Source: a virus. Taken from it: DNA of 64,000 bases. Under the pieces are notes generated by a model. It was not told the origin of the DNA, searched no databases, and saw nothing but the letters and a program-made list of their open reading frames with translations. Made by a program: the position numbers and the translations under genes. Where the stretch lies: the IMG/VR virus record IMGVR_UViG_3300037070_006409, positions 1 through 64,000 of that record; one strand, 5' to 3'. Shown here one piece after another: positions 1-64,000 of this stretch (the stretch's first letter is position 1; each line of letters starts with the position of its first letter).

Positions 1-1
1 C

Positions 2-112
2 GGCGGTACAGGTGTATGCAACGGCGGGTCGTCTGAGGCCGCCTGCCTCCAGTGCATCGCTGACGGCGGCAACTGCTGCTCGCTTGCGCCGCTCAATCGC
101 CACGCGAGCTAG
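2..112 (+). CDS. C-terminal end of a Cys-rich protein, cut by the window edge
   Basis: An open frame enters from the left edge and ends at TAG 110-112. The 36 visible residues carry five cysteines in a compact pattern (C-N-G-G, C-L-Q-C, G-G-N-C-C), as in small zinc-binding or disulfide-rich proteins. The start lies outside the window, so neither length nor family can be judged. It is followed by a 46-nt gap that contains the promoter of the next gene. Confidence 0.45.
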   Translation, partial: GGTGVCNGGSSEAACLQCIADGGNCCSLAPLNRHAS

Positions 113-145
113 CCGGAGCGGCTCGACGGCACCGGGATCGCCAGC

Positions 146-151
146 TAGACT
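146..151 (+). promoter_or_regulatory. -10 box TAGACT for a leaderless gene
   Basis: TAGACT ends 7 nt before GTG 159. The same hexamer stands 6 nt before the starts at 2815 and 31895. The short distance implies that the mRNA begins at the start codon. No convincing -35 element is seen. Confidence 0.55.
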
Positions 152-158
152 CCGGCGC

Positions 159-338
159 GTGCTGATGCCAAGGCGACTGAGGGAACGCTGGCTGCGGTTT
201 CGCGACGAACACGGCTTCCCGAAGATCACCCCGGTGTCGGAGCTGCATCGCAAGCGCGGCACCCGGCCAGCCACCCCGGAGCAGTTCGAGGCGGTCTGCG
301 CCGCCGAAGGGGTCGGGCCACCCGACGGTGAGGGCTGA
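159..338 (+). CDS. Small basic protein of unknown function
   Basis: A 59-residue protein starting at GTG 159, seven bases after a TAGACT box. ATG 165 is an in-frame alternative. It is rich in Arg and Glu (RRLRERWLRFRDEHGF) with an acidic, Pro-rich end. No family is recognised. The stop TGA overlaps the ATG of the next gene (TGATG), so the two are probably co-translated. A longer open frame extends upstream, but its composition looks non-coding, so the short start was chosen. Confidence 0.55.
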   Translation: MLMPRRLRERWLRFRDEHGFPKITPVSELHRKRGTRPATPEQFEAVCAAEGVGPPDGEG

Positions 339-553
339 TGGGGATCTTCGGACGGCGACGGCGACGCTGCGCGTTCGAGCAGGGTGTTAGCGACGCGCAC
401 CGTAAGCAGCGCGACGACCTGCTTCGGGCGCAAGGTCACCTCGTTGGCGACGACACCGAACCAACCGAGCTGCTCCCAGATGAGCGCATCGCTTATGCCG
501 CGGGTCGGCGTAGCGTCGAAGGGGAGCGGGCGGCCGTCCGCAGCGGTGCATAG
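338..553 (+). CDS. Small hypothetical protein
   Basis: A 71-residue protein coupled by TGATG to the upstream gene. It has an Arg-rich start (GRRRRRC) followed by a hydrophilic, probably helical region with SDAHRKQRDDLL and DERIAYAAGRRS. No domain is recognised. The reading looks protein-like while the other frames here do not. Confidence 0.5.
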   Translation: MGIFGRRRRRCAFEQGVSDAHRKQRDDLLRAQGHLVGDDTEPTELLPDERIAYAAGRRSVEGERAAVRSGA

Positions 554-582
554 GTTTCCGCGCCATTGATGAGGGATGACGC

Positions 583-909
583 TTGATCGTCAAGCGCAAC
601 TCGACCACGCTTGGGATCTATACGCCCAATTGCCACTTGTTCATCTTCCGGCCCTCAAGTGCTCACGGCAACTATTCGGGCTATGGCTTCACGTTGCGCG
701 TCCGGCGCTCCATCTGGCGCCACCTGATGGTGCGCCTGCATTGCCGGTCGAAGTTCAGCCCGCGCGCTCGCACCTATGAAGTCTGCACCTGGCGCTCCAA
801 GAAACCCACGACCGGTCCCCGGAAACGGCGGCGCGAGCGCAACCGCCTCGGCTTCAAGACCTACGCGCGCTTGAAGATCAGCCTTGGCGGCCCCTACCCG
901 CCTGAGTAG
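583..909 (+). CDS. Hypothetical basic protein, TTG start
   Basis: A 108-residue basic protein. The proposed start is TTG 583, because GAGGGA (571-576) lies 6 nt upstream as a ribosome binding site and no ATG or GTG fits. It contains many Arg, Lys and aromatic residues (YGFTLRVRRSIWRHL, KTYARLKISLGG), which could form a small nucleic-acid-binding beta-rich fold. That is inference only. A competing ATG frame at 576 gives a less protein-like product. Confidence 0.45.
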   Translation: MIVKRNSTTLGIYTPNCHLFIFRPSSAHGNYSGYGFTLRVRRSIWRHLMVRLHCRSKFSPRARTYEVCTWRSKKPTTGPRKRRRERNRLGFKTYARLKISLGGPYPPE

Positions 910-913
910 CGGC

Positions 914-919
914 TATAAA
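914..919 (+). promoter_or_regulatory. -10 box TATAAA
   Basis: An AT-rich patch, CTATAAATAGATCTC, in GC-rich DNA ends just before GTG 928. A -10 box at 914-919 leaves 8 nt to the start codon, matching the leaderless pattern seen elsewhere in the window. Confidence 0.5.
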
Positions 920-927
920 TAGATCTC

Positions 928-1296
928 GTGCCCGCCGTCCAGTGTTACTCCTCTCCCCACGAACAGCTCCGGGAGATCGGTATCAAGGCCAAGCGCCAGG
1001 GCGTCAGCTTCGAGGAGTTCTGGACTCGCGCGCTCCGGCCGGGGATCTCGCCCCTCATCACCACGGAGACGGTGCGCACTGTCGAGCCGCCCTCCGGCGC
1101 GATCGTCTGGCCGAAGGATTCGGCTGATCGGGCCAACGTGATGTCTGCGGTGACCAGCTCGGAAGAGATCTGGCGACGGGCCTACGAAGACCTGCCACAG
1201 ACGCCGGGCGAGCGTGCAATGGAAGTGCTCCGGGACATCGCCGTCGAAGAGGCCAGCGGGAGTGAAGACCGGGGCGATGTACCGTTGGCGGCCTAG
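928..1296 (+). CDS. Hypothetical protein
   Basis: A 122-residue protein from GTG 928, apparently leaderless. The N-terminal half is helical and charged (HEQLREIGIKAKRQGVSFEEFWTRA), and the rest is acidic. It has no recognisable catalytic motif. Its stop overlaps the GTG of the following HNH-like gene (TAGTG), so that gene depends on it for translation. Confidence 0.65.
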   Translation: MPAVQCYSSPHEQLREIGIKAKRQGVSFEEFWTRALRPGISPLITTETVRTVEPPSGAIVWPKDSADRANVMSAVTSSEEIWRRAYEDLPQTPGERAMEVLRDIAVEEASGSEDRGDVPLAA

Positions 1297-1790
1297 TGAG
1301 TCGCCCGTCGCCAATCGCTGTAGGAGATCGTTTCGGTCGGCTGGTTGTGCAGTCGCGGGCTGGCTCGATGCAGGGAAACCGAGCGTGGGTCTGCTCCTGC
1401 ACGTGTGGAGGTGCCTTGCGTGTTCCGAGCGCGCGGCTCCGTCAAGGAAAGACTCGGAGCTGCGGCTGCCTGAAGTTGGAGCGCACGCGAGCGATGGGTC
1501 GAGGCACCCGTCGCCACGGGATGACGGATACCCCGACGTGGCGCTCTTGGAAGGCAATGCAGGATCGGTGTGATCGAAAGAGGCACCCCGCCTATGAGCG
1601 ATACGGCGGCCGCGGCATCACCATCTGCGACCGCTGGCGCTCCTTCGAGAACTTCCTCGCCGACCTGGGCGAGCGCCCGGAAGGCAAGACCCTTGATCGC
1701 ATCGACCCCGACGGCAACTACGAGCCGAGCAACTGCCGATGGGCGACGTGGGAGGAGCAGAACGCTCCTGGGCATCGGAGTCAGCGATGA
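1296..1790 (+). CDS. HNH-like phage endonuclease with N-terminal zinc ribbon
   Basis: A 164-residue protein from GTG 1296. The N-terminus has a paired-Cys ribbon (CSCTCGG, then SCGCLKLE). The C-terminal half carries a block that I know from free-standing phage endonucleases: a W-x-x-M-x-x-R-C segment, YGGRGITICDRW, then LDRIDPDGNYEPSNCRWAT. The family is often annotated as an HNH or AP2-type homing endonuclease; catalysis is inferred. It sits between two unrelated genes, with TAGTG coupling upstream and ATGA coupling downstream, as for other homing genes in this window. Confidence 0.7.
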   Translation: MSRPSPIAVGDRFGRLVVQSRAGSMQGNRAWVCSCTCGGALRVPSARLRQGKTRSCGCLKLERTRAMGRGTRRHGMTDTPTWRSWKAMQDRCDRKRHPAYERYGGRGITICDRWRSFENFLADLGERPEGKTLDRIDPDGNYEPSNCRWATWEEQNAPGHRSQR

Positions 1791-2671
1791 CCTCTCTGTT
1801 TCACCTAGAGCCGGTGCGCGAGAAAGAGGAGTTCACCAAGCCAGGAACCGCCAACGTGAGTGTCGATGACCGCAAGAAGTTGGCCGGGTTGCTGAAGCAC
1901 TACCGCGCCCAGGCGCACCCCTTCACGGCGTGCAAGAGGGACCAGCTTCGCCACGGCCTCTCTGAGGATCACGCGAATCGTCGCTGTGCGGTATTGAAGG
2001 ATTTGCTGGAAGGCACCACCAAATGGCGGAAGGGCAGCAAAAGCAAATCCGTCGAGGAAGCCATGGGGGTCATTTGCGAGGCCCTCGACGTGGTACAGCT
2101 CGCTGCCACCGGCCTCGGCCCCCGAACGATGTCGGCACTCCTTCGCGAGGAGGTGCAGGAGGGCGTGACCGATGAGTGGGCCGAAGAGCTGCGCATCGCC
2201 GCTGCCCTGGTCGAGGCCGCGCCCCGGTGGATGCTCCCGGTCGCAGCACGACGCCAGGGCTTCCGTCCTCTCAAACCGGAAAAGAGGAAGGGCACTGGCG
2301 GCGGCAGCTTCGCCGAGACGAAACACCGCCGCGCTCCGAAAGGCACCGCGCTCGGCGGTCAGTTCATCCGCATGGGTTCGAGCGGCACCGAGGTCGCCGC
2401 CATCCAGCGCCGGCTCAGTGTCTCCGAGACCGGCACCGTCAACAAACAGACGAAGCGAGCGATCGAAGCCTTCCAGAAACGGAAGGGCATTCAGGTGGAC
2501 GGGGTGATCGGGACCCAGACCGTCTCTGCCCTTCGCGGCACAAACTCCGGGGTGGCCCCTGGTGCGTTGACTCGCAACGATCGCCGCTACCTCCGCCGCT
2601 ACACCCGCCGCACCTCGCCCTCGGGCAGCTCGCGCCGGTCTTCGTCTGCTCGCCGCTCCGTCACGCGATGA
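1787..2671 (+). CDS. Virion-associated protein with peptidoglycan-binding domain
   Basis: A 294-residue protein. ATG 1787 overlaps the preceding stop (ATGA). The N-terminal two thirds are not recognised but are helical. Residues about 205-260 match a PG_binding_1-type repeat: M-G-S-S-G-T-E-V-x-x-I-Q-R-R-L, then T-K-R-A-I-E-A-F-Q, then D-G-V-I-G. The tail is Arg/Ser-rich and probably disordered. The domain binds cell wall glycan in lysins and virion proteins. Its place at the head of the structural cluster suggests a virion or lysis-associated role. No hydrolase domain is visible. Confidence 0.6.
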   Translation: MTSLFHLEPVREKEEFTKPGTANVSVDDRKKLAGLLKHYRAQAHPFTACKRDQLRHGLSEDHANRRCAVLKDLLEGTTKWRKGSKSKSVEEAMGVICEALDVVQLAATGLGPRTMSALLREEVQEGVTDEWAEELRIAAALVEAAPRWMLPVAARRQGFRPLKPEKRKGTGGGSFAETKHRRAPKGTALGGQFIRMGSSGTEVAAIQRRLSVSETGTVNKQTKRAIEAFQKRKGIQVDGVIGTQTVSALRGTNSGVAPGALTRNDRRYLRRYTRRTSPSGSSRRSSSARRSVTR

Positions 2672-2805
2672 TCCCAGATGGCCCGATCACCCAGATCGTT
2701 CTCGGGATCATCGCCGCTGTGATCGTCATCGCCTCGCCGTGGTGGCAACGCGAGTGGCGGGGACTCGTGGAAGACTGGCGCCGCTACCGCGAAGGGCGCC
2801 AGTAG
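2668..2805 (+). CDS. Small single-pass membrane protein
   Basis: A 45-residue protein whose ATG 2668 overlaps the previous stop (ATGA). Residues about 8-25 form one hydrophobic helix (IVLGIIAAVIVIA), followed by a Trp/Arg-rich amphipathic tail (WWQREWRGLVEDWRRY). It could be a small holin-like or anchoring protein, but its location away from the lysis genes argues against a firm call. Confidence 0.55.
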   Translation: MIPDGPITQIVLGIIAAVIVIASPWWQREWRGLVEDWRRYREGRQ

Positions 2806-2808
2806 ACT
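2803..2808 (+). promoter_or_regulatory. -10 box TAGACT for a leaderless gene
   Basis: TAGACT ends 6 nt before ATG 2815 and overlaps the stop codon of the preceding gene. There is no Shine-Dalgarno sequence between the box and the start, which supports leaderless initiation. Confidence 0.6.
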
Positions 2809-2814
2809 GCTGCT

Positions 2815-3018
2815 ATGGCACTTAGTAAAGAGGAGAAGCTGGAGGCGATCGCGGCGAGGCGAGGCCCGCTGCTCCACGAACAGTACGCGGCCGAACTCGA
2901 CGTGAAGGTCGCCGAGGAGGGCGGGATCGAGGCCCTCATGGAGGAGCCGAAAGCGCGCTTGGCACGGGTCAACTCCCAGCTCGGTGTGCTCGATGAGGAG
3001 GAATCGAACCTCGACTAG
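2815..3018 (+). CDS. Small acidic helical protein
   Basis: A 67-residue protein starting six bases after a TAGACT box. It is almost entirely charged helix (KEEKLEAIAARR, then EPKARLARVNSQL), so a short coiled coil is likely. Unknown function. Confidence 0.6.
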   Translation: MALSKEEKLEAIAARRGPLLHEQYAAELDVKVAEEGGIEALMEEPKARLARVNSQLGVLDEEESNLD

Positions 3019-3021
3019 CGC

Positions 3022-3027
3022 TAGGCT
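3022..3027 (+). promoter_or_regulatory. -10 box TAGGCT
   Basis: TAGGCT ends 9 nt before ATG 3037, with no ribosome binding site between. The same hexamer occurs upstream of 52615 and in the leaders at 50369 and 59106. Confidence 0.45.
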
Positions 3028-3036
3028 GCCTGCCTA

Positions 3037-3507
3037 ATGCTGCTCGATCAGATCGCCGACCTCGACCGCCTCGTCAAGGAGCGCTACGGCGTCCTGGTCG
3101 CCGAGTTCGATGGCTACGAGCGGGACCTGCTCCCCGACTTCCGCGAGTACGACGGGGTGCGGCTCTCCAAGGTCGGCATCACCTGCACCCCCGACGGCGT
3201 GCTCAAGGCGAAGACCTACGGCGAGGGCGAGGAACCGCCGAGCCTGGGACCCGAGGACGCCGACGCGCTCAGGCCCTTCGGTGAGCCGGCCGGCGATCTG
3301 GCGGGTCTCGCGCAGGATCTCGTCGTCTGCCTCATCGAGTCGATGCGGGCGCAGATCGCCGAGGTCGCCAACGGCCGACCGCCGACGATCTGCTTCCTCG
3401 CGAACTACGAGATGCCCTCGGTCCACTGGAAGACGCCGCCCGACGTTGCCGAAGAGCACGGGCGCGGCGTCATCAAGATGCGCCACGTCTTCGCCGTCCG
3501 GCCCTAG
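3037..3507 (+). CDS. Hypothetical protein of the head region
   Basis: A 156-residue acidic protein with helical ends (LDQIADLDRLVKERYG and LAGLAQDLVVCLIESMRAQIAEV). No motif is recognised. The TAGGCT box before ATG 3037 and the TAAGCT box after its stop make it a single-gene transcription unit. Confidence 0.6.
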   Translation: MLLDQIADLDRLVKERYGVLVAEFDGYERDLLPDFREYDGVRLSKVGITCTPDGVLKAKTYGEGEEPPSLGPEDADALRPFGEPAGDLAGLAQDLVVCLIESMRAQIAEVANGRPPTICFLANYEMPSVHWKTPPDVAEEHGRGVIKMRHVFAVRP

Positions 3508-3533
3508 CGGCGGGAGCGTCTTCGGCATCGGGG

Positions 3534-3539
3534 TAAGCT
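3534..3539 (+). promoter_or_regulatory. -10 box TAAGCT for a leaderless gene
   Basis: TAAGCT ends exactly 7 nt before GTG 3547. No Shine-Dalgarno sequence lies between. Confidence 0.55.
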
Positions 3540-3546
3540 GCTCGAC

Positions 3547-4701
3547 GTGAGTCTCTTCGGTCACCACGACGACCCGCCTCGCTCGGAGCGGCTAAGCGAG
3601 AACTTCACCGGCAAGGGCCAGCGCGTCCGGGTCGCCGTGGTCGAACGAGACAATGGCCTCGTCTCCGCCACCTCGCAGTCGATCTCGAACGCGCTCTGGG
3701 ACCTCGCCGACTCGCGCTCCCTGACCCACACCGTCCTGCTGCCCCACGGCACCGCGGTGAAGCTCGCCGCCGCGCCGGCCCCGATGGGTTCCCACCGCGC
3801 CCGCTTCGAGATCACCAACCCGGTGCTCAAGGAAAACAAGCGCGTCGAAGCGGTCGGCACCTCGGGTGCCGCCGACCTCGCCAATCAGATCGACGTGCTC
3901 GCCATGAGCAAGGGCGACAAGGACGCACTGGCGAAGGTCACCGAGGAATGGGAGCGGGGCGGCCGCATCCAGGAGGCCAAGGTCAACGTCTCCGGCTACG
4001 TCACTCGCGGCGGGAAGCATGTGGGCGCCTACTCCCAGGTCCGCAAGCTGGTTGCTTCGCTGAAAAGCGGTCACTCGTTGCGGTTGCCGGACGGCATCAA
4101 GGTGAGCAGGAAGGAGGCTGGCTTCCAGGTTCACGACGCCGGAGGCAATCGCCACGGAGGCGCCGCGCTTGCGGACCCCTCCTCGGCCACCACCCAGGCC
4201 CTCAACGCCTCTGCATCATCGACCCATCCGAAGTCAATCGGAGGCACCAAGTCACATGCGAAAGATGTTGGCTTCATGGGCGCCAAAGAGATCGACGCCA
4301 TTCCGACCGATCGCCGTCGTGCAGACGAGGCTAGAAAGCGTCGGCAGAGGGACGAGTCGCCGATGCCCGGCGTCATCCGCCGGCCGAGCGAATCCGATGA
4401 AATCAGAGCGCGTGGAGGAAAGAGTCAGGCGAATGACCCAAAGGTCGGGCAGCGCTATCGGGATCAAGACGGCGCTATCTTCGATGTCGTCCAGGTGCAA
4501 GGCAATGGCGATGCCTATGTGCGACCACCGCATCAGAAGAAAGGCGGGATCCTCACAAAGCGGGCTTTGTTCGATAAGTGGGAGCTGGTCACAAAAGACA
4601 GCAAGCGCAGGGGCGGTGCAGCAGTCAATATTGACCGCGAGAAGCGGAAGCGCAGGAAGAAGCTCGGTGAGGCAGCACCCCCCGGCTTCATCGGCCGCTG
4701 A
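3547..4701 (+). CDS. Putative head-associated structural protein
   Basis: A 384-residue protein from GTG 3547, leaderless. Residues about 160-180 read GYVTRGGKHVGAYSQ, resembling the short G-Y-x-R-x-x-G-K-x-V-x-x-Y motif seen in many phage structural proteins. The C-terminal third is basic and includes a KGGILTKRALFDKWELV segment. It lies directly upstream of the prohead protease, where portal or head-associated minor proteins are usual. It lacks anything I can identify as a portal. Function is inferred from position only. Confidence 0.55.
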   Translation: MSLFGHHDDPPRSERLSENFTGKGQRVRVAVVERDNGLVSATSQSISNALWDLADSRSLTHTVLLPHGTAVKLAAAPAPMGSHRARFEITNPVLKENKRVEAVGTSGAADLANQIDVLAMSKGDKDALAKVTEEWERGGRIQEAKVNVSGYVTRGGKHVGAYSQVRKLVASLKSGHSLRLPDGIKVSRKEAGFQVHDAGGNRHGGAALADPSSATTQALNASASSTHPKSIGGTKSHAKDVGFMGAKEIDAIPTDRRRADEARKRRQRDESPMPGVIRRPSESDEIRARGGKSQANDPKVGQRYRDQDGAIFDVVQVQGNGDAYVRPPHQKKGGILTKRALFDKWELVTKDSKRRGGAAVNIDREKRKRRKKLGEAAPPGFIGR

Positions 4702-4702
4702 C

Positions 4703-4730
4703 GGTTTCCCTCTCCGCGCTCGGTTACTCT
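4703..4730 (+). promoter_or_regulatory. Promoter, GGTTTC-N16-TANNCT class, copy 1
   Basis: GGTTTC at 4703-4708, a 16-nt spacer, then TACTCT at 4725-4730, followed after 7 nt by GTG 4738. The same -35, spacer length and -10 form recur at 5478, 17849 and 33979. This makes it a phage promoter class rather than chance. Confidence 0.7.
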
Positions 4731-4737
4731 CGCCCGC

Positions 4738-6264
4738 GTGAAGAAGTGCCCGCACTGCGACAAGCAGGTCACCCCGAAGGATGACACCTGCCCTGAGTGC
4801 GGCAAGGAGATGAAGGTCTCCGAGGAGGCGGAGGGCGCGTTGATCCAGCCTGGCAATCTCGATCTCCTGGTCGAGGCCGCCGAGGTCATCGTCCCGAAAC
4901 GAGGCAAGCTCTTCGAGGAGCGGGTGATTGAGGGCGGCCACAAGGTGAAGGTCGCCCGCTTCGCGATCATCCGCCCGTGCCAGTCCAAAGGCCGGCGCAT
5001 CGGTGGGCACGCCCCGATCTATGAGCCGCGAATGCTGGCCGAGAACGCTTCCGTCTTCACCGGCTGGCCGATGTACCTCGACCACATGAGCGAGGAGCTG
5101 GCCGAGGCCTTCGCCGCCTTCCTCCAGGAGCGCGGCCGCTCGATGAAGGACCTGGGCGGGCGCGTTCTCAAATCCTTCTACGACCCCGAGGTCTCGATGG
5201 AGTCCGACGAGGAGAACGGTTACCGCAAGGGCGCCGTCGTCGGCGAGATCATCCCCCAGAAGATCGTCCGCGAGATGCTCGAAGAGGATCCCTTCGCTCT
5301 CGCCGTCTCGATCAACGCCTGGCCGAAGGGCGCTCGCGTCGGGACCGCCTCGTGGGACTCGTCAGTCAAAGGCGCGGTCATCGAGGGCATCCGCTCGAAG
5401 CCGATGGGTAGCGTCGATTTCGTTCCCCGTGGTGGTGCCGGCGGCCGGCTCCTCAGCGAGGAGGAGATTCGCTCGGCGGTTTCACTTTTGGAGTCGGCCT
5501 ACACTGCTGCGCGTGATGACGAGCAGCCCGATCGCAAGGAGCGCCCGGTGAAGAAAAAGCTGTCGGAGATGAGCGGCGAGGAAGTCGCAGCGCTGACCTC
5601 GGACCAACTCCAGGAGGCGCTCCGCGAGGAGAACCCCGACCTGGCTGAGCAGATCCAGATCGACGGCGGCGAAGGCCCGGCCCGCGAGGGCGATGCCACC
5701 AAGCCACTCACTCAGGCGGACCTCGATTCTGCGCTCAACGAGCAGCGCGAAGCCCTGGTCGAGGAGTTCGGCGACAGCAAGAAGGCCGCCGAGGAAATGG
5801 CCGAGGAATTGGTCGAAGAGCGCGAGCAGCTTCGCAGCCTCGCCGACCTGGCGGCCGAAAAGATCGGCGAGGCCCAGCGCAACGGGCTGCCGAAGGCTTA
5901 CGCGGACGAGATCCGCAAGAACTACCTGCTGCTCCCGTCAGGCCCGCGCGCCGGCCTCCAGGTCGAAGAGCGCGAGGACGAGGAGAGCGGCAAGACCCTC
6001 AAGGTCGAGGAGGTGCTCGAAGAGCAGATCCGCGCCGACGTGGAAACCGCTGTCCGTCTCATCGAGGCGGCAGGCGGGGAACCGCGGGTGAAGGGCCTCG
6101 GCCCGACCGGCAAGACCGAAGAGGTCGAGGAAGGCAAAAAGGCCGAGCGGCGCAAGGCCCTGCGCGAGGGCAGCGCCTTCACCGACTTCCTCGGCGAGTC
6201 CGGCGACCTGACCGGCGACGCCGAGAAGGACGACAAGCGAGTCCGCGAGATGGTGGAGGGCTAA
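4738..6264 (+). CDS. Prohead protease-scaffold fusion
   Basis: A 508-residue protein from leaderless GTG 4738. It opens with a zinc ribbon (CPHC, then CPEC, residues 4-21). Residues about 60-240 resemble capsid maturation proteases of actinophages (TGWPMYLDHM, then DLGGRVLKSFYD, then PMGSVDFVPRGGAGG). His in LDHM and Ser in GSVDF are candidate catalytic residues by analogy; this is not proven. From about residue 270 the chain becomes highly charged, helical and acidic (EEMAEELVEEREQL), which is typical of scaffolds. Such proteins cleave and then leave the procapsid. An internal promoter and start (5478-5548) indicate that the scaffold is also made alone. Confidence 0.75.
   Translation: MKKCPHCDKQVTPKDDTCPECGKEMKVSEEAEGALIQPGNLDLLVEAAEVIVPKRGKLFEERVIEGGHKVKVARFAIIRPCQSKGRRIGGHAPIYEPRMLAENASVFTGWPMYLDHMSEELAEAFAAFLQERGRSMKDLGGRVLKSFYDPEVSMESDEENGYRKGAVVGEIIPQKIVREMLEEDPFALAVSINAWPKGARVGTASWDSSVKGAVIEGIRSKPMGSVDFVPRGGAGGRLLSEEEIRSAVSLLESAYTAARDDEQPDRKERPVKKKLSEMSGEEVAALTSDQLQEALREENPDLAEQIQIDGGEGPAREGDATKPLTQADLDSALNEQREALVEEFGDSKKAAEEMAEELVEEREQLRSLADLAAEKIGEAQRNGLPKAYADEIRKNYLLLPSGPRAGLQVEEREDEESGKTLKVEEVLEEQIRADVETAVRLIEAAGGEPRVKGLGPTGKTEEVEEGKKAERRKALREGSAFTDFLGESGDLTGDAEKDDKRVREMVEG
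5478..5505 (+). promoter_or_regulatory. Internal promoter, GGTTTC-N16-TANNCT class, copy 2
   Basis: GGTTTC 5478-5483, 16-nt spacer, TACACT 5500-5505, inside the protease-scaffold gene. Eighteen bases (GCGGTTTCACTTTTGGAG) are identical to the promoter before the sheath operon at 17847. The match is too long for chance within a coding region. It should fire a transcript that begins at GTG 5513 and serves the nested scaffold. Confidence 0.75.
5513..5551 (+). CDS. 12-residue leaderless leader peptide before nested scaffold
   Basis: GTG 5513 lies exactly 7 nt after TACACT, the standard leaderless spacing in this phage. The frame (+1 relative to the protease) gives a 12-residue peptide (MMTSSPIARSAR) ending in TGA 5549-5551. 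That stop overlaps the in-frame scaffold start GTG 5548 as GTGA. It probably loads ribosomes that then re-initiate at the scaffold start. Confidence 0.45.
   Translation: MMTSSPIARSAR
5548..6264 (+). CDS. Nested scaffold protein (internal start in protease gene)
   Basis: In-frame GTG 5548 (residue 271 of the fusion) has AAGGAG at 5536-5541, a 6-nt spacing, and a dedicated promoter at 5478-5505. The product would be 238 residues: KKKLSEMSGEEV, then long acidic coiled-coil stretches, ending in a charged tail. The arrangement matches lambda C/Nu3, where the scaffold is the separately expressed C-terminal part of the protease gene. The product acts inside the procapsid and would be removed at maturation. 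Confidence 0.65.
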   Translation: MKKKLSEMSGEEVAALTSDQLQEALREENPDLAEQIQIDGGEGPAREGDATKPLTQADLDSALNEQREALVEEFGDSKKAAEEMAEELVEEREQLRSLADLAAEKIGEAQRNGLPKAYADEIRKNYLLLPSGPRAGLQVEEREDEESGKTLKVEEVLEEQIRADVETAVRLIEAAGGEPRVKGLGPTGKTEEVEEGKKAERRKALREGSAFTDFLGESGDLTGDAEKDDKRVREMVEG

Positions 6265-6267
6265 GCG

Positions 6268-7029
6268 ATGCCATACGACGCACCAGGCAAGCGAGTCGAA
6301 GTCATCTACGACGGCGGCTCCGACGGCAAAACGCCGCTCCCCACCAACACCTTCGCGGTGGTGGACAACAAGGTCCTCCTCCTCGCCAAGACCTCTCAGC
6401 TCGGACGCTACGTCGATCCCACCTCCGACGAAGCGATCGAGATCCAGCCGGATGAGCTGTGCGTCGGTTTCCAGGGCGGCGTGCACGAGCTGGCGCTGTC
6501 GGGTGCTCTCGCCACGGCCTCCCGTGGCGACAAGCTCTGGATCGACTCGGCCGACAACTCGGTCCTGCGCGCAAGCGGCGGCGGCACGGGCGGCTCAGAC
6601 GCCGACGAGGTGCAAACGCTGAAAGTCGAGGCGACTGGCGGCACCTTCACGCTGGCCTGGGAAGGCCAGAAAACGAGCAAAATCAAATGGAACGCCTCGG
6701 CCGCCGAAGTCCAGGCTGCGCTTGAGGCGCTCGAAAACATCAATCCCGGCGACGTGACCGTGACCGGTGGCCCCGGCGACGAAAAAGGCACGAAACTCTA
6801 CGAAGTCACCTTCGGCGGCCGCTACGAAAACACGGACGTGGCGGAACTGACCGCCGAAGACGAACTGACCGGCGACGCCGAAAAAGTCACCGTCGCGACC
6901 AAAACGGCTGGCGCCGGCAGCTCCGACGTGGCGATGCCGCTCGGAGTCATAGACGAGATCGACGCAACCCGCACCCCCCACATGGCCCGAGTCAACACCG
7001 ACGCCTGGCAGGCGTTCATCACTTCCTAG
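6268..7029 (+). CDS. Head decoration-type protein with inserted beta-domain
   Basis: A 253-residue protein. The first 110 residues resemble small head-stabilising proteins of the DUF2190 type placed before the capsid gene (LAKTSQLGRYVDP, GGVHELALSG). A Gly-rich linker leads into a separate module at about 112-210 (EVQTLKVEATGGTFTLAWEG, then AAEVQAALEALENINPGDVT, then TGGPG). This module is widely reused in phage and bacterial surface proteins. The original fold seems to resume at VAMPLGVIDEIDATRTPHMA. The likely role is capsid decoration. An AGGG-type ribosome site precedes ATG 6268. Confidence 0.6.
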   Translation: MPYDAPGKRVEVIYDGGSDGKTPLPTNTFAVVDNKVLLLAKTSQLGRYVDPTSDEAIEIQPDELCVGFQGGVHELALSGALATASRGDKLWIDSADNSVLRASGGGTGGSDADEVQTLKVEATGGTFTLAWEGQKTSKIKWNASAAEVQAALEALENINPGDVTVTGGPGDEKGTKLYEVTFGGRYENTDVAELTAEDELTGDAEKVTVATKTAGAGSSDVAMPLGVIDEIDATRTPHMARVNTDAWQAFITS

Positions 7030-7047
7030 GAGGAGGACCGACCAGCG

Positions 7048-8154
7048 ATGGCAAGAAAGCGCGGCCGATACGGGGAGTGGGGCAAGCACCTCGACCTTTT
7101 CGATGTCTTCGAGGACTTCCGGGACGACCCGGCGATCGCCGAGATGCTGCTCGGCGAGGACGCCGGAGATCTCCAGGAGACCTACGGTGCGCCCGAGGGC
7201 CGGGTGGACTTCCCGATCTTCCTCCAGACCGTCATCCGCCACCGCATCCGCGAGCGCTTCCGCGGCGTCGCCTCACGCTGGGATCAGTACCTCGGCTTCG
7301 AGAACGCCCAGGACTTCCGCGAGCACACGGTCTCCCAGCTCGGCTCGATCCGCGGCTTCGAGGGGATCGAGGAGCACGGCGAGTACCCGCGGCTCCGCAG
7401 CTCCGAGGAAGGCGGCCCGTCCTTTGCCGTCGGCAAGTACGGCGGCATCTACGGGGTGACCTTCGAGCTGGTCATCAACGACGAGATGGACCGCATCCTC
7501 AACCGCATCCCGATGGAGCTGGGGAAGTCGATGGCCGAGTATGTCGCGAAGGCGATGGTCGCGCTGGTCGAGTCCAACCCGACCTATTCGCCCGACGGCA
7601 ACCCCTTCTTCTCCGCGGGACGGGAAAACCTCGTCACGGGCGAAGCCGCCGACATCACCGAGGACAACATCATGGCGATCCTCGACACGATGAGCCTGCG
7701 GCGCGACGGCGACGACATCCCGATCTCGGTCGAGGCCGCGAAGATCCTCGTGCGCGAGCCTTCGGCCAAGGCCAAGATCATGCGGATGATCCGCTCGACC
7801 CAGACCGGCGTCACGGTGGACGCGGACGAAACCGGCCGCGACTTCTACCCCGGCCGCGACAACCCGCTGCGGGGCATCCTGCCCGAAGACGCGGTGATCG
7901 TGGAGCCGTGGCTCAACGTCCCGGACGACTACTACATCCTCGCCAACGCTCAGGACCGGCCGGCCTTCCTCGCCGCCTTCCTGCGCAACCGCCGCGACCC
8001 GCACATCTTCCTCAAGGACCCCGGCATGAAGGGCATCGGCGGGGGCAGCTCCGACCCCTACGAGATGGACTTTGACGAGGTGCCCTTCAAGGTCCGCCAC
8101 GTCTTCGGTGGCGCGGTCGGAGAGCCGGTCGCAGCCGTCAAGGCCCAGCCCTAA
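7048..8154 (+). CDS. Major capsid protein, Mu gpT-like
   Basis: A 368-residue protein in the canonical place after protease, scaffold and decoration genes. It shows the gpT-type signature: GKYGGIYGVTFELVINDEMD, then MGLELGKS-like, then ALVESNPTYSPDGNPFFS, and a C-terminal beta strand region (EVPFKVRHVFGG). An AGGAGGA ribosome site lies at 7029-7035. It should form the shell hexamers and pentamers (HK97 fold). The family assignment is from motif memory. Confidence 0.8.
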   Translation: MARKRGRYGEWGKHLDLFDVFEDFRDDPAIAEMLLGEDAGDLQETYGAPEGRVDFPIFLQTVIRHRIRERFRGVASRWDQYLGFENAQDFREHTVSQLGSIRGFEGIEEHGEYPRLRSSEEGGPSFAVGKYGGIYGVTFELVINDEMDRILNRIPMELGKSMAEYVAKAMVALVESNPTYSPDGNPFFSAGRENLVTGEAADITEDNIMAILDTMSLRRDGDDIPISVEAAKILVREPSAKAKIMRMIRSTQTGVTVDADETGRDFYPGRDNPLRGILPEDAVIVEPWLNVPDDYYILANAQDRPAFLAAFLRNRRDPHIFLKDPGMKGIGGGSSDPYEMDFDEVPFKVRHVFGGAVGEPVAAVKAQP

Positions 8155-8170
8155 AAGGAGGCTTCACCGC

Positions 8171-9271
8171 ATGGCTCCAGCCGTAGGACTCCAGCCACTT
8201 CGAGTCGGCCCCGAAGACGTTGAGGCGTCTGAGGCAGGCGAACTCGTCAAGGGCGTCGGTGTTCATCACCACGCGAAGGGGCTGATCCACGCGGTCTCCA
8301 AGCAGATCCCGAGGGAGCTGCGCACGGCCATGCAGCGCTTCGAGTACCGCGAGCGCTCGAAACACCTAGACGAGGACGAGGTGCTCTACCAGGCAAGGGC
8401 GACCGTGGATCCCGAGGGCAAGGGCGTCATCGAGCGCGTGCTCTCGGCGCGGGTCAAGGGATCCAAGACGAACCCCTATGACGGCGCCGTTGTCGTGCTC
8501 TACGAAGCGCCCGCTGGCCGCACCGCGCGCTGCGCCGTGCTCTACAACCCCGACACCTTCCCGCGCTCAGTCGCGGCCTTCGACCAGGCCCTACGCGAAG
8601 GCAAGATCGAGCTGCCCGGTGAGCTGGGCGACCGCGCCGACCTCCGCGCCGCGCTGGAGAGCGCCCGCGAGGAGGTCTCACGCCTCGCTCGCGAGAACGC
8701 CGAGCTGAAAGACGGCGACGGCGAGGCCGGCGTCGATGCCGCCCTCGCCAGTGCCGCTGCCGAGGATCAGCCGCAGGGCGTTGCCCCAGAGGACATCCCC
8801 GAGGACGTGACGCCTGGCGAGACGCCGGGCTGGCCCATCGTCAACGGCATCGTGCTCGACCTGCCCGAAGAGGTCCGCGAGAAGCTGGCCGAGGCCGAGC
8901 TGGCACCGCCTTCCGCCGCGCCGCTCACCGAGGACGATCTCCCCGAGGGTGTCGCTCCCGGTGATCCCGGCTGGCCGGTGGACGAGGAGAGCGGCGAGCT
9001 GCTCGACCTGCCCGACTCGGTGCGCCAGCAGCTCATCGACGCCGCTGAGGAGGCCGAAGTCGCCGAGCCGGAGGATGAGGTCGATCTCAACGAGGTCGAT
9101 CTGCCCGAGGGCAACGCCGACTCGATCATCGCGATGGTGCCCTTCCTCTACAACGACGTGCTCAAGGCCCTGACCTTGCGTGACGAGCGCTCGACTGTCC
9201 GCAAGGCAGCGGCCGAGGAGCTGGCCGAGCGCCAGATCGAGCTGCCCGAGGGCGCCAACGTCGAGGCATAG
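8171..9271 (+). CDS. Head protein with acidic tandem repeat
   Basis: A 366-residue protein from ATG 8171, with AAAGGAGG immediately after the capsid stop. The first 170 residues are mixed alpha/beta (HAKGLIHAVSKQIPRELRTAM, VVVLYEAPAG). Two degenerate copies of a roughly 45-residue acidic unit follow (PGWPIVNGIVLDLPEEVREKL and PGWPVDEESGELLDLPDSVR). The end is a helical segment. It is likely a virion head or head-completion component judged by position. A longer upstream reading overlaps the capsid gene and was rejected. Confidence 0.6.
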   Translation: MAPAVGLQPLRVGPEDVEASEAGELVKGVGVHHHAKGLIHAVSKQIPRELRTAMQRFEYRERSKHLDEDEVLYQARATVDPEGKGVIERVLSARVKGSKTNPYDGAVVVLYEAPAGRTARCAVLYNPDTFPRSVAAFDQALREGKIELPGELGDRADLRAALESAREEVSRLARENAELKDGDGEAGVDAALASAAAEDQPQGVAPEDIPEDVTPGETPGWPIVNGIVLDLPEEVREKLAEAELAPPSAAPLTEDDLPEGVAPGDPGWPVDEESGELLDLPDSVRQQLIDAAEEAEVAEPEDEVDLNEVDLPEGNADSIIAMVPFLYNDVLKALTLRDERSTVRKAAAEELAERQIELPEGANVEA

Positions 9272-9285
9272 GCAGGGGGCAGCGA

Positions 9286-9771
9286 GTGCCCAACCTGGCT
9301 ATCCGCAAGCTCGCCGACCAGGACGCCGATCGAGTCAAGCTCTTCGACCCGTTCACGGGTCAGTCGCTGCTCTATGAGCCTGCCGACGCTGAGGTGCTGT
9401 CCTCACAGCTCCGTGAGGCGCTCTCCGGCTTCGAGACCAGTCCCCGGCCCCTGCTCGGCATCACCGTCGAAGGTGAGACGCCGCAGGAAACCAAGCTCGG
9501 GGAACGGTTCATAGCCAACGGCCGCGCCGAGGGCTGGATCGAGGTCGAGGGCGAAGAGATCGTCCACCGCTCCTCGGGGCCGCCCGAGAACCCGTGGGGA
9601 ACGCCGGCCCACACCTTCGTCCACCTCGACACGATCATCCTCAAGACCGTCGATGGGGATGTGCGCTACACCGTCACCGAGAACCCCGACAAGTGGCCGG
9701 AGGAGAAAGACGGCGAGGCGGGCTTCGGGGGCGAGGTCCGCTGGTACTACGAGGTCGAGCTGGAGAGCTGA
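9286..9771 (+). CDS. Hypothetical structural protein
   Basis: A 161-residue protein from GTG 9286. Beta-rich sequence with a C-terminal part that reads like a small jelly-roll (HTFVHLDTIILKTVDGDVRYTV, GGEVRWYYEVELES). Its TGA overlaps the ATG of the next small gene. Probably a virion protein by context; no family recognised. Confidence 0.6.
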   Translation: MPNLAIRKLADQDADRVKLFDPFTGQSLLYEPADAEVLSSQLREALSGFETSPRPLLGITVEGETPQETKLGERFIANGRAEGWIEVEGEEIVHRSSGPPENPWGTPAHTFVHLDTIILKTVDGDVRYTVTENPDKWPEEKDGEAGFGGEVRWYYEVELES

Positions 9772-9899
9772 TGGCGACGATGACCATCACCAAGCTGGAC
9801 GTGACCACCCAGCCGGGGATGCGCCCGCCGATCGTCAAGGCGTTGGTGAACGGCCGCTGGCGCAAGCTCCCGTGCACCGTGGAGGCGAAGCGTGGCTGA
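9771..9899 (+). CDS. 42-residue basic protein
   Basis: A short gene: ATG 9771 shares the A of the preceding TGA, and it ends at TGA 9897-9899. The product is 42 residues and strongly basic in its second half (NGRWRKLPCTVEAKRG). It overlaps the GTG start (9892) of the next gene by 8 nt, which supports its reality as a link in the translational chain. Unknown function. Confidence 0.5.
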   Translation: MATMTITKLDVTTQPGMRPPIVKALVNGRWRKLPCTVEAKRG

Positions 9900-10365
9900 T
9901 CTCGTCTTCAATCGCAGCAAGGGCCGCGGCACCGAGTTCGGTGAGCGGGTCAACGGCAACGACCCGGCCAATGCCGCCTTTATCGTCGCTCTGCTGGCCG
10001 AGACCGGCATTGAGTCCGACGCCACGCTGAGGGACAAGGACGACTTCGCCGCCATCGCCTCGGGCGCCACCGACTTCGCCACGAACACCGGGGCCTCGCG
10101 CAAGACGCTCACCGACACGAGCGGCGTGACGATCACCTACGACGACACCGCCGATCGCACCGAAGTGGACATCCCAGATCAGACCTGGACCGCGGTCGCT
10201 GCTGACGGCACCGGGAAAGTCTCCGATGTCGTAATCGGCTACGACTCCGACAGCACGGCGGGCACGGACGCCAACGTCCTGCCCGTGACCCTCCACGACT
10301 TCACGGTCACGCCGGACGGCAGCGACGTAACCGCGCAGATCGCGGGCTTCTACGGAGCAAGCTAG
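9892..10365 (+). CDS. Putative virion protein
   Basis: A 157-residue protein from GTG 9892. The acidic, Thr/Asp-rich, beta-type composition in the second half (SGVTITYDDTADRTEVDIPDQ) resembles small tail or head-fibre proteins. No family is recognised. It precedes a repeat-bearing surface protein. Confidence 0.6.
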   Translation: MADLVFNRSKGRGTEFGERVNGNDPANAAFIVALLAETGIESDATLRDKDDFAAIASGATDFATNTGASRKTLTDTSGVTITYDDTADRTEVDIPDQTWTAVAADGTGKVSDVVIGYDSDSTAGTDANVLPVTLHDFTVTPDGSDVTAQIAGFYGAS

Positions 10366-10380
10366 AGCGAGGGAGGGCTG

Positions 10381-12141
10381 ATGCTCTTCCCGCTCTGGGC
10401 CGCCCCCACTAACGCCCCGTCGAAAACGGCCGAACGGTTCCTTTCACCGGAAGGGGTGATGGGCTGGAGCGCGTCGAACATAACCGGGCGGTTTCCCGTC
10501 CCGCCGGGAGGGGGCACCCTTCGCAAACTTGAGATCGCATTCTTCAAAGCACCCGGCTTCGGCAAGTCGTGGACGGTTTCCTATTACGTCAATGGAGTCG
10601 AGGACATATCGACCAGGGTCGTAATCAAAGATTTCGAAACGAAAGGGAAATGGGAGGGCGAACGCAAACTTAAAGCCGGCGACACGTTCCATATGCTCTT
10701 GGTGCCCTCCGGTGAACCTGAAGTGCCGGGGGTGGGAGAAGAAGGCGCTGCCTTTTACACCTGGGTCGAAACGGTAGGCAACACCTTCTGGATCGGCGGC
10801 GGCGGCTCCGGCAATGCCCTGACTGGAGAAGCGTCCTACAACCCGCCCTACGGGATCAACAGCGCCGGATGGCAGGCGACCGAGGGCCTCAACCGGATCA
10901 TCGTGCCGGGCAAATTCAAACTCAAGGGCGTCGCCTTTGACGCGAGCGGCTCTGCGGGATCAGGCAAGAGCTATACGCAGTACGCTCGCATCAACCGCTC
11001 TGAAGACACCCTGCCGGTCAAAATCGAAGGGACCTCGGAGACCTCAAAGCTTGCCGAAGGCTCGGTGCAGCTCAAAGCCGGCGACACCATAGAGGCCAAG
11101 CTGGTTCCATCCGGCACTCCGACGGCCCGATCGATTCGCTACTGCTACCTGGTCGAATCTGAAGCGAGCGGCGAAATGTTCGCTGGCGGAACCGTGGAAG
11201 CCGCCGAGTCGAGCAACCTCCTCGTCAGGTACGGCTGGCCCGACACCTGGAAGGCCACTTGGGGGACGACCAGCGCTCACCTGCCTCGTCCGGTGGGGCT
11301 GAAATTCGAACGGCTGTATGTCGAGATAGGGACGGCGCCAGACGTGGGGAAATCCCGCATCTACGAGCACCTGAAGCTGCCTTTCACCGCCACGGGGCTG
11401 AAAGTCAAAATCGAAGGCGCCGCGACAAGCGGCAACGATACGACGCATTCTTTTGTCACCGATGGCGAACGAATGACGATGAGTTCGACGCCGTCTGGCA
11501 CCCCGGCCGAAAATACCGGCGGGGTGCACTGGGGCTTCGTCGTCATCGTCCCTCAGCCATTCTTCGCCGCGCTCGGGAAAGCCTCAGAGGCAGATACGGC
11601 AGGCAAAGTCGCTCGCCAGAAGAGCCGCGCGCTCGGGAAAACCTCGGAGACGGATGCAAGCCGACCGCTCGTCAGGGCCAAGGTCAGGATGCTCGGCGTG
11701 GTCTTCGAGGTCGATGTAGCTCGACCGATCACGAAGCTCAAGGCCCGACCCCTCGGCCAGGCCACGGAGACCGAGCAGGCGCGTCCTATTGACAAGCTCA
11801 AGGCCCGACCCCTCGGCCAGGCCAACGAGACCGAGCAGGCGGAAGCAGTCGCCTCGTTCAAGACCCTGCCTATCGGCCCGACCTCCGAGACCGATTCGGC
11901 ATCACCAATCCCCACCGCGAAGAGCCGCGGGCTGGGGCAGGCCCTGGAGACCTCCGTGGCCTACCCGATCGAAGCCCTCCACGGCGGGCTGCTCGGCCAG
12001 GCCTTCGAGACCAACTTCGCCTTCCCGATCATGCTGCGGGTTGGGCACGGCGGCACCGCTGCTCTGGCGGAGGAATCTGTGGGCGGGGCTATCGTGGTGG
12101 ACGAACCTATGGGCGGCGCAACGCTAAGCGAGGAACCGTGA
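10381..12141 (+). CDS. Virion surface protein with jelly-roll-like domains and eight 20-residue repeats
   Basis: A 586-residue protein from ATG 10381. Residues 1-395 show repeated beta-rich blocks with the same internal signature (FxLKAGDTFHMLLVPSGEP, VQLKAGDTIEAKLVPSGTP, and a third with SSTPSGTP), so probably three related sandwich domains. Residues 398-557 are eight consecutive 20-residue repeats (LGxAxETxxAxPIxxxKxRP). The end is Gly-rich. Its position suggests an exposed decoration or host-binding protein. The stop overlaps the GTG of the connector gene. The function is inference; the repeats are directly visible. Confidence 0.65.
   Translation: MLFPLWAAPTNAPSKTAERFLSPEGVMGWSASNITGRFPVPPGGGTLRKLEIAFFKAPGFGKSWTVSYYVNGVEDISTRVVIKDFETKGKWEGERKLKAGDTFHMLLVPSGEPEVPGVGEEGAAFYTWVETVGNTFWIGGGGSGNALTGEASYNPPYGINSAGWQATEGLNRIIVPGKFKLKGVAFDASGSAGSGKSYTQYARINRSEDTLPVKIEGTSETSKLAEGSVQLKAGDTIEAKLVPSGTPTARSIRYCYLVESEASGEMFAGGTVEAAESSNLLVRYGWPDTWKATWGTTSAHLPRPVGLKFERLYVEIGTAPDVGKSRIYEHLKLPFTATGLKVKIEGAATSGNDTTHSFVTDGERMTMSSTPSGTPAENTGGVHWGFVVIVPQPFFAALGKASEADTAGKVARQKSRALGKTSETDASRPLVRAKVRMLGVVFEVDVARPITKLKARPLGQATETEQARPIDKLKARPLGQANETEQAEAVASFKTLPIGPTSETDSASPIPTAKSRGLGQALETSVAYPIEALHGGLLGQAFETNFAFPIMLRVGHGGTAALAEESVGGAIVVDEPMGGATLSEEP
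11572..12051 (+). repeat. Eight tandem 60-bp coding repeats
   Basis: A strict 60-nt period begins at 11572 (CTCGGG, CTCGGC or similar every 60 nt to 11992). Units 4 and 5 share a long identical stretch at 11738-11822. Protein units follow LG-x-A-x-E-T-x-x-A-x-P-I-x-x-x-K-x-R-P. The near-identical central copies point to recent copy-number change by unequal recombination. Confidence 0.85.
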
Positions 12142-14087
12142 GCGAGGACATCGGCAGCGTCAAGCGGCTGCGGGTCCACGAAATCAAGGACGACGATGGT
12201 GTCCTTGCCGACCCCGATTCGATCGTGCTCTCCGTCCGCGCTCCAGACGGCACGATGTCGATCTACATCTACGAAGCCAGCAGCTCGGAAGAACCGCGGA
12301 TCATGCGCACCGGCACTGGCGACTACTTCTTCCGCCTCCAGGGCACCGAAACCGGCGCCTACGAGTACCGCTGGAAATGGTCGGGAGGCGCCGACGGCGA
12401 GGAGAGCGGCACCTTGTACTTCGGCGTCAACCCGCTGCTGGAGCCGTTCCCCGACGGCACCTTCACCGCCGCCGAAGTCTGGGCACGCTCGCTCACGTTG
12501 AAGGCCCGCTACCCCCAGGGCAGCGGAGACGGCGACTTCGACCTCCTGGTCGCCGCCGTCGCGCCTCTCGTCGGCGATATGACCGGCCGGGCGATCGCCG
12601 GCACCGAAGGCGAGGAAGTCCCCGAGGACAAGCGCGAGGTGGCGCTGCGGGTGATGGCGATGAAGACCGAGCAGTTCGACGCCGCGCTCGGCAGCACCAA
12701 GGCCCGCCGTCGCTCCCTCAACCGCGGCAACCTGGCGAGCTTCTCGGCGGGGGCCTACTGTGTCCCAATGGACACCGAAGCGCTGACCTCGAAAGGCTGG
12801 CGCAACTACGGCGATCTCTGCGTCGGCGATCTCGTGCTCGGCTTCGATCAAGATGCAGATGTTGCCCGGTGGACACCGATCACGAACATTCGCGCGCCAT
12901 TTGAGTCTGAGGTGGTCAAGCTGGGCAACGGTCGCTGGTCTCTGCGCTGCACGCCTGATCACCGCTGGATCTCGCGTGATGACCGTTGGTGCGTTCGCGA
13001 CCAAGAGAACCCCTGGGAGATGACGAAGACGCGGGAGCTACTGGAAGGCGAGCGCCGACTAGTGCTCGCCGCCCCAGCGGAGACAGAGCGCAAACTCGAC
13101 ATCAGCCCTCCCGAGGCAGCCCTAATCGCTTGGCTTCTCACCGATGGGCATATCGAACGCCGGGAAGAGGCTGTCAAGGTCGAGGCCCCACCGCTGGAAG
13201 ATGGCGGGACTCGTTGCCTTTGTGGGGCCTTCATCCCCTATGGAGGGCGGGGGATGCCAAGGCACTTCTGTGATGACTGCGCTCCGGTGCGTCAGACCGA
13301 AACCCGGGATGCCTCTATGCGAGGGCGGATCTTCCAGAAGCATTATCGCGAGGAGGTCGAGTCCGTTCTCACGGCTGTGGCTGTCCCTCATTCCGTTCGT
13401 GAGAGAGGAGAGCAGGGCGGTGTTTACAGTCTCGGGTGCAGATGGCTTGCCGACCTTTGGGAGCGCGCATGCTTCGATGAGCTAGGGCCATCAGGGTTTG
13501 TCCTAGCGCTTGATAGGGACCAGCGCGAGGCGTTCCTAGAGGCGGGCCTGCTGGCCGAGGGGCACCTCGCATCTGCTACTGCCCCGCTGAAGGCGAAGGG
13601 CAACTATGGCCCGTGGTATCGCTGGCAGTTCGCTCAGAACAAGGGGCCGGTCCTCGATGCTTTTGTGCTTGCCGCCCATCTCTGCGGCTACGTGGCACGC
13701 ACTTGGAAGACTAAGGCAAAGTGCAGTGGCTTCATCTGCGGAGCAGCCCATGCGACCACTCAAAGGCTGCGCGTCGAGCCAGATGGTCGAGGGTTGGTTT
13801 GGTGCATCACCACCGAGCTTGGCACTTGGACGATGCGCCAAGGCAACATCATCGCGTTGACAGGGAACAGCGAGTCCTACTTCGGCCCCGAGCAGGCGAT
13901 GCTCGCGAGGAGGCTCGACCCCGACCCGATCCTCGCCGAGCTGCTCTGGGCGCTCTGCACCGCGGCCAAGCGGGAAGAGTGGCTCGCCTTCTGGGACCCC
14001 GAGAACAACCCGCAGGGCGTCGGCGGCGTGGTCTCTTTCCAGTACGGCAACCGACCCAACTACGGAACGTCTAGTCGGGGGTGGTGA
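12138..14087 (+). CDS. Head-tail connector protein interrupted by an intein
   Basis: A 649-residue precursor from GTG 12138. The N-extein (residues 1-207) and C-extein (578-649) together make a protein of about 279 residues with connector features: an N-terminal beta domain (SGTLYFGVNPL), a helical DMTGRAIAG region, and a C-terminal GPEQAMLARRLDPDPILAELLWALC segment typical of head-tail adaptors of actinophages. The intein is described separately. Splicing would join GAY to SESYFGPE. The protein should form part of the neck ring on the portal. Confidence 0.75.
   Translation: MSEDIGSVKRLRVHEIKDDDGVLADPDSIVLSVRAPDGTMSIYIYEASSSEEPRIMRTGTGDYFFRLQGTETGAYEYRWKWSGGADGEESGTLYFGVNPLLEPFPDGTFTAAEVWARSLTLKARYPQGSGDGDFDLLVAAVAPLVGDMTGRAIAGTEGEEVPEDKREVALRVMAMKTEQFDAALGSTKARRRSLNRGNLASFSAGAYCVPMDTEALTSKGWRNYGDLCVGDLVLGFDQDADVARWTPITNIRAPFESEVVKLGNGRWSLRCTPDHRWISRDDRWCVRDQENPWEMTKTRELLEGERRLVLAAPAETERKLDISPPEAALIAWLLTDGHIERREEAVKVEAPPLEDGGTRCLCGAFIPYGGRGMPRHFCDDCAPVRQTETRDASMRGRIFQKHYREEVESVLTAVAVPHSVRERGEQGGVYSLGCRWLADLWERACFDELGPSGFVLALDRDQREAFLEAGLLAEGHLASATAPLKAKGNYGPWYRWQFAQNKGPVLDAFVLAAHLCGYVARTWKTKAKCSGFICGAAHATTQRLRVEPDGRGLVWCITTELGTWTMRQGNIIALTGNSESYFGPEQAMLARRLDPDPILAELLWALCTAAKREEWLAFWDPENNPQGVGGVVSFQYGNRPNYGTSSRGW
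12759..13868 (+). mobile_element. Intein with LAGLIDADG endonuclease and zinc knuckle
   Basis: 370 residues from Cys1 (CVPMDTEALTSKGWRNYGDL, a classic block A) to Asn370 (NIIALTGN), followed by Ser+1. A block B-like segment is RCTPDHRWISRDDR. Two LAGLIDADG-like motifs are seen (ALIAWLLTDGHIE and AFLEAGLLAEGHLA). Between them is a Cys cluster (CLCGAFIPYG, then FCDDC), probably a zinc knuckle. The penultimate residue is Gly rather than the usual His, which may slow C-terminal cleavage. It is inserted in a conserved connector, a usual intein target. Confidence 0.88.
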
Positions 14088-14088
14088 G

Positions 14089-14661
14089 GTGCCGTCACGT
14101 GAGGAGGCTCGTCGGCTACGCGCCAAGGGCCTTCTGCATCGCGAAATCGCGAAACGACTCGGGGTGCATAGCTCGACGGTCTCGCGGTGGCTCAACGGTC
14201 GGAAGCCAGTGCCAGCCGGTAGCTCGACGCCATCGGCTCGCAAGGTCACCGAGACGCGCCGCGCTAACGGTCTCTGCCCTCGGTGCGGTCAGACCCCGGC
14301 ACCGGGGCGGGTGACGTGCGAGGCCTGTCTGGGGATTGACCGGGAGAAAGCCCGCGCCGCTCGTCGCCGGCTGGTCGCTGAGGTGATCGCCGCATATGGT
14401 GGAGAGTGCGTCTGCTGCGGCGAGAGCGAGCCGATGTTTCTCACCGTGGATCACCCGAACGACGACGGCGCGGATCACCGCCGCGAGCTGGGGATGGCGC
14501 GAGATCGCGGGCAGTCGGCTGGTAGCCACTTCTACATGTGGTTGAAGCGCGAAGGATTCCCGGCCAGGTTCCGGCTGCTGTGCTTCAACTGCAACTCAGG
14601 GCGTCATCGGAACGGCGGGTTGTGCCCGCACCAGCGTAAGCGGCTACGGGCGGTGGCCTAG
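14089..14661 (+). CDS. HNH homing-type endonuclease with N-terminal HTH
   Basis: A 190-residue protein from GTG 14089, one base after the connector stop. Residues 1-45 are a helix-turn-helix (EIAKRLGVHSSTVSRWLNGR). A CxxC zinc ribbon follows (CPRCGQTPAPG, then CEAC). The nuclease part has CVCCGE, LTVDHPNDDGADHRRE, FYMWLKREGFP and LLCFNCN, a family of phage HNH enzymes with CxxC and DH catalytic region. It is probably a selfish gene parked between connector and head-closure genes. Confidence 0.8.
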   Translation: MPSREEARRLRAKGLLHREIAKRLGVHSSTVSRWLNGRKPVPAGSSTPSARKVTETRRANGLCPRCGQTPAPGRVTCEACLGIDREKARAARRRLVAEVIAAYGGECVCCGESEPMFLTVDHPNDDGADHRRELGMARDRGQSAGSHFYMWLKREGFPARFRLLCFNCNSGRHRNGGLCPHQRKRLRAVA

Positions 14662-15107
14662 TGCCTTTGGGCGATGTCACCGTCCACACCGCGACTCCGA
14701 TCCTCACCACGACCAGCGAGGACGAAGACACCTGGGTCGAGGGCGAGCCTGACGAGACGACCAGCTTCGGCGTCGTCTTCGACTGCTTCTACATGCACGG
14801 CCGGGGTGCCACTGAGCAGCCAGCGGTGCCGCGGGGCCGGCGCAAGGTCGAGGGGCCGACGATCATCTACGAGTCCGAACGCGACGATGGCTCGATCGTC
14901 CAGCTCGTCGCTGAGGACGAAGTGGTGATCGACCCCGGCGATGATGAGGGCATCTGGGCTGTGCTCGGGGGCGAAGGCCAGACGGTGAAAGTCGGCAACG
15001 AGGAGATCCCCGGTGTCCGCTTCCAGGTAGACGGTGACCCCGAACCCTTCCAACCACCCGGCGAAGTGCTGGGCTTCCAGGCTCGGCTCAAGCGGGTGGT
15101 GGATTGA
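14661..15107 (+). CDS. Head-closure or neck protein
   Basis: A 148-residue protein from GTG 14661 (TAGTG overlap with the HNH gene). Predominantly beta with acidic turns (SFGVVFDCFYMHGRG, VVIDPGDDEGIWAVLGGEG, VRFQVDGDPEPFQPP). Size, position after the connector and beta character fit a head-closure protein. The last residues LKRVVD and the underlying DNA recur exactly at the end of the next gene. Confidence 0.55.
   Translation: MPLGDVTVHTATPILTTTSEDEDTWVEGEPDETTSFGVVFDCFYMHGRGATEQPAVPRGRRKVEGPTIIYESERDDGSIVQLVAEDEVVIDPGDDEGIWAVLGGEGQTVKVGNEEIPGVRFQVDGDPEPFQPPGEVLGFQARLKRVVD
15085..15103 (+). repeat. 19-bp direct repeat, left copy
   Basis: GGCTCAAGCGGGTGGTGGA at the 3' end of the head-closure gene. 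It is identical to 15474-15492 at the 3' end of the following gene. The two copies bracket one complete gene, 389 bp apart. Confidence 0.85.
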
Positions 15108-15496
15108 GCACCAAGATCGTCAGGGACGGCGGCTACCAGCCCACTCGTGATCCCGGTCCGGTACCGCCCGAGCTGATTCGCAAGGCAACCTGCAAGAACT
15201 GCGGCCGCGAGCCGTGGATGGGGCGGCCGCTGCACGACATTGGCGGGGGGCGCAAGGTCTGTACCGACTGCTTCTGCTTCTTCTCTCGCATCGACCCCCG
15301 CGATCCGGCCGCGGAGCGCACCGCCCGCAGCGGTGATCCTGTCCACCTCAGGCTCGATGAGTGGCACGCTGCTGGCGAACCTTCGGTGCCGGTCCCGCTG
15401 TCGGATACCACTGCGGGCTTGCACGTCGAGGAGCATGGCTGGCCGCCTCGCTGGTTGGAATGGCTGTGCGGCTGGCTCAAGCGGGTGGTGGACTAG
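15104..15496 (+). CDS. Zinc-ribbon protein, likely inserted unit
   Basis: A 130-residue protein overlapping the previous stop. A four-Cys ribbon (CKNCGREPWMG, then CTDCFCFF) occupies residues 24-64. The rest is acidic with a Trp-rich end (WPPRWLEWLCGWLKRVVD). The 19-bp direct repeat at its end matches the end of the preceding gene. It therefore looks like a cassette gained or duplicated between the repeats. It is not recognisable as a standard neck protein. Confidence 0.6.
   Translation: MSTKIVRDGGYQPTRDPGPVPPELIRKATCKNCGREPWMGRPLHDIGGGRKVCTDCFCFFSRIDPRDPAAERTARSGDPVHLRLDEWHAAGEPSVPVPLSDTTAGLHVEEHGWPPRWLEWLCGWLKRVVD
15474..15492 (+). repeat. 19-bp direct repeat, right copy
   Basis: Same 19 bases as 15085-15103, in the same reading frame, both encoding the C-terminal LKRVVD just before a stop codon. 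Confidence 0.85.
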
Positions 15497-15712
15497 GTGG
15501 CGGGTGCCGCAGACATCGAAGGTGTGGCGCTGCGCCAGCTACGGCAGGAAGCCAATCTCCCCGACGACGTGCAGGCGAAGGCGATCGGCGCGGTCCTTAG
15601 GCGCTGCGGCGACGACGAGGATCTGGCTCTGACAGCGCTCACCATGATCCCGGGCCCGGAGTGGGTCTCCGAGTTGCTCGGCCTGCATCCCGAGCGGAAG
15701 GTAGGGATCTGA
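15497..15712 (+). CDS. Small helical protein of neck module
   Basis: A 71-residue protein from GTG 15497, directly after TAG. Helical with alternating charge (EGVALRQLRQEANLPDDVQAKAIGAVLRRC). Its TGA overlaps the next ATG. Unknown role; position suggests a neck or tail-completion accessory protein. Confidence 0.55.
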   Translation: MAGAADIEGVALRQLRQEANLPDDVQAKAIGAVLRRCGDDEDLALTALTMIPGPEWVSELLGLHPERKVGI

Positions 15713-16077
15713 TGCCGCGCAACGTCGAGGGCCGCCGCGTCGAGACCGCCGAGGAGATCGAGCAGGGCGGCGACTACGTGGTCAAGTACGCGCCCGACAG
15801 CAAGGTCATCGCCGCGATCGTCTTCGCCATGCCGGGCTTCTCCGAGCGCGACTCTGGCGCCCCGCTGTGGAACCGCATCGCCGGCCAGGGATCCTCGGAC
15901 CCGCGCGACCGGGTGCGCTGGGAGATCACCGAGGACGAGCAGGGACGGGTCACGGTTGCCCCCTCGATCAAGGCGCAGTGGCCCGAAGGTGAGGAGGGTG
16001 AGCGCAAGCTCTTCCACGCCTACCTGCGCGATGGCACCTGGGAGGTGCTGGACGACACAGCCGGGGCGAGCTGGTAG
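15712..16077 (+). CDS. Hypothetical neck-module protein
   Basis: A 121-residue protein from ATG 15712 (TGATG). Alpha/beta, acidic, with DYVVKYAPDSKVIAAIVFAM and VRWEITEDEQGRVTV strands. No family recognised. It lies immediately before the gp10-like gene. Confidence 0.55.
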   Translation: MPRNVEGRRVETAEEIEQGGDYVVKYAPDSKVIAAIVFAMPGFSERDSGAPLWNRIAGQGSSDPRDRVRWEITEDEQGRVTVAPSIKAQWPEGEEGERKLFHAYLRDGTWEVLDDTAGASW

Positions 16078-16079
16078 CC

Positions 16080-16619
16080 GTGGGCTACAAAGCCGACGGC
16101 GATCTCGGCACAGACCTCTTCCCCGAGCGCTTCATCACCGAGACCGCCGAGGAGATCGCCGACGCCGTGGGCGACCGCTTCCGCGACGGCGTGGCAAAGC
16201 GCACCCCGGTCGCCCGTCTTCCCCAGGCCTACACCGGGGACTTCATCGAGTGGATCAAGGACCGCGGTGGCCGCACGCCGCGGACCATGCGCGACTCCTG
16301 GCGCCGCTCGACCGTCAAACGCAACCCTGACGGCACCCTCACCGTCGAGATCTACAGCGACGAACCGATGGACAGCCAGGGTCGGCAGAAGGCCGATCTT
16401 GTCGAGGAGGACACGCGGCCGCACCTCATCCGGGCCAAGCGCGCCAAGGCCCTGCGCTACCCGTTCGGGCCGGTCTTCCGCTACAACGTCGAGGTCTGGC
16501 ACCCCGGCACCCAGGGCGTCCATATGTGTCGCGACACCGAAGCCGAGATGGAGGTGGCGTGGGAGACGATCGCCCGCCCGATCCTGGAGCGCAAGGAGCG
16601 CGAGTACAGCGACGTGTAG
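16080..16619 (+). CDS. Neck protein, HK97 gp10-like
   Basis: A 179-residue protein from GTG 16080. It opens with a long helix (FITETAEEIADAVGDRFRDGVAKRTPV), then GGRTPRTMRDSWRRSTV, a beta hairpin with a DGTLTVEIYSDEPM core, a TRPHLIRAKRAKALRY segment and a C-terminal helix. This is the usual plan of HK97 gp10/Mu gpG-like tail-completion proteins, where the core reads V-x-S-x-x-x-Y-A-x-x-x-E-x-G-T-x-x-H. The conserved piece here is VEEDTRPHLIRA. It would sit at the neck-tail joint. Confidence 0.65.
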   Translation: MGYKADGDLGTDLFPERFITETAEEIADAVGDRFRDGVAKRTPVARLPQAYTGDFIEWIKDRGGRTPRTMRDSWRRSTVKRNPDGTLTVEIYSDEPMDSQGRQKADLVEEDTRPHLIRAKRAKALRYPFGPVFRYNVEVWHPGTQGVHMCRDTEAEMEVAWETIARPILERKEREYSDV

Positions 16620-16811
16620 TTTTGTCGCGATAGAGTCGAAACGTACCGGCGTACCCGTCGGGGGTTGATAAGGAGGCGGGGAAGCGTCGCGGGCGCGGCA
16701 TGATCCGAGTCCCCCGAGTGCCGGAGTCGCTGCCGTCGAGGCGGATGAAATCTCGGCCACTCCTTTCGGGGGCAGGCCGTGGCCTCGGCGGGAGCGACGC
16801 CCGACCGCGAG
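16620..16811 (+). other. Intergenic region with inverted repeats
   Basis: About 190 bases without a convincing gene. It holds a possible -10 box (TAGAGT, 16631), an unused AGGAGG at 16670-16675, and an inverted repeat GGCCAC (16756-16761) with GTGGCC (16779-16784). A frame from ATG 16700 exists but its product looks like noise. It may specify a structured RNA or an untranslated leader. Confidence 0.35.
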
Positions 16812-16817
16812 TATCGT
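16812..16817 (+). promoter_or_regulatory. -10 box TATCGT for a leaderless gene
   Basis: TATCGT ends 7 nt before ATG 16825. No ribosome binding site intervenes. Confidence 0.5.
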
Positions 16818-16824
16818 GTTCCGC

Positions 16825-17013
16825 ATGGCCGACGATCCCGAGGTCCGCTTCACCGATGACCCGGATGCCGCTGCTTGGCGCTACGACCGCGCCGCTCACT
16901 TGCTGACTCTCAGCCGACCGAAGGCGCGGGAGCAACTTGGCTCCGAGACCTCTGACCCCGTAATCGCCATGCTCGGCCTCAGCGACTGGAGGGACAGTGG
17001 CCTGGGCGGTTGA
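16825..17013 (+). CDS. Small acidic protein
   Basis: A 62-residue protein, apparently leaderless. It begins DDPEVRFTDDPDAAAWRYDRAAH and has one possible amphipathic helix. It overlaps the start of the tail-terminator-like gene by 17 nt. Unknown function. Confidence 0.55.
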   Translation: MADDPEVRFTDDPDAAAWRYDRAAHLLTLSRPKAREQLGSETSDPVIAMLGLSDWRDSGLGG

Positions 17014-17623
17014 CGACGTGAAGCGCTCGGTGCGGCGCTACCTTTCGATGACGCTCGAATCGCCACCGTGGAAGCTGCGGGTCGAGCGTCGCGAGGTGAA
17101 AGACGAGGAGCGCCCGGTCGGCGTCGTCACCGACGGCCCGATCACCGTGGCGCGCGCCCGCGCCGCGACTCCCCAGGGCAACGTCGAGGAGATCATGCCG
17201 GTGACCGTGACGCTTTACCCGGCGATCGCCAGCGGCGACGTTGACGGGCTGCGCGCTGGCCGCCTCGAAGCCGACCAGCTCAAGGCCCAGCTCAACGAGC
17301 TGCTCAACACCGGCCTCACGGTGACGACGAAAGAGGAAGGCCGCGTGCGCCATTGGGCGGGGCCGTTCCGGCTCCCGCTCTGGGACTACGCCGACGTGCC
17401 GCTGAGCGGCGAGGATAAGGCTGGCCCCGAGGACCCCCACGACGTGCTCTGGGTGGTCGATGGGTCCACAGCCGTCGATGCGATCCAGGACCCCGAAGAC
17501 GCCCGCCGCTGGACCGTCGTCGCCAACTTCCGCGTCTCGATCGAGCGCCCCGGCCGCGTCCCCGGCGAGGACGAGGTGATGGACGTGGAGGACTTCCAGG
17601 GCAGCTTCGTCGGCGAGCCTTGA
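16997..17623 (+). CDS. Putative tail terminator or completion protein
   Basis: A 208-residue protein from GTG 16997. It starts with a helix (VDDVKRSVRRYLSMTLE) followed by beta strands (WKLRVERREV, PITVARARAATPQGNVEEIMPVTVTLYPAI) and a helix-strand end. It is the last gene before the sheath operon, as tail terminators usually are in contractile phages. The role is inferred from context and general fold impression. Confidence 0.55.
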   Translation: MAWAVDDVKRSVRRYLSMTLESPPWKLRVERREVKDEERPVGVVTDGPITVARARAATPQGNVEEIMPVTVTLYPAIASGDVDGLRAGRLEADQLKAQLNELLNTGLTVTTKEEGRVRHWAGPFRLPLWDYADVPLSGEDKAGPEDPHDVLWVVDGSTAVDAIQDPEDARRWTVVANFRVSIERPGRVPGEDEVMDVEDFQGSFVGEP

Positions 17624-17629
17624 TACTCT
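17624..17629 (+). promoter_or_regulatory. -10 box TACTCT before attenuator-like leader
   Basis: TACTCT just after the stop of the preceding gene, within the small palindrome GATAC-TCT-GTATC. Transcription would begin near 17637 and run into the terminator at 17790. No GGTTTC -35 element is present, so the promoter is tentative. Confidence 0.4.
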
Positions 17630-17756
17630 GTATCGCGCTGGCCTGTTCTAGTCGTCCGTAGCGGGACTGTGGGCGTGGCAGCTACCACGTCTAGTCGATC
17701 CTCCGGCATTGGGTCTTGGCCTGATCATCCAGGGCCAACAAGAGGGAGGAGAGAGC

Positions 17757-17783
17757 ATGGGCCAGGGAATCGCAAGATTCTGA
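17757..17783 (+). CDS. 8-residue mini-ORF before terminator
   Basis: ATG 17757 follows GGGAGGAGAGAG, one of the strongest ribosome binding sites in the window. It encodes only MGQGIARF before TGA 17781-17783, seven bases before the terminator stem. A ribosome stopped here would cover part of the hairpin. It could be regulatory or a relic. Confidence 0.35.
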   Translation: MGQGIARF

Positions 17784-17789
17784 CCCTAG

Positions 17790-17814
17790 AAGGGCCTCCC
17801 CCGCGGAGGCCTTT
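17790..17814 (+). terminator. Intrinsic-type terminator
   Basis: AAGGGCCTCC pairs with GGAGGCCTTT over 10 positions (one G-U), with a 5-nt loop of CCCGC. The T tract is short, so it may be leaky or partly factor-dependent. It separates the neck genes from the sheath promoter. Confidence 0.6.
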
Positions 17815-17848
17815 CCGGGTTAAAGGGGATAGTCCGATCTCATTCAGC

Positions 17849-17876
17849 GGTTTCACTTTTGGAGCTGGCCTATTCT
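17849..17876 (+). promoter_or_regulatory. Promoter, GGTTTC-N16-TANNCT class, copy 3
   Basis: GGTTTC 17849-17854, 16-nt spacer, TATTCT 17871-17876, then 9 nt to ATG 17886. The 18 bases at 17847-17864 are identical to those at the internal scaffold promoter. It drives the tail operon starting with the 133-residue gene and the sheath. Confidence 0.75.
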
Positions 17877-17885
17877 GCGCACTCG

Positions 17886-18287
17886 ATGGGCGACCAGCCG
17901 AAACCGGGTTCCTCCCCACGCAGCGGCGACGCAGCCGCGCAGCGCAAAGCCGAGGAGGAGCGTCAGGCCGCCGAGAAGGCAGCCACCGAGGCCGCTGAGA
18001 AGCGCGAAGCGCTTGACCTCCCAGCCGACGCCACCGACGAGGAAGTCGAGAAGGCCGAAGAGGCTGCCACGGCACCCTCGGAGGAGGAGGAGGTCCAGGA
18101 GGCCGAGGGACCGCAGCGCTACCCGGTCGAGGAGCTGCTCGAAAACGCCCGCACGCTGACGGGCTTCTCCCGGCACCTCCTGGCGGGGGCGCTCAGCGGA
18201 AAGGACCGCGAGACGTTCACCGTCGAGGAAGCCAAGGCTGCGGCCAAGAGCTTCTCCAAGCGCAAGGTGGGTGAGGAGGAGAAGTGA
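17886..18287 (+). CDS. Charged coiled-coil protein upstream of sheath
   Basis: A 133-residue protein. Residues 15-75 are an Ala/Glu/Lys-rich coiled coil (RKAEEERQAAEKAATEAAEKREAL) with acidic spacers. The C-terminal 50 residues form a more ordered unit (YPVEELLENARTLTGFSRHLLAGALSGKDRETFTVEEAKAA). It overlaps the sheath GTG (18284). No family is recognised; a tail assembly or sheath-associated role is possible. Confidence 0.6.
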   Translation: MGDQPKPGSSPRSGDAAAQRKAEEERQAAEKAATEAAEKREALDLPADATDEEVEKAEEAATAPSEEEEVQEAEGPQRYPVEELLENARTLTGFSRHLLAGALSGKDRETFTVEEAKAAAKSFSKRKVGEEEK

Positions 18288-19783
18288 CGACCCTCCAGCG
18301 CCCCGACAATCCGGGCACCTACATCAGCCTCGTCGGCGAATCCGCCGTCCGGCCTCCTGCCAACGTCGCCTCCACCGTCGCCATCCCGATCGTCCACGAT
18401 TGGGGGCCGATCGGCTCCGACGAACCGGGCAGTGACGGCAAGCAGGGCGGCGTCCAGCTCTGCGAAGTCTTCGGCAACTTCGACGCTCTCTTCGGCAACT
18501 CCGACACCGACGGCCGCGATGCCGCACTCGGTGCCTTCGTCGGCCCTGGCGTCCCAGGTGAGCCGGGAGCAGGCGGCGTCCTGGTCTACCGCATGGCGAC
18601 CAGCGCCGCAAAAGCCTCGACCAAAACGATCAAAAACACGAAAGAAGCCCCCGAAGATGCGCTGGTCCTCACGGCGGTCTACAAGGGCGAGCGCGGCGAT
18701 CGGATCTCCTACGTCATCGACACCGATCCCACCGATGAAGCGAAGGCCCGGCTGCGCATCCGCTTCGACGGCGTGGTCCAGGAGCGCTACAGCTACGCCA
18801 AAACGGACATCACCGCCCTGGCGGCAGCGATCAACGCCCGCTCCAAGTACGTCACCGCCGAAGTGAAAAAATCCGGCATCGCGCTCGCCACCACCACCGG
18901 CACCGCGCTGGCCGGCGGCAACAACGGTGACGAAGTGACGGCGACCGAGTGGGAAGAAGCACTCTCGTCCTTCGAGTTGCAGGACTTCTCGATCTTCGCG
19001 CCATTCGACCTCACCGACGACGAAGTGATCGCGATGGTGCTCTCCTGGGTGGAAACCCAGGCCGCGCAGCAGACGCCGGTCTTCGCCGTCCTCGGCGGGA
19101 AAGACACCGAGGACCTCACCGAAGCGATCGAAAAAGCGGAAGACATCCGCAACGAGCACATCGTCCGCGTCGCCGGAGGGAAATTCCACGACGACTTCTT
19201 GGACAAGGACATCAGCACCTCCAAGCTCGCCGCCCGGATCGCGGGCATCCTCGCCGGCCGCGGCGAAGAGTCCTCGCTCACCTTCGCTCCGATCGCCGGT
19301 CTCAAGCAGGTCGGCTCCACGATCATCGGCACCGACGAGCTGGCGCTTGCCGCCGAACAGGGCCTGACCGTCTTCCGCCGGGCTTCACGTCCGAACACCG
19401 ACCTCGTGATCGCCAAGGGCGTCACGACCTACACGAATCAGACGGACCCGACGAAGCCCTACGAACTCTTTTCCGACCCGCGCATCGTCCGCGTCGCCGA
19501 CCTCTTCCTGCGGCGGATGAAGGAGTGGGGCGACGAGAACATCATTGGCCCGACGCGCGTCATCGAGACCACGAAGGCGGCTGTGAGGCAGCGCGGTATC
19601 GCCGAGCTGTCCGACCTCGAATCGCGAGGCATGATCCTGCCTGGCACGAGCGAGGCCGACAAACCCTTCTTCCGCATCGTGGACGACCCCGGCCCGAGCC
19701 TGGAAGACGCGATCGTCTTCGAGTTCGGCTGGAAGTTCGCCCGCACGACCAACTTCTTGATCGGCACCGGGAAGGTGAGGTAG
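18284..19783 (+). CDS. Tail sheath protein (PBSX XkdK-like)
   Basis: A 499-residue protein from GTG 18284. The N-terminus PGTYISLVGES, the strand-rich middle (VLTAVYKGERGDRISYVID) and the conserved C-terminal domain (FSDPRIVRVADLFLRRMKEW, then DPGPSLEDAIVFEFGWKFAR) match contractile-phage sheath subunits. The length fits the family. It forms the contractile outer tail layer around the tube encoded next, and it is the main evidence for myovirus morphology. Confidence 0.85.
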   Translation: MTTLQRPDNPGTYISLVGESAVRPPANVASTVAIPIVHDWGPIGSDEPGSDGKQGGVQLCEVFGNFDALFGNSDTDGRDAALGAFVGPGVPGEPGAGGVLVYRMATSAAKASTKTIKNTKEAPEDALVLTAVYKGERGDRISYVIDTDPTDEAKARLRIRFDGVVQERYSYAKTDITALAAAINARSKYVTAEVKKSGIALATTTGTALAGGNNGDEVTATEWEEALSSFELQDFSIFAPFDLTDDEVIAMVLSWVETQAAQQTPVFAVLGGKDTEDLTEAIEKAEDIRNEHIVRVAGGKFHDDFLDKDISTSKLAARIAGILAGRGEESSLTFAPIAGLKQVGSTIIGTDELALAAEQGLTVFRRASRPNTDLVIAKGVTTYTNQTDPTKPYELFSDPRIVRVADLFLRRMKEWGDENIIGPTRVIETTKAAVRQRGIAELSDLESRGMILPGTSEADKPFFRIVDDPGPSLEDAIVFEFGWKFARTTNFLIGTGKVR

Positions 19784-19786
19784 CCC

Positions 19787-20308
19787 ATGCCCCAGCAGGC
19801 ATACCCAGGACCCAAGGGCAACCTCAAGCCACGCCAGCGTCGCGCTGGCCGCGCTGGCAAGGTCTGGATCAACGGCCGCTTCATGGGCGACATCCTTTCC
19901 GTGCAGTGGGACGTGGAGATCGAGCAGATCCCGGTCGCGATGCCGGGCACGTGGCAGGACGGCACCAAGCCTGGCGCCGAGGCCCGCCGCGGCACCTTCC
20001 GCTTCCAGGACGTTGACGACGAGTGGCGTCGCCTCGTCTGGGGCTTCTGCCAGGCCCGCAAGCAGGGCAACCGCGAGCTGGCCGCCGAATTCCCCGAATT
20101 CGATGTCATCACCGAAATTGACGACGTGGGCGCGCCCGCGAAGACGCGCTGGTCGCTGCTGAGCTGCCAGCTCTTTAGCTACTCCGGCGGCTTCTCCCAG
20201 GAAGACCAGCTCCTCGTCCGCGACGTGCCCTTCACCTTCGAGGACGACCTCCCGCTGGACTCGTTCGTGTATTCAGACGCGGGAATCACCACGTATGAAA
20301 ATGGCTGA
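19787..20308 (+). CDS. Tail tube protein (PBSX XkdM-like)
   Basis: A 173-residue protein directly after the sheath. Its start has the VWINGRFMGDILSVQWDVEIEQIPV pattern of tube subunits, followed by ARRGTFRFQDVDDEWRRLVW and a beta-rich end (VRDVPFTFEDDLPLDSF). It stacks as hexameric rings forming the DNA channel. A LAGLIDADG gene begins 2 nt after the stop. Confidence 0.8.
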   Translation: MPQQAYPGPKGNLKPRQRRAGRAGKVWINGRFMGDILSVQWDVEIEQIPVAMPGTWQDGTKPGAEARRGTFRFQDVDDEWRRLVWGFCQARKQGNRELAAEFPEFDVITEIDDVGAPAKTRWSLLSCQLFSYSGGFSQEDQLLVRDVPFTFEDDLPLDSFVYSDAGITTYENG

Positions 20309-20310
20309 GG

Positions 20311-20781
20311 ATGCCCTCCTCGGCCTTTTCGGATAACGCCTGGTTCTCCGGCTTCGCTGACGGCGAGGGCAGCTTTGGGATCTACCCGACTTACCGGCCT
20401 CACGGCGGCTATACCCCGCGCTTCGCTCTGCATATCCGCGCCGACGATCTCCCTGTACTGGAGGAATTGCGCGCAGAGTTCGGCGGGTCGATCCGGTTCC
20501 GTTGCACGCAGGCCGAACGGGGCGAAGGAAGGCCGCAGGCCTACTGGACGGTCAACGGCAAGGCTGACCTTGCGCGGTTGGTCGCCTACTTTGATCGTTT
20601 CCCTTTGAGGGCGAAGAAGCAGCGTGACTATGCGATCTGGCGCCATGCCGTTCAGGTCTACCTTGCCAACGGCTATAGGGCCAGAGAGCTGCCAGCGTTG
20701 TACGAGGCGATCGTTGCAGTGCGCGACTACGAGGCACCCGATGCTCTAGCTCCCGAGGCAATCCCAGAGAGCATCGCCTGA
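20311..20781 (+). CDS. LAGLIDADG homing endonuclease
   Basis: A 156-residue protein from ATG 20311. A single LAGLIDADG motif near the N-terminus (WFSGFADGEGSFGIYPTY), followed by the usual beta segment (RFALHIRADDLPVLEELRAEFGG) and a VTVNGKADLARLVAYFDRFPLRAKKQRDY region. One motif means it acts as a homodimer. It is a free-standing selfish gene between tube and chaperone genes. Its stop is coupled (TGATG) to the next gene. Confidence 0.85.
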   Translation: MPSSAFSDNAWFSGFADGEGSFGIYPTYRPHGGYTPRFALHIRADDLPVLEELRAEFGGSIRFRCTQAERGEGRPQAYWTVNGKADLARLVAYFDRFPLRAKKQRDYAIWRHAVQVYLANGYRARELPALYEAIVAVRDYEAPDALAPEAIPESIA

Positions 20782-21155
20782 TGCCAGCCGTTGATTACGC
20801 CGCAGCCTGGCACGACCTGGCGCGCCGGCTGGGCGAGAAGCCACATTGGGGCACGCGCGATCTCTATGCGCTGCTGACCGAGGTGGCGGCCGACCACGAG
20901 GTCCCCGAGGATCTTCTCCAACGAGCACTTCGCCTCCACGGAGGGGCGTTGACCATCCAACTAGTCCCCGAGCCGGGGGCCGATGACGAGGGCGGTTTGC
21001 CTGCCCCCGCCATGCCGCCCGAGCCGGGGTCATCGACCGGCGGAAGGAGCCACGATGAGCGAGAAGGACAGAAAACAGCACACCCCCCGAGCAGGTCTGG
21101 GAGGGGCAGCGACCCCCCCACCGCCCGGAGAGGTGCAGCCACCGTCTCCGCCTGA
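20781..21155 (+). CDS. Small tail-region protein overlapping chaperone gene
   Basis: A 124-residue reading from ATG 20781. The first 70 residues look genuine (DYAAAWHDLARRLGEKPHWGTRDLYALLTEVAADHEVPEDLLQRAL, a helical unit). The last 34 overlap the start of the chaperone gene in another frame and have a noise-like composition. The gene may be real with an overlapping tail. Unknown role. Confidence 0.55.
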   Translation: MPAVDYAAAWHDLARRLGEKPHWGTRDLYALLTEVAADHEVPEDLLQRALRLHGGALTIQLVPEPGADDEGGLPAPAMPPEPGSSTGGRSHDEREGQKTAHPPSRSGRGSDPPTARRGAATVSA

Positions 21156-21765
21156 GCCAGAGGCTGAGCAGACCGAGCAGGAGCGGGAAGACCAGCGTCG
21201 GCGTGACCTGGGACTGCCACTGGACGCGCCGGAGGAGCTGGTCGCCGCCGCCGAAGGGGACACCCCGGCCCGCGACGACGAGACGGGTGATGAAAAGGAG
21301 GCCACGGTCCTCGACTTCCTGCTGGGGCCGACGGTCCCGCTGGAGTTCGACGTGGACACCTTCATCGACACGCCGAGCGGCCGCGAGAAGCTGGTCTTTC
21401 ACATCAAGCAGATAGACGACACTCGGATTGACGAGCTGGAGAAGGATCACAGCGAAGGCGAGGGTCCCTTCCGGCGCGTCAACCGGATCATGCTCAACGC
21501 GGCCAAGGTCGCCGAGGCAACGGTCTATCTCGAAGACGCCGACGGGCGTCGGATCGACCCCGGCGCGCCTGAGTTCCGGGGACCGATCCCCGACCGGGCC
21601 GACGCCTTCCGCGGCCGCTTCAAGTTCCAGCCGGGCATTCTCTCGATGGTGGCGTCGGAGATCGACGCGGCCGCGGGGATGACAAACGACCGGGTGGGCA
21701 CCGCCCGGCGGGCGCCGACCGGGACGGCAGAGAAGAGCATCGCGACCGCAGTAAAAAACTCCTAG
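21055..21765 (+). CDS. Tail assembly chaperone, upstream frame (gpG/XkdN-like)
   Basis: A 236-residue protein from ATG 21055 with AAGGAG at 21044-21049. The N-terminus is Pro/Glu-rich and disordered. Residues 85-236 form the folded part (LLGPTVPLEFDVDTFIDTPSGREKLVFHIKQIDD, FRRVNRIMLNAAKVAEATVYL). It sits between the tube and tape measure genes. A canonical slippery heptamer lies four codons before the stop (codons A-AAA-AAC), so a fraction of ribosomes should shift -1 and add a 69-residue extension. Such pairs coat the tape measure during tail assembly. Confidence 0.8.
   Translation: MSEKDRKQHTPRAGLGGAATPPPPGEVQPPSPPEPEAEQTEQEREDQRRRDLGLPLDAPEELVAAAEGDTPARDDETGDEKEATVLDFLLGPTVPLEFDVDTFIDTPSGREKLVFHIKQIDDTRIDELEKDHSEGEGPFRRVNRIMLNAAKVAEATVYLEDADGRRIDPGAPEFRGPIPDRADAFRGRFKFQPGILSMVASEIDAAAGMTNDRVGTARRAPTGTAEKSIATAVKNS
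21753..21759 (+). promoter_or_regulatory. -1 ribosomal frameshift site A AAA AAC
   Basis: AAAAAAC sits in the correct zero-frame phase (GTA AAA AAC TCC TAG). The TAG lies 4 nt past it. A hairpin of GCGGTCC with GGACGC (21772-21789, one bulge) follows. The -1 frame then stays open to TGA 21966-21968 and encodes a protein-like sequence. This is direct sequence evidence for programmed frameshifting. Confidence 0.85.
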
Positions 21766-21968
21766 GGCGGCGCGGTCCGACGTGGACGCTCTATTCTCAG
21801 TGGCGGTTCCGGGGTATAGCGCCCTGGGCCGCCTGGCTGAGAACCCAAGAGGAGTGTCCCTGGCCCTCGCGGGGGCGGGCGGTCGAAATCGGCTTCGCGA
21901 TCCACGCCGCCGAACTGGAGAGGACAACGATCGACATCGTAGAGGCGCTCGGGGAGACAGCGGGATGA
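21759..21968 (+). CDS. Tail assembly chaperone, -1 frameshift extension (gpT-like)
   Basis: The -1 frame after the slippery site encodes 69 residues (LLGRRGPTWTLYSQWRFRG, then APWAAWLRTQEECPWP, then ending VEALGETAG) with no independent start codon. Trp-rich content and position match the T part of G-GT chaperones. The full GT fusion would be 304 residues (21055 to 21968). The stop overlaps the ATG of the HNH gene (ATGA). Confidence 0.8.
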   Translation, partial: LLGRRGPTWTLYSQWRFRGIAPWAAWLRTQEECPWPSRGRAVEIGFAIHAAELERTTIDIVEALGETAG

Positions 21969-22444
21969 CCCTCCGCCAACGCTTCGACGCCAAGTGGCAA
22001 CTCGATCCCGAGACGGGGTGCTGGCTGTGGACGGCAGCGACCAATCTTGGGGGTTATGGACTGCTCCGGATCACTGAGGAAGGTCAGCGGCGGATGGAGG
22101 TCGCATCAAGAACGTCATGGCAACTCTTCGTCGGCCCCATTCCCGACGACCTATGCGTCCTCCACCACTGCGACACCCCGCCCTGCGTCAACCCCGAGCA
22201 CCTCTTCCTCGGGACAAGGGCCGATAACGCGGCGGATCGTGACGCCAAGGGCAGACATCGGCATGGAACACGACGGGGTGAGGAGCACAGTAACGCGCGG
22301 ATCACGGAGATGATCGCTAGGGAGATTCTGGCTTTGCGGGGGGTGGGCCTGAGTCAGCCGGCGGTGGGCGCTCGCTATGGGGTCAGCCGTCAGCTCGTCT
22401 CGGCGATATGGCGGGGCGAAGCCTGGGCGCATCTAGGGGGGTAG
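21965..22444 (+). CDS. HNH homing endonuclease
   Basis: A 159-residue protein from ATG 21965, overlapping the stop of the frameshifted chaperone. It has the HNH_3 core (ETGCWLWTAATNLGGYG, CVLHHCDTPPCVNPEHLFLGT). A C-terminal helix-turn-helix (LSQPAVGARYGVSRQLVSAIWRGEAW) gives DNA binding. It is very similar in DNA and protein to 55843-56322. A longer reading from 21782 runs over the chaperone extension in another frame and was rejected. Confidence 0.85.
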   Translation: MTLRQRFDAKWQLDPETGCWLWTAATNLGGYGLLRITEEGQRRMEVASRTSWQLFVGPIPDDLCVLHHCDTPPCVNPEHLFLGTRADNAADRDAKGRHRHGTRRGEEHSNARITEMIAREILALRGVGLSQPAVGARYGVSRQLVSAIWRGEAWAHLGG

Positions 22445-22447
22445 TCG

Positions 22448-25400
22448 ATGGCGGTTCGAGGATCTTTTGATCTGAACGACAAACCCGCCTCCGAGGCCCT
22501 CCGCAGCATCCGGCGCGAGGGGGCGCTCACCGAGCGCCAGATGCGCAGCCTCGGCGATGCAGTCGATGATGTGTTCTCGACGGCCAACCGGGAGGCAGCG
22601 CGGGCTTACGAGCGCGATCTGCGCTCCGTCGATCGCACCGCCGTTCGTAGCCTCGGCAACCTCCGCCGGGAGTGGCGCACCACCGAGCGCGAGGTCCTCT
22701 CCTCGGTCGCGAAGCAGGAGGCTGAGATCGGCAGCCTGGAGACCTCGCTGCGCAGTCTCGGAACCGTCGATGCTCGCCCGAACATCAACCTGCATGGCTT
22801 CGCCGAGGCCAACGCCCAGATCGACACCATCGAAGCTCGCCTGCGGTCGCTCGGTGCCGTCACCGCCAGGCCCAACGTCAACGTCTCGGGGGGCTGGCGA
22901 CCGCCCGGCAGCTCCGGGGGCAGCCGCGGCGGCAGTGGCTTCGGCGGGCGGGGCCTCAATATCCCCTTCGCCGGCCGGATCCCCTGGCCCCTGGTCGGTG
23001 GTGCTCTCGCTGCCGCTCCGCCGCTCGTCGGTGGCGCCACGGGCCTGCTCGGCAGCGCCGCTTCGGCGACGCTCGGCCTCGGTGCCCTCGGCCTGACCGG
23101 CGGCGGTGTCGCCGCGGTCGGCGCTGGCACCGCGCTCCCCAGCACGATTATGGCCGCCAAGGGGATCTCGGCGGCAAGTAAAGCGTTCGAGAAGTACCAG
23201 CAGGAGGTCATCCAGTCCGGCCCCAATTCCGAAGCTGCACGCGTGGCCTTCCGCGAACTCAACATGGAGCTGCGCGACGCCCCGCGAGGCACGCGGCGCT
23301 TCCTCGCCTCCCGCCAGGCCCTCGGCCGGGAGTTCGCTGCGGCGACGCGACCGGGGCAGGCCTCCGTGGCGGCGATGGCTACCCGCGGGATCAACCTCGG
23401 GCGCCAGCTCACCCCGCTGACCGGCCAGCTCTCCAATCGCTTCCTTGGTGAGGCCCAGGGCCAGACGGACCAGTTCGCCGGCTTCCTCAACGACCGCCGC
23501 TCGCGCGACTTCTACCGCGCGATGAGCGCTGAGGCGACCGCCGACCTCAGCTCGATGGAGTCGATCTCCGAGAACGTCCTGGCGACGATGATGAACATCG
23601 CCCGCGCCGGGCGGCCCTTCTTCCACGAAGCCGTCGAGTTCGTGGACGACTGGACGGGTGGCTGGAGCGAGGGCACCCGCGACATTCACGACACTCGGCG
23701 CGAGCTGGGGCAGATGGTCGATGACCTCCGCGCCTGGGGCCACCTTGGCGGCGCCGGCTTCGACCTGATCCAGGATCTCTTCGGGGCTTCGCGCCAGCCC
23801 GGCACCTCATTGGTCGAGAGCCTCACCGACCAGCTTCGCGAGTGGGACCGCTGGGTGGAACGCAACCCCGCCCAGGTCAGCCAGTTCTTCGAGGACTCGG
23901 CCGAAGGCACGGAAAAGATCGCTGGGGCGCTCTCGCGCATCACCGGGCTGCTGTGGCGGGTCAGCCGCCAGCTCACCCCGCTGCTCGAACAGGGCGCGAA
24001 CTTCGTAGAACTCCTCGGCAACGCTGGCCTGCTGACGCCCGGCGGGCTGCCTCTGCTGCTCGGGGCTGGCGCTGGCGTGCGCGGGGCCTTCGGACGCGGG
24101 GGGGGTACGGCCCGTGGTGGTGCTGCTGGCGGTGGTGCCGGAGCGCCGATCATCCTTGGCGGTGGTGGCGCGGCGGCAGCGGGAGGCTTCGGCAGCCTCT
24201 TCGATCGCGAGACCTATGGCCTCGCCCGTGGCTTCGGCCGCGGCCGTCTCGCCTCTACCGTTGCAGGACTCGGGGCGGGTTCGAGCGGGGCACGCGCGGC
24301 AGCGGGCGGCCGCAGCTTCGGTCGCAGCTTCGGTCCCTACGCCCTGCTAAGCGCTGGCCTCGGCGCCGCTGGAACCGAAGGCAACATCTGGGAGCGCCTC
24401 CAGGGCGGGATCAGCCAGGCCTCTCTCGGACTTGTCGCCCCACCCAAGACCCAGGCGCAGGAAATGGACGAGGGGATGCAGGAAGCCGCCCAGATCAGTG
24501 CTCGGCTCGGGCGGCGCTTCGGTGATGACCCGTCCGGCCTGACGCAGCAGATCCACGCCCTGCTGCGGCGCCGGGGAGAGGCGATGACCCCCCAGCCGCA
24601 CGGCGGTCTGACCGGCTTCCTCACGACGAGCCTCAACCCCGCCGATGAATTCTTGACGCGGCCACGCTTCCTCTCCGACGAGGCGCGCCAGCGAGCGCGT
24701 GGATTCACCGGCCAGATCGGCTCCCTCCGCGAGCAACGCGCCTCGGTGGTCTCTCAGTCCGCGCTCGGGGAGATCCAGGGTGCTTTCGGCATCCGAACCC
24801 GCCACGGCGAGGACCCCGGCCAGGCCTTCGAGAAAGCCGCCTCCTCGATCGAGAGTCGTGCCGGGAGGATGAAGGGCCGCACGGGCCGTGAGTTCTCCCA
24901 GATGGGCCTCAACTGGGCGCGCTCGATGGCGCGCTCAAACCCGAAACTCAAGGGCGCTGTCGATGACCTCGCCCGCTCGATCGAAAACCGCCTCAACAAG
25001 ACGGGCGAGAACGTCCGCATCATCAACGGCCGGATCGTGGACGTGTCGGCGAAGTCTTGGAAGAACGTCGCCGACCTGATCGGGACCCAGACCCAGCGGG
25101 CCTACTCCGAAGCCAACGAGAACCTCACCGCCCTCGAAAAGCGAGCTTTCACGATTCTGCGTCAGATGGGCTACTCCCAGGGCGATGCGAAGGCCTTGGT
25201 CTACGAAGCTCAGCACGGCCATCCCTCCCGCCAGCGCGGCCAGGAACAGGCGACTGCGCATCACTTCGGGCGCACCCTGCCGACCACAAGCAGCATGGAC
25301 GGGCGCGGTCATGCGACCGGCGGCAGGCTCCCAATGCCGCGCAGCGGCTCTATGCACGACGTGCTTAGTCTCGGCGGCGGCAACATGGCAGCCGGCGGCG

Positions 25401-26815
25401 AGCTGGTCGTCGGCCCCAACGTCGCCAACCGCCACACCGAGCGCAAGATCGACCGGATGCTGCTCTCCTCGCACGGCACCACGCTCGCGCGGGAGATCGG
25501 GCGGGAGGGCCGCGCCCACTCCGAGCCGTTCCGCGGTCCCTTCCGCGAGTACAACGCCGCCACCGGCTCGATCTACGCGGCCGCGAAGCTCGCGCAGCGG
25601 CTCGGCCTGAGCGTCGGCGAGGGGCCGGGCTTCGGCGGTGTTCCCTCCAGCGGCCATGCAAGCGGCTCGCTGCACTACTCGGGCTTGGCCTACGACGTGA
25701 GCGGCTCTCCCGATGCGATGCGACGCTACTTCTTCTCTGCGCTGCGCTCCTTCCGCGGCTCGATCAACGAGTTGTTCTACGACCCGATCGGCTGGTACAT
25801 GGACGAGGGCCACCGCGTCCCCGGTGCGATGGGCGGTCACTCCGACCACGTGCACATCGGCTTCTTCCCTGGCGGCGCTCACATGCGCCGTGGCGGCCTC
25901 GGCGGCCTCGGCGCAATGGGTGGCCGCGGCGGTGCGATGCCTAGGATCAATCTGCGCGGCAACCGTTCGGGTCTCGGCGGGCTGCCTGGCGCCGCGGCGA
26001 CCCGAGGCAACGAGATGGCTGCCAGCGGGATGAGTCAGAACCTCAACAGGCTGCTGCGCGGCAGCGGCGGCATGGCTGGGCCGGCCCCCCGCGGCGGCTC
26101 GATCGAAGCGCAGATCGCTCGGTCGCTCCTCCGCGGTGGCCTCAACCGCGTCGGCGCCGCTGGCATCATCGGCAACGCCTACGCCGAGTCGAGTCTCAAA
26201 CCGGGCGCGACGGGCTACGGCGGCGGCGGTCTCTGGGGCTTCACAGCCTCACCCAACAGCCTCGCCGACCTCCAGGCCTACGCCGAGCAGCGCGGGCGCC
26301 CCTGGACCAACGCAACGCTCCAGACGCAGTTCTTGCTCTCCCACGTCTCGGGTGGCCTGGTCTCCCAGCTCAACGCCGCAGGGACGCCCGAGGCGGCCGC
26401 AGCGCTGTTTATGAGCGAGTGGGAGCGCCCCGGCATCCCTCGTCAGGGCGTGCGCGAATCCGCTGCCCGCCGGGCCTTCTCTCACTTCTCCCTCGGCGGC
26501 CAGATGCGCCGACCGGGCTTCGCCGGCTGGTTCGGCCGCGGCGGCCACTTCCGCGTCCACAACCCGACCCTCTTCGGTGCCGGCGAGCGCGGACCCGAGG
26601 AAGTAAGCGTGACCCCGCTCGGTCACGGCGGCCGCAAGCGTGGCCGTGGCGGCGGCCGGCCGATCTCGATCTCGGTGAAGACCGGCCCAATCACCGTCGG
26701 CAACGGAGAGGACGCCCGCAGGGTCGGACACCGGATCGCCGAAGGCATCGAGGACAGACTGGCCGACACTCTGGAATCCTCGGATGGTGTCGCAGAGAGT
26801 GAGCTGACCGGATGA
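22448..26815 (+). CDS. Tape measure protein with M15 peptidase-like and tail lysozyme domains
   Basis: A 1455-residue protein, the largest in the window, directly after the chaperones. Helical repeats occupy the N-terminal 200 residues. A hydrophobic, Gly/Ala-rich stretch (about 178-240) and a second one (about 520-640) are as expected for a protein that inserts in the host membrane. Residues about 1025-1140 carry an M15-type metal site (SGSLHYSGLAYDV, then HSDHVHIGFF). Residues about 1216-1345 match phage tail lysozyme (RVGAAGIIGNAYAESSLKPGA, then GGGLWGFT). The C-terminus is basic. It sets tail length and digests peptidoglycan during DNA injection. Confidence 0.88.
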   Translation: MAVRGSFDLNDKPASEALRSIRREGALTERQMRSLGDAVDDVFSTANREAARAYERDLRSVDRTAVRSLGNLRREWRTTEREVLSSVAKQEAEIGSLETSLRSLGTVDARPNINLHGFAEANAQIDTIEARLRSLGAVTARPNVNVSGGWRPPGSSGGSRGGSGFGGRGLNIPFAGRIPWPLVGGALAAAPPLVGGATGLLGSAASATLGLGALGLTGGGVAAVGAGTALPSTIMAAKGISAASKAFEKYQQEVIQSGPNSEAARVAFRELNMELRDAPRGTRRFLASRQALGREFAAATRPGQASVAAMATRGINLGRQLTPLTGQLSNRFLGEAQGQTDQFAGFLNDRRSRDFYRAMSAEATADLSSMESISENVLATMMNIARAGRPFFHEAVEFVDDWTGGWSEGTRDIHDTRRELGQMVDDLRAWGHLGGAGFDLIQDLFGASRQPGTSLVESLTDQLREWDRWVERNPAQVSQFFEDSAEGTEKIAGALSRITGLLWRVSRQLTPLLEQGANFVELLGNAGLLTPGGLPLLLGAGAGVRGAFGRGGGTARGGAAGGGAGAPIILGGGGAAAAGGFGSLFDRETYGLARGFGRGRLASTVAGLGAGSSGARAAAGGRSFGRSFGPYALLSAGLGAAGTEGNIWERLQGGISQASLGLVAPPKTQAQEMDEGMQEAAQISARLGRRFGDDPSGLTQQIHALLRRRGEAMTPQPHGGLTGFLTTSLNPADEFLTRPRFLSDEARQRARGFTGQIGSLREQRASVVSQSALGEIQGAFGIRTRHGEDPGQAFEKAASSIESRAGRMKGRTGREFSQMGLNWARSMARSNPKLKGAVDDLARSIENRLNKTGENVRIINGRIVDVSAKSWKNVADLIGTQTQRAYSEANENLTALEKRAFTILRQMGYSQGDAKALVYEAQHGHPSRQRGQEQATAHHFGRTLPTTSSMDGRGHATGGRLPMPRSGSMHDVLSLGGGNMAAGGELVVGPNVANRHTERKIDRMLLSSHGTTLAREIGREGRAHSEPFRGPFREYNAATGSIYAAAKLAQRLGLSVGEGPGFGGVPSSGHASGSLHYSGLAYDVSGSPDAMRRYFFSALRSFRGSINELFYDPIGWYMDEGHRVPGAMGGHSDHVHIGFFPGGAHMRRGGLGGLGAMGGRGGAMPRINLRGNRSGLGGLPGAAATRGNEMAASGMSQNLNRLLRGSGGMAGPAPRGGSIEAQIARSLLRGGLNRVGAAGIIGNAYAESSLKPGATGYGGGGLWGFTASPNSLADLQAYAEQRGRPWTNATLQTQFLLSHVSGGLVSQLNAAGTPEAAAALFMSEWERPGIPRQGVRESAARRAFSHFSLGGQMRRPGFAGWFGRGGHFRVHNPTLFGAGERGPEEVSVTPLGHGGRKRGRGGGRPISISVKTGPITVGNGEDARRVGHRIAEGIEDRLADTLESSDGVAESELTG

Positions 26816-27588
26816 CGAAACGCGGACACCCCCGACCTGGCCTCCATGCCCGCCTCCGTCGAGTGTCGGGCCTCACCCCGCGCTCGGTGCTCCGTGATCC
26901 GCTGTCGATGCCCGTCGTGATCGGCGAGGAATTCACAGTCGAGGAGGAAGCGCTCTGGGAAGAGTTCGACACCGTGAGCGCCGGCCGCTTCGCGCAGGCC
27001 GCCGCCGGCAAACACGCGGTCGCTCTCCGCACGGCCTCGATGGAATCGCTGACCCTCACCTGGGACCCCGGCTGGCTCACCAACCCCGACCACGACCCCG
27101 AGCGCGTGCTCAGGGAGCTGCGGAAGGTCCTGCGCAAACGCGCCGTCTTCGACCTCCTCATCGTCAACAAGCCCGGCGCCGACTACGCCGAGTTCGCCGG
27201 CTTCGCCTCGATCCGGCGTCTGGCGATCACGCTCAAGGCGGGCGAGCCTGACACCCGCTACCTCCAGGTGGACCTCTCCGCTCACCGCCGGATGTCGAGC
27301 CGGCGCCGCCGCCACGGCCGCACCGCCAACCTGCCGACTACGGCGGTACTCGACAAAAACGACACGCTGCGCTCCTTGGCGCTGCACTACTACGGCAGCG
27401 GGGAGCAATGGCGGTTGATCGCCAGGGCCAACGGGATCACGAAGTGGGGGTCGGAGACGCCGCTGGTCGAGATGGGCCGCTACAAGGCCGGCGATCGGAT
27501 CAAGATCCCGGCACGCCCCGTCAACAATGGGGGCACCACCGCCGACACCCGCGGCCTGGTCGGCCAGGCGGTCGAGGTCGGTGAGTAG
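26812..27588 (+). CDS. LysM baseplate/tail protein (XkdP-like)
   Basis: A 258-residue protein from ATG 26812 (ATGA with the tape measure stop). The N-terminal 150 residues are alpha/beta. A C-terminal LysM-type domain (TAVLDKNDTLRSLALHYYGSGEQWRLIARANGI, then YKAGDRIKIP) is clear. The order tape measure, LysM protein, hub is the PBSX/XkdOPQ order. LysM binds peptidoglycan or attaches the hub. Confidence 0.8.
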   Translation: MTKRGHPRPGLHARLRRVSGLTPRSVLRDPLSMPVVIGEEFTVEEEALWEEFDTVSAGRFAQAAAGKHAVALRTASMESLTLTWDPGWLTNPDHDPERVLRELRKVLRKRAVFDLLIVNKPGADYAEFAGFASIRRLAITLKAGEPDTRYLQVDLSAHRRMSSRRRRHGRTANLPTTAVLDKNDTLRSLALHYYGSGEQWRLIARANGITKWGSETPLVEMGRYKAGDRIKIPARPVNNGGTTADTRGLVGQAVEVGE

Positions 27589-27591
27589 CTC

Positions 27592-28848
27592 ATGGCCTCG
27601 ACGGGGAAGCGCCAGCGCGCGCAGTCTCAGCGGGGCCGCCTGCAAGCGCCGAACCTGAGCGCCCACTACAACCGCCGCGCCCGCTCGATCGAGCCAGGGG
27701 ACTTCACCTTCCGCGTGCTGCTCGTCCGGCCCGAGAAGCCCCGCCCCGACCGCTACATGACGCTCGACCGTGCCAACACCGACTTCGAATGGAACGACGG
27801 CGAGGGGTCGGTGCTGAGCGGCTCGATGTCCCTGCGCCGCCCCGGTCCCCAGCGGGTCGCCTCGGTCCCGGTGCTCTACGGTCACCGGGTCCGCTTGCAG
27901 CTTCTGTGGGGCGGCCGCTGGCAGGTGATGTGGGATATGCAGGTGCGGGAACCGCCTCCGGTGGATGTCGGCACCGGGGTGCTCTCCGTCGAACTTGCCG
28001 ACCCCCTCTCCGCGCTGCACATGAACCGCAAGCAGTGGGAGTTCAAGAAGGACAAGCGCCACCCGAAGGGCTGGACCGCCGACGAGATCACCCGCGCTGT
28101 CTGCCGCGACCAGCGGGTCCGTATCGGCAAGCTCGCCCAGGGCAGGCGCCGGATCAAGAAGCTCAAGCTGAAAGGGTCGGGCCTAGAGGTCATCCGCAAG
28201 GCCTGGGCGCAGGAGAAGGCCAAGTCCGGCGTTCGCTACGTGATCCGCTTCCGCGATGGTCACCTCACCGTGCTCGCCTTCGGGCGCCCCGCGACCGCTT
28301 ACGTCATCAAGGGCATCCCGAAAACAGCCGAAACGTCGGCCTCGGCCCCGAGCCTGCACCCGACCACCTCGATCAAAGCCAAGGGCCATCTCAAGATGGG
28401 GGGCGGGAAAACGAAGAAGATCGAGGAGATCGTCCGCAGCAGGGCCGCCGTACGGCGCTTCGGCTTCTCTGAGGACGAGAAGGACTACGGCCGCGTCGAT
28501 AGCCGGGCGGAGCTGCGCGAGGAAGCCCAGCGCGACCTCTCCGACGCCATCCAGGTTAAACGCTCCGCCGTGCTGACGATCCCCGGCATTCCCTTCCTGG
28601 AGAAGGGGTCGATGGTGATCTGGAGGACCAACGAGCCGGGCTGGCATGGCAAGGTGGGCGACACCGATCGCGACCGCGCCTTTGCATTCGTCACCTCCTC
28701 TCGGCATAGTCTCGGCCCAACCAGCTATGACACCGAGATCACGCTCTCCCAGGACGACATATATTTGAAAGACCGGGAACGTCGTGATGAGGAGCGTCGT
28801 GACGACAAGAAGAAGGAGCGCCAGGGGCGCAAAGGCGGCAACCAATGA
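27592..28848 (+). CDS. Baseplate hub protein (XkdQ/gpD-like)
   Basis: A 418-residue protein. It is beta-rich with VPVLYGHRVRLQLLWGGRWQVMWDMQV near the N-terminus and WTADEITRAVCRDQRVRIG, FKRWAQEKAKSGVRYVIRF-like in the middle, and GSMVIWRTNEPGWHGKV near the end. This is the XkdQ/late-control-D plan that forms the hub at the tip of the tail tube. The C-terminal 30 residues are a very charged tail. It overlaps the next gene by 4 nt. Confidence 0.7.
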   Translation: MASTGKRQRAQSQRGRLQAPNLSAHYNRRARSIEPGDFTFRVLLVRPEKPRPDRYMTLDRANTDFEWNDGEGSVLSGSMSLRRPGPQRVASVPVLYGHRVRLQLLWGGRWQVMWDMQVREPPPVDVGTGVLSVELADPLSALHMNRKQWEFKKDKRHPKGWTADEITRAVCRDQRVRIGKLAQGRRRIKKLKLKGSGLEVIRKAWAQEKAKSGVRYVIRFRDGHLTVLAFGRPATAYVIKGIPKTAETSASAPSLHPTTSIKAKGHLKMGGGKTKKIEEIVRSRAAVRRFGFSEDEKDYGRVDSRAELREEAQRDLSDAIQVKRSAVLTIPGIPFLEKGSMVIWRTNEPGWHGKVGDTDRDRAFAFVTSSRHSLGPTSYDTEITLSQDDIYLKDRERRDEERRDDKKKERQGRKGGNQ

Positions 28849-29219
28849 CGGTGACCAAGGACCAGCTCGATCTCGACCTGATGAAGTCCAGGCGGGTCTT
28901 CGCCGTCGCTCAGGAGGCGTTTGCAGGGGCTGTGCTGCGCGTAGCAGCCGCAGACGCGACGATTGGGTGGCACAGTACCGATCTGCACCCCGAGACCGGC
29001 AGCGTCGCTCTCGTGCGTGAGGACGGTGACTTCGCGGATCTCGTCGGGGAGGTCATCTCCGTCACTCGCCGGCTGCCCACCGAGACGCGGGTGGTCTATG
29101 CCTACGTCCTCGGCACCGCGTCGATCCTCGATGACCTCTCGCTGGCACGCCGCGCCTTCATGGGCCTGGGCATCCTCACCAACGAGCAGCTCTCCTGCTC
29201 GATCGAGGTGATCGCCTGA
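28845..29219 (+). CDS. Baseplate accessory protein
   Basis: A 124-residue protein from ATG 28845. Alpha/beta (SRRVFAVAQEAFAGAVLRVAAADATIGWH, VGEVISVTRRLPTETRVVYAYVLG). Located between hub and the XkdR-like gene. No family recognised; it is likely part of the baseplate. Confidence 0.6.
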   Translation: MTVTKDQLDLDLMKSRRVFAVAQEAFAGAVLRVAAADATIGWHSTDLHPETGSVALVREDGDFADLVGEVISVTRRLPTETRVVYAYVLGTASILDDLSLARRAFMGLGILTNEQLSCSIEVIA

Positions 29220-29491
29220 TGGGCGACCGCTTCGTGGGGCAGATCCGCCGGGTAGCCCGCGAGGAGGCCCACCGGGTCTCGCCGCCGACGATGCGATTCA
29301 AGATCACCAAGGTGAAACCGAAGATCGTCCTGGAGGCGCTCGGTTCCGACCTCGTGCTGACTCAGGGCGACGACGACCTGGAGCTGTCGCGCATCGTCAA
29401 GAAAGAAGCCGAGGTTGGAGACATCTGCCTCGTCTCGACCCACGTCTATGAGGGCGGTCACACCGAGTACACCGCCCACGGCCTGATCTAG
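29219..29491 (+). CDS. XkdR-like (DUF2577) baseplate protein
   Basis: A 90-residue protein from ATG 29219 (TGATG). A basic amphipathic N-terminus (VGQIRRVAREEAH) is followed by strands (FKITKVKPKIVLEALGSDLVL) and an end resembling small XkdR proteins. Assignment rests on size and order (after XkdQ, before XkdS). Function: baseplate assembly. Confidence 0.55.
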   Translation: MGDRFVGQIRRVAREEAHRVSPPTMRFKITKVKPKIVLEALGSDLVLTQGDDDLELSRIVKKEAEVGDICLVSTHVYEGGHTEYTAHGLI

Positions 29492-29514
29492 AGGGTCACC
29501 GGCCGGGAGACGAC

Positions 29515-29520
29515 TACCCT
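29515..29520 (+). promoter_or_regulatory. -10 box TACCCT
   Basis: TACCCT ends 8 nt before ATG 29529. The 37-nt gap is one of the few breaks in the tail operon. Confidence 0.4.
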
Positions 29521-29528
29521 TACCTGCG

Positions 29529-30077
29529 ATGCCGGAGACCTTTACCGACAATCCCAGCTTCGAGCTGCTTCCCGCCGAAGACGAGGACCTGATCTCGGCG
29601 GCCGACCAGCTCGAAGCGGCCGAGGCCTCGATCACCGACGACCCCTTCGGCGACGATGCGGCAGCCGAAGAGCCGTCGATCCCGATGGGCCGAAGCTGGG
29701 CCTGGGACCCGATCAGCGAGCGCTACGTCCGTCAGGGCACGGCGCCAGCCGAGGTCCGTGGCCGCGATGCGCTGCGCGAGTGGATCTACGCGGCGCTGAG
29801 GACCGCCCAGGGCGTCCACCCGCTGCTCCCCGACGACTATGGCATCGAGGACCCCGACGACTGGATCGGCGTCGTAGACCCCGCCGACGCCCTCTCGACC
29901 TTCGAGCCCCGGGCGCTGGAGGCCCTGGTCCAGCACGACCGCATCGAAGACCTTGACGACCTCACCGCCCGCTTCGATCCGTCCACGGGGACCATCACGA
30001 TCAGTGATCTCATCGTGATAACCGACGAGGCCGAGGCCGTCCCGCTCACCGACATCGAACTGACTCCCAATTATTGA
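29529..30077 (+). CDS. gp25/XkdS-like baseplate wedge or sheath initiator
   Basis: A 182-residue acidic protein. The section GRSWAWDPISERYVRQGTAPAEVRGRDALREWIYAALRTAQGVHPLLPDDYGI is typical of XkdS (DUF2634)/gp25-type proteins. It ends in TDIELTPNY. It overlaps the baseplate J gene (30074). It primes sheath polymerisation on the baseplate. Confidence 0.7.
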   Translation: MPETFTDNPSFELLPAEDEDLISAADQLEAAEASITDDPFGDDAAAEEPSIPMGRSWAWDPISERYVRQGTAPAEVRGRDALREWIYAALRTAQGVHPLLPDDYGIEDPDDWIGVVDPADALSTFEPRALEALVQHDRIEDLDDLTARFDPSTGTITISDLIVITDEAEAVPLTDIELTPNY

Positions 30078-31276
30078 TCGTGGCCGTCACCGAAGACCTC
30101 CTGAGCCTCTTGCCCTTGTTCTCGACCGAGACCGAGGGCGCGATCCGCGAACGCTTCGACGCCTGGGCCAACGAAGGCATCTCGGTAGAAGACGCCAACG
30201 AGTGGGTAGACACCCGACCGGGCAGCTTCTTCTTCCTCAACACCGAGCCGATGGTCCGCGAGGTGGCACGTGCCTACGACCTGATGGGCACCGAGTTCGT
30301 CGGGGCCTCCTTCCCCCTCTACTCGTGGGGCACCTATCTGGACGACCTCGCCGCCGGCTACTCGGTCGAACGCCTGGCGGCGACGCAGGCCGGTGGCATC
30401 GTCACCTTCACCGGCCCCGAAGGCACCACCATCCCCGCCGGCACGACGCTCGGCGTCCCCGCTGCCGTGGAGGACGCCGGCTTCAAGGAGTACGAAGTCA
30501 CCGAAGGCGGCGAAATCGGCCCCTCGGGCAAACTCGATCTGCCGGTGGTCTCCGTCGAGGCCGGCTCGGTCACCAATGCCGCAGCAGGCCAGGTCACCGA
30601 GATCCTCTCGACCATCGAAGCCGAAGAAGAAGTCACCGCCGTCAACGACGACCCGATCGTCGGTGGCACCGATCCAGAGACGGACGAGTCGCTGCGCGAA
30701 CGGCTCCTGGCGGTCTTCGAGGGCCGTGGCCCCGGCAATGTCCGCGACTACGAAATCTGGGCGCGCTCCTACGGCGGCGTCGGCATGGTCACCGTGATCC
30801 CCGTCTGGAACGGGCCGGGCACCGTCAAGGTGATCGTGCTCACCGACGAGGGCCAGCCAGTCTCCGCAGAAGTGGTCGAAGGCCTCCAGGACTTCCTCGA
30901 CCCCGTGGCGGGGAAAGGCTCCGGCCAGGCTCCCGTCGGCCACACCGTCACCGTCGCGACCGCCGAAGCGATAGACGTGACGGTTGCCGCAGTGATCGAG
31001 TTCGAGGAGGGCTACTCGCTTACCGGGAGCGGTGGGGAGACCGCCCTCGAAGAAGCGATCATCGCTGCGATCCAGGACTACTTCGCCTCGGTGCAGCCCG
31101 GCGAGGAGGTCGTGCTCCAGAAGATCTCCGCACGCATCGCCGCCTTCGACGGCGTGCACGACCTGAAAGAAGTCAAACTCAACGGCTCCGCGAAAAACCT
31201 CTTGCTGGACGCCGACCCCGCGCAGATCGCTTCGCTCGATGTAGAAGGGTCGAGCCTCAAAGAAGGCGAAGTCTGA
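30074..31276 (+). CDS. Baseplate J-like protein (XkdT)
   Basis: A 400-residue protein from GTG/ATG overlap at 30074. Conserved features: FLNTEPMVREVARAYDLM near the N-terminus, GVPAAVEDAGFKEYEV, PIVGGTDPETDESLRERLLAVFEGRGPGNVRDYEIWA, and a C-terminal wedge domain (VQPGEEVVLQKISARIAAFDGV). The GGTDPETDESLRER block is diagnostic of baseplate J. It builds the wedge ring. Confidence 0.88.
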   Translation: MIVAVTEDLLSLLPLFSTETEGAIRERFDAWANEGISVEDANEWVDTRPGSFFFLNTEPMVREVARAYDLMGTEFVGASFPLYSWGTYLDDLAAGYSVERLAATQAGGIVTFTGPEGTTIPAGTTLGVPAAVEDAGFKEYEVTEGGEIGPSGKLDLPVVSVEAGSVTNAAAGQVTEILSTIEAEEEVTAVNDDPIVGGTDPETDESLRERLLAVFEGRGPGNVRDYEIWARSYGGVGMVTVIPVWNGPGTVKVIVLTDEGQPVSAEVVEGLQDFLDPVAGKGSGQAPVGHTVTVATAEAIDVTVAAVIEFEEGYSLTGSGGETALEEAIIAAIQDYFASVQPGEEVVLQKISARIAAFDGVHDLKEVKLNGSAKNLLLDADPAQIASLDVEGSSLKEGEV

Positions 31277-31279
31277 GCG

Positions 31280-31825
31280 ATGCCACGTGTCCTCAGCGAC
31301 GATGCGCTCGATCGACTTCGCGAATATCCAGGCTGGAGCCAGAACGCCCCCGAGCATCACGCGATCGCGCTCGTCACCGCCAACGAGTCGGCGAGGCTTC
31401 GGGAACATGCGCAGGAAGTCCGCGACGGCCTGATCCCGCTCCACGCCAACGAACTGACCCTGCCGCTCTGGGAGACGATGCTCAGGCTCCCGGTCAATCC
31501 GGAAGGACAGAGCATCGAACAGCGCCGCGCTCGGGTGCTCTCCCAGCTCCTCGCCACCCCGCCCGACCCAGCCGGTTCCTCCTGGGAGGACCGCATCACC
31601 ACCCTGATCGGCCCCGGCTGGAGCTACGAGGAGGAAGAAGGCCCCGGCGAAGAACAGCAGCGTCTTCGAGTGAGGGTCGCCGCCAGCCCCGGCTCGGTCG
31701 CCTTCGCTTTTGCTCGCCGCGTAATCGAACGGGAGCGCCCGGCCGCCTGGGAGCTGATTATCGAATCCGAAGAGGGCTTCACGTTGGATCTCTCAGAACT
31801 GGACTTGGAGCCGTTCGGCTCCTAG
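31280..31825 (+). CDS. Tail protein I/YmfQ (XkdU)-like
   Basis: A 181-residue protein. It opens with LRVLSDDALDRLREYPG-type sequence, has LPLWETMLRLPVNPEGQSIEQRRARVLSQLLATPP, the usual YmfQ-like motif, and a beta C-terminus (RVRVAASPGSVAFAFARRVIERERPAAWELII). It connects the wedge with the tail fibre encoded next. Confidence 0.7.
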   Translation: MPRVLSDDALDRLREYPGWSQNAPEHHAIALVTANESARLREHAQEVRDGLIPLHANELTLPLWETMLRLPVNPEGQSIEQRRARVLSQLLATPPDPAGSSWEDRITTLIGPGWSYEEEEGPGEEQQRLRVRVAASPGSVAFAFARRVIERERPAAWELIIESEEGFTLDLSELDLEPFGS

Positions 31826-31882
31826 CGGGTCGCCGGGCGCTGCCCTCACCCCTCGGCGGCGGGATCAGAATCCGGGGCGACC

Positions 31883-31888
31883 TAGACT
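31883..31888 (+). promoter_or_regulatory. -10 box TAGACT for a leaderless gene
   Basis: TAGACT ends 6 nt before GTG 31895, in a 69-nt gap before the tail fibre gene. No ribosome site is present. Confidence 0.55.
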
Positions 31889-31894
31889 CGCCGG

Positions 31895-33328
31895 GTGCCG
31901 CTCGACCACGAATTCGATCGCGAAGACGTATTCCCGAGCTGGTTTCCTAACCGGCTCCAGGATTTCCTCAGCGCGGCTCGCACAGACCTTCGGCTGAGCC
32001 TCAAATCCTCGACGGTCGTCCAGATCATCCCCGACGAAGCTCTCGGCATCGCAGCGGTCGCCATAGATGGCCGCTGGCGCTTCATCACCAAAACGATCGA
32101 ACGGGTCCACCCCGGCGGTGCCAAAGGCACCTACGTCATCTGGGCGATCGCCACCGACAACGACGTTGACAACACGCCGGACCCCTTCACCGATCACACC
32201 GACTACGCCTTCCAGCTACGGATCACGAGCGGGGCGAAACCCACGGGTGAAGGCGTTGAGGTCGTGGAGAAGATCGGGGAGATCGACTGGAGCGGAACCG
32301 AAATCGAAGCTCTCCGCCAGACGCACAGCGCCGTCACCGGCCCGATGTTGGCGGACGGCGCTCTATCCAGCGAAGCACCCAGCGACATCACCTGGACGCG
32401 AGCAGCAAACGGAGGCTTGATCGCAGGCTTCAAGGCCAACTCGGTCGGCGCCACCGAGTTGGCCGACGAAGCCGTGGACACCAACGCGCTGATCGCCCTT
32501 GCGGTGACGACGGCGAAGATCGCGGCCGAAGCGATCACCGAAGCCAAGCTCGCCACCGGCTCGGTCGTCGCTGCCAAGATCGCTGCGCTAGCAGTCGAAA
32601 CCGCCAAGATTGCCGCGAAAGCGGTGACCGAAGGAAAGCTTGGCGACGAAGCGGTGAACACCGGCCAGATCAAGGCGCTGGCGGTCACCTCGGCCAAGCT
32701 CGCGGCCGAAGCGGTGACCGGGGAAAAGGTCGGCGCGCTGGCGATTACGGAAGCCAAGCTCGCGGCCGAAGCGGTTAGCACAGCCAAGATCGCAAATCTC
32801 GCCGTCACCGAAGCGAAGCTCGCAAACGAAGGCGTCGCCACGGGGAAGATCAAAAACCTCGCGGTGACCGCAGCCAAGCTCGCCGAAGCAGCGGTCGAAG
32901 AAGCGAAGATCGCGGATGGGGCGGTGACATCGCGAAAGGCGAAACTAACTTCCGGCCTAGCCAAAATGACGGCTGACAAAAAACCGGGCGAAGCCTATGA
33001 AGACGTTGAAGGGGCCAGTGCCACCTTCACGCTCGCGGTGAAATCGTTTGTAATTGTCGAGGCGGTATGGGATATGGAAGCCACCCCGACCGGCGAAATG
33101 ATCGGCACGATGCGCTTCGATGCTGCCGACAACGCAGCGACGGCTCTCCTCAAGTGCAAAGGGGAAGCGGCTGTCGATGGCGAACGTGCCACGGTGCCGC
33201 AGGTCTACCGCGAAGAACTCGCGGCTGGCGAACATACGATCAAGATGCGGGTCAAAAAGGTCGGCATCTCGGGCGTCTCGCTCTATGCGGCCGGAACCCG
33301 CTTCACGTATTTCGTCCACGCAGCCTAG
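31895..33328 (+). CDS. Tail fibre protein with decapeptide-like repeats
   Basis: A 477-residue protein from leaderless GTG 31895. The N-terminal 170 residues are the baseplate-attachment type (FLSAARTDLRLSLKSSTVVQIIPD). Residues about 190-345 are roughly 15 copies of a 10-residue unit (KIAAxAVTxA / KLAxEAVTxA), typical of trimeric beta-helix fibre shafts. The C-terminal 120 residues form a beta domain (FTLAVKSFVIVEAVWDMEAT, LYAAGTRFTYFVHAA), probably the receptor-binding tip. It converges on a minus-strand gene. Confidence 0.8.
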   Translation: MPLDHEFDREDVFPSWFPNRLQDFLSAARTDLRLSLKSSTVVQIIPDEALGIAAVAIDGRWRFITKTIERVHPGGAKGTYVIWAIATDNDVDNTPDPFTDHTDYAFQLRITSGAKPTGEGVEVVEKIGEIDWSGTEIEALRQTHSAVTGPMLADGALSSEAPSDITWTRAANGGLIAGFKANSVGATELADEAVDTNALIALAVTTAKIAAEAITEAKLATGSVVAAKIAALAVETAKIAAKAVTEGKLGDEAVNTGQIKALAVTSAKLAAEAVTGEKVGALAITEAKLAAEAVSTAKIANLAVTEAKLANEGVATGKIKNLAVTAAKLAEAAVEEAKIADGAVTSRKAKLTSGLAKMTADKKPGEAYEDVEGASATFTLAVKSFVIVEAVWDMEATPTGEMIGTMRFDAADNAATALLKCKGEAAVDGERATVPQVYREELAAGEHTIKMRVKKVGISGVSLYAAGTRFTYFVHAA

Positions 33329-33888
33329 TAGTTGATCGCCCGGTGGACTCTGAGGGGGTGCCGCCGCCGATGGTGCCTGCGATGGCGACGAGGTTTAGCA
33401 GGGCGGGCTTCATGCAGCCGGGCTTCACAGCCAGGGAGGGCCGGCTTAAACGTGAACTTCCAGTACATCGGATTCGATTCGTCCGGGCTGTGGCCCAGGT
33501 GCAGCACATGGCCGTACTCATGCAAGACGATTCGACAGCGCACTTCGCGGGCCTTGGCCGGGATTAGCCCCGGTTCGGCAACCAAATTGTTGAGGGCAAC
33601 GACTTCTTCGAGCTTGGCGATAGGCGTGATTTTGACTAGGCATTCGACCTCTTGCACCCCTTCGGGGAATTCACCGTCTCCGGCAAAGGTCGTCTGCCCG
33701 GCAACTCCAAGCGGCAGCGGGGCTTCTTCGAAGCGTTCAGACGAGCACCACAGCGAGCGTGACCAGCCCCAATATTCCTTCGCGACTTGGATGTCATCGT
33801 CCATCGTTGGAACTGCTGCGGAGGCTTGCCCCGCCACCGAGGCCAGCACAATGCCGAGGAGGAGGGCGCAGCGGAGAGGCTTGGTCAT
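33325..33888 (-). CDS. Secreted metzincin-like zinc metalloprotease
   Basis: A 187-residue protein on the minus strand. The first 24 residues are a clean signal peptide (MTKPLRCALLLGIVLASVAG, cleavage after QASA). Residues about 120-136 hold HEYGHVLHLGH, the zinc-binding metzincin core (HExxH, third His at +10), followed by NPMYW as a possible Met-turn. The G usual at position 8 of the motif is His. A His/Arg-rich tail follows. It has its own leader with the CACCACCCGA box, so it is probably expressed early. It may be a moron acting outside the host cell. Confidence 0.72.
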   Translation of the reverse strand: MTKPLRCALLLGIVLASVAGQASAAVPTMDDDIQVAKEYWGWSRSLWCSSERFEEAPLPLGVAGQTTFAGDGEFPEGVQEVECLVKITPIAKLEEVVALNNLVAEPGLIPAKAREVRCRIVLHEYGHVLHLGHSPDESNPMYWKFTFKPALPGCEARLHEARPAKPRRHRRHHRRRHPLRVHRAINY

Positions 33889-33940
33889 CGTTTCGCTCCT
33901 TCAGGAGTCGGGTTCGGGTGGTGGCCCAGATAATAGCAGG
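33889..33940 (-). promoter_or_regulatory. Promoter and leader of the metalloprotease gene, with leader box
   Basis: Reading on the minus strand: TATTAT (about 33928-33933) as -10, then the leader box CACCACCCGA (33914-33923) followed by ACCCGAC, then GAAGGAGCGAAACG before ATG 33888. The same order (-10, box, GGAG, GCGAA) is present at 36326, 40697, 50369 and 59106 on the plus strand. Confidence 0.7.
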
Positions 33941-33942
33941 CA

Positions 33943-33957
33943 GGTAAGAAACTTACC
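33943..33957. promoter_or_regulatory. Palindromic operator GGTAAGAAACTTACC
   Basis: A 15-bp palindrome with 6-bp arms (GGTAAG/CTTACC) lies between the divergent metalloprotease and endolysin promoters. A second copy with the same arms is at 50335-50349, also upstream of a leader-box promoter. It is a probable repressor or activator site. Confidence 0.6.
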
Positions 33958-33978
33958 AGCCATCACTCCCGGCCTGGC

Positions 33979-34006
33979 GGTTTCCCTTCTGCGGGGGGAG
34001 TAGTCT
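33979..34006 (+). promoter_or_regulatory. Promoter, GGTTTC-N16-TANNCT class, copy 4
   Basis: GGTTTC 33979-33984, 16-nt spacer, TAGTCT 34001-34006, upstream of the lysis operon. It is identical in form to copies 1-3. The box-to-start distance (9 nt) favours GTG 34016 over GTG 34010. Confidence 0.7.
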
Positions 34007-34009
34007 TCC

Positions 34010-34711
34010 GTGCCGGTGCCAGCACCCTCGTTTACCAAGAGCAGCCGCGGCCCGCGGGTCAAGAAGCTCCAGAAGGCGATCAAGGAAAACCTCAAGCACC
34101 GAGGTTTCGACCAGTGGGCCGACGGGATCATCGTGGACGGCGTGCCCGGCCCGATGACCTTCAAGATGGCCCGCCTCAACGGCTCGATGCGCGGCCTCTC
34201 CAAGCAGCAGCTTCGCAAGATCGCCAGGGGCACCCTCACTCGCCATGCCGAGCTGATCTTGCTCGGGGAGAAGAAACGCTCGCGCGCCATGAGGAAGCGC
34301 GAGAAGAAGCGCGCTCACCGCTTCAAGCGCATCCTCCACGAGTTGAACAACCCGCCCCGCGGCGACGGCATCGTCACCTTCGACGGCAAGCCATGCGCGA
34401 AGGAAATCGCCTTCTGGCTCCAGAAAGCCCGAGACAACGGCTGGGGCGGCGAACTCGTCAGCGGCGTGCGCTCGCCTGAGCACTCCGAGGACCTGTGCTT
34501 CGGTATGTGCGGGGCGCCATCGTGCCCCGGCACCTGCGCCGGCCGCTCCTCCAACCACTGCTGCCCACCGAGCTTCAAGTGCAAGGAGGGCGAGGGCGCG
34601 GCGGACTGCTCCGACTACCTCAACCTCGCCGTGATCCTGCGCCGGATCGGCGCTCCCATCTTCAATGCACTTCCGCAAGATAGGGTGCACTTCAGCTATA
34701 CGGGAGCCTGA
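34010..34711 (+). CDS. Endolysin, M15-type peptidase with peptidoglycan-binding N-terminus
   Basis: A 233-residue protein (GTG 34010; GTG 34016 also possible). Residues 5-60 resemble a peptidoglycan-binding fold (SRGPRVKKLQKAIKENL, then DGVPGPMTFKMARLNG). A basic linker follows. The C-terminus has VSGVRSPEHSEDL, then H-C with a Cys-rich insertion (CGAPSCPGTC, HCCPPSFKC), then GAADCSDYLNLAV and PQDRVHFSYTGA. His, Asp and the final His match the M15 zinc site (HxxxxxxD and DxxH) with an insertion. It cuts the host wall at lysis. Confidence 0.7.
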   Translation: MPVPAPSFTKSSRGPRVKKLQKAIKENLKHRGFDQWADGIIVDGVPGPMTFKMARLNGSMRGLSKQQLRKIARGTLTRHAELILLGEKKRSRAMRKREKKRAHRFKRILHELNNPPRGDGIVTFDGKPCAKEIAFWLQKARDNGWGGELVSGVRSPEHSEDLCFGMCGAPSCPGTCAGRSSNHCCPPSFKCKEGEGAADCSDYLNLAVILRRIGAPIFNALPQDRVHFSYTGA

Positions 34712-35325
34712 TGTCCCGCCCATGCGAGCCAGGATGCTCCTGTGGCCGACATCGCCGTGATCCAGCCGTGAGCAAGAGGGTCGCTGAAAAACTACGGGGC
34801 CGCCCGAAGTCAGCCACGCATCGCGCAAAGCTCGCAGAGGCCAACCGGCTACCTCCCCTTTCCGCAGAGGATTTCTGGGAGCAAGTCGAGCGCAGGGCCG
34901 AGGACAAGTGCTGGGAGTGGTCGGGGACGCGCTTCCAGCAGGACGGCTACGGGCGCTGCCGAGGGAAACGTGCTCATCGGCTCGCTTGGGAGTTCTCCAA
35001 CGGACCAATTCCCGAGGGTCTACAGGTGCTCCACCACTGCGACAACCCCCCCTGCTGCAACCCGGCTCATCTGTATCTAGGCACCGTCATTGAGAACGTC
35101 CGCGACCGCGTAGAGCGGGACAGGGGCGTCAAGGGCGAGCGGGTGAATACCAACAAGCTGACTGAGGATGAGGTTCGTGCGATCCGGTATCTCTGTGACG
35201 AGGGCTGGGTTCACCGCGACATCGCAAACGCCTTTGGGGTGACGCCAGCAATGGTGGGGTATATCGCCCGTCGCCAAAGCTGGCAACATCTGCCCGAGCA
35301 TCAACTACAGGAGGCAGCAGCATGA
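34711..35325 (+). CDS. HNH homing endonuclease
   Basis: A 204-residue protein from ATG 34711 (TGATG after the endolysin). The N-terminus is a Cys-rich NUMOD-like basic region (RPCEPGCSCGRHRRDP). The core HNH_3 domain is CWEWSGTRFQQDGYG, VLHHCDNPPCCNPAHLYLGT. A C-terminal HTH (IRYLCDEGWVHRDIANAFGVTPAMVGYIA) follows. It is inserted within the lysis cassette. Confidence 0.85.
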   Translation: MSRPCEPGCSCGRHRRDPAVSKRVAEKLRGRPKSATHRAKLAEANRLPPLSAEDFWEQVERRAEDKCWEWSGTRFQQDGYGRCRGKRAHRLAWEFSNGPIPEGLQVLHHCDNPPCCNPAHLYLGTVIENVRDRVERDRGVKGERVNTNKLTEDEVRAIRYLCDEGWVHRDIANAFGVTPAMVGYIARRQSWQHLPEHQLQEAAA

Positions 35326-35759
35326 TCTTTGGATATACCTTCCCCGAGGTTCGCAAGGCGGTGATGTCCTTCGCCATCTTCGCCCTCACCACCCTCGCCT
35401 TGGTCTTCGTCTACGACCCCGGCATCAAGGACGCGATCATCGTGGTGCTCGGCAACGGGTTCGCGGTCGCAGCCGTCTTCTACGCCCCCAAGTTCTCGGT
35501 CGAAGACCTGACCAAGATGGTCGGGCAGCTATTCGGCTCGGTGCAGTCTCTGCTCACCTTCTTCGTCGTCATCGACCCGAACGTGTGGGTCGTCATCGGC
35601 GCCGTCGTCTCGCTGATCCCCATCGGCTACGCCGTCTTCAAGACGAAGAACCTGGAGCCGATCAACGCTCTCGTGCCATCGCCGGAGTTCTTCGGGCCAC
35701 CCGAATCGAGCGCCGAAGCGAAGAAGACGACAACCGCTTCTGCTCCACCCGAGGGGTAG
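35322..35759 (+). CDS. Putative holin
   Basis: A 145-residue membrane protein. Hydrophobic helices at about 12-33, 38-54, 70-83 and 85-106, with a polar Ser/Thr/Pro tail. Located between endolysin and lysozyme-like genes, it is the best holin candidate. It would form membrane lesions that release or activate the lysins. The start ATG 35322 overlaps the HNH stop. Confidence 0.7.
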   Translation: MIFGYTFPEVRKAVMSFAIFALTTLALVFVYDPGIKDAIIVVLGNGFAVAAVFYAPKFSVEDLTKMVGQLFGSVQSLLTFFVVIDPNVWVVIGAVVSLIPIGYAVFKTKNLEPINALVPSPEFFGPPESSAEAKKTTTASAPPEG

Positions 35760-35763
35760 GGCG

Positions 35764-36192
35764 ATGCCGACCCGCGACACCTTCGCTCGTGCCTTCCTGC
35801 GCGAGATCGAGGCGCCGGTCAAGCAGCACAACTTGATCGCCCTCGTCGCCTGGATGCAGGCCGAGGGCCTCGGGGGGTCCTACAACCCCCTCAACACCAC
35901 GCTGCATATGCCGGGTTCGACCCGCTTCAACTTCGCCGACGTGCAGAACTACGTTGACTTCGACCAGGGCGTGAGGGCCACTGCCCGCACGCTGGTCGAG
36001 GGGGCGCACAAGGCTGACGACCCCTTCGGCTATCGCGCCATCCTGCGCCGTCTGCGCGCGAACGCGCCGGCTCGCTACACGTTGAAGGCGGTCGAGGTGT
36101 CGGCGTGGGGCACCGGTGGACTCGCCCTCGCGTGCCGAAAGCAGACGGTGAATCACTACGACCACTTTGCTGCGATGCCCATCGCCACCTGA
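35764..36192 (+). CDS. Lysozyme-like protein
   Basis: A 142-residue protein. The segment NLIALVAWMQAEGLGGSYNPLNTTLHMPGST followed by FADVQNYVDFDQGVRATARTLVEGA and YRAILRRLR is the plan of small lysozyme/transglycosylase-like lysins of actinophages: catalytic Glu in the AEG motif, NPL-N-T-T, then a G-V-x-x-Y-like segment. It is the third wall enzyme of the phage, last in the late transcript before the terminator. Confidence 0.65.
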   Translation: MPTRDTFARAFLREIEAPVKQHNLIALVAWMQAEGLGGSYNPLNTTLHMPGSTRFNFADVQNYVDFDQGVRATARTLVEGAHKADDPFGYRAILRRLRANAPARYTLKAVEVSAWGTGGLALACRKQTVNHYDHFAAMPIAT

Positions 36193-36222
36193 CCTTGGGC
36201 GGCCGCAGTAGCGGCGAGCAGG

Positions 36223-36228
36223 TAGACT
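36223..36228 (+). promoter_or_regulatory. -10 box TAGACT for candidate small RNA
   Basis: TAGACT after the lysozyme-like gene, with no start codon in leaderless position. The same hexamer precedes three leaderless genes. Transcription would start near 36235-36236. Confidence 0.5.
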
Positions 36229-36267
36229 GCTGTCTGAGACCGATCGCCTTCTTCGCTTCGGCGGGGT

Positions 36268-36277
36268 TCGGGTGGTG
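36268..36277 (-). promoter_or_regulatory. Leader box in inverted orientation
   Basis: TCGGGTGGTG on the plus strand is CACCACCCGA on the minus strand. On that strand it is preceded by CTATCC and followed by ACCCC and GCGAAG, as in the 40697 leader. No plausible minus-strand gene follows it to the left. Confidence 0.6.
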
Positions 36278-36287
36278 ATCGGATAGC

Positions 36288-36314
36288 AAACGGGCGCCCC
36301 AGGGCGTCCGTTTT
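36288..36314 (+). terminator. Strong intrinsic terminator
   Basis: AAACGGGCGCC pairs with GGCGTCCGTTT over 11 positions (one G-U) with a 4-5 nt loop, followed by a T tract. It ends the late transcript carrying the lysis genes and, if real, the candidate small RNA. Confidence 0.85.
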
Positions 36315-36325
36315 GCGTTTGATGG

Positions 36326-36369
36326 TAAGTTTCAGACCACCACCCGAATCCGCTACAACAGGAGGCACC
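36326..36369 (+). promoter_or_regulatory. Promoter and leader-box UTR of recT
   Basis: TAAGTT (36326-36331) as -10 in the context GGTAAGTTTCAGACC. The leader box CACCACCCGA is at 36338-36347, then AATCC, then AGGAGG (36360-36365) before ATG 36370. Confidence 0.7.
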
Positions 36370-37314
36370 ATGAGCACGAAGGCGACGACCCCGGAGATCA
36401 TCTCCCTCGCCAGCACGTTCTCGGCCGACGAACAGGCCGCCATCGCGAACTTCGCGGGCGTCACCATCGACCACCCCTCGTTCCTGCCCTACCTTGGCAT
36501 CGCAAGCCATCTCGGCCTCTCGCCTCTTCTGGGCGAGATCTGGCTGATCGAGACCCAAACCTTCGACCGCAGCACCGGGCAGTGGGTCGCGGCTCTGCGC
36601 CCTGCGGTCGGCCGCGATGGCTTCCTCAAAGTCGCGCGGCGCAGCAAGAATGTCATGGTCCCGCCGCGCTCCAACGTCGTCTGCGCCAACGACTACTTCA
36701 AGTTCACCGACAAGGGCGGCGATGTCGAGATCGAGCACTCCGTGACCCTCGCTGGCAGCGATGAGGAGAACGAGCTCGCCCATGCCCGCGGGCCAGTCCT
36801 CGGAGCATGGGCCAAGCTCTACTACCGCGACCGCACTCCCCCCTTCTTCTACTACGCCCCGATCGAGGAGCACGGCAAGCGTGGTCCGACCGCTCAGGAC
36901 GGCGACGAGCCCGTAGATGATTGGATCGGCGCCTGGAGCTACACGCACGCGATGATCGCCAAGTGCGCGCAGTCCTACGTGCTGCGCATCGGCGCCTCGA
37001 TCACCGGGGTCGTTCCCGCCGACGAGATCCATGGCATCGAGATCATCGGGGGCGGGGCTGGCAACGCCTCTAAGGCTCGCTCCGTCCCGGCTGACAGCGA
37101 GGGGATTGTGCACGCGTTGGAGAACGTCTCCGACGAGACCAAGGAGAAGCTGGTCGCCGCCCTGGCGCGGGTCAACGAGCTGTCCCCGTTCTCCTGGGCG
37201 ACGGCGAAGGTCTCCGTGGTCCTCGCCGAGGCCGACGAAGAGGCCGCCAAGGGCGTGCTCACCGACATCGAGCGCGAGATTGAGAAGCTCGAAAAGGATG
37301 AGGTCCGCGCGTGA
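36370..37314 (+). CDS. recT: RecT-family single-strand annealing protein
   Basis: A 314-residue protein from ATG 36370. It has the RecT hallmarks YLGIASHLGLSPLLGEIWLIET, then AVGRDGFLKVARR, then WAKLYYRDRTPPFFYYAPIEE and AMIAKCAQSYVLR. RecT anneals resected DNA strands during phage recombination. It overlaps the downstream exonuclease gene (GTGA), forming the usual annealase-exonuclease pair. The C-terminus is an acidic helix. Confidence 0.85.
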   Translation: MSTKATTPEIISLASTFSADEQAAIANFAGVTIDHPSFLPYLGIASHLGLSPLLGEIWLIETQTFDRSTGQWVAALRPAVGRDGFLKVARRSKNVMVPPRSNVVCANDYFKFTDKGGDVEIEHSVTLAGSDEENELAHARGPVLGAWAKLYYRDRTPPFFYYAPIEEHGKRGPTAQDGDEPVDDWIGAWSYTHAMIAKCAQSYVLRIGASITGVVPADEIHGIEIIGGGAGNASKARSVPADSEGIVHALENVSDETKEKLVAALARVNELSPFSWATAKVSVVLAEADEEAAKGVLTDIEREIEKLEKDEVRA

Positions 37315-38552
37315 GCGCGGACCTCATTCCATTCCCCGATAGGTCGATCACGCTAGATGAGGTGATCAAGCGCTGGCCGACCCTGCGCCAGAGCCTGCTT
37401 GCGGACTTCGATGACTGCTCTCTCTTCTCCTACTTCGGGATGCGCTACACCCAGGGCTGGAGCACCCACCCCCAGGCCCGAGGGACGATCTTCCACCGCT
37501 TCGCTGCCGAGTGCCTGCGCACAATGCAGACCCAGGACTCCGAGCAGATGCCGGTCGGCTCCGCCCTGGCGATCCTAGAGGAGGTCCTCGAACAGCGCGG
37601 CGTCCCCTCTCGCGACCTCGTGCGCCTCCCGCTCCGTGAAATCCCGGTCCTGCGCATGGCCGCATCGAAGTTCGCGAAAGACAACCGCTTCACCATCCGT
37701 AACGTCTGGGACATAGAGAAACGGCTGGAGGCGACCCTCACCTACGCCGACGACGAAGGCACGCTGCGGCCGCGACAGCTCACCGGGAAGCCCGACGCGA
37801 TCGTCCTCGATCCCGATCGCCCGAAAGACGGGCTGATCGTTCTCGACTTTAAGACGACCTGGGCGCTGCCGCCCGAGCGGGAAGGAACCGAGCGTGACGC
37901 CGCCGAGAAGGGCCTCTCCTACCACGGCTACTTCCAGCAGCGCTTCTACGCCTGGCTAATCCTCAAGACCTACCCGAAGATCAATTGGGTGACGCTGCGC
38001 GAGTTCTACGTCTACCGCTCCAAACCACGACAGGCCACTGTCCACCGCCGCGCCCTAGAGCAGATCGAGGAAGAGCTGGCGAACCTGGCGCGCGACTTCG
38101 ACCGCGCCGCCGCCTACGGCAAACCGCCGAAGCTCCGCTACCCCGAGATCCAGGAGTCGCCCTGGGAGCCGTCGCCTGGCAAGCATTGCCAGTTTTGCCC
38201 TCTTCGCCACCGCTGCCCGATTGACGACGAGGTGCTGAGCGCGATCGCGATCCAGAGCGAGGATCAGGCCCGCCGCGCCGTCGCTCGCCTGGAGGTATCC
38301 GAGGCCACGACGAAACAGATCAAGGAAGCCGTGCGCCCCTACATCGAGGAGCACGGGCCGGTCGTCAGCCGCCACTCCAAGGGCCGCCGGGCCTACGGGC
38401 TGAGAACGAATAGCGCAGGGAAACCCGAAGCCAGGTTTTTTGTGCCGGAAGGGAGCGACAGGGCACCCACGCGACAACCCGAGGAAGATGGGCGTCTTGA
38501 GGATGCCCTGCGTCGAGCTGCTGAGGTCGCGAGAGAGGAGGAAGCGGCGTGA
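37311..38552 (+). CDS. Cas4/RecB-like PD-(D/E)XK exonuclease
   Basis: A 413-residue protein from GTG 37311. Motifs in order: FDDCSLFSYFG (first Cys), GTIFHRFAAECL (motif I His), LTGKPDAIVLD (Asp), GLIVLDFKTTW (D-F-K-T), YFQQRFYAWLI (QxxxY). A C-terminal Cys cluster (HCQFCPLRHRCP) with the first Cys suggests a 4Fe-4S site as in Cas4/AddB. It resects DNA ends for RecT. A C-terminal helical extension of 100 residues is present. Confidence 0.85.
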   Translation: MSADLIPFPDRSITLDEVIKRWPTLRQSLLADFDDCSLFSYFGMRYTQGWSTHPQARGTIFHRFAAECLRTMQTQDSEQMPVGSALAILEEVLEQRGVPSRDLVRLPLREIPVLRMAASKFAKDNRFTIRNVWDIEKRLEATLTYADDEGTLRPRQLTGKPDAIVLDPDRPKDGLIVLDFKTTWALPPEREGTERDAAEKGLSYHGYFQQRFYAWLILKTYPKINWVTLREFYVYRSKPRQATVHRRALEQIEEELANLARDFDRAAAYGKPPKLRYPEIQESPWEPSPGKHCQFCPLRHRCPIDDEVLSAIAIQSEDQARRAVARLEVSEATTKQIKEAVRPYIEEHGPVVSRHSKGRRAYGLRTNSAGKPEARFFVPEGSDRAPTRQPEEDGRLEDALRRAAEVAREEEAA

Positions 38553-38965
38553 GATCGGTCGAAGAGCGGTTCTGGGAAAAGGTTGACCGGCAGGACGATT
38601 CGGACTGTTGGCCCTGGCTCGGGGGAACGCGCCGAGGGGGGTACGGGGAGTTCTGGGTTGAAGGAAGGATCGTTACTGCGCACCGCTTCGCCTACGAGCT
38701 TCTGATCGGGCCGATCCCGGCTGGCTTGGCGCTGGATCACCGATGCGAACAGCCGAGCTGCGTAAATCCATTCCACTGCGAGCCAGCGACCAACGTCGAG
38801 AATGTTCTGCGCGGGGCCTCCGGGCCAGCCGTGAATGCCCGGAAGACGCACTGCCACCGAGGGCATCCGTTCGATGAGGAGAACACGTATTTTCGGCCAA
38901 ATGGTCGGCGAAGCTGCCGTCGCTGTTCGCGTGAGGACCGGCGACGTGAAAGGCTGGGCGCGTGA
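38549..38965 (+). CDS. HNH homing endonuclease
   Basis: A 138-residue protein from GTG 38549 (overlapping the exonuclease stop). HNH_3-type core: CWPWLGGTRRGGYGEFWV, LALDHRCEQPSCVNPFHCEPAT. It ends in a zinc-ribbon motif (CHRGHPFDEENTYFRPNGRRSCRRC). A selfish gene inside the recombination operon. Confidence 0.85.
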   Translation: MRSVEERFWEKVDRQDDSDCWPWLGGTRRGGYGEFWVEGRIVTAHRFAYELLIGPIPAGLALDHRCEQPSCVNPFHCEPATNVENVLRGASGPAVNARKTHCHRGHPFDEENTYFRPNGRRSCRRCSREDRRRERLGA

Positions 38966-39111
38966 TGATGGCCGTGCGCTTCTGGGAGCTGCTCACCGGC
39001 TCGGCGCTCTTCGGTGTCGTCCTCAGCCTCGCGACGCTCGACCCCGGCGTGCTCCTCTTCTCCGTGCTCCTCCTCCTCGTCTGCTGCGTGCACTGGAAGC
39101 GGTGGGGCTGA
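38965..39111 (+). CDS. Small two-helix membrane protein
   Basis: A 48-residue protein whose ATG 38965 overlaps the HNH stop. Two hydrophobic helices (about 9-24 and 28-43; LLFSVLLLLVCC) and a WKRWG end. Its stop shares bases with the next ATG. Unknown role. Confidence 0.6.
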   Translation: MMAVRFWELLTGSALFGVVLSLATLDPGVLLFSVLLLLVCCVHWKRWG

Positions 39112-39272
39112 TGACGGCCTCAAGGTTGTTCGCGGCAGCGTTGTTTCTTTTCGGTACCAGCCTTATAGGTCTTCTGACCCACCACGATGGCCATGAAATA
39201 GGTATCGCAGTCGGTGGCTATCTCGTAGGAGTCGCCGCCTCCTTGTTCGCAGCTTCTCTAGGGAAAGGCTGA
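39111..39272 (+). CDS. Small two-helix membrane protein
   Basis: A 53-residue protein from ATG 39111. Helices at about 3-22 and 31-48 are separated by HHDGHE. It is coupled to both neighbours by one-base overlaps. It forms a pair with the preceding membrane protein. Unknown role. Confidence 0.6.
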   Translation: MTASRLFAAALFLFGTSLIGLLTHHDGHEIGIAVGGYLVGVAASLFAASLGKG

Positions 39273-40114
39273 TGGCGCAGGTGCCCGTCGGCCTCTCCTG
39301 TCCCGAGGGGCACTTCAACGCCTTCGGCCAGCTCTGGGAGCCGGTGAAGGACACCGACCTCGACAAGCTCGCCGAACGGGCTGCGCTGCCGGCGGCGTGC
39401 GCGACGTGTGGCTCTGAGGCCCAGGGCCTGCCACACGTCGAGGGTCGGGAACGCGAACAGGATCGGTTGGCCCGCGTTGGCGGCCGCAACACCGCTAAGA
39501 CCTGGAAGCGCCGAACTCCTGTCGGCGAGTCGGCATACACCGAGCGGACCTGCAAATTGGAGAGCTGCGGGAAATCGTTCAAGGTGTGGCGATGGAAGAC
39601 GCCGATGCAGGCCTTTTGTTCTCGCGGGTGCTTCAACGCCTGGCAGGCTCTCCCAGAACAGCGGAAGAAGGCACGCGAAAAGCGAAAGGGCCGCCGTAAT
39701 CCCAGGAATGCGGGAGCGAACAACGGTCGGTATAAACACGGAAAGCGAGTCGGTGGGAACGACCGGATTGAGGGCGAGCGCTTTCGATCACAGATGAAGG
39801 AAGTCTGCGAGGCTCCTTGGTGCGACGGCCGCGGGCCATTCGATTCACATCACGTCATCTACCGCCAAGAGGTGCGCCGCCGCGGAGGAGATCAGGGTGA
39901 CCCGGAGAACTCGTTGACGCTCTGCCACGGGTGCCATTCCAGCCATCATCGGCGTGGCCGAGTGATTCCTTTGACCGCACTTCGGGACGAAAACATCCAG
40001 TGGGCATTCGGGCTGATGGGTGCGGCCGCCTACAACTACTTCAAACGAAGCTATGCCGGGGACGACCCGCGCATCGACGCCGCGCTTGCGGCTCTTGACG
40101 ATCAACCCAAGTAA
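39272..40114 (+). CDS. HNH endonuclease with zinc ribbons
   Basis: A 280-residue protein from ATG 39272. Two Cys pairs at the N-terminus (CPEGHFNAFGQ, CATCGSE), then a second zinc motif (TCKLESCGKSFKVW, FCSRGCFNAW). The HNH core is CEAPWCDGRGPFDSHHVIYRQE, then NSLTLCHGCHSSHHRR. The layout resembles homing enzymes and also recombination nucleases of the NinG type. Position in the recombination region leaves both open. Confidence 0.7.
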   Translation: MAQVPVGLSCPEGHFNAFGQLWEPVKDTDLDKLAERAALPAACATCGSEAQGLPHVEGREREQDRLARVGGRNTAKTWKRRTPVGESAYTERTCKLESCGKSFKVWRWKTPMQAFCSRGCFNAWQALPEQRKKAREKRKGRRNPRNAGANNGRYKHGKRVGGNDRIEGERFRSQMKEVCEAPWCDGRGPFDSHHVIYRQEVRRRGGDQGDPENSLTLCHGCHSSHHRRGRVIPLTALRDENIQWAFGLMGAAAYNYFKRSYAGDDPRIDAALAALDDQPK

Positions 40115-40125
40115 GGAGAATCCCT

Positions 40126-40629
40126 ATGGCAAAAGACAAGCCCGAGATCGAAGACAGGGGCAAGACCCGCGACGGGAAAGAGAACGGCAATGGCGGCTCG
40201 ATCGCCGATCGCGCCGAGGACCCACCTGTCCCCGAGGTCACCCCGCAGCCCCTCGGCCCCAGCGGCACGATCCCGATGCCGAAAATGCCGGGGCGCAAGC
40301 AGCCCCCGACCCGGATCATGGTCAAGGTCACCGAAGCCAAGTGCGAGGGCGCCGGTCAGCTTGACGAGGAGGCGGAGATCCTTCTCATCGTCCGCGGGAA
40401 GTACAAGAAGGCAACCACCGAACCGCAGTTCGACGGCGACGGCAGGGTGACCTCTCGCGACTACGTGCAGATGGTCCGGCCCACCTGGGTCGAGGACTTC
40501 GATGTCTTCCTCGCCGCCAATGGCCTCAAGGTCGTGCCGCTGGACGAGGCTGGGGAGGCAGTCGAGACCAGCAGCCTCCTCAACATCGAGGAGAGGCGCG
40601 TGGAGCGGCAGGGAGGCGCTCTCGACTGA
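40126..40629 (+). CDS. Hypothetical protein of the recombination/replication region
   Basis: A 167-residue protein from ATG 40126 with AAGGAGAA upstream. The first 65 residues are charged and Pro-rich, probably disordered. The rest is beta-rich (TRIMVKVTEAKCEGAGQLDEEAEILLIVRGKYKKA, REYVQMVRPTWVEDFDVFL-like). It could be a DNA-binding accessory protein. No family recognised. Confidence 0.6.
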   Translation: MAKDKPEIEDRGKTRDGKENGNGGSIADRAEDPPVPEVTPQPLGPSGTIPMPKMPGRKQPPTRIMVKVTEAKCEGAGQLDEEAEILLIVRGKYKKATTEPQFDGDGRVTSRDYVQMVRPTWVEDFDVFLAANGLKVVPLDEAGEAVETSSLLNIEERRVERQGGALD

Positions 40630-40643
40630 CGAATAGGGAGAGC

Positions 40644-40694
40644 GGGGTCACCGCCGACGCTCAGCCACCGCGAGCGTGGGAGGGCGGTGACCCC
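40644..40694. promoter_or_regulatory. Long perfect-arm hairpin upstream of the replication operon
   Basis: GGGGTCACCGCC (40644-40655) is the exact complement of GGCGGTGACCCC (40683-40694). Inside, ACGCTC (40657-40662) pairs with GAGCGT (40672-40677). No T tract follows, so it is not a simple terminator. It overlaps the -35 region of the next promoter. It could be an operator, an attenuator or part of a replication origin. Confidence 0.6.
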
Positions 40695-40696
40695 TC

Positions 40697-40733
40697 TATC
40701 CTTCTGCCACCCGAACCCAGAAGGAGCGAAGCG
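40697..40733 (+). promoter_or_regulatory. Promoter and leader-box UTR of the replication operon
   Basis: TATCCT (about 40697-40702), then the box variant CCACCCGA followed by ACCC, then AGAAGGAGCGAAGCG before ATG 40734. The ribosome site AAGGAG is at 40721-40726. Confidence 0.65.
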
Positions 40734-41573
40734 ATGAGCATCGAGGCAGTGGTCGCCGTCGATCAGCACGCGACCGGCAGTGACGCCGAGAGGCTGATGC
40801 TGCGGGTCCTCGCTGAGTGGGCGAACCCCCGCGGCGTCATCGCCGACATTCACCCCGAGGACCTCACCGTCCCGATGGGCAAGAACACCCGCGGCGTCTC
40901 CGGTGTGAAGTCACGGTTGAAGAAATCCGGTCAGCTCATCGTGCTGGCCGAGGCTCACGGTGACCACGGTGAGGACTACGTGATCGCCCTTCCCGGTCTC
41001 GCCGGCCAGCCCCCCCCCGAGCCGGAGCCGGTCGAGGTCCCCGACGACCGCCCTGACTCGGTGAAGGCGAAAGCCTGGCGGGGGTTCTGGGAGGCGACCG
41101 ATGGCCTGGTCCCGACCTCCGTGACGCTCTCCAGCGGCGAGATCCCCGATCCCGACCCCGACAACGCAGTAATGACGGACGCCCTCGACCTGCTCCGCCA
41201 GAAACGTAAGGTCGCGGAAAAGCTGGTCACACCCCGCGAGCTGGCGCTCGCCACCGTCTGCATCATTACCTTCAACCACTGCTTCGAGTGGGAAGGCAAA
41301 AAGGGCAGCGACTATGGCCTCGGTGCCAACCTCACCGAGATCGTGATGCGCGTCCGCGACCGCCCGAGTTGGGACGCCGCAGCGCACAAGCGGCTGGTCG
41401 AGTCAGCATGGCGAATTCGGTGGTGGGAGAAGCGCTCTGGCGCCCGTCGTCCGAGTCCGAGCGTAATTTGGTCTCCGAAGTCCTTTGAGCAGGTCGTGCA
41501 AGATGCGATCGCAGAGAAGGAAAAAGGCGAGCAGACGAGCCGGCGCCGCTACACGCGGAGCGCTGAGGGATGA
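40734..41573 (+). CDS. Replication initiator-like winged-helix protein
   Basis: A 279-residue protein from ATG 40734. The N-terminal 90 residues form a winged helix (SDAERLMLRVLAEWANPRGVIADIHPEDLTV, VSGVKSRLKKSGQLIVLAEAHGDHGEDYVIAL). A Pro-rich linker leads to a helical C-domain. It overlaps the helicase-loader gene (ATGA), the typical order of phage O/P-like replication pairs. It is likely to bind the origin and recruit the loader. This is inference from order. Confidence 0.6.
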   Translation: MSIEAVVAVDQHATGSDAERLMLRVLAEWANPRGVIADIHPEDLTVPMGKNTRGVSGVKSRLKKSGQLIVLAEAHGDHGEDYVIALPGLAGQPPPEPEPVEVPDDRPDSVKAKAWRGFWEATDGLVPTSVTLSSGEIPDPDPDNAVMTDALDLLRQKRKVAEKLVTPRELALATVCIITFNHCFEWEGKKGSDYGLGANLTEIVMRVRDRPSWDAAAHKRLVESAWRIRWWEKRSGARRPSPSVIWSPKSFEQVVQDAIAEKEKGEQTSRRRYTRSAEG

Positions 41574-42379
41574 ATGAGCGACCTACCGAGACCATTCGCA
41601 TCACCGGCAAGTGCGACGAGTGCGGCACCCCGGTTGATCGCTCCGTGCCCGTCTTCGTCGGCGGTCGCTTCGGCGACCTCCTGGTAAAGCACTACCGCGA
41701 ACAGGCCACTGGCCTCGTCCCCGTCTACTGTGACCTCCACGAGGAGGACAGTGAGGAGCGCAAACGCGCCGAGCGCTCGGCGGTACGGCGCCTCGACTCT
41801 CGCTACAACCGGGCCGGCGTGCCCCAGCGCTTCCGGGAGGTCGAATGGGACGACTTCACCGACGTGGAACCTGGCTGCAGGGAGGCCCTGGAGGCTGTGC
41901 GCGCCTTCGCCGATGGTGACCGCAAGATGGGCCTGTGCCTCTGGGGCAATCTCGGGGTCGGCAAGACGATGATGATGGGCACCGTGGCGACGGTGCTGAT
42001 CCGCTCGCAGATCCGGGTGCGCTGGATCGACGTGGCGCGCCTGCTCACCGACCTCCGTGGCGGTTTCAACACCCGTCCCTACAAACGAGCCTTCGCGCAG
42101 CTCGACCCCGCCGAGCCGGGCGAGGTGCTGATGCTCGATGACCTCGACAAGACGATCGCCACCGACCGCGAGGTGCAGCCGCTGTACGTGGCGATCAACG
42201 AGTGGAGCAATGCCGGCAACCCGATCCTGGTCACCGCGAACCGCCACCTCGACCACCTCGCCGAGGACCTCGGTGACCGCTATGGCGAGCCGATCGCCTC
42301 ACGGCTGGTCGGCTCCTGCATCGACATCGAGGTGCGCGGCCGCGATCGCCGGCTGGATGAGGTCGGGGTCGCGGCGTGA
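41570..42379 (+). CDS. DnaC-like helicase loader ATPase
   Basis: A 269-residue protein. An N-terminal zinc motif (CDECGTPVD, CDLHEE) precedes the AAA+ core: Walker A LWGNLGVGKTMMM, Walker B EVLMLDDLDK, sensor I PILVTANRHLDHLA, and an arginine finger in EPIASRLVGSCIDIEV. It is the IstB/DnaC-type plan. It loads the replicative helicase, which would come from the host because none is found here. Confidence 0.88.
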   Translation: MNERPTETIRITGKCDECGTPVDRSVPVFVGGRFGDLLVKHYREQATGLVPVYCDLHEEDSEERKRAERSAVRRLDSRYNRAGVPQRFREVEWDDFTDVEPGCREALEAVRAFADGDRKMGLCLWGNLGVGKTMMMGTVATVLIRSQIRVRWIDVARLLTDLRGGFNTRPYKRAFAQLDPAEPGEVLMLDDLDKTIATDREVQPLYVAINEWSNAGNPILVTANRHLDHLAEDLGDRYGEPIASRLVGSCIDIEVRGRDRRLDEVGVAA

Positions 42380-43014
42380 GCTGGCCGCCGCAGCTCTCCG
42401 AGCTGCTTTTCCACGGCGAGGTCGTAGGCGATCCGAAAACGGCCGGCTCCAAGCGGGCCGGGGCCGTGCGCTCTACGAAAGCACCTAACCCTCACACCGG
42501 CAAACCGGACGGTAGGAGGCACGCCGTGCCGGTGTCTGCACGTGACGGCGGCACCACGGTGCGCACCTATGTCGCCGACTCCTCCGGCGAACCGGGGAAA
42601 AGCTGGCGCGGCGACATCCAGCGCGCCGTGCAGCAGATGCGCGAGGAAGTCGAGGGCATCGCCGCCGCCACCCAGGTCTACGAGTGCCCGCTGGTCCTGG
42701 AGGTCGTCTTCTTCCGGCCCCGCAACAAAGGCGACTACGGCACCGGGGCGGGCAGCTCGCACACCGTCAAGGACTCCGCGCCGGCCTTCCCGGTAACGCG
42801 CCCCGACGGCACCAAGCTCGTGCGCGCCTTCGAGGACGCGCTCACCTCTGTCATCTGGAAGGACGACTCGCTCATCGTCAGCCTGCGGTGGGACAAGCGC
42901 TTCGTCGGCCGCGGCATCGCCCCCAGCGTCGAGTTCAAGCTCTGGAAGCTGCCGGCGACCGTGGGCGAGAAGCGCCTCGCCGAAGCCGGGCAGGAGCAGG
43001 CGACGCTCGTCTAG
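42376..43014 (+). CDS. RusA-like Holliday junction resolvase
   Basis: A 212-residue protein from GTG 42376. Family signature: FHGEVVGDPKTAGSKRA, LEVVFFRPRNKGDYG, then a RPDGTKLVRAFEDALTSVIWKDDSLIV block with the conserved Asp residues (D-x-x-K-L-x-R, D-A-L-T, W-K-D-D). An extra 40-residue basic loop is present near the N-terminus. It resolves branched DNA before packaging. Confidence 0.8.
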   Translation: MSWPPQLSELLFHGEVVGDPKTAGSKRAGAVRSTKAPNPHTGKPDGRRHAVPVSARDGGTTVRTYVADSSGEPGKSWRGDIQRAVQQMREEVEGIAAATQVYECPLVLEVVFFRPRNKGDYGTGAGSSHTVKDSAPAFPVTRPDGTKLVRAFEDALTSVIWKDDSLIVSLRWDKRFVGRGIAPSVEFKLWKLPATVGEKRLAEAGQEQATLV

Positions 43015-43027
43015 TCTCTCGCCCTGG

Positions 43028-43069
43028 TAAGCTCCTGACCACTTCACCACCCGACGATAGGAGGATGCG
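43028..43069 (+). promoter_or_regulatory. Promoter and leader-box UTR
   Basis: TAAGCT (43028-43033) in the context GGTAAGCTCCTGACC. The leader box CACCACCCGA is at 43045-43054, then AGGAGG (43059-43064) before ATG 43070. It is the same layout as 56629, which suggests recent common origin. Confidence 0.7.
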
Positions 43070-43258
43070 ATGGTCGATCGAGCCGTGTGCGCTGGCGCCG
43101 CGGTCGGAGCGGGACTTCTGCTGATCGTGCAGCAGGTCTTCGCCGACACCCCCACCTGGGGCCTGATGCTGATCGGGATCGTGCTCGTGGTGCTGGGCAT
43201 CGTCGGCTGGAGCGACCTGCGGGAAGAGGCCTTCGCGCCTCGGGAGAACCGCTCGTGA
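43070..43258 (+). CDS. Small two-helix membrane protein
   Basis: A 62-residue protein. Helices at about 5-24 and 30-47 (GLMLIGIVLVVLGIVGW) and a charged tail. First gene of the leader-box operon that continues with the excisionase-like and Ku-like genes. Confidence 0.65.
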   Translation: MVDRAVCAGAAVGAGLLLIVQQVFADTPTWGLMLIGIVLVVLGIVGWSDLREEAFAPRENRS

Positions 43259-43590
43259 ACATCGGTAACCGCTACATCGACGCCGACCGGCTGCTGGAGC
43301 AGATCAACCTTGACGACCTGCACACGGCCAACGGGGCGTCGCTGACGCCCTGGCAGAAAGTCGAGCGCTGGCTCAAGCGCCAGCCCCGCGTCCCGGCCCT
43401 GGTCAGCGGCCAGGGCGCCGCCAAGATCATCGGCATCCCCCCACCGCATCTCTCGCGCTACCAGGACCGGCTCAACCCGATCCAGGTGGAGGGCACCCGC
43501 TGGCCGGTCTACGTGAAGTCCGAAGTCGAGGACCTCGCGAAGGAGATCAAGCGCGAGAAAGCTGCCAAGCAAAAAGCTGCGAAGAGCTGA
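43255..43590 (+). CDS. Excisionase/MerR-like DNA-binding protein
   Basis: A 111-residue protein from GTG 43255 (GTGA overlap). The central part is a winged-helix type (VPALVSGQGAAKIIGIPPPHLSRYQDRLNPIQVEGTRWPVYVKSEVEDLAKEI), followed by a Lys/Ala-rich tail. Such proteins act as small regulators or DNA-bending factors. No integrase accompanies it. Confidence 0.6.
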   Translation: MNIGNRYIDADRLLEQINLDDLHTANGASLTPWQKVERWLKRQPRVPALVSGQGAAKIIGIPPPHLSRYQDRLNPIQVEGTRWPVYVKSEVEDLAKEIKREKAAKQKAAKS

Positions 43591-43604
43591 GGAGGCCTTC
43601 CCCT

Positions 43605-44636
43605 ATGAGCACCACCACCGTCAGCCGCACCTCGAACACCACGACACTCCGCATCGGGCCGGTGAAGACGCCGATCGCCCTCTACAAGATCACGAGCGAG
43701 TCGGCCGCGAAGGCCCGCAAGTGGGACCTCGCCGATGGCGACGGCGAACCGTGGTCCCCCCCCGCCGCGGCCGCCACTCCGCCCGAGCCGCAGGGTGAGC
43801 CGCTCGGCGCCCCCGCCGCGCCCGTCGGTGGGGCAGTAGCAGGCGGCCCGCCGCCGGCTGCCGGCGAAGGCGAGGAGCCGCCGCAGGGTGAGCCGCAGGG
43901 CGGTGGCGCTCCGATCGGCGGAGCCGTTCCGCCCGCGGGGCAGGCCGAGGAGCCGCCGGTCGGTGAGGAGGAGGCCGAGGAGGAGGCACAGCCGCGCAAG
44001 GGCATCCGCAAGGCCGACGGCGCCTTCGTTGACCTCACCGATCAGATCGGGGAGATCGCCGAGCGCGCCACGCTGGAAGAGATGCGGGTTGTCTCCTTCA
44101 TCGACGTGCGCCACGTGCCGCGGGAGCGGGTCATCGCCGCCTACTACCTGGCAGGCGACTCGATGAACGAGGCGGCCAGCGCCGATTCCGACACCTGGCC
44201 CCCCGGCCGCCTGCTCCGCGTGATTAGCACGGCGATGCGCTCCACCCAGAAGGTCGCCGTGGTCCGCTTCACGAAGCGCAAAGGGCAGGCGCTCGGCGTG
44301 CTCACCTGGCGCCGCGACGGTGCCCTCGTGCTGCTGGAGCTGGCCTTCGCCGCTCAGGTCCGGCGCCCGAACGGCAAATGCCTCGCACACACGAAGGCCG
44401 AGGTGGTCTCCCCCGGTGCGGTCAAGGGCGCGATCGAGCTGATCGAGGCGATGGCCGCCAAGCGCGACTCCCTCGACGGCATCCGCGACGCGAGGGTCGT
44501 GATGGAGGACGAACTGATCGCCCGCGCCGAGGCCGGCGAGCTAGACGACTACGAGCTGGTCGCCGACCTCGACGTGGCCGAGGAGACCGAGCAGCTCGGC
44601 GCTCTCCTGGCAGAGGCCGCGAAGGTGACTGCCTGA
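43605..44636 (+). CDS. Ku-like DNA end-binding protein with Pro/Gly-rich insertion
   Basis: A 343-residue protein. The N-terminal 45 residues match the Ku start (SNTTTLRIGPVKTPIALYKIT). Residues about 48-130 are low complexity (Pro, Gly, Glu). The core resumes with GIRKADGAFVDLTDQIGEIAE, VVSFIDVRHVPRERVIAAYYLAGD, VAVVRFTKRKGQALGVLTWRRDGALVLLELAFAAQVR, as in bacterial Ku. Ku rings thread DNA ends and recruit the ligase LigD, which is not present here. Phage Ku genes are known from mycobacteriophages Omega and Corndog. The role in end protection or circularisation is inferred. Confidence 0.75.
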   Translation: MSTTTVSRTSNTTTLRIGPVKTPIALYKITSESAAKARKWDLADGDGEPWSPPAAAATPPEPQGEPLGAPAAPVGGAVAGGPPPAAGEGEEPPQGEPQGGGAPIGGAVPPAGQAEEPPVGEEEAEEEAQPRKGIRKADGAFVDLTDQIGEIAERATLEEMRVVSFIDVRHVPRERVIAAYYLAGDSMNEAASADSDTWPPGRLLRVISTAMRSTQKVAVVRFTKRKGQALGVLTWRRDGALVLLELAFAAQVRRPNGKCLAHTKAEVVSPGAVKGAIELIEAMAAKRDSLDGIRDARVVMEDELIARAEAGELDDYELVADLDVAEETEQLGALLAEAAKVTA

Positions 44637-45010
44637 TGGCCGCGAAGAGAAGGATGGGCGCTCCCCCGGATCTACCGGAGGAGGCGCTGGTAGACGAGTT
44701 TGAGTTTCGGGCGGCTATCGCTGCTCAGGTTGGTTGCGAGGCTCGGTCCTCAGAAGCCGCCGAGTTCTGCACGGGTGAGAATTGTGCCTTTATTGAAGCG
44801 GCCCAAGCCCTCCAAGCCGCCGCCCCCGCCATCCGCAAGCAGGAGCGGGAGCGGGTGAGGGAGGACCTACGCGACCCTCTGGCGCAGGCCATTCACGAGC
44901 GGCACGGGGGGTTGCCCTGGTCTGACCTCGGGGATCGCGAACGTCACGGGTATCGCCGCGAAGCGGAAGAGGCCCTCGCCGCCCTCGACCAGGAGGCTTC
45001 CGATGGCTGA
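44636..45010 (+). CDS. Hypothetical charged protein
   Basis: A 124-residue protein from ATG 44636 (TGATG). It has two Cys near the middle (VGCEARSSEAAEFCTGENC) and a helical charged second half (RKQERERVREDLRDPLAQAIHERHG). No family known. Confidence 0.55.
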   Translation: MAAKRRMGAPPDLPEEALVDEFEFRAAIAAQVGCEARSSEAAEFCTGENCAFIEAAQALQAAAPAIRKQERERVREDLRDPLAQAIHERHGGLPWSDLGDRERHGYRREAEEALAALDQEASDG

Positions 45011-45146
45011 GGGTCGGATCGTCGCTCACCAGCACAATTGCCGCTGCAAGGGCTGCCAGGAAGCTCGCAAGCGAGAACGAGCGGGTGAACAGGAACGGAC
45101 GCCGCCCTGGCCGCCAGCGAAACTGAAAGGAACCCCTCATGCCTGA
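45003..45146 (+). CDS. 47-residue zinc-knuckle protein
   Basis: A short gene from ATG 45003 to TGA 45146, overlapping both neighbours by 8 nt. Its product has HQHNCRCKGCQEARKRER, a compact His/Cys site like those in small phage DNA-binding proteins, followed by a basic, Pro-rich end. It shares the C-R-C-x-x-C pattern with the N-terminus of the minus-strand HNH protein at 58591-59070. Confidence 0.5.
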   Translation: MAEGRIVAHQHNCRCKGCQEARKRERAGEQERTPPWPPAKLKGTPHA

Positions 45147-45648
45147 GGGAACCCAGGACAGTCCGAAGGAGCGGTGTGGCGGAAGCGGGCGCATCTATCC
45201 GGCCGGGGCTGCGCCGGACTACCCATGCCCCGGCTGCCCCGACTGCACCCAGGACAGTTCGAAGGTGCCGGAGAAGCCATGGCCGCGAGTGGTTCTGCGG
45301 CGGCCTTTCCACGGCGCGGCCGACGACATACGAAGCTACTCGGTGCTCCCCGTTGGACATGAACGACCGCCCGAGCCAGGCGAACGCGAAGCCGAAACCT
45401 ACATCCCCGTCTCCGCGCTGCTCTCCGATGAGATTGTAGAGGCGGTGGCTCGGCGTCGGTGGAACGCGAGACGCGAGGCCATCATCCAAAGCGGCAGCGC
45501 CGAGGGTCCTGGCGCGGCCTGGGACGACATTGAGCCGGACCCGCGCAATGGTCATGACGCTCGTGCGTCGGATTGGAATGCAGCACGAGACTTCGCTGCC
45601 GACCTCCAGGCCGCCATAGAGCAGGTAGGAGGTACCAACCGTGCCTAG
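45139..45648 (+). CDS. Hypothetical Zn-site protein
   Basis: A 169-residue protein from ATG 45139. It has a Cys-rich N-terminus (RCGGSGRI, YPCPGCPDC) similar to dnaJ-type knuckles. The remainder is alpha-helical and acidic, ending AAIEQVGGTNRA, where the GTAGGAGGT that encodes VGG also serves as ribosome site for the next gene. Confidence 0.55.
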   Translation: MPEGTQDSPKERCGGSGRIYPAGAAPDYPCPGCPDCTQDSSKVPEKPWPRVVLRRPFHGAADDIRSYSVLPVGHERPPEPGEREAETYIPVSALLSDEIVEAVARRRWNARREAIIQSGSAEGPGAAWDDIEPDPRNGHDARASDWNAARDFAADLQAAIEQVGGTNRA

Positions 45649-45943
45649 CTCAGGCGAGGCAACAGTTCGCCGCTACCGCGAGCTTCCCCCGGAGGAGGTC
45701 GTGGAAGCGTTCAAGTTCGAGGGCGTCTTTCCGCTCGATTTCCTGACTGAGAAAGAGCAGGTCCGCAAGGCTCGCGACGGCGACTTCGCAATCGAAATCG
45801 TGGACATCGCGACCGGGGAAACCTGGATCGGAGTTCGCGAGGGCGAGTACGTGGTCCGCTTCCCGACGCTTGGCCTGCGCAACTACCAGGCCGATTCCTT
45901 TGAGGATGGCTTCGAGCAGGTAGGAGGTGGTCAGGGTGGGTGA
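45641..45943 (+). CDS. Hypothetical protein
   Basis: A 100-residue protein from GTG 45641, with TAGGAGG 8-9 nt upstream embedded in the previous gene. It contains EEVVEAFKFEGVFPLDFLTEKEQVRKARDGDFAIEIVDIATGETWIGVREGEYVV, a compact beta-rich fold. Its own end repeats the GAGCAGGTAGGAGGT element as ribosome site for the following gene. Confidence 0.55.
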   Translation: MPSSGEATVRRYRELPPEEVVEAFKFEGVFPLDFLTEKEQVRKARDGDFAIEIVDIATGETWIGVREGEYVVRFPTLGLRNYQADSFEDGFEQVGGGQGG

Positions 45944-46157
45944 TCGCATCGGGGGTCAGCTCGCCCGCGAAGCACCGAAACGCATCCGAGAGGAAGCACA
46001 GCGACGACGCGCCGAGCGTGAGCAACGCAAGGTCACGGTGACGCTCACCGAGGCTGAGGCTAGGGCACTGCTTCGCTTCGACATGGACCCGCCGCCTGAG
46101 TGGCTCAGCGCCGAGACCAAGCTACGTGCCGTTCTCGCAGGAGGCAAAGACCAGTGA
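45936..46157 (+). CDS. Small basic protein
   Basis: A 73-residue protein. GTG 45936 is chosen because TAGGAGG (45921-45927) is 8 nt upstream. GTG 45927 is possible but overlaps the ribosome site. A basic helix (EAPKRIREEAQRRRAEREQRK) is followed by VTVTLTEAEARALLRF, a possible ribbon-helix-helix-like unit. Confidence 0.5.
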   Translation: MGDRIGGQLAREAPKRIREEAQRRRAEREQRKVTVTLTEAEARALLRFDMDPPPEWLSAETKLRAVLAGGKDQ

Positions 46158-46303
46158 GCGACCGCAAGCTGGTTTCGAAAAGGCGCCACCGGGTCTACTG
46201 CGCCGCTCCTATCCAGTGCGGCTGGAAGGGCTACCGGATCTCCGATCGCCTTGGCGTTCAGCCCGCTTCGTGCCCTCGTTGCGAGGGGCAGGTGGTCCGA
46301 TGA
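46154..46303 (+). CDS. 49-residue zinc-ribbon protein
   Basis: A short gene from GTG 46154 (GTGA overlap) to TGA 46303. Cys pairs in CAAPIQCGWKGYRI and SCPRCEGQVVR make a rubredoxin-like ribbon. Related C-x-C-G-W-K-G pattern appears in the next protein (SCSCGWKGK), so the two may share ancestry. Confidence 0.5.
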   Translation: MSDRKLVSKRRHRVYCAAPIQCGWKGYRISDRLGVQPASCPRCEGQVVR

Positions 46304-47100
46304 GCGACCGCACACAGATGCTCTCGGTGGAGCGACTAGAGGCGTTGGCCAGAGACTTCGAGGCCGGCGGCGCGGCGGAACGCGACGCCGATGAGCCAGG
46401 CGTGCCGTCGAGCGTCTATTACGACTGTGCGGAGAAGCTCCGCGCCGCCCTCTCCCAGCCAGAGCAAGAGGACCACGTCTGCTCGATTCATTCCCATGAG
46501 GCAACGGGCGGCGCAGTCGCAAGTTGCTCCTGTGGGTGGAAGGGCAAAGTTTGCGTTGACCGAGTCTCGGCTGAGCGGAGTGTTGACACGCATCGCGCAG
46601 CACGCCCTTCTCAGCCAGAGCACCAGGGGGAGAACGGATCGGTTCGCGATGCGGCGACGGAGGTGCTGGCACTCATGGACGAGTCCGAGTCCTCTTCGAA
46701 GCTCAGCCGAGACGAGTGGGTACAACAGGGCGAGCGTTTCTTTGCCGCCAAGGACGCTCTCGCCGCTGCTCTTGCCCACCCCCACCCCCCCACCCCAGTA
46801 CTTAGCGACGAGGAGGGGGAGCGGCTGGAGGAGATCGCATACGGCCTCGAAACCGGCTACTTCCGCGACGAGTCCTCGGTTGTGGTCAAGTTCGCATCTG
46901 ATGCCGCCGACCTCCTCCGCAACCTCGCCTCTCGGGGGCGGGGGTGGAGTCGAGGGGGGCAGTACGAGCGTTGCCCACGCTGCAACAGGCCCGGCACCCC
47001 ACGGGGGAACTTCCGCGAAGGGACGGAGTGGAACTGCGAGAGCTGCGGCCTGCCGTTCAAGGTGATCGATCCCAAACCCCCGGAGGGAGCAGTTAAATGA
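46300..47100 (+). CDS. Hypothetical multi-domain Zn protein
   Basis: A 266-residue protein from ATG 46300. Segments: a helical N-terminus (SVERLEALARDFEAGG), a zinc-like site (VCSIHSHEA, SCSCGWKG), two further helical units (SVRDAATEVLALMDE, EGERLEEIAYGLETG) and a C-terminal ribbon (YERCPRCNRPG, WNCESCGLPFKV). It resembles patchwork phage proteins with repeated short helical pairs. Unknown function. Confidence 0.55.
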   Translation: MSDRTQMLSVERLEALARDFEAGGAAERDADEPGVPSSVYYDCAEKLRAALSQPEQEDHVCSIHSHEATGGAVASCSCGWKGKVCVDRVSAERSVDTHRAARPSQPEHQGENGSVRDAATEVLALMDESESSSKLSRDEWVQQGERFFAAKDALAAALAHPHPPTPVLSDEEGERLEEIAYGLETGYFRDESSVVVKFASDAADLLRNLASRGRGWSRGGQYERCPRCNRPGTPRGNFREGTEWNCESCGLPFKVIDPKPPEGAVK

Positions 47101-47507
47101 GCAGCTCCAGCACAACGAGGCAAAGGACCCAGAAGGAGAGCACTGAGCCGACGGAGCGCGTGGTGCTGGCTGGCTTCGAGCTATCCTCGGAGAAGGTTGC
47201 CGACCTCCTGATCGAAGCCGGCTATGGGCAGACGCCCGACACGCTTGTCGGCGATGACAAAGGCAAGCGCCAGAAGCTGCGCGAGCAGGTTCTCAAGCAG
47301 CTCGCACAGAACGGCAACGGCAAAGTCGAGGTCTTCGCCGAGGTCGGGACGATACGCGGTGCCGACAAACGCAAGGCGATCGAGCAGCACGTCGGCGAGA
47401 ACACCCTCGGTCTCTACCGCGCACCCAACCGCTCCGCCTGGAAGGGCGTCGTGGAGAAGCGCCCCCCGAAACAGACCGCCCCGGAAGTCACCGTCCGCGA
47501 CGACTAG
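47097..47507 (+). CDS. Hypothetical DNA-region protein
   Basis: A 136-residue protein from ATG 47097 (ATGA). A helical segment LSSEKVADLLIEAGYGQTPDTLVGDDKGKRQKLREQVLKQLAQNGNGKVEVF is followed by a beta/alpha end with basic tail. Its stop overlaps a -10 box for the next gene. Confidence 0.55.
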   Translation: MSSSSTTRQRTQKESTEPTERVVLAGFELSSEKVADLLIEAGYGQTPDTLVGDDKGKRQKLREQVLKQLAQNGNGKVEVFAEVGTIRGADKRKAIEQHVGENTLGLYRAPNRSAWKGVVEKRPPKQTAPEVTVRDD

Positions 47508-47510
47508 CCT
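47505..47510 (+). promoter_or_regulatory. -10 box TAGCCT for a leaderless gene
   Basis: TAGCCT includes the preceding stop codon and ends 6 nt before ATG 47517. No ribosome site. Confidence 0.55.
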
Positions 47511-47516
47511 CACTGC

Positions 47517-48320
47517 ATGGCCCCGAAGAAGAAGACGAAGGCTGCCGCCAAGGGCAAGGCGGCGGCCCGGGGCAGGGTGCCAGGGAAGAGCAAAACCCCG
47601 AAAAAACCTGCTCAGAAATCAGCTCGAAAACCTGATCGAAAAGCTGGCAAATCGACCACCGCCGGCAAAGGGAAACCCGACAAGCGCAAGCGCAAGGGAC
47701 CCGCCCGAGGCAAAGCCCGCAAACCCGGCAAGCGCCTCAGCGCGGCGCAGAAAAGCGTCCGCGACACCCTCATGCTCACCCGGAAGATCCAGGGATGGAC
47801 CTGGGAGGAGCTGGCGGCCGAGCACAAGCTCTCGGTCACCGCCGTCCGGGAAGCCGTCGAGAAGAAGCGCAAAAGCCTGCCGAAGCTCCTCGACAAGGAG
47901 GCGGCCGAGATCATCGAGGACTTCGTGCTCGAACTCCAGGTGTCGATCGGCGACTTCGAGAAGATTGCCTCAGCGGCAATGGAGGGCGCCAACCTCCCCG
48001 TCGCCGTCGGCGCCAAGGCCCGCGCCGACGCTGCCCGCGACCAGCTCCGCGAACTGCTCCAGTCCGTCGGCACCCTGCCCCACGACCTCGGCACCCTCAC
48101 CTGGGTCATTGACATCCGCGCTGTCGTGGTAGAGATCAACGGTGCGGTGGAGGGGTTCGCCGAGTCGATGCGCGCCCTCGGCCTGCCCAAGGACAAGCAG
48201 CAGCAGATGGACGAAGGTGTGGCGAGGGTCGTCGGCCGTCTGGACGAGATCGCCACGAGTCCCCAGACTGTTACTTCAAGCACCACCGAGAACGGAGGAG
48301 ATCCCGATGGGACCCAATGA
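47517..48320 (+). CDS. Histone H1-like basic tail fused to a HTH protein
   Basis: A 267-residue protein, leaderless from ATG 47517. Residues 1-72 are a Lys/Ala/Pro/Gly-rich tail (KKKTKAAAKGKAAARGR, KRKRKGPARGKARKPGKR) like histone H1 or HupB tails. Residues 75-110 form a HTH (TRKIQGWTWEELAAEHKLSVTAVREAVEKKR). A helical multimerisation region follows. It could compact or coat DNA. A small terminase-like role is also possible, because HTH plus oligomerisation region is the TerS plan. Confidence 0.6.
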   Translation: MAPKKKTKAAAKGKAAARGRVPGKSKTPKKPAQKSARKPDRKAGKSTTAGKGKPDKRKRKGPARGKARKPGKRLSAAQKSVRDTLMLTRKIQGWTWEELAAEHKLSVTAVREAVEKKRKSLPKLLDKEAAEIIEDFVLELQVSIGDFEKIASAAMEGANLPVAVGAKARADAARDQLRELLQSVGTLPHDLGTLTWVIDIRAVVVEINGAVEGFAESMRALGLPKDKQQQMDEGVARVVGRLDEIATSPQTVTSSTTENGGDPDGTQ

Positions 48321-48465
48321 GGACGAGAAAGCCAAGGAGGGCGAGCGCATCGACCTCGATGAGCACGATCGCCTTGACGAGCGCGAGGGTCAGCTAGGCC
48401 CGCCGCCACCCCGCAAACCGGAAGGCCCGCCCGAGGCCGACGATGAGCGCCCCGCAGCCGCGTAA
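48307..48465 (+). CDS. 52-residue acidic protein
   Basis: A protein from ATG 48307 with GGAGG upstream in the overlap region. It is very acidic and Pro-rich (DEDEKAKEGERIDLDEHDRLDEREG), probably disordered. It could be a DNA mimic or linker. Unknown function. Confidence 0.45.
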   Translation: MGPNEDEKAKEGERIDLDEHDRLDEREGQLGPPPPRKPEGPPEADDERPAAA

Positions 48466-48826
48466 GCGCAAACGCAGCGGTGGACTGCTCGGCAAGATCT
48501 CCGGGCAGTTCACCAACGCGGGCAAGATCGGCGGCTCGATCGACCCGAGCACCCGGCTGATCGACCCGAAAGACGCGATGCTGCTCGGCAACGTCTCCGT
48601 TGCCGAGATGGGTATGGAGCGCGATGGCGGCGGCGAGCTGGTCATCGCGATCGAGCTGCGCGGCAAGATCAACACCACGGGCAAGGAGGTCAACCCGCTG
48701 GTCTTGGCCTCACCCGACGGCGCGGCTCTGCTCGTCGCCCAGATCATCGGCCTGGTTCGCAACGGCCGTACCGGCCCGGAGTTCGACCATGCCCTCGCTG
48801 CTCGGATGGAAGAAGCCATTGACTGA
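48443..48826 (+). CDS. Hypothetical protein with basic N-terminus
   Basis: A 127-residue protein from ATG 48443. A basic start (PQPRKRKRSGG) is followed by beta strands (DAMLLGNVSVAEMGMERDGGGELVIAIELRGKI) and a helix (DGAALLVAQIIGLV). No family recognised. Confidence 0.55.
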   Translation: MSAPQPRKRKRSGGLLGKISGQFTNAGKIGGSIDPSTRLIDPKDAMLLGNVSVAEMGMERDGGGELVIAIELRGKINTTGKEVNPLVLASPDGAALLVAQIIGLVRNGRTGPEFDHALAARMEEAID

Positions 48827-49394
48827 GGGGCGCGCTGAAACGAGCGTGCGGGGACAGCGCGGCCGTGGCATGGGTGGACACGCTGTGCCTAATGGTGGCC
48901 TGAGCAATGAGTGGTATACGCCGCCGGACCTCTTCGGGGCATTGTCGATCGACTTCGACCTCGACCCCTGTCATCCCGCCGAGCGTCTGGCCTGGGTACC
49001 GGCCGCCCGCACCTACTGCCTCGCCGATGACGGTCTTTCACAACCCTGGGATGGGAAGGTGTGGATGAACCCTCCTTATGGGCGAGAGACCGATGCCTGG
49101 TTGGAGCGTTTCGTGGAGCACGGCAATGGCATCGCGCTGATCTTCGCGCGCACCGAGACGGAGTGGTTCCACCGCTCGGCGCTCTCCGTCGAGATGTGGT
49201 GCTTCATTCGTGGCCGCCTCACCTTTGTCCATGCCAACGGCGAGCCGTCGCAGTTCAACGCGGGGGCACCGTCGATGCTCTTGGCAATGGGGCGGGAGTG
49301 CTGTGAGGCCGTGGCTGGCTCTGGCCTCGGCATCACAGTCGGAGTCAACGAGCGGGTTCCGCGGGCGCAGGCAACGATCTGGAGCCTCCGGTGA
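48789..49394 (+). CDS. DNA N6-adenine methyltransferase (phage Dam type)
   Basis: A 201-residue protein (ATG 48789; ATG 48870 is also possible and begins just before the conserved domain). Conserved pieces: SNEWYTPPDLFGAL, DFDLDPCHPAER, LADDGLSQPWDGKVWMNPPYGRETDAWLERF (catalytic N-P-P-Y), and GIALIFARTETEWFHR. It is the small phage Dam-like family. It methylates adenine in phage DNA, probably against host restriction. No cognate nuclease lies beside it, apart from the MmcB-like protein. Confidence 0.85.
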   Translation: MPSLLGWKKPLTEGRAETSVRGQRGRGMGGHAVPNGGLSNEWYTPPDLFGALSIDFDLDPCHPAERLAWVPAARTYCLADDGLSQPWDGKVWMNPPYGRETDAWLERFVEHGNGIALIFARTETEWFHRSALSVEMWCFIRGRLTFVHANGEPSQFNAGAPSMLLAMGRECCEAVAGSGLGITVGVNERVPRAQATIWSLR

Positions 49395-49888
49395 CGGACG
49401 AGATCACCGGAGGTCTCCGCCGCCGCCTCGAACGCCGCACGATCAGTCCGGAAGGGCAGGGCCAGCGCACCTTCCTCTTCTTCGAGGTGGCGATCAACGG
49501 GCGCCGCGCTGACGCAATCTCGCTAGAGCTGTGGCGCTCTCGCGGGCACCTGATCCAAGGCTACGAGATTAAGGCCTCGCGCGCCGACTGGCTCAACGAG
49601 CTGCGCGATCCCGAGAAGGCCGTCCCAGCCTGCTCGGTCTGCGATCGCTTCTGGCTCGTGACCCCGCCTGACATCGTGCGCGAGGGCGAGGTCCCCGAGC
49701 ATTGGGGACACCTCGTCGCCGAGCCGACCGGCTATCTGCGGCCCTTCCGCGTCGCCAAGAAGGCCCCGGAGCTGTCCGCCCTCCTCGACCGCTCCTTCTT
49801 CCTCACCCTGATGAAGCTCGCTTGGTATGACGGCGCAGGCCGCCCCGAGATCGCCCTCGATCGACCGAAAGGACTGATCCCCCGATGA
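49391..49888 (+). CDS. MmcB-like PD-(D/E)XK nuclease
   Basis: A 165-residue protein from GTG 49391, overlapping the methyltransferase stop. Signature: GRRADAISLELWRSRGHLIQGYEIKASRADWLNELRDPEKA, then CDRFWLVTPPDIVREGEVPEHWGHLV. Asp in RADA and Glu/Lys in YEIK are the probable catalytic set. The MmcB family is linked with DNA repair. Pairing with a methyltransferase is suggestive of modification-dependent processing but not proven. Confidence 0.75.
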   Translation: MTDEITGGLRRRLERRTISPEGQGQRTFLFFEVAINGRRADAISLELWRSRGHLIQGYEIKASRADWLNELRDPEKAVPACSVCDRFWLVTPPDIVREGEVPEHWGHLVAEPTGYLRPFRVAKKAPELSALLDRSFFLTLMKLAWYDGAGRPEIALDRPKGLIPR

Positions 49889-50325
49889 CGCACAACACCC
49901 AGGGCAAGGGGAGGGTCTATCTGCTAAGCGATGAGTTCCGCCCGTTCTCCAATGGCGAGGAATTCCGCCAGTGGCTCGCCCAGAACTGTGAGCGCGGGCA
50001 CAAAGGTTGCCGCCGCTACAACCCGGAGGCGAGCAGTTCACGGCACGGCTGCCCGATAGAGGTCGCGCTTGCCAAGGCCTCCATCTCAGACGGCACGATC
50101 CCGGCTCGCACCGCACTTCGGGGCGGCTTCCTCGAAGCGGGAGCCAATGGTCAACTGGTCCAGCCCGACGAGCCATCTGGAGAGTGCCCGGAGTACAAGG
50201 GCTATGACGAGTCCGATGACAGGCCCCGCCGTGGCCCTCGCCCGCCTGCCGGCCAGGAAGACCTACTCGACCCGCGCAACGCTCCCACGCATGCCCCCTC
50301 AACACAGGGGGTATCGGGGCGATGA
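49885..50325 (+). CDS. Hypothetical Cys-containing protein
   Basis: A 146-residue protein from ATG 49885 (ATGA). FRPFSNGEEFRQWLAQNCERGHKGCRRYN, then HGCPIEVALAKASISDGTIPARTAL and SGECPEYKGYDESDD form a recurrent phage pattern with conserved Cys residues. Function unknown. It ends the transcription unit. Confidence 0.6.
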   Translation: MTHNTQGKGRVYLLSDEFRPFSNGEEFRQWLAQNCERGHKGCRRYNPEASSSRHGCPIEVALAKASISDGTIPARTALRGGFLEAGANGQLVQPDEPSGECPEYKGYDESDDRPRRGPRPPAGQEDLLDPRNAPTHAPSTQGVSGR

Positions 50326-50334
50326 TCCTATAGC

Positions 50335-50349
50335 GGTAAGCTTCTTACC
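50335..50349. promoter_or_regulatory. Palindromic operator GGTAAGCTTCTTACC
   Basis: Same 6-bp arms as 33943-33957, ending 19 nt upstream of the -10 box at 50369. It covers the expected -35 region of this promoter, so a bound protein would control it. Confidence 0.6.
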
Positions 50350-50368
50350 AACCTGCCTCGATTTGTGT

Positions 50369-50417
50369 TAGGCTGCCCCCAGCACCACCCGAACCCGACT
50401 TCCTGATGGAGGCGAAG
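50369..50417 (+). promoter_or_regulatory. Promoter and leader-box UTR
   Basis: TAGGCT (50369-50374), then 8 nt, then CACCACCCGA (50383-50392) followed by ACCCGACTTCC, TGATGGAGGCGAAG and ATG 50418. It closely matches the leader at 59106-59150. Confidence 0.7.
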
Positions 50418-50453
50418 ATGACTACGATTTCTCGCGAACACGACGGCAGCTAG
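50418..50453 (+). CDS. 11-residue leader peptide or truncated gene start
   Basis: ATG 50418 has the full leader-box UTR and GGAGG site, yet encodes only MTTISREHDGS before TAG. Four bases later a LAGLIDADG gene begins. Either it is a leader peptide, or the homing gene has landed just after the start of a gene whose remainder is now lost or detached. Confidence 0.4.
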   Translation: MTTISREHDGS

Positions 50454-50457
50454 CCTG

Positions 50458-50964
50458 ATGGCCGAAGGCAGCATCTACCTCGCCCGCGGTCTCCAGCTCG
50501 ACCCCGACTACATCGGCGGCGGTACCTTTGCCGAGCTGGTCTGGGCGGCGGGTCTTTTCGAGGGCGAGGGCACGATCACGATTGCCCGGCGCGGACAGGA
50601 CGACACCTATCGCCTTCTCGTGCTCGTCTCGAACACGGACGAGGAGATCATTGACTTCTTTCACGACCGCTGGGGCGGGTGGAAGCAGCCCGCATATGGG
50701 CACCGACCGGGCCGTCGGCCAGCATGGAACTGGTCGGCGGCTGGACCGACAGCCGAGGTGTTTCTCCGAGGGATCGAACCGTTCGTGCGGTGCCACCGCG
50801 TGCGCGAGAAGCTCGACATCGGCATCGACCTGCGGGCGAACCAGTCACGGTCGAAGGCGATCCAGCAGATGCCCGGATACAGAGAGGTTCAGCGCGAGTT
50901 GTACGCCGAAATGCAGGTGCTCAACCGGCGCGGCGTGCCCGTGCTCTTCCTGGAGGGACGCTGA
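50458..50964 (+). CDS. LAGLIDADG homing endonuclease
   Basis: A 168-residue protein from ATG 50458. LAGLIDADG motif in VWAAGLFEGEGTITIARRG, followed by RLLVLVSNTDEEIIDFFHDRWGG and a WNWSAAGPTAEVFLRGIEPFVRCHRVREKLDIGI region as in single-motif homing enzymes. A C-terminal helix follows. Its stop overlaps the next ATG. It has captured a phage promoter with leader. Confidence 0.85.
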   Translation: MAEGSIYLARGLQLDPDYIGGGTFAELVWAAGLFEGEGTITIARRGQDDTYRLLVLVSNTDEEIIDFFHDRWGGWKQPAYGHRPGRRPAWNWSAAGPTAEVFLRGIEPFVRCHRVREKLDIGIDLRANQSRSKAIQQMPGYREVQRELYAEMQVLNRRGVPVLFLEGR

Positions 50965-51245
50965 TGGCGCCGATGTTCGCCATCGACAGGGAGATGACCG
51001 GGGGCGCCCCGGTTCGGGTTCACCTAGAGACGATCCCCACGGTCGGCCGCCGAGAAACCCCGGGCAAGAAGCAGCGGTGGGTCGCCGAGGTCGGGAAGCC
51101 ATCGGATACTTGGTCCCTCATCGGCCGTGGACGCACGATCAAGGACGCCATCGCCAACCTCGGGCCGCGGGCCTACGAGATGGACTTTGACTCGATCGCG
51201 TGGAGGACTAGGCACATGATCGGCTTGGGGGGCGACGATGCCTGA
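50964..51245 (+). CDS. Hypothetical protein
   Basis: A 93-residue protein from ATG 50964 (TGATG). It reads PVRVHLETIPTVGRRETPGKKQRWVAEVGKPSDTWSLIGRGRTIKDAIANLGPRAYEM, a small alpha/beta unit resembling HicB-like or DUF folds. No firm assignment. Confidence 0.55.
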   Translation: MAPMFAIDREMTGGAPVRVHLETIPTVGRRETPGKKQRWVAEVGKPSDTWSLIGRGRTIKDAIANLGPRAYEMDFDSIAWRTRHMIGLGGDDA

Positions 51246-51924
51246 TTGGGGACCCGGCTTCAAGCCCGGCACCGACCGGCCAAGCTGCATCCACCACGGC
51301 GAGGAGTTCCTCTCCGGCGGCGTCGATGAGCACGACGTGGGCTACACCGTCTGTCTCGCCTGCGCTGAGGCCGACGGGAGGCTGACGGCGAAGGGCGCCC
51401 GCACGCTGGAGGACCTGCGTGTCAAGGCCCCGATGCCGGCCCTCACGCTGATGCAGCCCTGGGCGACGCTGATCGCCCTCGGCCGCAAGAAGATCGAGAC
51501 CCGCGGTTGGCATCCCCGCGAGAACCCCGGCGTGCTGGCGATCGCCTCCTCCAAGAAGATGATGAGCCGCGCGCACCGCCGCATGGCCTCTGAGCAGGAG
51601 CCATTCCGCTCCGCCCTCGGCGACGCCGAGCTGCCCTCCGGCGTGATCGTCGCCGTCGCCGTGGTGACCGGCTTCGAGCGCACCGAACAGATCAAGGTGA
51701 GCGGCGCCGAGGCCCTCTTCGGCGACTTCTCGCTGGGCCGCTGGGCCTGGCACCTCGGCGAGGTCGTCGCGCTCGATCGACCGATCCACGTCAGCGGCGC
51801 CCGCGGTGTCTGGAAGGTCCCGCGGTACTTCATGGACAACGATGGGCGACCAGGCCCGCTCGTGCGCGCGATCGGCGGCCGCAACGAGTACCGGCGGCTC
51901 TTGAGGTCGGTGCCTGGGCGATGA
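51238..51924 (+). CDS. ASCH-domain protein
   Basis: A 228-residue protein from ATG 51238. A short zinc-like N-terminus (CIHHGEEF, CLACAEADG) precedes the ASCH/PUA-like domain: ALTLMQPWATLIALGRKKIETRGW, then VLAIASSKKMMSRAHRRM, then LPSGVIVAVAVVTGF and LGRWAWHLGEVVALDRPI. ASCH domains bind nucleic acid. In phages they are often near RNA- or DNA-processing genes. Confidence 0.8.
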   Translation: MPDWGPGFKPGTDRPSCIHHGEEFLSGGVDEHDVGYTVCLACAEADGRLTAKGARTLEDLRVKAPMPALTLMQPWATLIALGRKKIETRGWHPRENPGVLAIASSKKMMSRAHRRMASEQEPFRSALGDAELPSGVIVAVAVVTGFERTEQIKVSGAEALFGDFSLGRWAWHLGEVVALDRPIHVSGARGVWKVPRYFMDNDGRPGPLVRAIGGRNEYRRLLRSVPGR

Positions 51925-52088
51925 CGCGCCCGCTCTTCGACCTGCTCGCCGACGCCGAAGCCCGCCGGGCCAAGCATCGCCGCGACCTCACCCAGCTCCG
52001 TATACGGGAGGCCACCAAACAGTCCGACGCCGCCAAGCGCCAGCGCCGCTCCCGCGCCCGCAGGAAAGCAGTGCTCCGACAGTCATGA
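51921..52088 (+). CDS. 55-residue Arg-rich protein
   Basis: A short gene from ATG 51921 (ATGA) to TGA 52088, itself overlapping the next ATG. Very basic (RRAKHRRDL, KRQRRSRARRKAVLRQS), helical. A likely nucleic-acid-binding peptide. Confidence 0.5.
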   Translation: MTRPLFDLLADAEARRAKHRRDLTQLRIREATKQSDAAKRQRRSRARRKAVLRQS

Positions 52089-52618
52089 TGGAAGAGCCAG
52101 CGCGGCTTCGAGAGCGTCCGCATTGGGGGCACTTCCCGATCCCCTTCGTCACCCACGTCGAGGTCGGCGGCCGCCCGGACTTCCGCGTGCACGACGACGA
52201 GCGCCGCTTCGAGTGCGCCCTGCACCGGCTCTGCCAGCTCTGCGGCAAGCCGCTGATCCTGGAGCCGACCGTCTTCGTCGGCCAGCACCCGCAGCGGCTG
52301 ACCTTCGGCGAGCCGCCGATGCACGAGAGCTGCTTCGAGTTCGCCTGGAAGGTATGCCCGTGGCTGGCCGGCGCCGGCTGGTCGGATCGCTGGCGCACCG
52401 AGGCCCGCGACCTGGAGATCCTGCCGTCGCCTCCCGACACCGCCGAGGTGATCGTGCTCTGGGTCAACGGGGCGTCGAGCTGGCGCTGCCAGTCCGACCC
52501 CGAGCGCGAGGGCGGCTGGATCTGGGTGGTCGAGCCGACCTCCTACTGCGGCCCTGCCGCCTCCCCCGCGGTGGTCTGGGCCGAGTGTCGCCGTCGAGAC
52601 GTAGGCTCCTCGGTGTGA
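52085..52618 (+). CDS. Hypothetical phage protein with Cys pairs
   Basis: A 177-residue protein from ATG 52085. RPHWGHFPIPFVTHVEVGGRPDFRVHDDER, CQLCGKPLILEPTVFVG, FGEPPMHESCFEFAWKVCPWL form a recognisable actinophage family with a zinc-like CxxC site. Function unknown. The end of the gene holds the promoter of the next gene. Confidence 0.6.
   Translation: MMEEPARLRERPHWGHFPIPFVTHVEVGGRPDFRVHDDERRFECALHRLCQLCGKPLILEPTVFVGQHPQRLTFGEPPMHESCFEFAWKVCPWLAGAGWSDRWRTEARDLEILPSPPDTAEVIVLWVNGASSWRCQSDPEREGGWIWVVEPTSYCGPAASPAVVWAECRRRDVGSSV
52602..52607 (+). promoter_or_regulatory. -10 box TAGGCT for a leaderless gene
   Basis: TAGGCT inside the end of the preceding gene, 7 nt before GTG 52615. No ribosome site. 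Confidence 0.55.
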
Positions 52619-52980
52619 GCAAACCGCGTACCGCTCTCGTCTCGCTGCGGCTTCCCTGGCTGTACGGGGACAAGGAGCAGTCGCCGAAGCCCGGCTCGAC
52701 GGCGCTGCTCGACGCGGTGCAGCTCCGCGCCATCCGCGGCGTCGTCCGCCGTGCCCGCAAGCTCAAGATGATCTCCGAGGAGGTCGCTGTCCGCGAGCTG
52801 GGCGAAGTCACGAAAGGCCTCGACATCATCGCCGCCGGCCCACTGCGCGACGTTGGGGCCTGGTTCCCACCGGGCGAGTGCGTCCCTCCGCCGCGGCGCG
52901 AGCCGCTCGACCGGCGCCGCCGCAACAAGGCGGCACGGCAGGCGCGCAAGGAGCAGCGTCGGAAGCGGAAGGGGCGATGA
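52615..52980 (+). CDS. Hypothetical basic protein
   Basis: A 121-residue protein from GTG 52615. An ordered N-terminal part (TALVSLRLPWLYGDKEQSPKPGSTALLDAVQLRAIRGVVRRARKLKMISEEVAVREL) is followed by a very basic tail (RRRRNKAARQARKEQRRKRKGR). The leaderless start is favoured because longer in-frame readings overlap the previous gene deeply. Confidence 0.5.
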   Translation: MSKPRTALVSLRLPWLYGDKEQSPKPGSTALLDAVQLRAIRGVVRRARKLKMISEEVAVRELGEVTKGLDIIAAGPLRDVGAWFPPGECVPPPRREPLDRRRRNKAARQARKEQRRKRKGR

Positions 52981-53093
52981 CACAGCCGGCGCCACGCCGA
53001 TCGCTTCGCCAGCGGGCTTCGGCGGGAGCTGAATCCGCAGGGCAGTAGCTTCCAACGCACGGCATGACCTGCTCGCCACTGGAATCCAATTGA

Positions 53094-53315
53094 ATGAACG
53101 GGCAGGACTTGCTACCGCCCCGGTTGCTTCAAGCCGCTGGCCTAATCATGCTGTTTGGCTCCTTCGGATGGTGGGTCTTCTCTGGCAACGAGTCAGCCCT
53201 GCTGGTTGGGGCGGCGCTCTCGCTGATCGGCCTTGGTTCCTATTCGCAGGCCGCTCAGTCCCTCCGTCGGCGGAACGGCAACAACGGAAACGGCAACAAC
53301 GACGGCAATGCGTGA
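53094..53315 (+). CDS. Small two-helix membrane protein
   Basis: A 73-residue protein. Helices at about 10-28 and 32-48 and an Asn/Gly-rich tail (NGNNGNGNNDGNA). A 113-nt gap with a possible TAGCTT box (53046) lies upstream. It is coupled to the next membrane protein by TGATG. Confidence 0.55.
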   Translation: MNGQDLLPPRLLQAAGLIMLFGSFGWWVFSGNESALLVGAALSLIGLGSYSQAAQSLRRRNGNNGNGNNDGNA

Positions 53316-53497
53316 TGACGGACGCGCGAGTCAGAATCAACATCGTCTTGGTCGCAATCGCGGCCTCTTACCTGACGATGGGCGCAGCCAACTCCTCGCT
53401 TGCCTCCTCGCTTTGGTGGGTATACGCGGTCACTTCGGGCGTGCTGGCTTCGGTCAATCTCTGGCTCGCCCACAAGTCACATAGGAAGAGGCGATGA
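53315..53497 (+). CDS. Small two-helix membrane protein
   Basis: A 60-residue protein from ATG 53315. Helices at about 8-25 and 31-50 and a basic tail. The tandem of two small membrane proteins plus a third single-pass protein forms a membrane cluster just before the terminase. It could be a second holin/spanin-like set or a superinfection exclusion function; both are speculation. Confidence 0.55.
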   Translation: MTDARVRINIVLVAIAASYLTMGAANSSLASSLWWVYAVTSGVLASVNLWLAHKSHRKRR

Positions 53498-53979
53498 GCA
53501 GGGAGGAGCTGTCCAAGGGTCCGCTGACGCGCGAGGAGTATGAGGAGCGCCATAAAGCGCTCCAGGATAAGTACGAGACCTTCTCGGGGCGCGTCTACCG
53601 CGCCTTGGCGGTCTTCTTCGTGGGCCTGCTGCTCACCGGAGGGGCAGCCGCCTACCTCATTGGTGAGAACACCCAGCGCACCGAGGAAATCAACGATTCG
53701 CTGGTCGATGGGTGCGCTCAGAATGGCGAGCCTCTTCGAGCTGCGGTGCGTAAGGTCGGCAATGCTCTGATCGAACAGACCCAGCGCAGCATCAACGAGA
53801 GCATCGGCTTCGAGAAGACTGGCCTCATCAAAGAATTTCTCCCCAACTTCACTCCCGAGGAACGTCACGCCTTGGCGGTCAAAAGCCGCGAAAACTATCG
53901 CGAGACTAAGACCGAATTGAGCGAAGCGAAGGCTAAGGTCAAGCCCGTCAATTGCGAGGCGCGTTATCCGTCGAAATAG
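53494..53979 (+). CDS. Single-pass membrane protein with helical ectodomain
   Basis: A 161-residue protein from ATG 53494 (ATGA). A charged N-terminal helix, a transmembrane segment at about 36-57 (LAVFFVGLLLTGGAAAYLIG), and a helical C-terminal part with two Cys. Layout resembles i-spanins, but no o-spanin is seen and an actinobacterial host would not need one. Unknown role. Confidence 0.6.
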   Translation: MSREELSKGPLTREEYEERHKALQDKYETFSGRVYRALAVFFVGLLLTGGAAAYLIGENTQRTEEINDSLVDGCAQNGEPLRAAVRKVGNALIEQTQRSINESIGFEKTGLIKEFLPNFTPEERHALAVKSRENYRETKTELSEAKAKVKPVNCEARYPSK

Positions 53980-54010
53980 CCGAGGGTGGAGTCTCCCCCT
54001 TACGCAGGGC

Positions 54011-54016
54011 TAGGAT
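54011..54016 (+). promoter_or_regulatory. -10 box TAGGAT before terminase leader peptide
   Basis: TAGGAT ends 7 nt before GTG 54024, the usual leaderless spacing in this window. Confidence 0.5.
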
Positions 54017-54023
54017 TTCCCAT

Positions 54024-54062
54024 GTGAAGACCTCGCGCACGGAACGCCCACGATGGCGCTAG
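54024..54062 (+). CDS. 12-residue leaderless leader peptide overlapping terminase start
   Basis: GTG 54024 encodes MKTSRTERPRWR and stops at TAG 54060-54062, so the terminase ATG (54053) lies inside it in another frame. The terminase has no ribosome site of its own. Translation is probably delivered by this peptide, as at the nested scaffold. Confidence 0.4.
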   Translation: MKTSRTERPRWR

Positions 54063-55846
54063 CCGCCAAGCGCTTCGGCGCTGGGCCTGCTCAGGGCCTG
54101 CGGGTGCGGGACGTGCTCGGGGAGGTGCGTCGAGAAGCCGCTGACGACCAGCCAGTGCGCCGCTCAATGCGCGAGTACGGCATCCTCATCCCGGAGGCCT
54201 CGCGCGGCCCGCTGCGGCTCGATGACTTCCCCTTCCAGATCGAGCCGTTCTACTCCGACGAGATCGCCGAAGCCGAGGATGTCGTCACCATGAAGAGCAC
54301 CCAGATCGGTGCATCCTCGGGCATGGTCCGGTGGGCGGTGCGCCTCGCCGATCAGATGGGGGAGACCGTCATCTACTTCTTCCCCACCCAGGTGCACGTC
54401 TCCGAGTTCGGGACCGAAAAGCTGGAGCCGTCGATCAAAGCCTCCGACTACCTCCAGCGCCGGATGCCCCGCGGCCACACCCGCAACAAGTCCCAGAAGC
54501 AGATCGGCCTCGGCTTCCTCTACCTCCGCGGGATGCAGTCGAAAGCCGCCGTGCAGTCGATCCCCGCCCAGGCAGTCGTGATTGACGAGTACGACGAGTG
54601 CCCCCCGCAGCGCATCGAGGAAGCCGAGAATCGGATCTCCGGCGCCGCGGGCCTCGGCAAGATCGGCCGCGTCCGCCGGCTCGGCCGTCCGTCGGTGCCC
54701 GGCTACGGCATCGACGCCGCCTTTCAGGAATCCGATCAGCGGGCCTGGATCGTCACCTGCCCCGAGTGCGGACACGAGCAGAAGATCACCTTTGCCGACA
54801 ATCTGCGCTGGCACTCCGAGGCGGCTGGCGACAAGATCCTGCGTCCCGGCCACGACGAGTTCGAGAAGCGCAAGGACGTGACCTCGGCCTGGCGGGTCTG
54901 TAGGAAATGCGAGGCCAGCCTGGAGGGCAAGCCGATCCGCACCGGCATCTGGGTCCCACAGTCTCCCGGCCCAGGCGCCATCCCCGGCTTCCACATCCCA
55001 CGCTTGATCGTCCCCCGCACCGATCTCCGCCGTGTCGTCGTCAACTCGCGCAAGACGAAGGTGATCGAGATCGAAACCTTCCACAACCACGATCTCGGCG
55101 AAGCCTGGGCGGCTTCCGACGCGCGCCTCACCGACGACGACCTCGCCCGCGCCTCCGCTCAGGGCATGGAGCCGCAGGCTCGCTACACCGGCCGCTACCC
55201 GGTGACGCTCGGCCTCGACGTGGCCTCCGAGCGGGACCTGAGCTGTCGGATCTCCGAGCTGCTGCCCGACGGCACACGCCGTGCCCTGCGGATCTGGGAA
55301 CCAAAGGACTACGAGGAAGTCGCGAAGGCAATGGTGGACTTCCGCGTCCACGTCGCCGCGGTGGACTCGATGCCCGACCGCCGCGGGATCGGACGGCCCC
55401 TCCAGCAGGCGTTCCCCGGCCGCGTCTTCCTGGTCGAATACGACGACAACCCGCGCTCCGACGCCTGGACCTACGACGACAGGCGGCAGGTGATTCGCGT
55501 CAACCGCACCGAGGCCCTCGACGCCATGATGGACTCGATCCGCTCGGTCACCAACATCCCAACGAAGCCGATGCCGGCCGGCTACATCGAGCAGATGAAA
55601 TCCCCGGTGCGCAAGCTGGAGGAAGACTCCAAAGGGCGCCCGCATCGGGTATACCGCAAGACCGGGACCCAGGGTGACGATTGGGCGCATGCCGAGGTCT
55701 ATGATCTCGTCGCCGCCGAGATGCTCAACGCCCTCACAATGACCCAGCAGCAGCAAGAAGACGGCGAGCCGCAGATAGTCGGCGCGCCCGAGCCGGTCTC
55801 CCTGGGCTGGGGCAATACCGACTACCGACCGGGCTTCGGCGAATGA
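54053..55846 (+). CDS. terL: Terminase large subunit (lambda GpA type)
   Basis: A 597-residue protein. ATPase: Walker A-like TMKSTQIGASSGMV (about residue 80-93), Walker B QAVVIDEYDECPP (about 173-185). A zinc site follows (CPECGHEQK, CRKCEASLEG). Nuclease domain: PVTLGLDVASERDLSCRI (first Asp), HVAAVDSMPDRRG (second Asp), then PVRKLEEDSKGRPHRVYRKTGTQGDDWAHAEVYDL with the final Asp/His. It cuts and pumps DNA into the prohead. Lambda-type enzymes often make cohesive ends, which is relevant for the Ku-like protein. Confidence 0.9.
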   Translation: MALAAKRFGAGPAQGLRVRDVLGEVRREAADDQPVRRSMREYGILIPEASRGPLRLDDFPFQIEPFYSDEIAEAEDVVTMKSTQIGASSGMVRWAVRLADQMGETVIYFFPTQVHVSEFGTEKLEPSIKASDYLQRRMPRGHTRNKSQKQIGLGFLYLRGMQSKAAVQSIPAQAVVIDEYDECPPQRIEEAENRISGAAGLGKIGRVRRLGRPSVPGYGIDAAFQESDQRAWIVTCPECGHEQKITFADNLRWHSEAAGDKILRPGHDEFEKRKDVTSAWRVCRKCEASLEGKPIRTGIWVPQSPGPGAIPGFHIPRLIVPRTDLRRVVVNSRKTKVIEIETFHNHDLGEAWAASDARLTDDDLARASAQGMEPQARYTGRYPVTLGLDVASERDLSCRISELLPDGTRRALRIWEPKDYEEVAKAMVDFRVHVAAVDSMPDRRGIGRPLQQAFPGRVFLVEYDDNPRSDAWTYDDRRQVIRVNRTEALDAMMDSIRSVTNIPTKPMPAGYIEQMKSPVRKLEEDSKGRPHRVYRKTGTQGDDWAHAEVYDLVAAEMLNALTMTQQQQEDGEPQIVGAPEPVSLGWGNTDYRPGFGE

Positions 55847-56322
55847 CCCCCCGCCAACGCTTCGACGCCAAGTGGCGCCTCGACCCCGAGACGGGGTGCT
55901 GGCTGTGGACGGCTGGTTGCACGTCGGGCGGCTATGGGACCTTCGGCGTTCGGGTGGACGGTCGCTGGCGCATGATGCGCGCGCATCGCATCGCTTGGCA
56001 ACTCCACGTCGGCCCCATCCCCCCAGGCCTATGCGCCCTCCACCACTGCGACACGCCGCCTTGCGTGAATCCCCAGCACCTCTTCCTCGGGACGCAGGCG
56101 GAGAATAATCGCGACATGACGGCAAAGGGGCGGCGCGCGCCGACTGTCGGTGGCGCGAATCCAAACGCTGCTCTGTCGGAGGCTGAAGCGCTTTCCATCC
56201 TCCGATTGAAGGGCAGCGGCCAACGACAAGCCGATGTGGCCTTGAGTTTCGGCGTAACGCAGACGCAGGTATCACGGATTTGGCTGGGGAAGGCCTGGGC
56301 ACATCTCAGTGGGGTTGCCTGA
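55843..56322 (+). CDS. HNH homing endonuclease
   Basis: A 159-residue protein from ATG 55843 (ATGA with the terminase stop). It is nearly identical to 21965-22444 at its start (RQRFDAKW, LDPETGCWLWTA) and shares the HNH core CALHHCDTPPCVNPQHLFLGT and a C-terminal HTH (RQADVALSFGVTQTQVSRIWLGKAWAHLSG). A recently moved selfish gene. Confidence 0.87.
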   Translation: MTPRQRFDAKWRLDPETGCWLWTAGCTSGGYGTFGVRVDGRWRMMRAHRIAWQLHVGPIPPGLCALHHCDTPPCVNPQHLFLGTQAENNRDMTAKGRRAPTVGGANPNAALSEAEALSILRLKGSGQRQADVALSFGVTQTQVSRIWLGKAWAHLSGVA

Positions 56323-56622
56323 ATGGCCCGCGTCTCGAAAGCCGATATGACGGAGAAGAACCCGGCCGAGTGGGTGGCCGGGGCGAAAGCAGCTCGTGCC
56401 GCCCGCAAGAACGTCTCCGATCAGCTCACGAAGCTGATCGAGTCGGCCGACCTCACCGGCTCCCGGCCGTTGGTCGCCCGGCGCATCCGCGAACTGGCTG
56501 GCGCTCAGCGCTCCGGGGACGTGGCAGCCGAGCGCGCCGCGCTCATGGAGCTGGCGGTCGCTGCCTCAACGAGCGCTGCTGACATCGACGTGCGCCATCC
56601 GGCGCTCGCCGCTGCGGCGTGA
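56323..56622 (+). CDS. Small helical protein after terminase
   Basis: A 99-residue protein. Helical and charged (EKNPAEWVAGAKAARAARKNVSDQLTKLIESADL, RRIRELAGAQRSGDVAAERAALMEL). It starts immediately after the HNH stop, so it was probably adjacent to the terminase before the insertion. A packaging accessory role is possible. Confidence 0.55.
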   Translation: MARVSKADMTEKNPAEWVAGAKAARAARKNVSDQLTKLIESADLTGSRPLVARRIRELAGAQRSGDVAAERAALMELAVAASTSAADIDVRHPALAAAA

Positions 56623-56628
56623 TGGTGG

Positions 56629-56668
56629 TAAGGTCCTGACCCTCACCACCCGACCCTAGGAGGAGCGC
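56629..56668 (+). promoter_or_regulatory. Promoter and leader-box UTR
   Basis: TAAGGT (56629-56634) in GGTAAGGTCCTGACC, the leader box CACCACCCGA at 56644-56653, AGGAGGAG (56658-56665) and ATG 56669. It closely matches 43028-43069. Confidence 0.7.
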
Positions 56669-57013
56669 ATGGCTGACTTGAAGCCGGGAGAGGTTCCGAT
56701 CCTCGGCGAGCAGGGCGCCGCGATGCTGGAGCAGCGCGGCCACGAACTCGGGATCTTCTGCCACTCGTGCGGCCTGGAGATGTCGGGGGCAGGCTTCGAG
56801 TTCATCTCGCTGCGCGCGGTGACGAGGGAGACCCGCCCGACGGTGGTCGAGACGCGGGCCTTCATCTGCGGTCGCGACGAGTGCGCCGAGGCGCGCGAGG
56901 CGGCGCGTCAGCGGGCCACGGCGGTCAAGCCAGCCGGCGGCTGGCAGGTCCTCACCGGCCCGGCGGAGGAGCCGGAGGACGAGGCTCCCGCCGAGGAGCA
57001 GCCCAGTGGCTGA
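56669..57013 (+). CDS. Zn-binding hypothetical protein
   Basis: A 114-residue protein. IFCHSCGLEMSGAGFEFISLRAV and VETRAFICGRDECAEAREAARQR provide two Cys pairs, likely one zinc site. An acidic Pro-rich tail follows. It overlaps the next GTG by 8 nt. Confidence 0.6.
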   Translation: MADLKPGEVPILGEQGAAMLEQRGHELGIFCHSCGLEMSGAGFEFISLRAVTRETRPTVVETRAFICGRDECAEAREAARQRATAVKPAGGWQVLTGPAEEPEDEAPAEEQPSG

Positions 57014-57382
57014 GGGGGCGCAGGACCTCGCCGAGCTGCTGGAGTCGGCACGCGAGCGCCGCCCCGACCCCGGCGCGGTTCTCTACTTCCAAAACGGCGA
57101 GACGCTCTCGGTCCTGCTCAGCTACGAGGAGGCGCTGGACCTCTTCATGCCCAGCGACCCGACGGCGGGGTCGTGGGTTGAGGGGGGGGCGCAAGCAGGA
57201 GTGGGTCCCAGGCCCTGGCCTACGTCTCTTCGCTGGACGGCCGCGACCGCTGCCCGATCCGGCAGGCTGTTTGGGGACCAAGCGTTTACGCGATCGGTGA
57301 GGTCACCGAGGAGACGATCAAGCTGCGAGACGCCGAGATGCGCGCTGTGGCTGCTGCGCAGGGATTGGGGGTGGGCGGATGA
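57006..57382 (+). CDS. Hypothetical gene split by a frameshift at a G8 run
   Basis: GTG 57006 opens a frame with GAVLYFQNGETLSVLLSYEEALDLFMPSD, protein-like to about residue 57. At eight consecutive G (57182-57189) the frame loses coding character and would run on to 57425. The -1 frame after the G run continues as ALAYVSSLDGRDRCPIRQAV, GEVTEETIKLRDAEMRAVAAAQG, ending TGA 57380-57382 with an ATGA overlap to the next gene. Either a sequencing error, a phase-variable tract or a programmed slip. Confidence 0.55.
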
Positions 57383-57750
57383 CCGAGGAGCGCGAGCAGG
57401 GCTACTGGAACGGCGAGCCGTGTGAGGTCGAGCGTGCCATCGTCATCGTCGCCGACCAGCCCGAGCACCCCCACTATTGGGCGCGGCGCTTCGTCGGCAA
57501 CGAACGGCGCGTGGTCCTCGTCAAGTACAACGGCAGCACCTTCGCGATAGACGACGAGGGCTACAAGATGTCCAGCGACGAGATCGAGGCCTTGCAGAAG
57601 CGCTGGCCGGACATCACCTTCTCGACCGAGCACGGCTTCGACGGCTGGGGCTGGCACAAGGTCACCAAGGGGCGCGGCGGCCCCGGCATCCCCCACGCCA
57701 CCGTCTACTTCGACCGAATCGTGAGCACGGAGCACGATGGCAGTGTCTGA
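57379..57750 (+). CDS. Hypothetical protein
   Basis: A 123-residue protein from ATG 57379. It is alpha/beta with aromatic residues (GYWNGEPCEVERAIVIVADQPEHPHYWARRFVGNERRVVLVKYNG). It also has FDGWGWHKVTKGRGGPGIPH. No family recognised. It overlaps the next gene by 14 nt. Confidence 0.6.
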   Translation: MTEEREQGYWNGEPCEVERAIVIVADQPEHPHYWARRFVGNERRVVLVKYNGSTFAIDDEGYKMSSDEIEALQKRWPDITFSTEHGFDGWGWHKVTKGRGGPGIPHATVYFDRIVSTEHDGSV

Positions 57751-58255
57751 GCGACCGCCTGGCGCCGATGCCGTCGAGATCATCCTCCAGCGCGCCGCGC
57801 TGGGGGAGGTCGAGAAGGCGGAGCTGGTCGAGGAGGCAGGTCTCGCCACCGATGACCTGCGCGAAGCGATTGACTGGCTGGAGGAGCAGGGGCAGCTCGT
57901 TGTCACCGACACCGGCTACCGCTCGGCCGGGGGCGACGACGAGCCGACAGGCCCGGAGGCTGCGCACCCAAGTGAAGACGAGCCACTAGAGCCAGTACCC
58001 GAGCAGGAGGCTCCCGGCCCGGCGATGACCGCCCATGTGCGCTCGCACTTCGAGGTCGTCTGCTCCTTCGGGCGCAGTCCCGGTGAGAGCGACGGAGCGG
58101 CGGTCAAGAAGGCCCAGGCGATCGCCAACGAGATCGGTAACGCGCTCTCCGCAGCGATGCCTCGTCTCGACTTCCACGTCGAGGTCTCCGGTGTGGACGC
58201 CTTCGACAGCCCACGATCGCTCTGGCCCCCAGAGGACGAGGAACCCCGCGGCTGA
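57737..58255 (+). CDS. Winged-helix regulator-like protein
   Basis: A 172-residue protein from ATG 57737. Residues 10-65 form a winged helix (AVEIILQRAALGEVEKAELVEEAGLATDDLREAIDWLEEQGQLVVTDTGY). An acidic linker leads to a second domain (HFEVVCSFGRSPGESDGAAVKKAQAIANEIGNALSAAM, LDFHVEVSGVDAF). It may be a regulator of accessory genes. Confidence 0.55.
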   Translation: MAVSERPPGADAVEIILQRAALGEVEKAELVEEAGLATDDLREAIDWLEEQGQLVVTDTGYRSAGGDDEPTGPEAAHPSEDEPLEPVPEQEAPGPAMTAHVRSHFEVVCSFGRSPGESDGAAVKKAQAIANEIGNALSAAMPRLDFHVEVSGVDAFDSPRSLWPPEDEEPRG

Positions 58256-58268
58256 GCGACGGTCGGAG

Positions 58269-58586
58269 TTGGCGACGCGGGAGGAAATGCGGGCCAGGGG
58301 GGCGAAGAGCGGCCGCGTGAGGCAGGCCGCTGCGGCCTTGAAGCGGGACTTGGCCGCCGGCAGGATCACGCTGATCGCGGCCCTCGGTGATGAGCGGGCT
58401 GCTTCGATGCAGCTCCTCGACCTGTATGTAGCGGCGCCAGGCCTGGGCCGGCGCACCGCACCCCGGCTGCTCTCCCGCGTCGATGTTCGGTCGAATCTGC
58501 GGGTGCGCGAGCTGACCAAAAGCCAGCTCGAACGGCTGCGCCAGGGCCTGCTCGACCCGGACTACATCGCACGCCGCACGTGGTGA
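58269..58586 (+). CDS. mIHF-like nucleoid protein
   Basis: About 105 residues. The start is unsure: TTG 58269 or ATG 58287. The body matches actinobacterial integration host factor: AAAALKRDLAAGRITLIAAL, then SMQLLDLYVAAPGLGRRTAPRLLSRVDV (helix-two-turn-helix, PGxG), then LRVRELTKSQLERLRQGL. mIHF bends DNA and supports phage integration and nucleoid structure in hosts such as Mycobacterium and Streptomyces. A phage copy may remodel the host or phage nucleoid. It faces a convergent HNH gene. Confidence 0.7.
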   Translation: MATREEMRARGAKSGRVRQAAAALKRDLAAGRITLIAALGDERAASMQLLDLYVAAPGLGRRTAPRLLSRVDVRSNLRVRELTKSQLERLRQGLLDPDYIARRTW

Positions 58587-58590
58587 CTAG

Positions 58591-59070
58591 TTAGGGCAGC
58601 TTCTCGGCGTCGGTGCCGTACTCGGCAAGAATCTCTCGGGCGAAGGCGAGAAGGTCCTCGACGGCCTGACCTCGTGGGTGCTTGCCCGAGACGCGGAGCT
58701 GGAGGTTCTTCGGTCGGTTGTCGTTTCGGATGCCGTTGCGATGGTGGACGGTCTCGCCTGGTTTCAACGGTCGTCCGAGCGCTTCTTCCATCACCACGCG
58801 ATGCTCGAAGCGGTGATCGCCGAGGCGGATGTACCCGTCGGGCGTCTCCCACCGGGTCTTCTTTTTCCTCGGTTTGGCTTTGGTCCCGAGGCGAAGGTGG
58901 CGGTAGCAGATACCGCGTGATCGCTGGGGACGCTCGCAGTCCTCGATCGTGCAGACCTGCTGGCTGCGGCGCTTATTCCAGTATTTGCGATGAGCCTCTC
59001 GGCAGTCGTCGCATCGACACTTGCGGCTGTAGCGTCGCTCAGTACCGTGGGGAGGAAGGTCGCGTGGCAC
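58591..59070 (-). CDS. HNH homing endonuclease on the minus strand
   Basis: A 159-residue protein from GTG on the minus strand. A Cys-rich N-terminus ([34 protein letters not shown]) precedes the HNH core [36 protein letters not shown]. Only this gene and the metalloprotease run on the minus strand. Its own leaderless promoter (59078-59083) makes it transcriptionally independent. Confidence 0.85.
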
Positions 59071-59077
59071 GCTCGGA

Positions 59078-59083
59078 AGACTA
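59078..59083 (-). promoter_or_regulatory. -10 box TAGTCT (minus strand) for leaderless HNH gene
   Basis: TAGTCT on the minus strand ends exactly 7 nt before the GTG at 59070. It is diverged from the plus-strand promoter at 59106, sharing an 80-bp intergenic region. Confidence 0.6.
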
Positions 59084-59105
59084 GCGCGTCGGCCTTCCGT
59101 TCTGC

Positions 59106-59150
59106 TAGGCTACCGCCATCACCCGAACCTGATGTGCTGATGGAGGCGAT
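59106..59150 (+). promoter_or_regulatory. Promoter and leader-box UTR
   Basis: TAGGCT (59106-59111), 5-8 nt, then the box variant CATCACCCGA (59117-59126) followed by ACC, then TGATGGAGGCGAT and ATG 59151. The -10, spacing and GGAGGCGA match the 50369 leader. Confidence 0.65.
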
Positions 59151-59432
59151 ATGGACCCTCAACCTGCTCCACCCCGACCCCCGCTTCTCTTCGCCGTACT
59201 GCTGCGCTCCGAAGCGGACTGGTTCCCGCTCTCCTCGGGGTCGATTGCCGACGCGCTGAGATCCAACTACGAGGTCGTGCCCTATGTCCCAATGGCCGAC
59301 CTCGTGGCAGCGGCTAGCGACCGGAGCATGATCCGCCCGGTCGCCCGCGAGGTCGCCGTAGGGGAGGACACAGTGCAGCGCACCGTCAAACTCTTCCTGC
59401 AAGAGTTCGCAGAGAGGCACCACGGTGTCTAG
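59151..59432 (+). CDS. Hypothetical protein with HTH-like end
   Basis: A 93-residue protein. PLLFAVLLRSEADWFPLSSGSIADALRSNYEVV and MIRPVAREVAVGEDTVQRTVKLFLQEF, the latter like a helix-turn-helix. It may be a small regulator. It overlaps the next GTG. Confidence 0.55.
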   Translation: MDPQPAPPRPPLLFAVLLRSEADWFPLSSGSIADALRSNYEVVPYVPMADLVAAASDRSMIRPVAREVAVGEDTVQRTVKLFLQEFAERHHGV

Positions 59433-59886
59433 TCATCCGCGCTGTGTCAACTGCCTGGTCGAGTTCACGACCCAGGACGCCCTCCACGATCAGATCGTTG
59501 AGGACGACGAAGGTCTGCACCATCGGGAGTGCGTCGGCGTCGGGCGCGGGGCTGCTGCCGACCGCGTGGTCGTGGATGAGTACGACGCCCTCGTCGGCGA
59601 GGAGGAAGAGCGACGCCGCGAAATGGGCGATCCGCCGTTGACCGGCGAGCCGACGGTGGTGCTCGTGGAACCGAAGATGTCCACCGACATCCCTCCCCAC
59701 GTCGCCGGCCAGCAGCTCGCCGCCTACCGCCGCCTCCTCGGCTTCGACCGCGACGACGATGCTCAGCCATTCGGCGGCTTCCCACTTCCCGAGGACCTCG
59801 CACCGATGGACTGCCCCGAATGCCACGCTGAGCCAGCGATCAACGGCGGCCCCGGCTTTCTGTGTCGGGGAAGGTCGATGCTGTGA
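59425..59886 (+). CDS. Hypothetical Zn-site protein
   Basis: A 153-residue acidic protein from GTG 59425. CVNCLVEFTTQDALHDQIVEDDEGLHHREC at the N-terminus and CPECHAEPAINGGPGFLC at the C-terminus are Cys/His sites, with a disordered acidic linker between. No family recognised. Confidence 0.55.
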   Translation: MSSHPRCVNCLVEFTTQDALHDQIVEDDEGLHHRECVGVGRGAAADRVVVDEYDALVGEEEERRREMGDPPLTGEPTVVLVEPKMSTDIPPHVAGQQLAAYRRLLGFDRDDDAQPFGGFPLPEDLAPMDCPECHAEPAINGGPGFLCRGRSML

Positions 59887-60005
59887 AGAGTCTCCGCCGT
59901 CGCCTCGCCTCGATCTTCCGCCCGGCCGAGAAGCATCCGCGGGCGGCGCTGCGGATCAACGCCGAAGTGCGCCGCAACCCCGACCGGGAAGTCACCCGTG
60001 TCTGA
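59883..60005 (+). CDS. 40-residue basic protein
   Basis: A short gene from GTG 59883 (GTGA) to TGA 60005, overlapping the next gene by 8 nt. Very basic (KSLRRRLASIFRPAEKHPRAALRINAEVRRN), helical. Unknown. Confidence 0.45.
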   Translation: MKSLRRRLASIFRPAEKHPRAALRINAEVRRNPDREVTRV

Positions 60006-60528
60006 CACCGCCCAGCAGCTCGACGGCATGGCGATCGGCACCGCAGACATCAGCCCGTGCCGTCGCTACCGCTACTCGCTGACCCGACGGTGGGAGGACC
60101 GCGGGGCCAGCGGCGACGGCCTGCTCTGGGTGATGCTCAACCCCTCGACCGCTGACGCCAACCGCAACGACCCGACACTGCGCCGCTGCCTTCGCTTCTC
60201 GCGCGAGTGGGGCTCCCGATCGCTGACGGTGGTCAACCTCTACGCGCTCATCTCGACCAATCCGGCCGGGCTGTGGAAAGTCGAAGATCCCGTCGGCCCC
60301 GAGAACGACGCCGTGATCGCTCTCTCCGCCCGCGAAGCCCAGGCCACCGTGCTCGCCTGGGGCAACGGCGCGCCTCATCCGGCGCGCTGCCGAGCGGTGA
60401 TCGACATCCTGCGCGCCAACGCCTTCTATGCGACCCGGCTGCACTGCCTCGGAAAGACCGGCGCCGGCCAGCCGCGCCACCCTGTCCGGCTCGCCGCCTC
60501 GACCCAGATGGAGGTCTTCCTTGGCTGA
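59998..60528 (+). CDS. DUF1643-family protein
   Basis: A 176-residue protein from GTG 59998. Family signature: YRYSLTRRWED, LLWVMLNPSTADANRNDPTLRRCLRFSREWG, VVNLYALISTNPAGL, GPENDAVI, VLAWGNGA, and LGKTGAGQPRHPVRL. DUF1643 proteins are widespread in phages and bacteria. The biochemical role is not established. Confidence 0.85.
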   Translation: MSDTAQQLDGMAIGTADISPCRRYRYSLTRRWEDRGASGDGLLWVMLNPSTADANRNDPTLRRCLRFSREWGSRSLTVVNLYALISTNPAGLWKVEDPVGPENDAVIALSAREAQATVLAWGNGAPHPARCRAVIDILRANAFYATRLHCLGKTGAGQPRHPVRLAASTQMEVFLG

Positions 60529-60694
60529 GGTAAGGCCATCCAAACGCACGATGGAGATCGCCCTCGACGCCATTGCCGACCGGGTGCAGCAGATGGGCAC
60601 GGGGGAAATGTTGACCCCCGAAGCGGACTGGCGCTCGATCGAGGAGGAAGCCCGCGCCGCCGCCGAGTTGAAGGAGGCGATCGCCAATGCCTGA
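60521..60694 (+). CDS. Small helical protein, TTG start
   Basis: A 57-residue protein. TTG 60521 is chosen because GGAGG (60510-60514) lies 6 nt upstream. ATG 60551 is the alternative. Amphipathic helices (MEIALDAIADRVQQMGTGEM, IEEEARAAAELKEAI). Overlaps the next gene by 8 nt. Confidence 0.5.
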   Translation: MAEVRPSKRTMEIALDAIADRVQQMGTGEMLTPEADWRSIEEEARAAAELKEAIANA

Positions 60695-61199
60695 TCGCTA
60701 CCGCCAGCTCTGCCGCCCCGACGCCGACGCCACGCCGGGCGAAATCACTCGCTACCGCCGCGAGGTTACCGCCGCCCTTGAAGCGATCGGTGTCGGCTAC
60801 GGCGAGGAGTTTGTAGTGGTCCCGGCTGCCGAGTTCAACCGTCAGCCGAGCCTCGAAGAGGACCGCCTGGGTCCCTTCGCCCGCGACTCCGAGACCAGCC
60901 GGCAGGCCGCGCTCGACGCCTACCCGCGGCAAGGCAGCCAGCGCCACCGCATTCTCCTCGTCTTCGCCCGCCAGGTCCCTCGTGAGACCGCCGCCGGCTA
61001 CACGCGCGACGAGCTGGAGGCCTTCACGAGCCTCTCGGGCAACACCATCCGCCCACGTGTGCAGGAGCTGATCGAGGGAGGCTTTCTGACCGAGACCGAG
61101 GAGACACGGCGGACCCGCTCTGGCTCCGAGGCTACGGTGCTCAAGATCACCCACAAGGGCAGGGCGGAAATTCAAGAGAAGGAGACGGTTAGTGTCTGA
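60687..61199 (+). CDS. Winged-helix DNA-binding protein
   Basis: A 170-residue protein from ATG 60687. The C-terminal half is a winged helix (HRILLVFARQVPRETAAGYTRDELEAFTSLSGNTIRPRVQELIEGGFLTETEETRRTRSGSEATVLKIT), a MarR/ArsR-like layout. The N-terminus is basic and helical. Possible transcription regulator of the right-end operon. Confidence 0.65.
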   Translation: MPDRYRQLCRPDADATPGEITRYRREVTAALEAIGVGYGEEFVVVPAAEFNRQPSLEEDRLGPFARDSETSRQAALDAYPRQGSQRHRILLVFARQVPRETAAGYTRDELEAFTSLSGNTIRPRVQELIEGGFLTETEETRRTRSGSEATVLKITHKGRAEIQEKETVSV

Positions 61200-61599
61200 G
61201 AGCGAGCAACGCTTCCAGGATGGCGAGTCAGTGCAGCTCGTCAGCCATACCGAGCAGGTGGGCTATGTGGTCGAATACCTCGGCGGCGGCCGCTACGCCG
61301 TCACCTTCGAGGGCGATGGTGGCGTGCACGAGTACCCCGAGCACTTGCTCCAGCCCTGGGAGGCGGTCGAGGAGGAACGCGACCGCGCCCAGGACGAAGT
61401 GCGCGACCAAGAAGCGATCGCCCAGGTCGCGAAAGAAGACCGCAACCGCTCCGAGCGCACCATCCACCAAATCGAGGGTGTGCTCACCACCTTCGGCGTC
61501 CCGATCAGCTCACCGCTATCGGACACCATCACCGAGCTACTAGTCGAGCGCGAAGAGTTGCGTCGGCAAATCCAAGACAAACCAACGGAAGGAACCTGA
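61192..61599 (+). CDS. SH3-like/coiled-coil hypothetical protein
   Basis: A 135-residue protein from GTG 61192. Residues 8-50 are beta-rich (DGESVQLVSHTEQVGYVVEYLGGGRYAVTFEGDGGVHEYPEHLL), like a small SH3-type barrel. A charged coiled coil follows (EAVEEERDRAQDEVRDQEAI). Unknown function. Confidence 0.55.
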   Translation: MSESEQRFQDGESVQLVSHTEQVGYVVEYLGGGRYAVTFEGDGGVHEYPEHLLQPWEAVEEERDRAQDEVRDQEAIAQVAKEDRNRSERTIHQIEGVLTTFGVPISSPLSDTITELLVEREELRRQIQDKPTEGT

Positions 61600-61602
61600 G
61601 AG

Positions 61603-61893
61603 ATGCGCAAGACCAGTGACGTGACCGATGTCGGCTTCCCCTTCACCGACGACCGGGTGCCGTTCATCCTCATCGTTACCGGCGACAACCTCGTGGATGG
61701 ACACACGAAGGACGGTCGCGGTTTCGAGCACGCAAGCACCTTCGACAAGAAGCGAGCGCTGATCGAACAGGCAATTCAGCTCAGCGGTGTCGAAGGAGGC
61801 GACTGCTCCTTGCTCGCCGCCTGGCCCGGCGCCAAACGGACTGATGTATTCCTCGTGGACAACTACGACGAGGCCCTGGCGGCGTTCGGCTAA
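61603..61893 (+). CDS. Hypothetical protein
   Basis: A 96-residue alpha/beta protein (VPFILIVTGDNLVDGHTKDGRGFEHASTFDKKRALIEQAIQLSGVEGGDCSLLAAWPG, TDVFLVDNYDEAL). The fold looks compact. AAGGAACC lies upstream of ATG 61603. No family recognised. Confidence 0.55.
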   Translation: MRKTSDVTDVGFPFTDDRVPFILIVTGDNLVDGHTKDGRGFEHASTFDKKRALIEQAIQLSGVEGGDCSLLAAWPGAKRTDVFLVDNYDEALAAFG

Positions 61894-62238
61894 ATGCCCG
61901 ACAGCACCAAAGACCTGAATCCACTGACCGCCCGCGAGGCGTTGTTGGCGATCCTGCTGGTGATCCAAGACGATCACCGGCAGGTCTCCGGCTACCCGAG
62001 CCATCTGGAAACCCTGCGGGCGATAGAGCGCCAGGCGCGGGAGGGCCTTGACCGGAGGGGGATGGAGAACTTCGAGCTATCTGACCAGCTCGCAGATCGA
62101 CTGGCCGAAGCGCACGCCGCCCTTCGCGAGAGCGGAAATTGGGAGACCGATCACGAGACCGCAGAGATGATCGCGAAAGCCCTCGCGCTACCCCCCGACC
62201 TCGAAGCAATGGTCGAGAGGAGGATCGGCCTGCGATGA
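61894..62238 (+). CDS. Hypothetical helical protein
   Basis: A 114-residue protein starting directly after the preceding stop. Helices LTAREALLAILLVIQDDHRQV and FELSDQLADRLAEAHAALRESGNWETDHETAEMIAKAL. The region resembles the small helical linkers seen in 46300-47100 (RDAATEVLALMDE). Unknown. Confidence 0.55.
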   Translation: MPDSTKDLNPLTAREALLAILLVIQDDHRQVSGYPSHLETLRAIERQAREGLDRRGMENFELSDQLADRLAEAHAALRESGNWETDHETAEMIAKALALPPDLEAMVERRIGLR

Positions 62239-62510
62239 GGCTGCTTGGATTCGAGTTGACTTTGCGCGCTCGGCGGCTGCCACCACCACCACCGAGCCGC
62301 ATCGTCATTCCCTTGGTTCGTTTGCGGGACGTGCCCGCCCGCAGCTACTCGGTGCCAGCCGAGACGGTCGGCGTTGTCGAAGACACGACCGACGTGGGGC
62401 ATTTCATTAGCTGGTCAACAGGGGGCAGCTCCGGACCAATCCTTGACGAGGACTTGGTGCGGCTCGGTGAGGTATCGGTGTCATTGAAGGGCGCTGGGGG
62501 GGAACCGTGA
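62235..62510 (+). CDS. Hypothetical protein
   Basis: A 91-residue protein from ATG 62235 (ATGA). A basic Pro-rich start (RARRLPPPPPSRIVIPLVRL) is followed by SVPAETVGVVEDTTDVGHFISWSTGG. Beta-type composition. Unknown. Confidence 0.5.
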   Translation: MRLLGFELTLRARRLPPPPPSRIVIPLVRLRDVPARSYSVPAETVGVVEDTTDVGHFISWSTGGSSGPILDEDLVRLGEVSVSLKGAGGEP

Positions 62511-62815
62511 TCGGTAGGTGCTATCGCTGGCGCTCCGGTGCCTGCTCGGAAGGGCTGTGGAGGGTCGTCTGTCGGTGGCGCTGGCCGCAGAAGGGCGACC
62601 CGCTCACCTTCGTGCACCCCGTGACCAGCCAGGTACAGCTCGGCCACCCCGGCCAGGTCGGCCTCACTACTTTCGGCGACGACGGCCAACAAACTGAGTG
62701 GGAGCCGAGGCCCAGAGCCACCCTCAAGAACGTCGCCGTGAGGAATATCGAGACGGGGGAGCTGATGATCCGGCCCTGGTACCCGGCACCCCGCCAAGTG
62801 GAGTGCTCGGCATGA
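62507..62815 (+). CDS. Hypothetical protein
   Basis: A 102-residue protein from GTG 62507 (GTGA). Trp/Arg-rich start (CYRWRSGACSEGLWRVVCRWRWP), then beta strands (LTTFGDDGQQTEWEPRPRATLKNVAVRNIETGELMIRPWY). Unknown. Confidence 0.5.
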   Translation: MIGRCYRWRSGACSEGLWRVVCRWRWPQKGDPLTFVHPVTSQVQLGHPGQVGLTTFGDDGQQTEWEPRPRATLKNVAVRNIETGELMIRPWYPAPRQVECSA

Positions 62816-62841
62816 CTCGCGAAGCACTACGCGACTTCTGA
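62812..62841 (+). CDS. 9-residue relay mini-ORF
   Basis: ATG 62812 overlaps the previous stop (ATGA), encodes MTREALRDF and ends in TGA 62839-62841, whose last base is the A of the next ATG (62841). It bridges a 25-nt gap that has no ribosome site, so it would pass ribosomes from one gene to the next. Confidence 0.4.
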   Translation: MTREALRDF

Positions 62842-63440
62842 TGACTCGATCCGAAAAAGTGAGCGAAGCCCAAGAGCTTCGCAAGGGGGGAGCGAGGATC
62901 GGCGAGATCGCGAAGGTCATGGGCATCCCGATCTCAACCGCTGGCAATTATCTATCTGACCCCGATGGCTCTAAGGCCAAAGCCCGCAAGGACAGCTATC
63001 GAGGCACCTGCAAGGCCTGTGGCGCTAGCACTGACGGTTCTAATGGCACTGCACAAGCTCCAGACCGCTGTATCGAATGCGAGCTAAAAAGCCGGGCAGA
63101 CCATGAGAGAAACGGTCAACTGCTCCAGCTATGGAACAGAGGTCTCTCGGCTGCTGAAATAGGCGAGAAAATGGGACTGTCCTCTCAGCAGGTCATTGCT
63201 ATAGCTACTTACCTCCGAAATAAAGGGCTTGCGATAGAGCGGCGTCAACTCTCGCATGCGCCCGCCGATGTCGAGGCGCGCCATGGGGTCATCACCAAAT
63301 TGAAGGAGGGGGGGGCGACCAATGGGGAAATAGCCGACTTCCTAGGGACCACCCCTGATTCAGTGAGGATGATGCTCTGTCGGATGCGAGTCAGGAAAAA
63401 AGGCCCGGTCGCCCAAGAGGGTGAGTACGGTGGATCTTGA
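62841..63440 (+). CDS. Multi-HTH zinc protein, probable recent acquisition
   Basis: A 199-residue protein. Three helix-turn-helix units: EAQELRKGGARIGEIAKVMGIPISTAGNYL, LLQLWNRGLSAAEIGEKMGLSSQQVIAIATYL and VITKLKEGGATNGEIADFLGTTPDSVRMML. A zinc-like site lies between the first two (CKACGAS, CIECELK). The DNA is visibly less GC-rich than its neighbours, which suggests horizontal transfer. It may be a regulator or the DNA-binding part of a lost homing enzyme. Confidence 0.6.
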   Translation: MTRSEKVSEAQELRKGGARIGEIAKVMGIPISTAGNYLSDPDGSKAKARKDSYRGTCKACGASTDGSNGTAQAPDRCIECELKSRADHERNGQLLQLWNRGLSAAEIGEKMGLSSQQVIAIATYLRNKGLAIERRQLSHAPADVEARHGVITKLKEGGATNGEIADFLGTTPDSVRMMLCRMRVRKKGPVAQEGEYGGS

Positions 63441-63657
63441 CGAGGGCGTCTGCGCCGACTGCGGTAAGCCCCTCGGTGCGCGGGTGAATTGGTGCCTCGC
63501 CGGTAACGGCCGCGCCTACCACAACGACTGCGAGCCAGGGCCAGAGCCGGAGCCGCGCGAGGAACCGGAGGAGAGCCTGACCGAGCACGCCGAACGAGTC
63601 GCCCGTCGGGCCATCCACGGCCCCGGCTCTCGAGCCCTTGAGGAGGACCAGGCGTGA
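63421..63657 (+). CDS. Small Zn-site protein
   Basis: A 78-residue protein from GTG 63421 (GTG 63430 also possible). CADCGKPLGARVNWCLAGNGRAYHNDC is a LIM-like Cys/His site followed by an acidic tail with a short helix. It overlaps the next gene by 4 nt. Unknown. Confidence 0.55.
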   Translation: MSTVDLDEGVCADCGKPLGARVNWCLAGNGRAYHNDCEPGPEPEPREEPEESLTEHAERVARRAIHGPGSRALEEDQA

Positions 63658-64000
63658 TTCCCGAGGTCCGCCGCGACGACGGCACGATCGTCGGCCGCTC
63701 TTCGGGCTGGTCGAAACGCTGGGTGCGTCCGCGGCTCGGCCAGATCTGGCAACGCTTCACCTGCTGGGTCTTCGGCCACGACTGGTCGCCCTGGGAAGAG
63801 GACGACTACGACGGCCCCGGCGAAGAGCTGGAGGAGGGTGGCTTCATGCCCTTCTGTCGCCGCCTCTCCGCTCCGGGCGGCTACGGAGAACGGACGTGCC
63901 GGCGCTACTGCGGCGTGCACGAGCAGCGCTATCCGATCTCCGACGCGCCGATCAAGTGGGCCGAGAAGGTGATGGCCCAGGCGGCCGAAGTCCATCCGTC
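63654..64000 (+). CDS. Hypothetical protein, cut by the right window edge
   Basis: The frame opens at GTG 63654 (GTGA overlap) and is still open at the end of the window, giving at least 115 residues. Aromatic-rich (GWSKRWVRPRLGQIWQRFTCWVFGHDWSPW) with Cys/His residues (FCRRLSAPGGYGERTCRRYCGVHEQRY) that may bind zinc. The full length is not visible. Confidence 0.55.
   Translation, partial: MIPEVRRDDGTIVGRSSGWSKRWVRPRLGQIWQRFTCWVFGHDWSPWEEDDYDGPGEELEEGGFMPFCRRLSAPGGYGERTCRRYCGVHEQRYPISDAPIKWAEKVMAQAAEVHP

Follow-up and report, generated by a model that had tools for sequence, protein, structure and literature searches.

The window analysed here, a stretch of 64,000 nucleotides, is part of a 78,872-base virus record. 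Upstream of its major capsid protein gene it holds a gene for a 508-residue protein that, judged from its modelled fold and its place, would join a capsid protease to a scaffold. The genes concerned are as follows.

4738..6264, + strand: putative protease-scaffold gene, 508 aa, start GTG
5548..6264, + strand: putative nested scaffold ORF, in frame with the 4738 start, 238 aa, start GTG
6268..7029, + strand: 253-aa ORF between the scaffold and the major capsid gene, inside the transcript that would start at the nested site P2 described below
7048..8154, + strand: major capsid protein gene (PF25209, 96.2 bits), inside the same would-be P2 transcript

Structure and assignment of the putative protease-scaffold gene

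The 508-residue protein was modelled with AlphaFold2 from an alignment of 11 relatives (mean pLDDT 68.5). The model has an alpha/beta domain at about residues 57-230, a linker at residues 232-271 with pLDDT below 50, and a helical C-terminal part that includes a long helix at residues 326-381. With VIA-align, model residues 44-231 matched the T4 gp21 prohead protease (5jbl_A) with a Z of 10.0 and an rmsd of 3.9 over 137 aligned residues. Among the best 50 rows, this was the closest solved structure to the first domain, and the next rows had Z values of 5.5 and below. The herpesvirus proteases pUL26N (4cx8) and KSHV (2pbk) each matched with a Z of 4.1, a level that unrelated chains reach too. 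The lambda gpC protease is of the ClpP-like S49 type, and no ClpP-like chain was among the best 50 rows. The protease assignment rests on VIA-align and not on Foldseek, which alone returned nothing for this model at E up to 0.001.

Neither a head protease family nor a scaffold family of Pfam or PHROGs matched ORF 4738-6264, its main match in these collections being a weak zinc ribbon at the N-terminus, and at the sequence level a profile of the relatives' proteins found no match among PDB chains. Across the 11 relatives H116 and S191 do not vary; they fit a His/Ser protease, a catalytic role that we presume. Taken as a capsid protease gene with a predicted T4 gp21-like N-terminal domain, ORF 4738-6264 is well supported by the structural model, and the place of the gene together with the helical build of its C-terminal half suggests that this half is the scaffold. 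The 253-aa ORF that follows matches, in its C-terminal part, stretches of several tail-protein families. A search of named phages for the 508-aa protein and for the tail sheath found nothing, and the capsid, RecA and terminase matches were too distant for naming a host.

A promoter-like motif and its distribution

A promoter-like site, P2, lies inside the gene, where the low-confidence linker between protease and scaffold is encoded.

5478..5505, + strand: P2, promoter-like site GGTTTC-N16-TACACT
5513..5551, + strand: short out-of-frame ORF, 12 codons from GTG 5513 or 11 from ATG 5516, proposed as a leaderless relay
5536..5541, + strand: AAGGAG, Shine-Dalgarno-like, 6 nt before GTG 5548

The first-pass annotation had proposed a promoter here, a leaderless short peptide and a nested scaffold start, and direct reading of the window found every letter and position that it gave to be exact. 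GGTTTC (5478-5483) is followed after 16 nt by TACACT (5500-5505) and after 7 more by GTG 5513, with ATG 5516 next. AAGGAG (5536-5541) stands 6 nt before the GTG at 5548-5550, which is overlapped by the TGA at 5549-5551 and is in frame with 4738, leaving 238 residues.

For counting, the formula was loosened to GGTWTS-N16-TANNCT, and the reversed pattern served as control. Four phages (169,357 bases) gave 13 matches against 0 for the control, and all 13 had an ATG or GTG 6-10 nt further on. In the same four phages, GGTTTC with at most one mismatch gave 13 matches against 1 for the control, or 13 against 0 when a start codon was demanded; two mismatches plus a start codon gave 16 against 1, and spacers of 15 or 17 plus a start codon gave none. 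The loosened pattern had 42 matches in 15 of the 16 related records (684,813 bases). All 42 lie on the strand of the protease gene and none on the opposite strand, and the reversed pattern had no match on either. The 16 records represent 14 distinct phages with the protease gene, the window included, as the gene of G005 duplicates that of G004, and the gene of L044/G007 that of L043/G010. The likely coding ORFs picked in G000 are also mostly on the protease-gene strand (72 of 74).

Outside the nested position, the window contains three further sites of this kind and two weaker ones.

4703..4730, + strand: P1, GGTTTC-N16-TACTCT, between the preceding gene's stop (4701) and the protease start, with GTG 4738 7 nt after the hexamer
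17849..17876, + strand: P3, GGTTTC-N16-TATTCT, intergenic, 9 nt before ATG 17886 of a 133-aa ORF
33979..34006, + strand: P4, GGTTTC-N16-TAGTCT, followed after 3 and 9 nt by the GTGs 34010/34016 of a 233-aa ORF
31861..31888, + strand: weaker site GGGATC-N16-TAGACT, followed after 6 nt by GTG 31895, which opens a tail-fibre-like gene
3000..3027, + strand: weaker site GGAATC-N16-TAGGCT (two mismatches allowed), 9 nt before ATG 3037 of a 156-aa ORF

P3 begins with a second exact copy of the 14-mer GGTTTCACTTTTGG (17849-17862), there ahead of a separate gene; the 133-aa ORF at 17886 precedes the tail sheath gene (18284-19783). The 233-aa ORF after P4 had no Pfam or PHROG match. Between P2 and 17849 the window has no further match to GGTWTS-N16-TANNCT. 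An equivalent of P1 precedes the protease start in nine of the 14 distinct phages (the window, G001-G004 and G008-G011); it was unmatched in G006, G012, G014 and G015, and G013 has a variant ending in TATCAT. With three mismatches allowed, five records each have, besides the nested copy, one more copy located 8-12 kb downstream.

The distance from these sites to the next start codon is nearly fixed. The first 35 matches comprised nine nested and 26 non-nested ones, the latter giving 23 distinct sites after removal of three duplicates. At all 23, an ORF of at least 57 codons starts 6-15 nt after the hexamer, and in 20 of them at 6-9 nt. Four further non-nested sites have an ATG at 6-8 nt that opens at least 113 codons, so that for the sites outside the linker the totals are 27/27 at 6-15 nt and 24/27 at 6-9 nt. 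By comparison, 12% of random window positions lie 6-15 nt before an ORF start and 5% lie 6-9 nt before one. From this we infer a set of late promoters whose mRNAs would be leaderless or nearly so.

Which factor might read the sites was also considered. The -35 hexamer is not sigma-70-like, and only the second hexamer (TAnnCT) is of sigma-70 type. A consensus scan of positions 1-16000 of the window found no TTGACA-like/TATAAT-like promoter with a spacer of 16-18. A search of nine records for sigma-70 region 2 proteins found none, and PF00940 (T7-type polymerase) had no match in the same number of records, where the control likewise gave none. Thirty ORFs of the phage, a subset of its genes, were scanned against Pfam; they matched mostly recombination and packaging genes, with one HTH protein (genome position 77845-78426, L029:13845-14426) showing a weak sigma region 4 match and no clear sigma factor. 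This HTH protein is a candidate for the factor that reads the sites.

The nested site is conserved among the relatives. Its exact form occurs at the homologous place in 11 of the 14 distinct phages (the window, G001-G004, G006, G008, G009 and G013-G015), among them all three phages that came to light once the motif was already defined (G013-G015). G010 and G011 have GGTTTCACTTTTGG with the variant hexamer TACGAT instead of TAnnCT, and G012 has no promoter-like site at this place. When the coding strands of the 14 genes were scored with a matrix built from the 23 non-nested sites, the nested site came out on top in 13 of them, the exception being G012. Nested sites scored 12.9-27.7, and the second-best coding-strand position at most 5.1; one minus-strand position in the window gene, where TG replaces TA, reached 20.4, near the 21.9 of P2. 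GGTTTCACTTTTGGAGTC was scanned against IMG/VR viral contigs and matched four, all of them relatives carrying the protease-scaffold gene. The viral matches L024, L027 and L028 are AT-richer contigs with translations unlike the protease-scaffold gene and were excluded from the counts. An 18-mer scan of bacterial genome contigs gave five matches in unrelated phyla, which we took from the record titles to be chance.

Codon choice within P2 points in the same direction. The window, G002, G003 and G004 were compared, with proteins 56-66% identical to that of the window. Exactly five of the 197 columns with a single amino acid share the same codon of less than 10% usage in all four, and all five lie in P2 (GTT248, TCA249, CTT250, TTG251 and GCT257). 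When the limit is raised to 15%, one of six shared rare codons is outside P2, and at 20% two of eight are. For region 247-260 the hypergeometric probability of this enrichment is 3e-7, a value for a region picked after the sequence had been seen and with common descent ignored. In L002, L046 and L048, three of four rare codons (below 15% usage) are in P2 (GTA, GCA and GAA) and one is elsewhere. Plain synonymous identity is not striking, with 66 of 83 pairs in the P2 region against 1133 of 1618 in the rest and higher values in other windows of the alignment. Because the rare codons in P2 are identical, constraint at the protein level was rejected as the sole cause of the conserved block.

Start codons of the putative nested scaffold

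All 13 phages with P2 or its variant have an in-frame start codon no more than 45 nt from the site, reached in different ways. Five phages (G001, G008, G009, G014 and G015) have an in-frame ATG exactly 9 nt downstream of the hexamer; the 16 nt preceding it contain neither GGAG nor AGGA nor GAGG, and here the scaffold start itself would be leaderless. The window, G002, G003 and G004 have an out-of-frame codon at the leaderless position; the in-frame GTG follows 39-45 nt after the hexamer and 6 nt after GGAG, so that an internal in-frame start with a ribosome-binding site is present in these four. G013 has an ATG 30 nt after the hexamer preceded by AAGGAG-N5, and no relay. In G010 and G011 the ATG is 15 nt after the hexamer and has no Shine-Dalgarno-like site, and in G006 it is 42 nt after it, and none of GGAG, AGGA and GAGG occurs in the preceding 16 nt. 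Thus, of the nine other phages in which P2 or its variant occurs, G013 is the only one whose internal start has a Shine-Dalgarno-like site, and the remaining eight lack it. G012, which lacks a promoter-like site, has an in-frame ATG.

This comparison supports the nested start at GTG 5548 and, with the nested site in 11 of the 14 distinct phages, the internal promoter proposed in the first-pass annotation. In the relatives, where it had called for a check of conservation, the promoter site is widespread and the scaffold GTG with an overlapping TGA is found in four of the 14. The leaderless relay fared less well. The short ORF with its TGA overlap is real in the window, and an ATG 10 nt after the hexamer together with a TGA overlapping the scaffold GTG recurs in G002, G003 and G004, where the frame from the ATG runs 12, 10 and 10 codons (11 in the window). 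However, the relay is limited to these four, and the GTG 7 nt after the hexamer, from which the peptide had been read, is present in the window, G002 and G003 and is GAG in G004. The codon that the four share is thus the ATG (5516 in the window), and in the five phages with the 9-nt spacing it is the leaderless codon that opens the scaffold.

Proposed expression of the scaffold and comparison with known systems

An internal promoter with a nested scaffold is well supported by comparison among the relatives, and P2 is probably an intragenic late promoter in a fused protease-scaffold gene, one of the late-promoter set of this phage group. The promoter class (GGTTTC or GGTATC, 16 nt, TAnnCT) would give leaderless or nearly leaderless mRNAs. 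A long mRNA from P1 would encode the whole protease-scaffold protein. A shorter one from P2, starting about 7 nt after TACACT, would encode the scaffold alone, the 253-aa ORF and the major capsid protein. As the P2 mRNA would carry scaffold and capsid, we propose that both outnumber the protease. In the subgroup of the window, AAGGAG would start the scaffold at GTG 5548. A further step is conjecture: ribosomes entering the 5' end at GUG or AUG might make a peptide of 10-13 codons, stop at the UGA overlapping the GTG and possibly restart there.

Resemblance by chance of an AT-rich coding patch to a promoter is hardly credible. Single promoter-like matches are common in general, and the full pattern is fitted by L010, an unrelated bacterial contig among the five matches of the 18-mer scan, which has no start codon within 17 nt. 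However, the absence of control matches in 684,813 bases and the identical rare codons speak against chance, and in its simple form it is refuted by the reversed-pattern, strand and random-position controls. It is also quite improbable that the nested scaffold arises from internal translation initiation on the long mRNA only, the conserved block being, for example, a binding site for a phage protein. AAGGAG-N6-GTG 5548 would work on any mRNA, the available parts of the sources on Mu and PaMx73 describe such a start, and G012 manages with an in-frame ATG and no promoter-like site. Nevertheless, the same block stands before the start codons of separate genes, at a fixed distance and on one strand, and a leaderless mRNA is a better fit for the five phages with the ATG 9 nt after the hexamer and no Shine-Dalgarno-like site.

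Somewhat less improbable, though still unlikely, is that P2 chiefly serves the capsid operon (253-aa ORF and major capsid gene), with the nested scaffold and the short ORF as by-products. Going upstream from the capsid gene at 7048, P2 is the first site of this kind, and since no further site occurs between it and 17849, it may also be the main promoter of that operon. Against a by-product stands the in-frame start within 45 nt in 13 of 13 phages, five of them at the distance typical of the other leaderless genes. The two roles are compatible.

That the relay is real and needed, with a leaderless start at 5513 or 5516, a short peptide, the stop UGA at 5549-5551 and re-initiation at GTG 5548, is possible, and we consider it doubtful. 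In its favour, the ATG, the open frame and the TGA overlap are kept in all four phages of the subgroup despite a length varying from 10 to 12 codons. Random synonymous recoding of the same proteins would yield GGAG or AGGA ahead of GTG 5548 in 63-89% of cases and keep the frame open in 96-100%, so that each of these parts is weak evidence by itself, and the ATG, GTG and open frame come together in 2-5% per phage; as the four phages are kin, these last values are not multipliable and are suggestive only. Besides the restriction to four mutually related phages of 14 and the GAG of G004, the scaffold start of G013, AAGGAG-N5-ATG after the same promoter, has no relay. RNA structure in the leader was rejected as an explanation, the z values of 0.27, -0.24, -0.87 and -0.33 being unremarkable, and this too tells against the relay. 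The fullest reading, in which a dedicated leaderless promoter class has one copy in the protease gene as the phage counterpart of herpesvirus UL26.5, with the relay added in one subgroup, can be put forward tentatively at best.

Tailed phages and herpesviruses share the capsid fold, the protease and the scaffold strategy. In lambda C/Nu3 the scaffold is nested by translation, and the title of Shaw and Murialdo 1980 is reportedly cited in connection with that nesting. For Mu I/Z and PaMx73 the nested scaffold is likewise described, in the parts of the sources available, as nesting by translation. For lambda C/Nu3 and Mu I/Z those parts mention no scaffold promoter of its own, whereas at the locus described here the nested start comes after a promoter-like site. 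Gene I of Mu is the protease. Protein C of Mu activates the late promoters lys, I, P and mom, according to the available part of the source (PMC4461284). The phages studied here resemble Mu in their predicted small set of late promoters, of which Mu has one named for gene I, and the same part of that source mentions no promoter inside gene I.

In HSV-1, the UL26.5 scaffold promoter lies inside the protease coding region of UL26 and the mRNAs are 3'-coterminal, as the available part of the account has it (PMC2949831). The likeness to the locus described here is a protease gene with an in-frame nested scaffold and a promoter-like site inside the protease region, recognized in our case from sequence alone. 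The differences are a bacterial virus, another promoter type, a leaderless or Shine-Dalgarno start and a phage scaffold mRNA that would continue into the capsid gene. We do not suggest kinship between the UL26.5 and P2 promoters. The first-pass annotation had called the arrangement not described. This does not hold for an internal scaffold promoter as such, given UL26/UL26.5, nor for nested translational starts, given the Mu-like phages and lambda. For phages, we found no report in the open-licence literature of an internal promoter in a protease/scaffold gene, and the only descriptions of such a promoter for a nested scaffold that we found there concern herpesviruses. Mycobacteria commonly use leaderless ATG or GTG starts and have short ORFs at 5' ends, in the available part of a study of these bacteria (PMC4633059). 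The phages would share with such mRNAs a start codon at or a few nucleotides from the predicted 5' end and a short 5' ORF, a likeness that is drawn here from hexamer-to-start distances of 6-15 nt.

If P2 acts as proposed, the ratio of scaffold to protease would be settable by transcription in phages too, either inherited or reached twice. With not one control match in 685 kb, the promoter motif is specific enough to serve as a marker of late transcription units across this uncultured phage group. The relatives may also form a natural series, with nested starts of the leaderless, short-leadered, Shine-Dalgarno-led and relayed kinds.

Protease start in a close relative

In the close relative G004, P1, the promoter-like site ahead of the protease gene, bears on where that gene begins:

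L005:2582-4042, minus strand, protease gene of G004

This site suggests that the G004 protease begins at the GTG that gives a 487-aa version, rather than as a longer ORF.

Zinc-binding-like and intein-like stretches

The window protease carries a weakly matching zinc ribbon at its N-terminus (4738-4810), and a CxxC...CxxC stretch in the protease of another relative (L085) resembles it by eye. No zinc ribbon-like N-terminal stretch of the protease was seen in G002-G004. In the relatives L043 and L045, a C2H2-like stretch is found instead, placed in the putative C-terminal scaffold part. Elsewhere in the window, an intein-like stretch (CVPMDTEALTSKGWRNYGDLCVGDLVLGF ... NIIALTGN) seems, by eye, to break up a 649-aa ORF (12138-14087).

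Ku, recombination and other proteins

Further genes lie in the window and in L029, the remainder of the same virus record:

43605-44636 of the window, a Ku protein encoded by the phage (match to PF02735 at 47.5 bits)
L029:3070-4098, RecA
L029:6453-8720, 755-aa protein with a head-protein match and a C-terminal RNA-ligase-family match (PHROGs)
L029:13845-14426, 193-aa protein with HTH_38/HTH_23 and weak sigma region 4 matches

The Ku gene shares its region with RecT (36313), a PD-(D/E)XK nuclease (37311) and RusA (42376). The 193-aa HTH protein is a possible candidate for a late regulator or a small terminase.

Follow-up and report, generated by a model that had tools for sequence, protein, structure and literature searches.

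Some bacterial small RNAs (sRNAs), among them FasX and the C-rich Rsa RNAs of S. aureus, bind mRNAs by base pairing at the 5' end or the Shine-Dalgarno sequence. In phages P1 and P7, the c4 antisense RNA blocks translation of a phage mRNA through looped segments that pair around its ribosome site (PMC12197685). Phage antisense RNAs for which we found descriptions have either one or a few targets, or host genes as targets. Cluster K mycobacteriophages carry 11 to 19 copies of a start-associated sequence (SAS; GGGATAGGAGCCC) at ribosome sites, and some of these boxes lie downstream of 17-bp imperfect inverted repeats, termed ESAS (PMC3203893). Four K1 phages have a single inverted SAS copy without an obvious gene link, and the original study did not decide between RNA and protein as the binder (PMC3203893); the role of SAS is still termed unknown in later papers (PMC11373665, PMC12699233). 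No published RNA partner of SAS was found.

The DNA analyzed here (the window, 64,000 nucleotides) covers the first 64 kb of a virus record that is 78,872 bp long and, since its ends repeat (positions 1 to 297 are a direct repeat of 78572 to 78868), near complete. The phage is contractile tailed, with sheath and baseplate genes, and no close relatives were found among GenBank phages. A Ku-like DNA end-binding protein (PF02735) is encoded at 43605 to 44636. In the stretch between the last lysis-region gene and recT (36193 to 36369) lies a unit that is probably a plus-strand phage sRNA with its own promoter and terminator; it would pair in trans with about seven to nine leaders and most likely repress their translation as a set (Table 1).

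Table 1. Predicted sRNA unit and leader boxes (record coordinates for the two leaders outside the window)
Feature	Position	Strand	Remark
-10 box TAGACT of predicted sRNA	36223-36228	+	TAG[AG]CT rare, mostly upstream of gene starts
Predicted sRNA, ~79 nt	36236-36314	+	5' end inferred; fold z -3.3
9-bp stem around UUCG-capped 6-bp stem and open antisense segment	36240-36282	+	predicted fold
CTTCGC, possible second pairing arm	36251-36256	+	for GCGAAG/GCGAA of several leaders, between Shine-Dalgarno sequence and start codon
Anti-box GGGTTCGGGTGGTG	36264-36277	+	complementary to leader box
Exposed seed UUCGGGU	36267-36273	+	unpaired probabilities 0.51-1.0
Intrinsic-terminator-like hairpin, then TTTT/GCGTTT	36288-36313	+	-19 kcal/mol, z -3.4
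Leader box CACCACCCGAACCC, metalloprotease-like gene 33325-33888	33910-33923	-	
Leader box CACCACCCGAATCC, recT (36370-37314)	36338-36351	+	also possible cis pairing with 36264-36277
Leader box, replication operon (gene 40734; helicase loader 41570)	40709-40718	+	
Leader box CACCACCCGAACCC, upstream of 50418 mini-ORF and HNH gene 50458	50383-50396	+	
Leader box ACCCGAACCT, gene 59151	59121-59130	+	
Weaker box CACCACCCGA, upstream of gene 43070	43045-43054	+	
Weaker box CACCACCCGA, upstream of gene 56669	56644-56653	+	
Leader box outside window, same record	72797		one mismatch
Leader box outside window, same record	73303		exact

The unit was first proposed in a sequence-only reading, and its coordinates were correct on recheck. 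The TAGACT -10 box of that proposal is credible because TAG[AG]CT is rare (12 sites, counting both strands) and 7 of the 12 lie just upstream of gene starts; it is a promoter type used by the phage itself (compare GTAGACTGCTGCTATG at 2803 with GTAGACTGCTGTCTGAG at the sRNA locus). Folding reproduced the UUCG-capped hairpin within a 9-bp stem: positions 36236 to 36314 are predicted to form this stem, the capped 6-bp stem and an 11-bp terminator hairpin, and 1 of 200 shuffles folded equally well. Without the terminator the hairpin is weaker (z = -1.8). The terminator proposed after the hairpin was likewise borne out (Table 1), and at the sequence level the unit has its own promoter (TAGACT) and an intrinsic terminator hairpin. 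The segment at 36264 to 36273 had been described as unpaired; UUCGGGU is indeed mostly open, but GGG (36264 to 36266) is held in weak G-U pairs. Rfam covariance models, including that of the c4 antisense RNA, gave no match at the locus. Elsewhere in the window, at 146, 2803, 31883 and 52602, TAG[AG]CT ends ∼6 to 7 nt upstream of start codons, which suggests leaderless transcripts.

In the predicted sRNA, GGGGTTCGGGTGGTG is exactly complementary, in reverse, to a box (CACCACCCGAACCC or a variant of it) that stands in five leaders in the window and two elsewhere in the record, and in a weaker form, shortened to CACCACCCGA, in two more. Exact copies of ACCCGAACCC stand at 33910 (minus strand), 40709 and 50387 (both plus strand), with an exact inverted copy at 36264 (minus strand); copies with one change, with which G-U pairing is still possible, stand at 36342 (recT) and 59121 (both plus strand). 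These positions confirm the earlier claim that the anti-box is exact for the leaders of the metalloprotease, the replication operon and the 50418 unit and pairs through G-U in those of recT and 59151, and the box does lie close upstream of the ribosome site, 8 to 18 nt from the Shine-Dalgarno sequence. By chance, the 121-nt gap would be expected to hold 5.5e-7 copies of the 14-mer and 1.5e-4 of the 10-mer. The box keeps the sense orientation in all leaders, with genes on either strand, and the only inverted box without a gene is that at 36264, so that the phage combines many sense copies upstream of starts with a single inverted copy. Nearly all boxes follow a -10-like TAnnnT by 5 to 12 nt, often with a preceding TG, and because of this spacing the box is predicted to start at or just past the mRNA 5' end. 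The same search found no recurrent leader box in the controls Kumao, Quantum, Giles, A and B or in random loci.

The antisense sRNA reading is supported by independent covariation in a distant phage, G003 (68,798 bp), which was located by a scan with the exonuclease adjoining recT, without use of the box; the region to test was set before its sequence was viewed. Gene order is shared between the two phages, and their proteins are 25 to 42% identical (terminase, 33%; portal, 32%; exonuclease, 38%; recT, 25%). The G003 box, CCGACCAAGGAG, differs from that of the window phage, precedes about ten genes including recT, usually at −17 to −20 relative to the start codon, and contains the Shine-Dalgarno sequence. 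An exact inverted copy of the CCGACCAAGGAG 12-mer occurs at 19396 to 19409, in the gap between the lysis/HNH region and recT, where 1.6e-5 copies would be expected; complementarity between the putative sRNA and its targets is thus beyond chance in both phages. This is the sole inverted box in G003 without a downstream gene, the other minus-strand box (36420) preceding a minus-strand gene, like 33910 in the window phage. A -10 box TAGCCT, a hexamer that occurs nine times in the whole record and before gene starts in six of these, lies 32 nt upstream of the inverted box, which is followed by a strong terminator hairpin (z −6.2) and then by the recT leader with its own box. A shadow ORF placed over the locus by a crude gene caller overlaps the real HNH end and recT start and was set aside. 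Place, promoter, hairpin and terminator are retained in both phages, while the antisense segment tracks the local box.

Covariation between the RNA segment and the leader box, sought as a check on the first proposal, is therefore positive between these two phages, and the idea that a single RNA matching several leaders controls a regulon gains support from it. The comparison rests on two phages because the sequences of relatives A and B (sheath ∼70% identity) stop short of the sRNA locus. No close relative of the locus was found among GenBank phages, in GTDB genomes, or by IMG/VR alignment with recT, terminase, helicase loader or capsid; an IMG/VR scan with the 14-mer gave mostly chance matches, and loci L143-L146 and terminase relatives L004-L006 offered no useful parallel.

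A 15-bp palindrome, GGTAAGnTTCTTACC, lies upstream of three box leaders (33943 to 33957, 50335 to 50349 and record position 72754), half-like copies occur at 36324, 43026 and 56627, and TGGTAAGnT (an extended -10) occurs in three other box leaders; these sites probably serve a phage regulator as its operators or promoters. Relative A retains the palindrome at 14375, and its counterpart of the 72797 leader has the palindrome along with TGCTATnCT, ACCCGAA and the ribosome site. The box is under constraint, as these parts are kept while the remainder and the spacers have changed. The leader at 73303 departs from the rule that the box follows a -10-like TAnnnT: it repeats the 50387 leader exactly over 35 nt and is fused to the end of the preceding gene. 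The copy (50387 to 50421, identical to record positions 73303 to 73337) stands at another gene's start without a promoter and represents a recent spread of a leader cassette via recombination. Given the palindrome, protein control of the promoters of its three leaders is likely, and the box could itself be a DNA site for a phage protein that was inverted between the lysis genes and recT by chance. We consider this highly improbable, since the box keeps its sense orientation ahead of genes on both strands and, in G003, includes the Shine-Dalgarno sequence and varies little in its distance from the start codon, which points to RNA rather than DNA recognition.

If transcribed as predicted, the sRNA would expose in its hairpin a segment complementary to the box in the leaders of recT, the replication operon, the metalloprotease, the HNH unit and others. 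In the cell, the seed UUCGGGU would meet ACCCGAA, its complement and the part common to the strong leaders, at the mRNA 5' end, and the helix can be extended to 14 bp. In several leaders, GCGAAG next to the start codon is a possible partner of the CTTCGC arm, whose extra pairing beats that of a shuffled arm in four of seven leaders (p 0.007 to 0.037). Most leaders have a favorable predicted net pairing energy, that of 50418 being the best (−20 kcal/mol). Against the model, opening the hairpin costs ∼22 kcal/mol, and net energies are near zero for 73303, 43045 and 56644. When every gene start is ranked by duplex energy, the GC-rich sequence makes the order noisy, but the box leaders nonetheless rank high. 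Separately, the end of gene 35322 (35697 to 35730) is complementary over ∼25 nt to the sRNA hairpin (36244 to 36275); this pairing would give a long-range helix in the lysis mRNA, and such matches are not rare in the genome. The end of this gene also matches the sRNA complement over 34 nt, which was set aside as unremarkable (7.4% of genome tiles equal it).

In the window phage, the sRNA would cover the leader and clamp both sides of the Shine-Dalgarno sequence, whereas in G003 the antisense segment would cover that sequence directly. Because the window-phage box precedes the Shine-Dalgarno sequence without overlapping it, we infer the mode of control there: translational repression would be the simplest outcome, and 5'-end protection is possible. 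In a read-through RNA, the anti-box would pair in cis with the recT leader, and cis and trans control may coexist. The element might also act in cis only, the anti-box in the lysis read-through RNA hiding the recT leader and the other matches being a by-product of shared leaders. An RNA from 36236 to 36390 does fold at −75.8 kcal/mol with the anti-box paired to the recT box around the terminator, the recT box is 62 nt downstream of the anti-box, and recT carries the box in G003 also. Nevertheless, we regard a purely cis-acting element as unlikely: in both phages a -10 lies directly upstream of the anti-box and a terminator separates it from recT, and the anti-box matches the shared box, fitting other leaders of the window phage better than that of recT (G-U).

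Several features favor the plus strand. Its RNA folds better than that of the minus strand by 15.8 kcal/mol in the window phage and 8.5 kcal/mol in G003, a difference reached by 0.25% and 2% of shuffles, respectively, and in both phages the advantage comes from G-U pairs. Within 70 nt past the inverted box there is no start codon in either phage. The sequence-only reading had noted CTATCC, the box and GCGAAG in this order on the minus strand, which is correct: CTATCC-N7-ACCCGAACCC-N7-GCGAAG has the spacing of the 40709 leader, the full string TGCTATCC-GATCACC-ACCCGAACCC-N7-GCGAAG lies in leader register, and TGCTAT stands upstream of the box in other leaders too. The locus could therefore be a minus-strand leader or promoter cassette, either a relic or the working promoter of an antisense transcript over the lysis genes, but this is improbable. 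Besides the missing start codon and the far worse minus-strand fold, the terminator is oriented for the plus strand, and at the matching place G003 has no minus-strand -10 and no leader sign except the box, yet the inverted box is retained and altered along with the leaders. The alternative first put forward, an inverted relic, probably holds as to origin, as the minus-strand arrangement suggests that the sRNA unit arose through inversion of a leader; present inactivity is disfavored because the inverted box stays in place and follows the changed box in the distant phage.

In the Cluster K phage Anaya, a long hairpin holds the inverted SAS (59870) in its apical loop. At the Cluster K loci L160 (JF704106 59849-59901), L161-L170, L172, L176 and L182, the single inverted copy sits in the loop of a covarying plus-strand hairpin pair, although some subclusters retain the hairpin without the exact loop. 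When the hairpins of 14 K phages were aligned, 14 of 29 pairs had changed on both sides and 95% of cells were paired, which none of 500 shuffles reached; G-U pairs are possible on the plus strand only. The hairpin is also present in Ekdilam, Cain, Syra333, Shandong1, Fefferhead and SirPhilip but has no exact anti-SAS loop there, and Ekdilam and Cain retain SAS itself without an exact inverted copy; these phages argue against a straightforward extension of the model to Cluster K. In Adephagia, the hairpin is located in the 92-93 gap, where late transcription begins according to RNA sequencing (PMC11373665).

Like the window phage, K1 phages thus combine a short conserved box at or beside the Shine-Dalgarno sequence of many genes with one inverted copy. 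The two systems differ in sequence (GGGATAGGAGCCC versus ACCCGAACCC) and gene context. Where some SAS boxes follow the 17-bp imperfect repeats of ESAS, three boxes of the window phage follow a different, 15-bp palindrome, GGTAAGnTTCTTACC. The parallel is a lead, not proof. We tentatively suggest, as a possibility that we rate below even, that a number of unrelated phages with high-GC hosts, Cluster K among them, run a gene set via a shared leader box and a single antisense RNA, possibly late, to shut down early genes. If true, this would explain SAS, a question that has stood since 2011. Cluster K phages grow on Mycobacterium smegmatis in the laboratory, and the sRNA reading makes the still unexplained SAS accessible to a concrete and inexpensive test.

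The sequence evidence supports the locus as a phage antisense RNA of a known kind with an unusual set of targets. The predicted RNA would resemble c4 in being a phage RNA with looped pairing segments directed at the ribosome site of phage mRNA, but c4 has one target (ant), whereas the predicted sRNA has a set of leaders. With FasX and the Rsa RNAs it shares a short loop seed for the leader or Shine-Dalgarno region of several mRNAs; the targets of those RNAs are host genes, whereas those of the predicted sRNA seem to be near-identical boxes within one phage. A single RNA that fits a box common to many transcripts of the same phage would be the RNA equivalent of a regulator and its operators.
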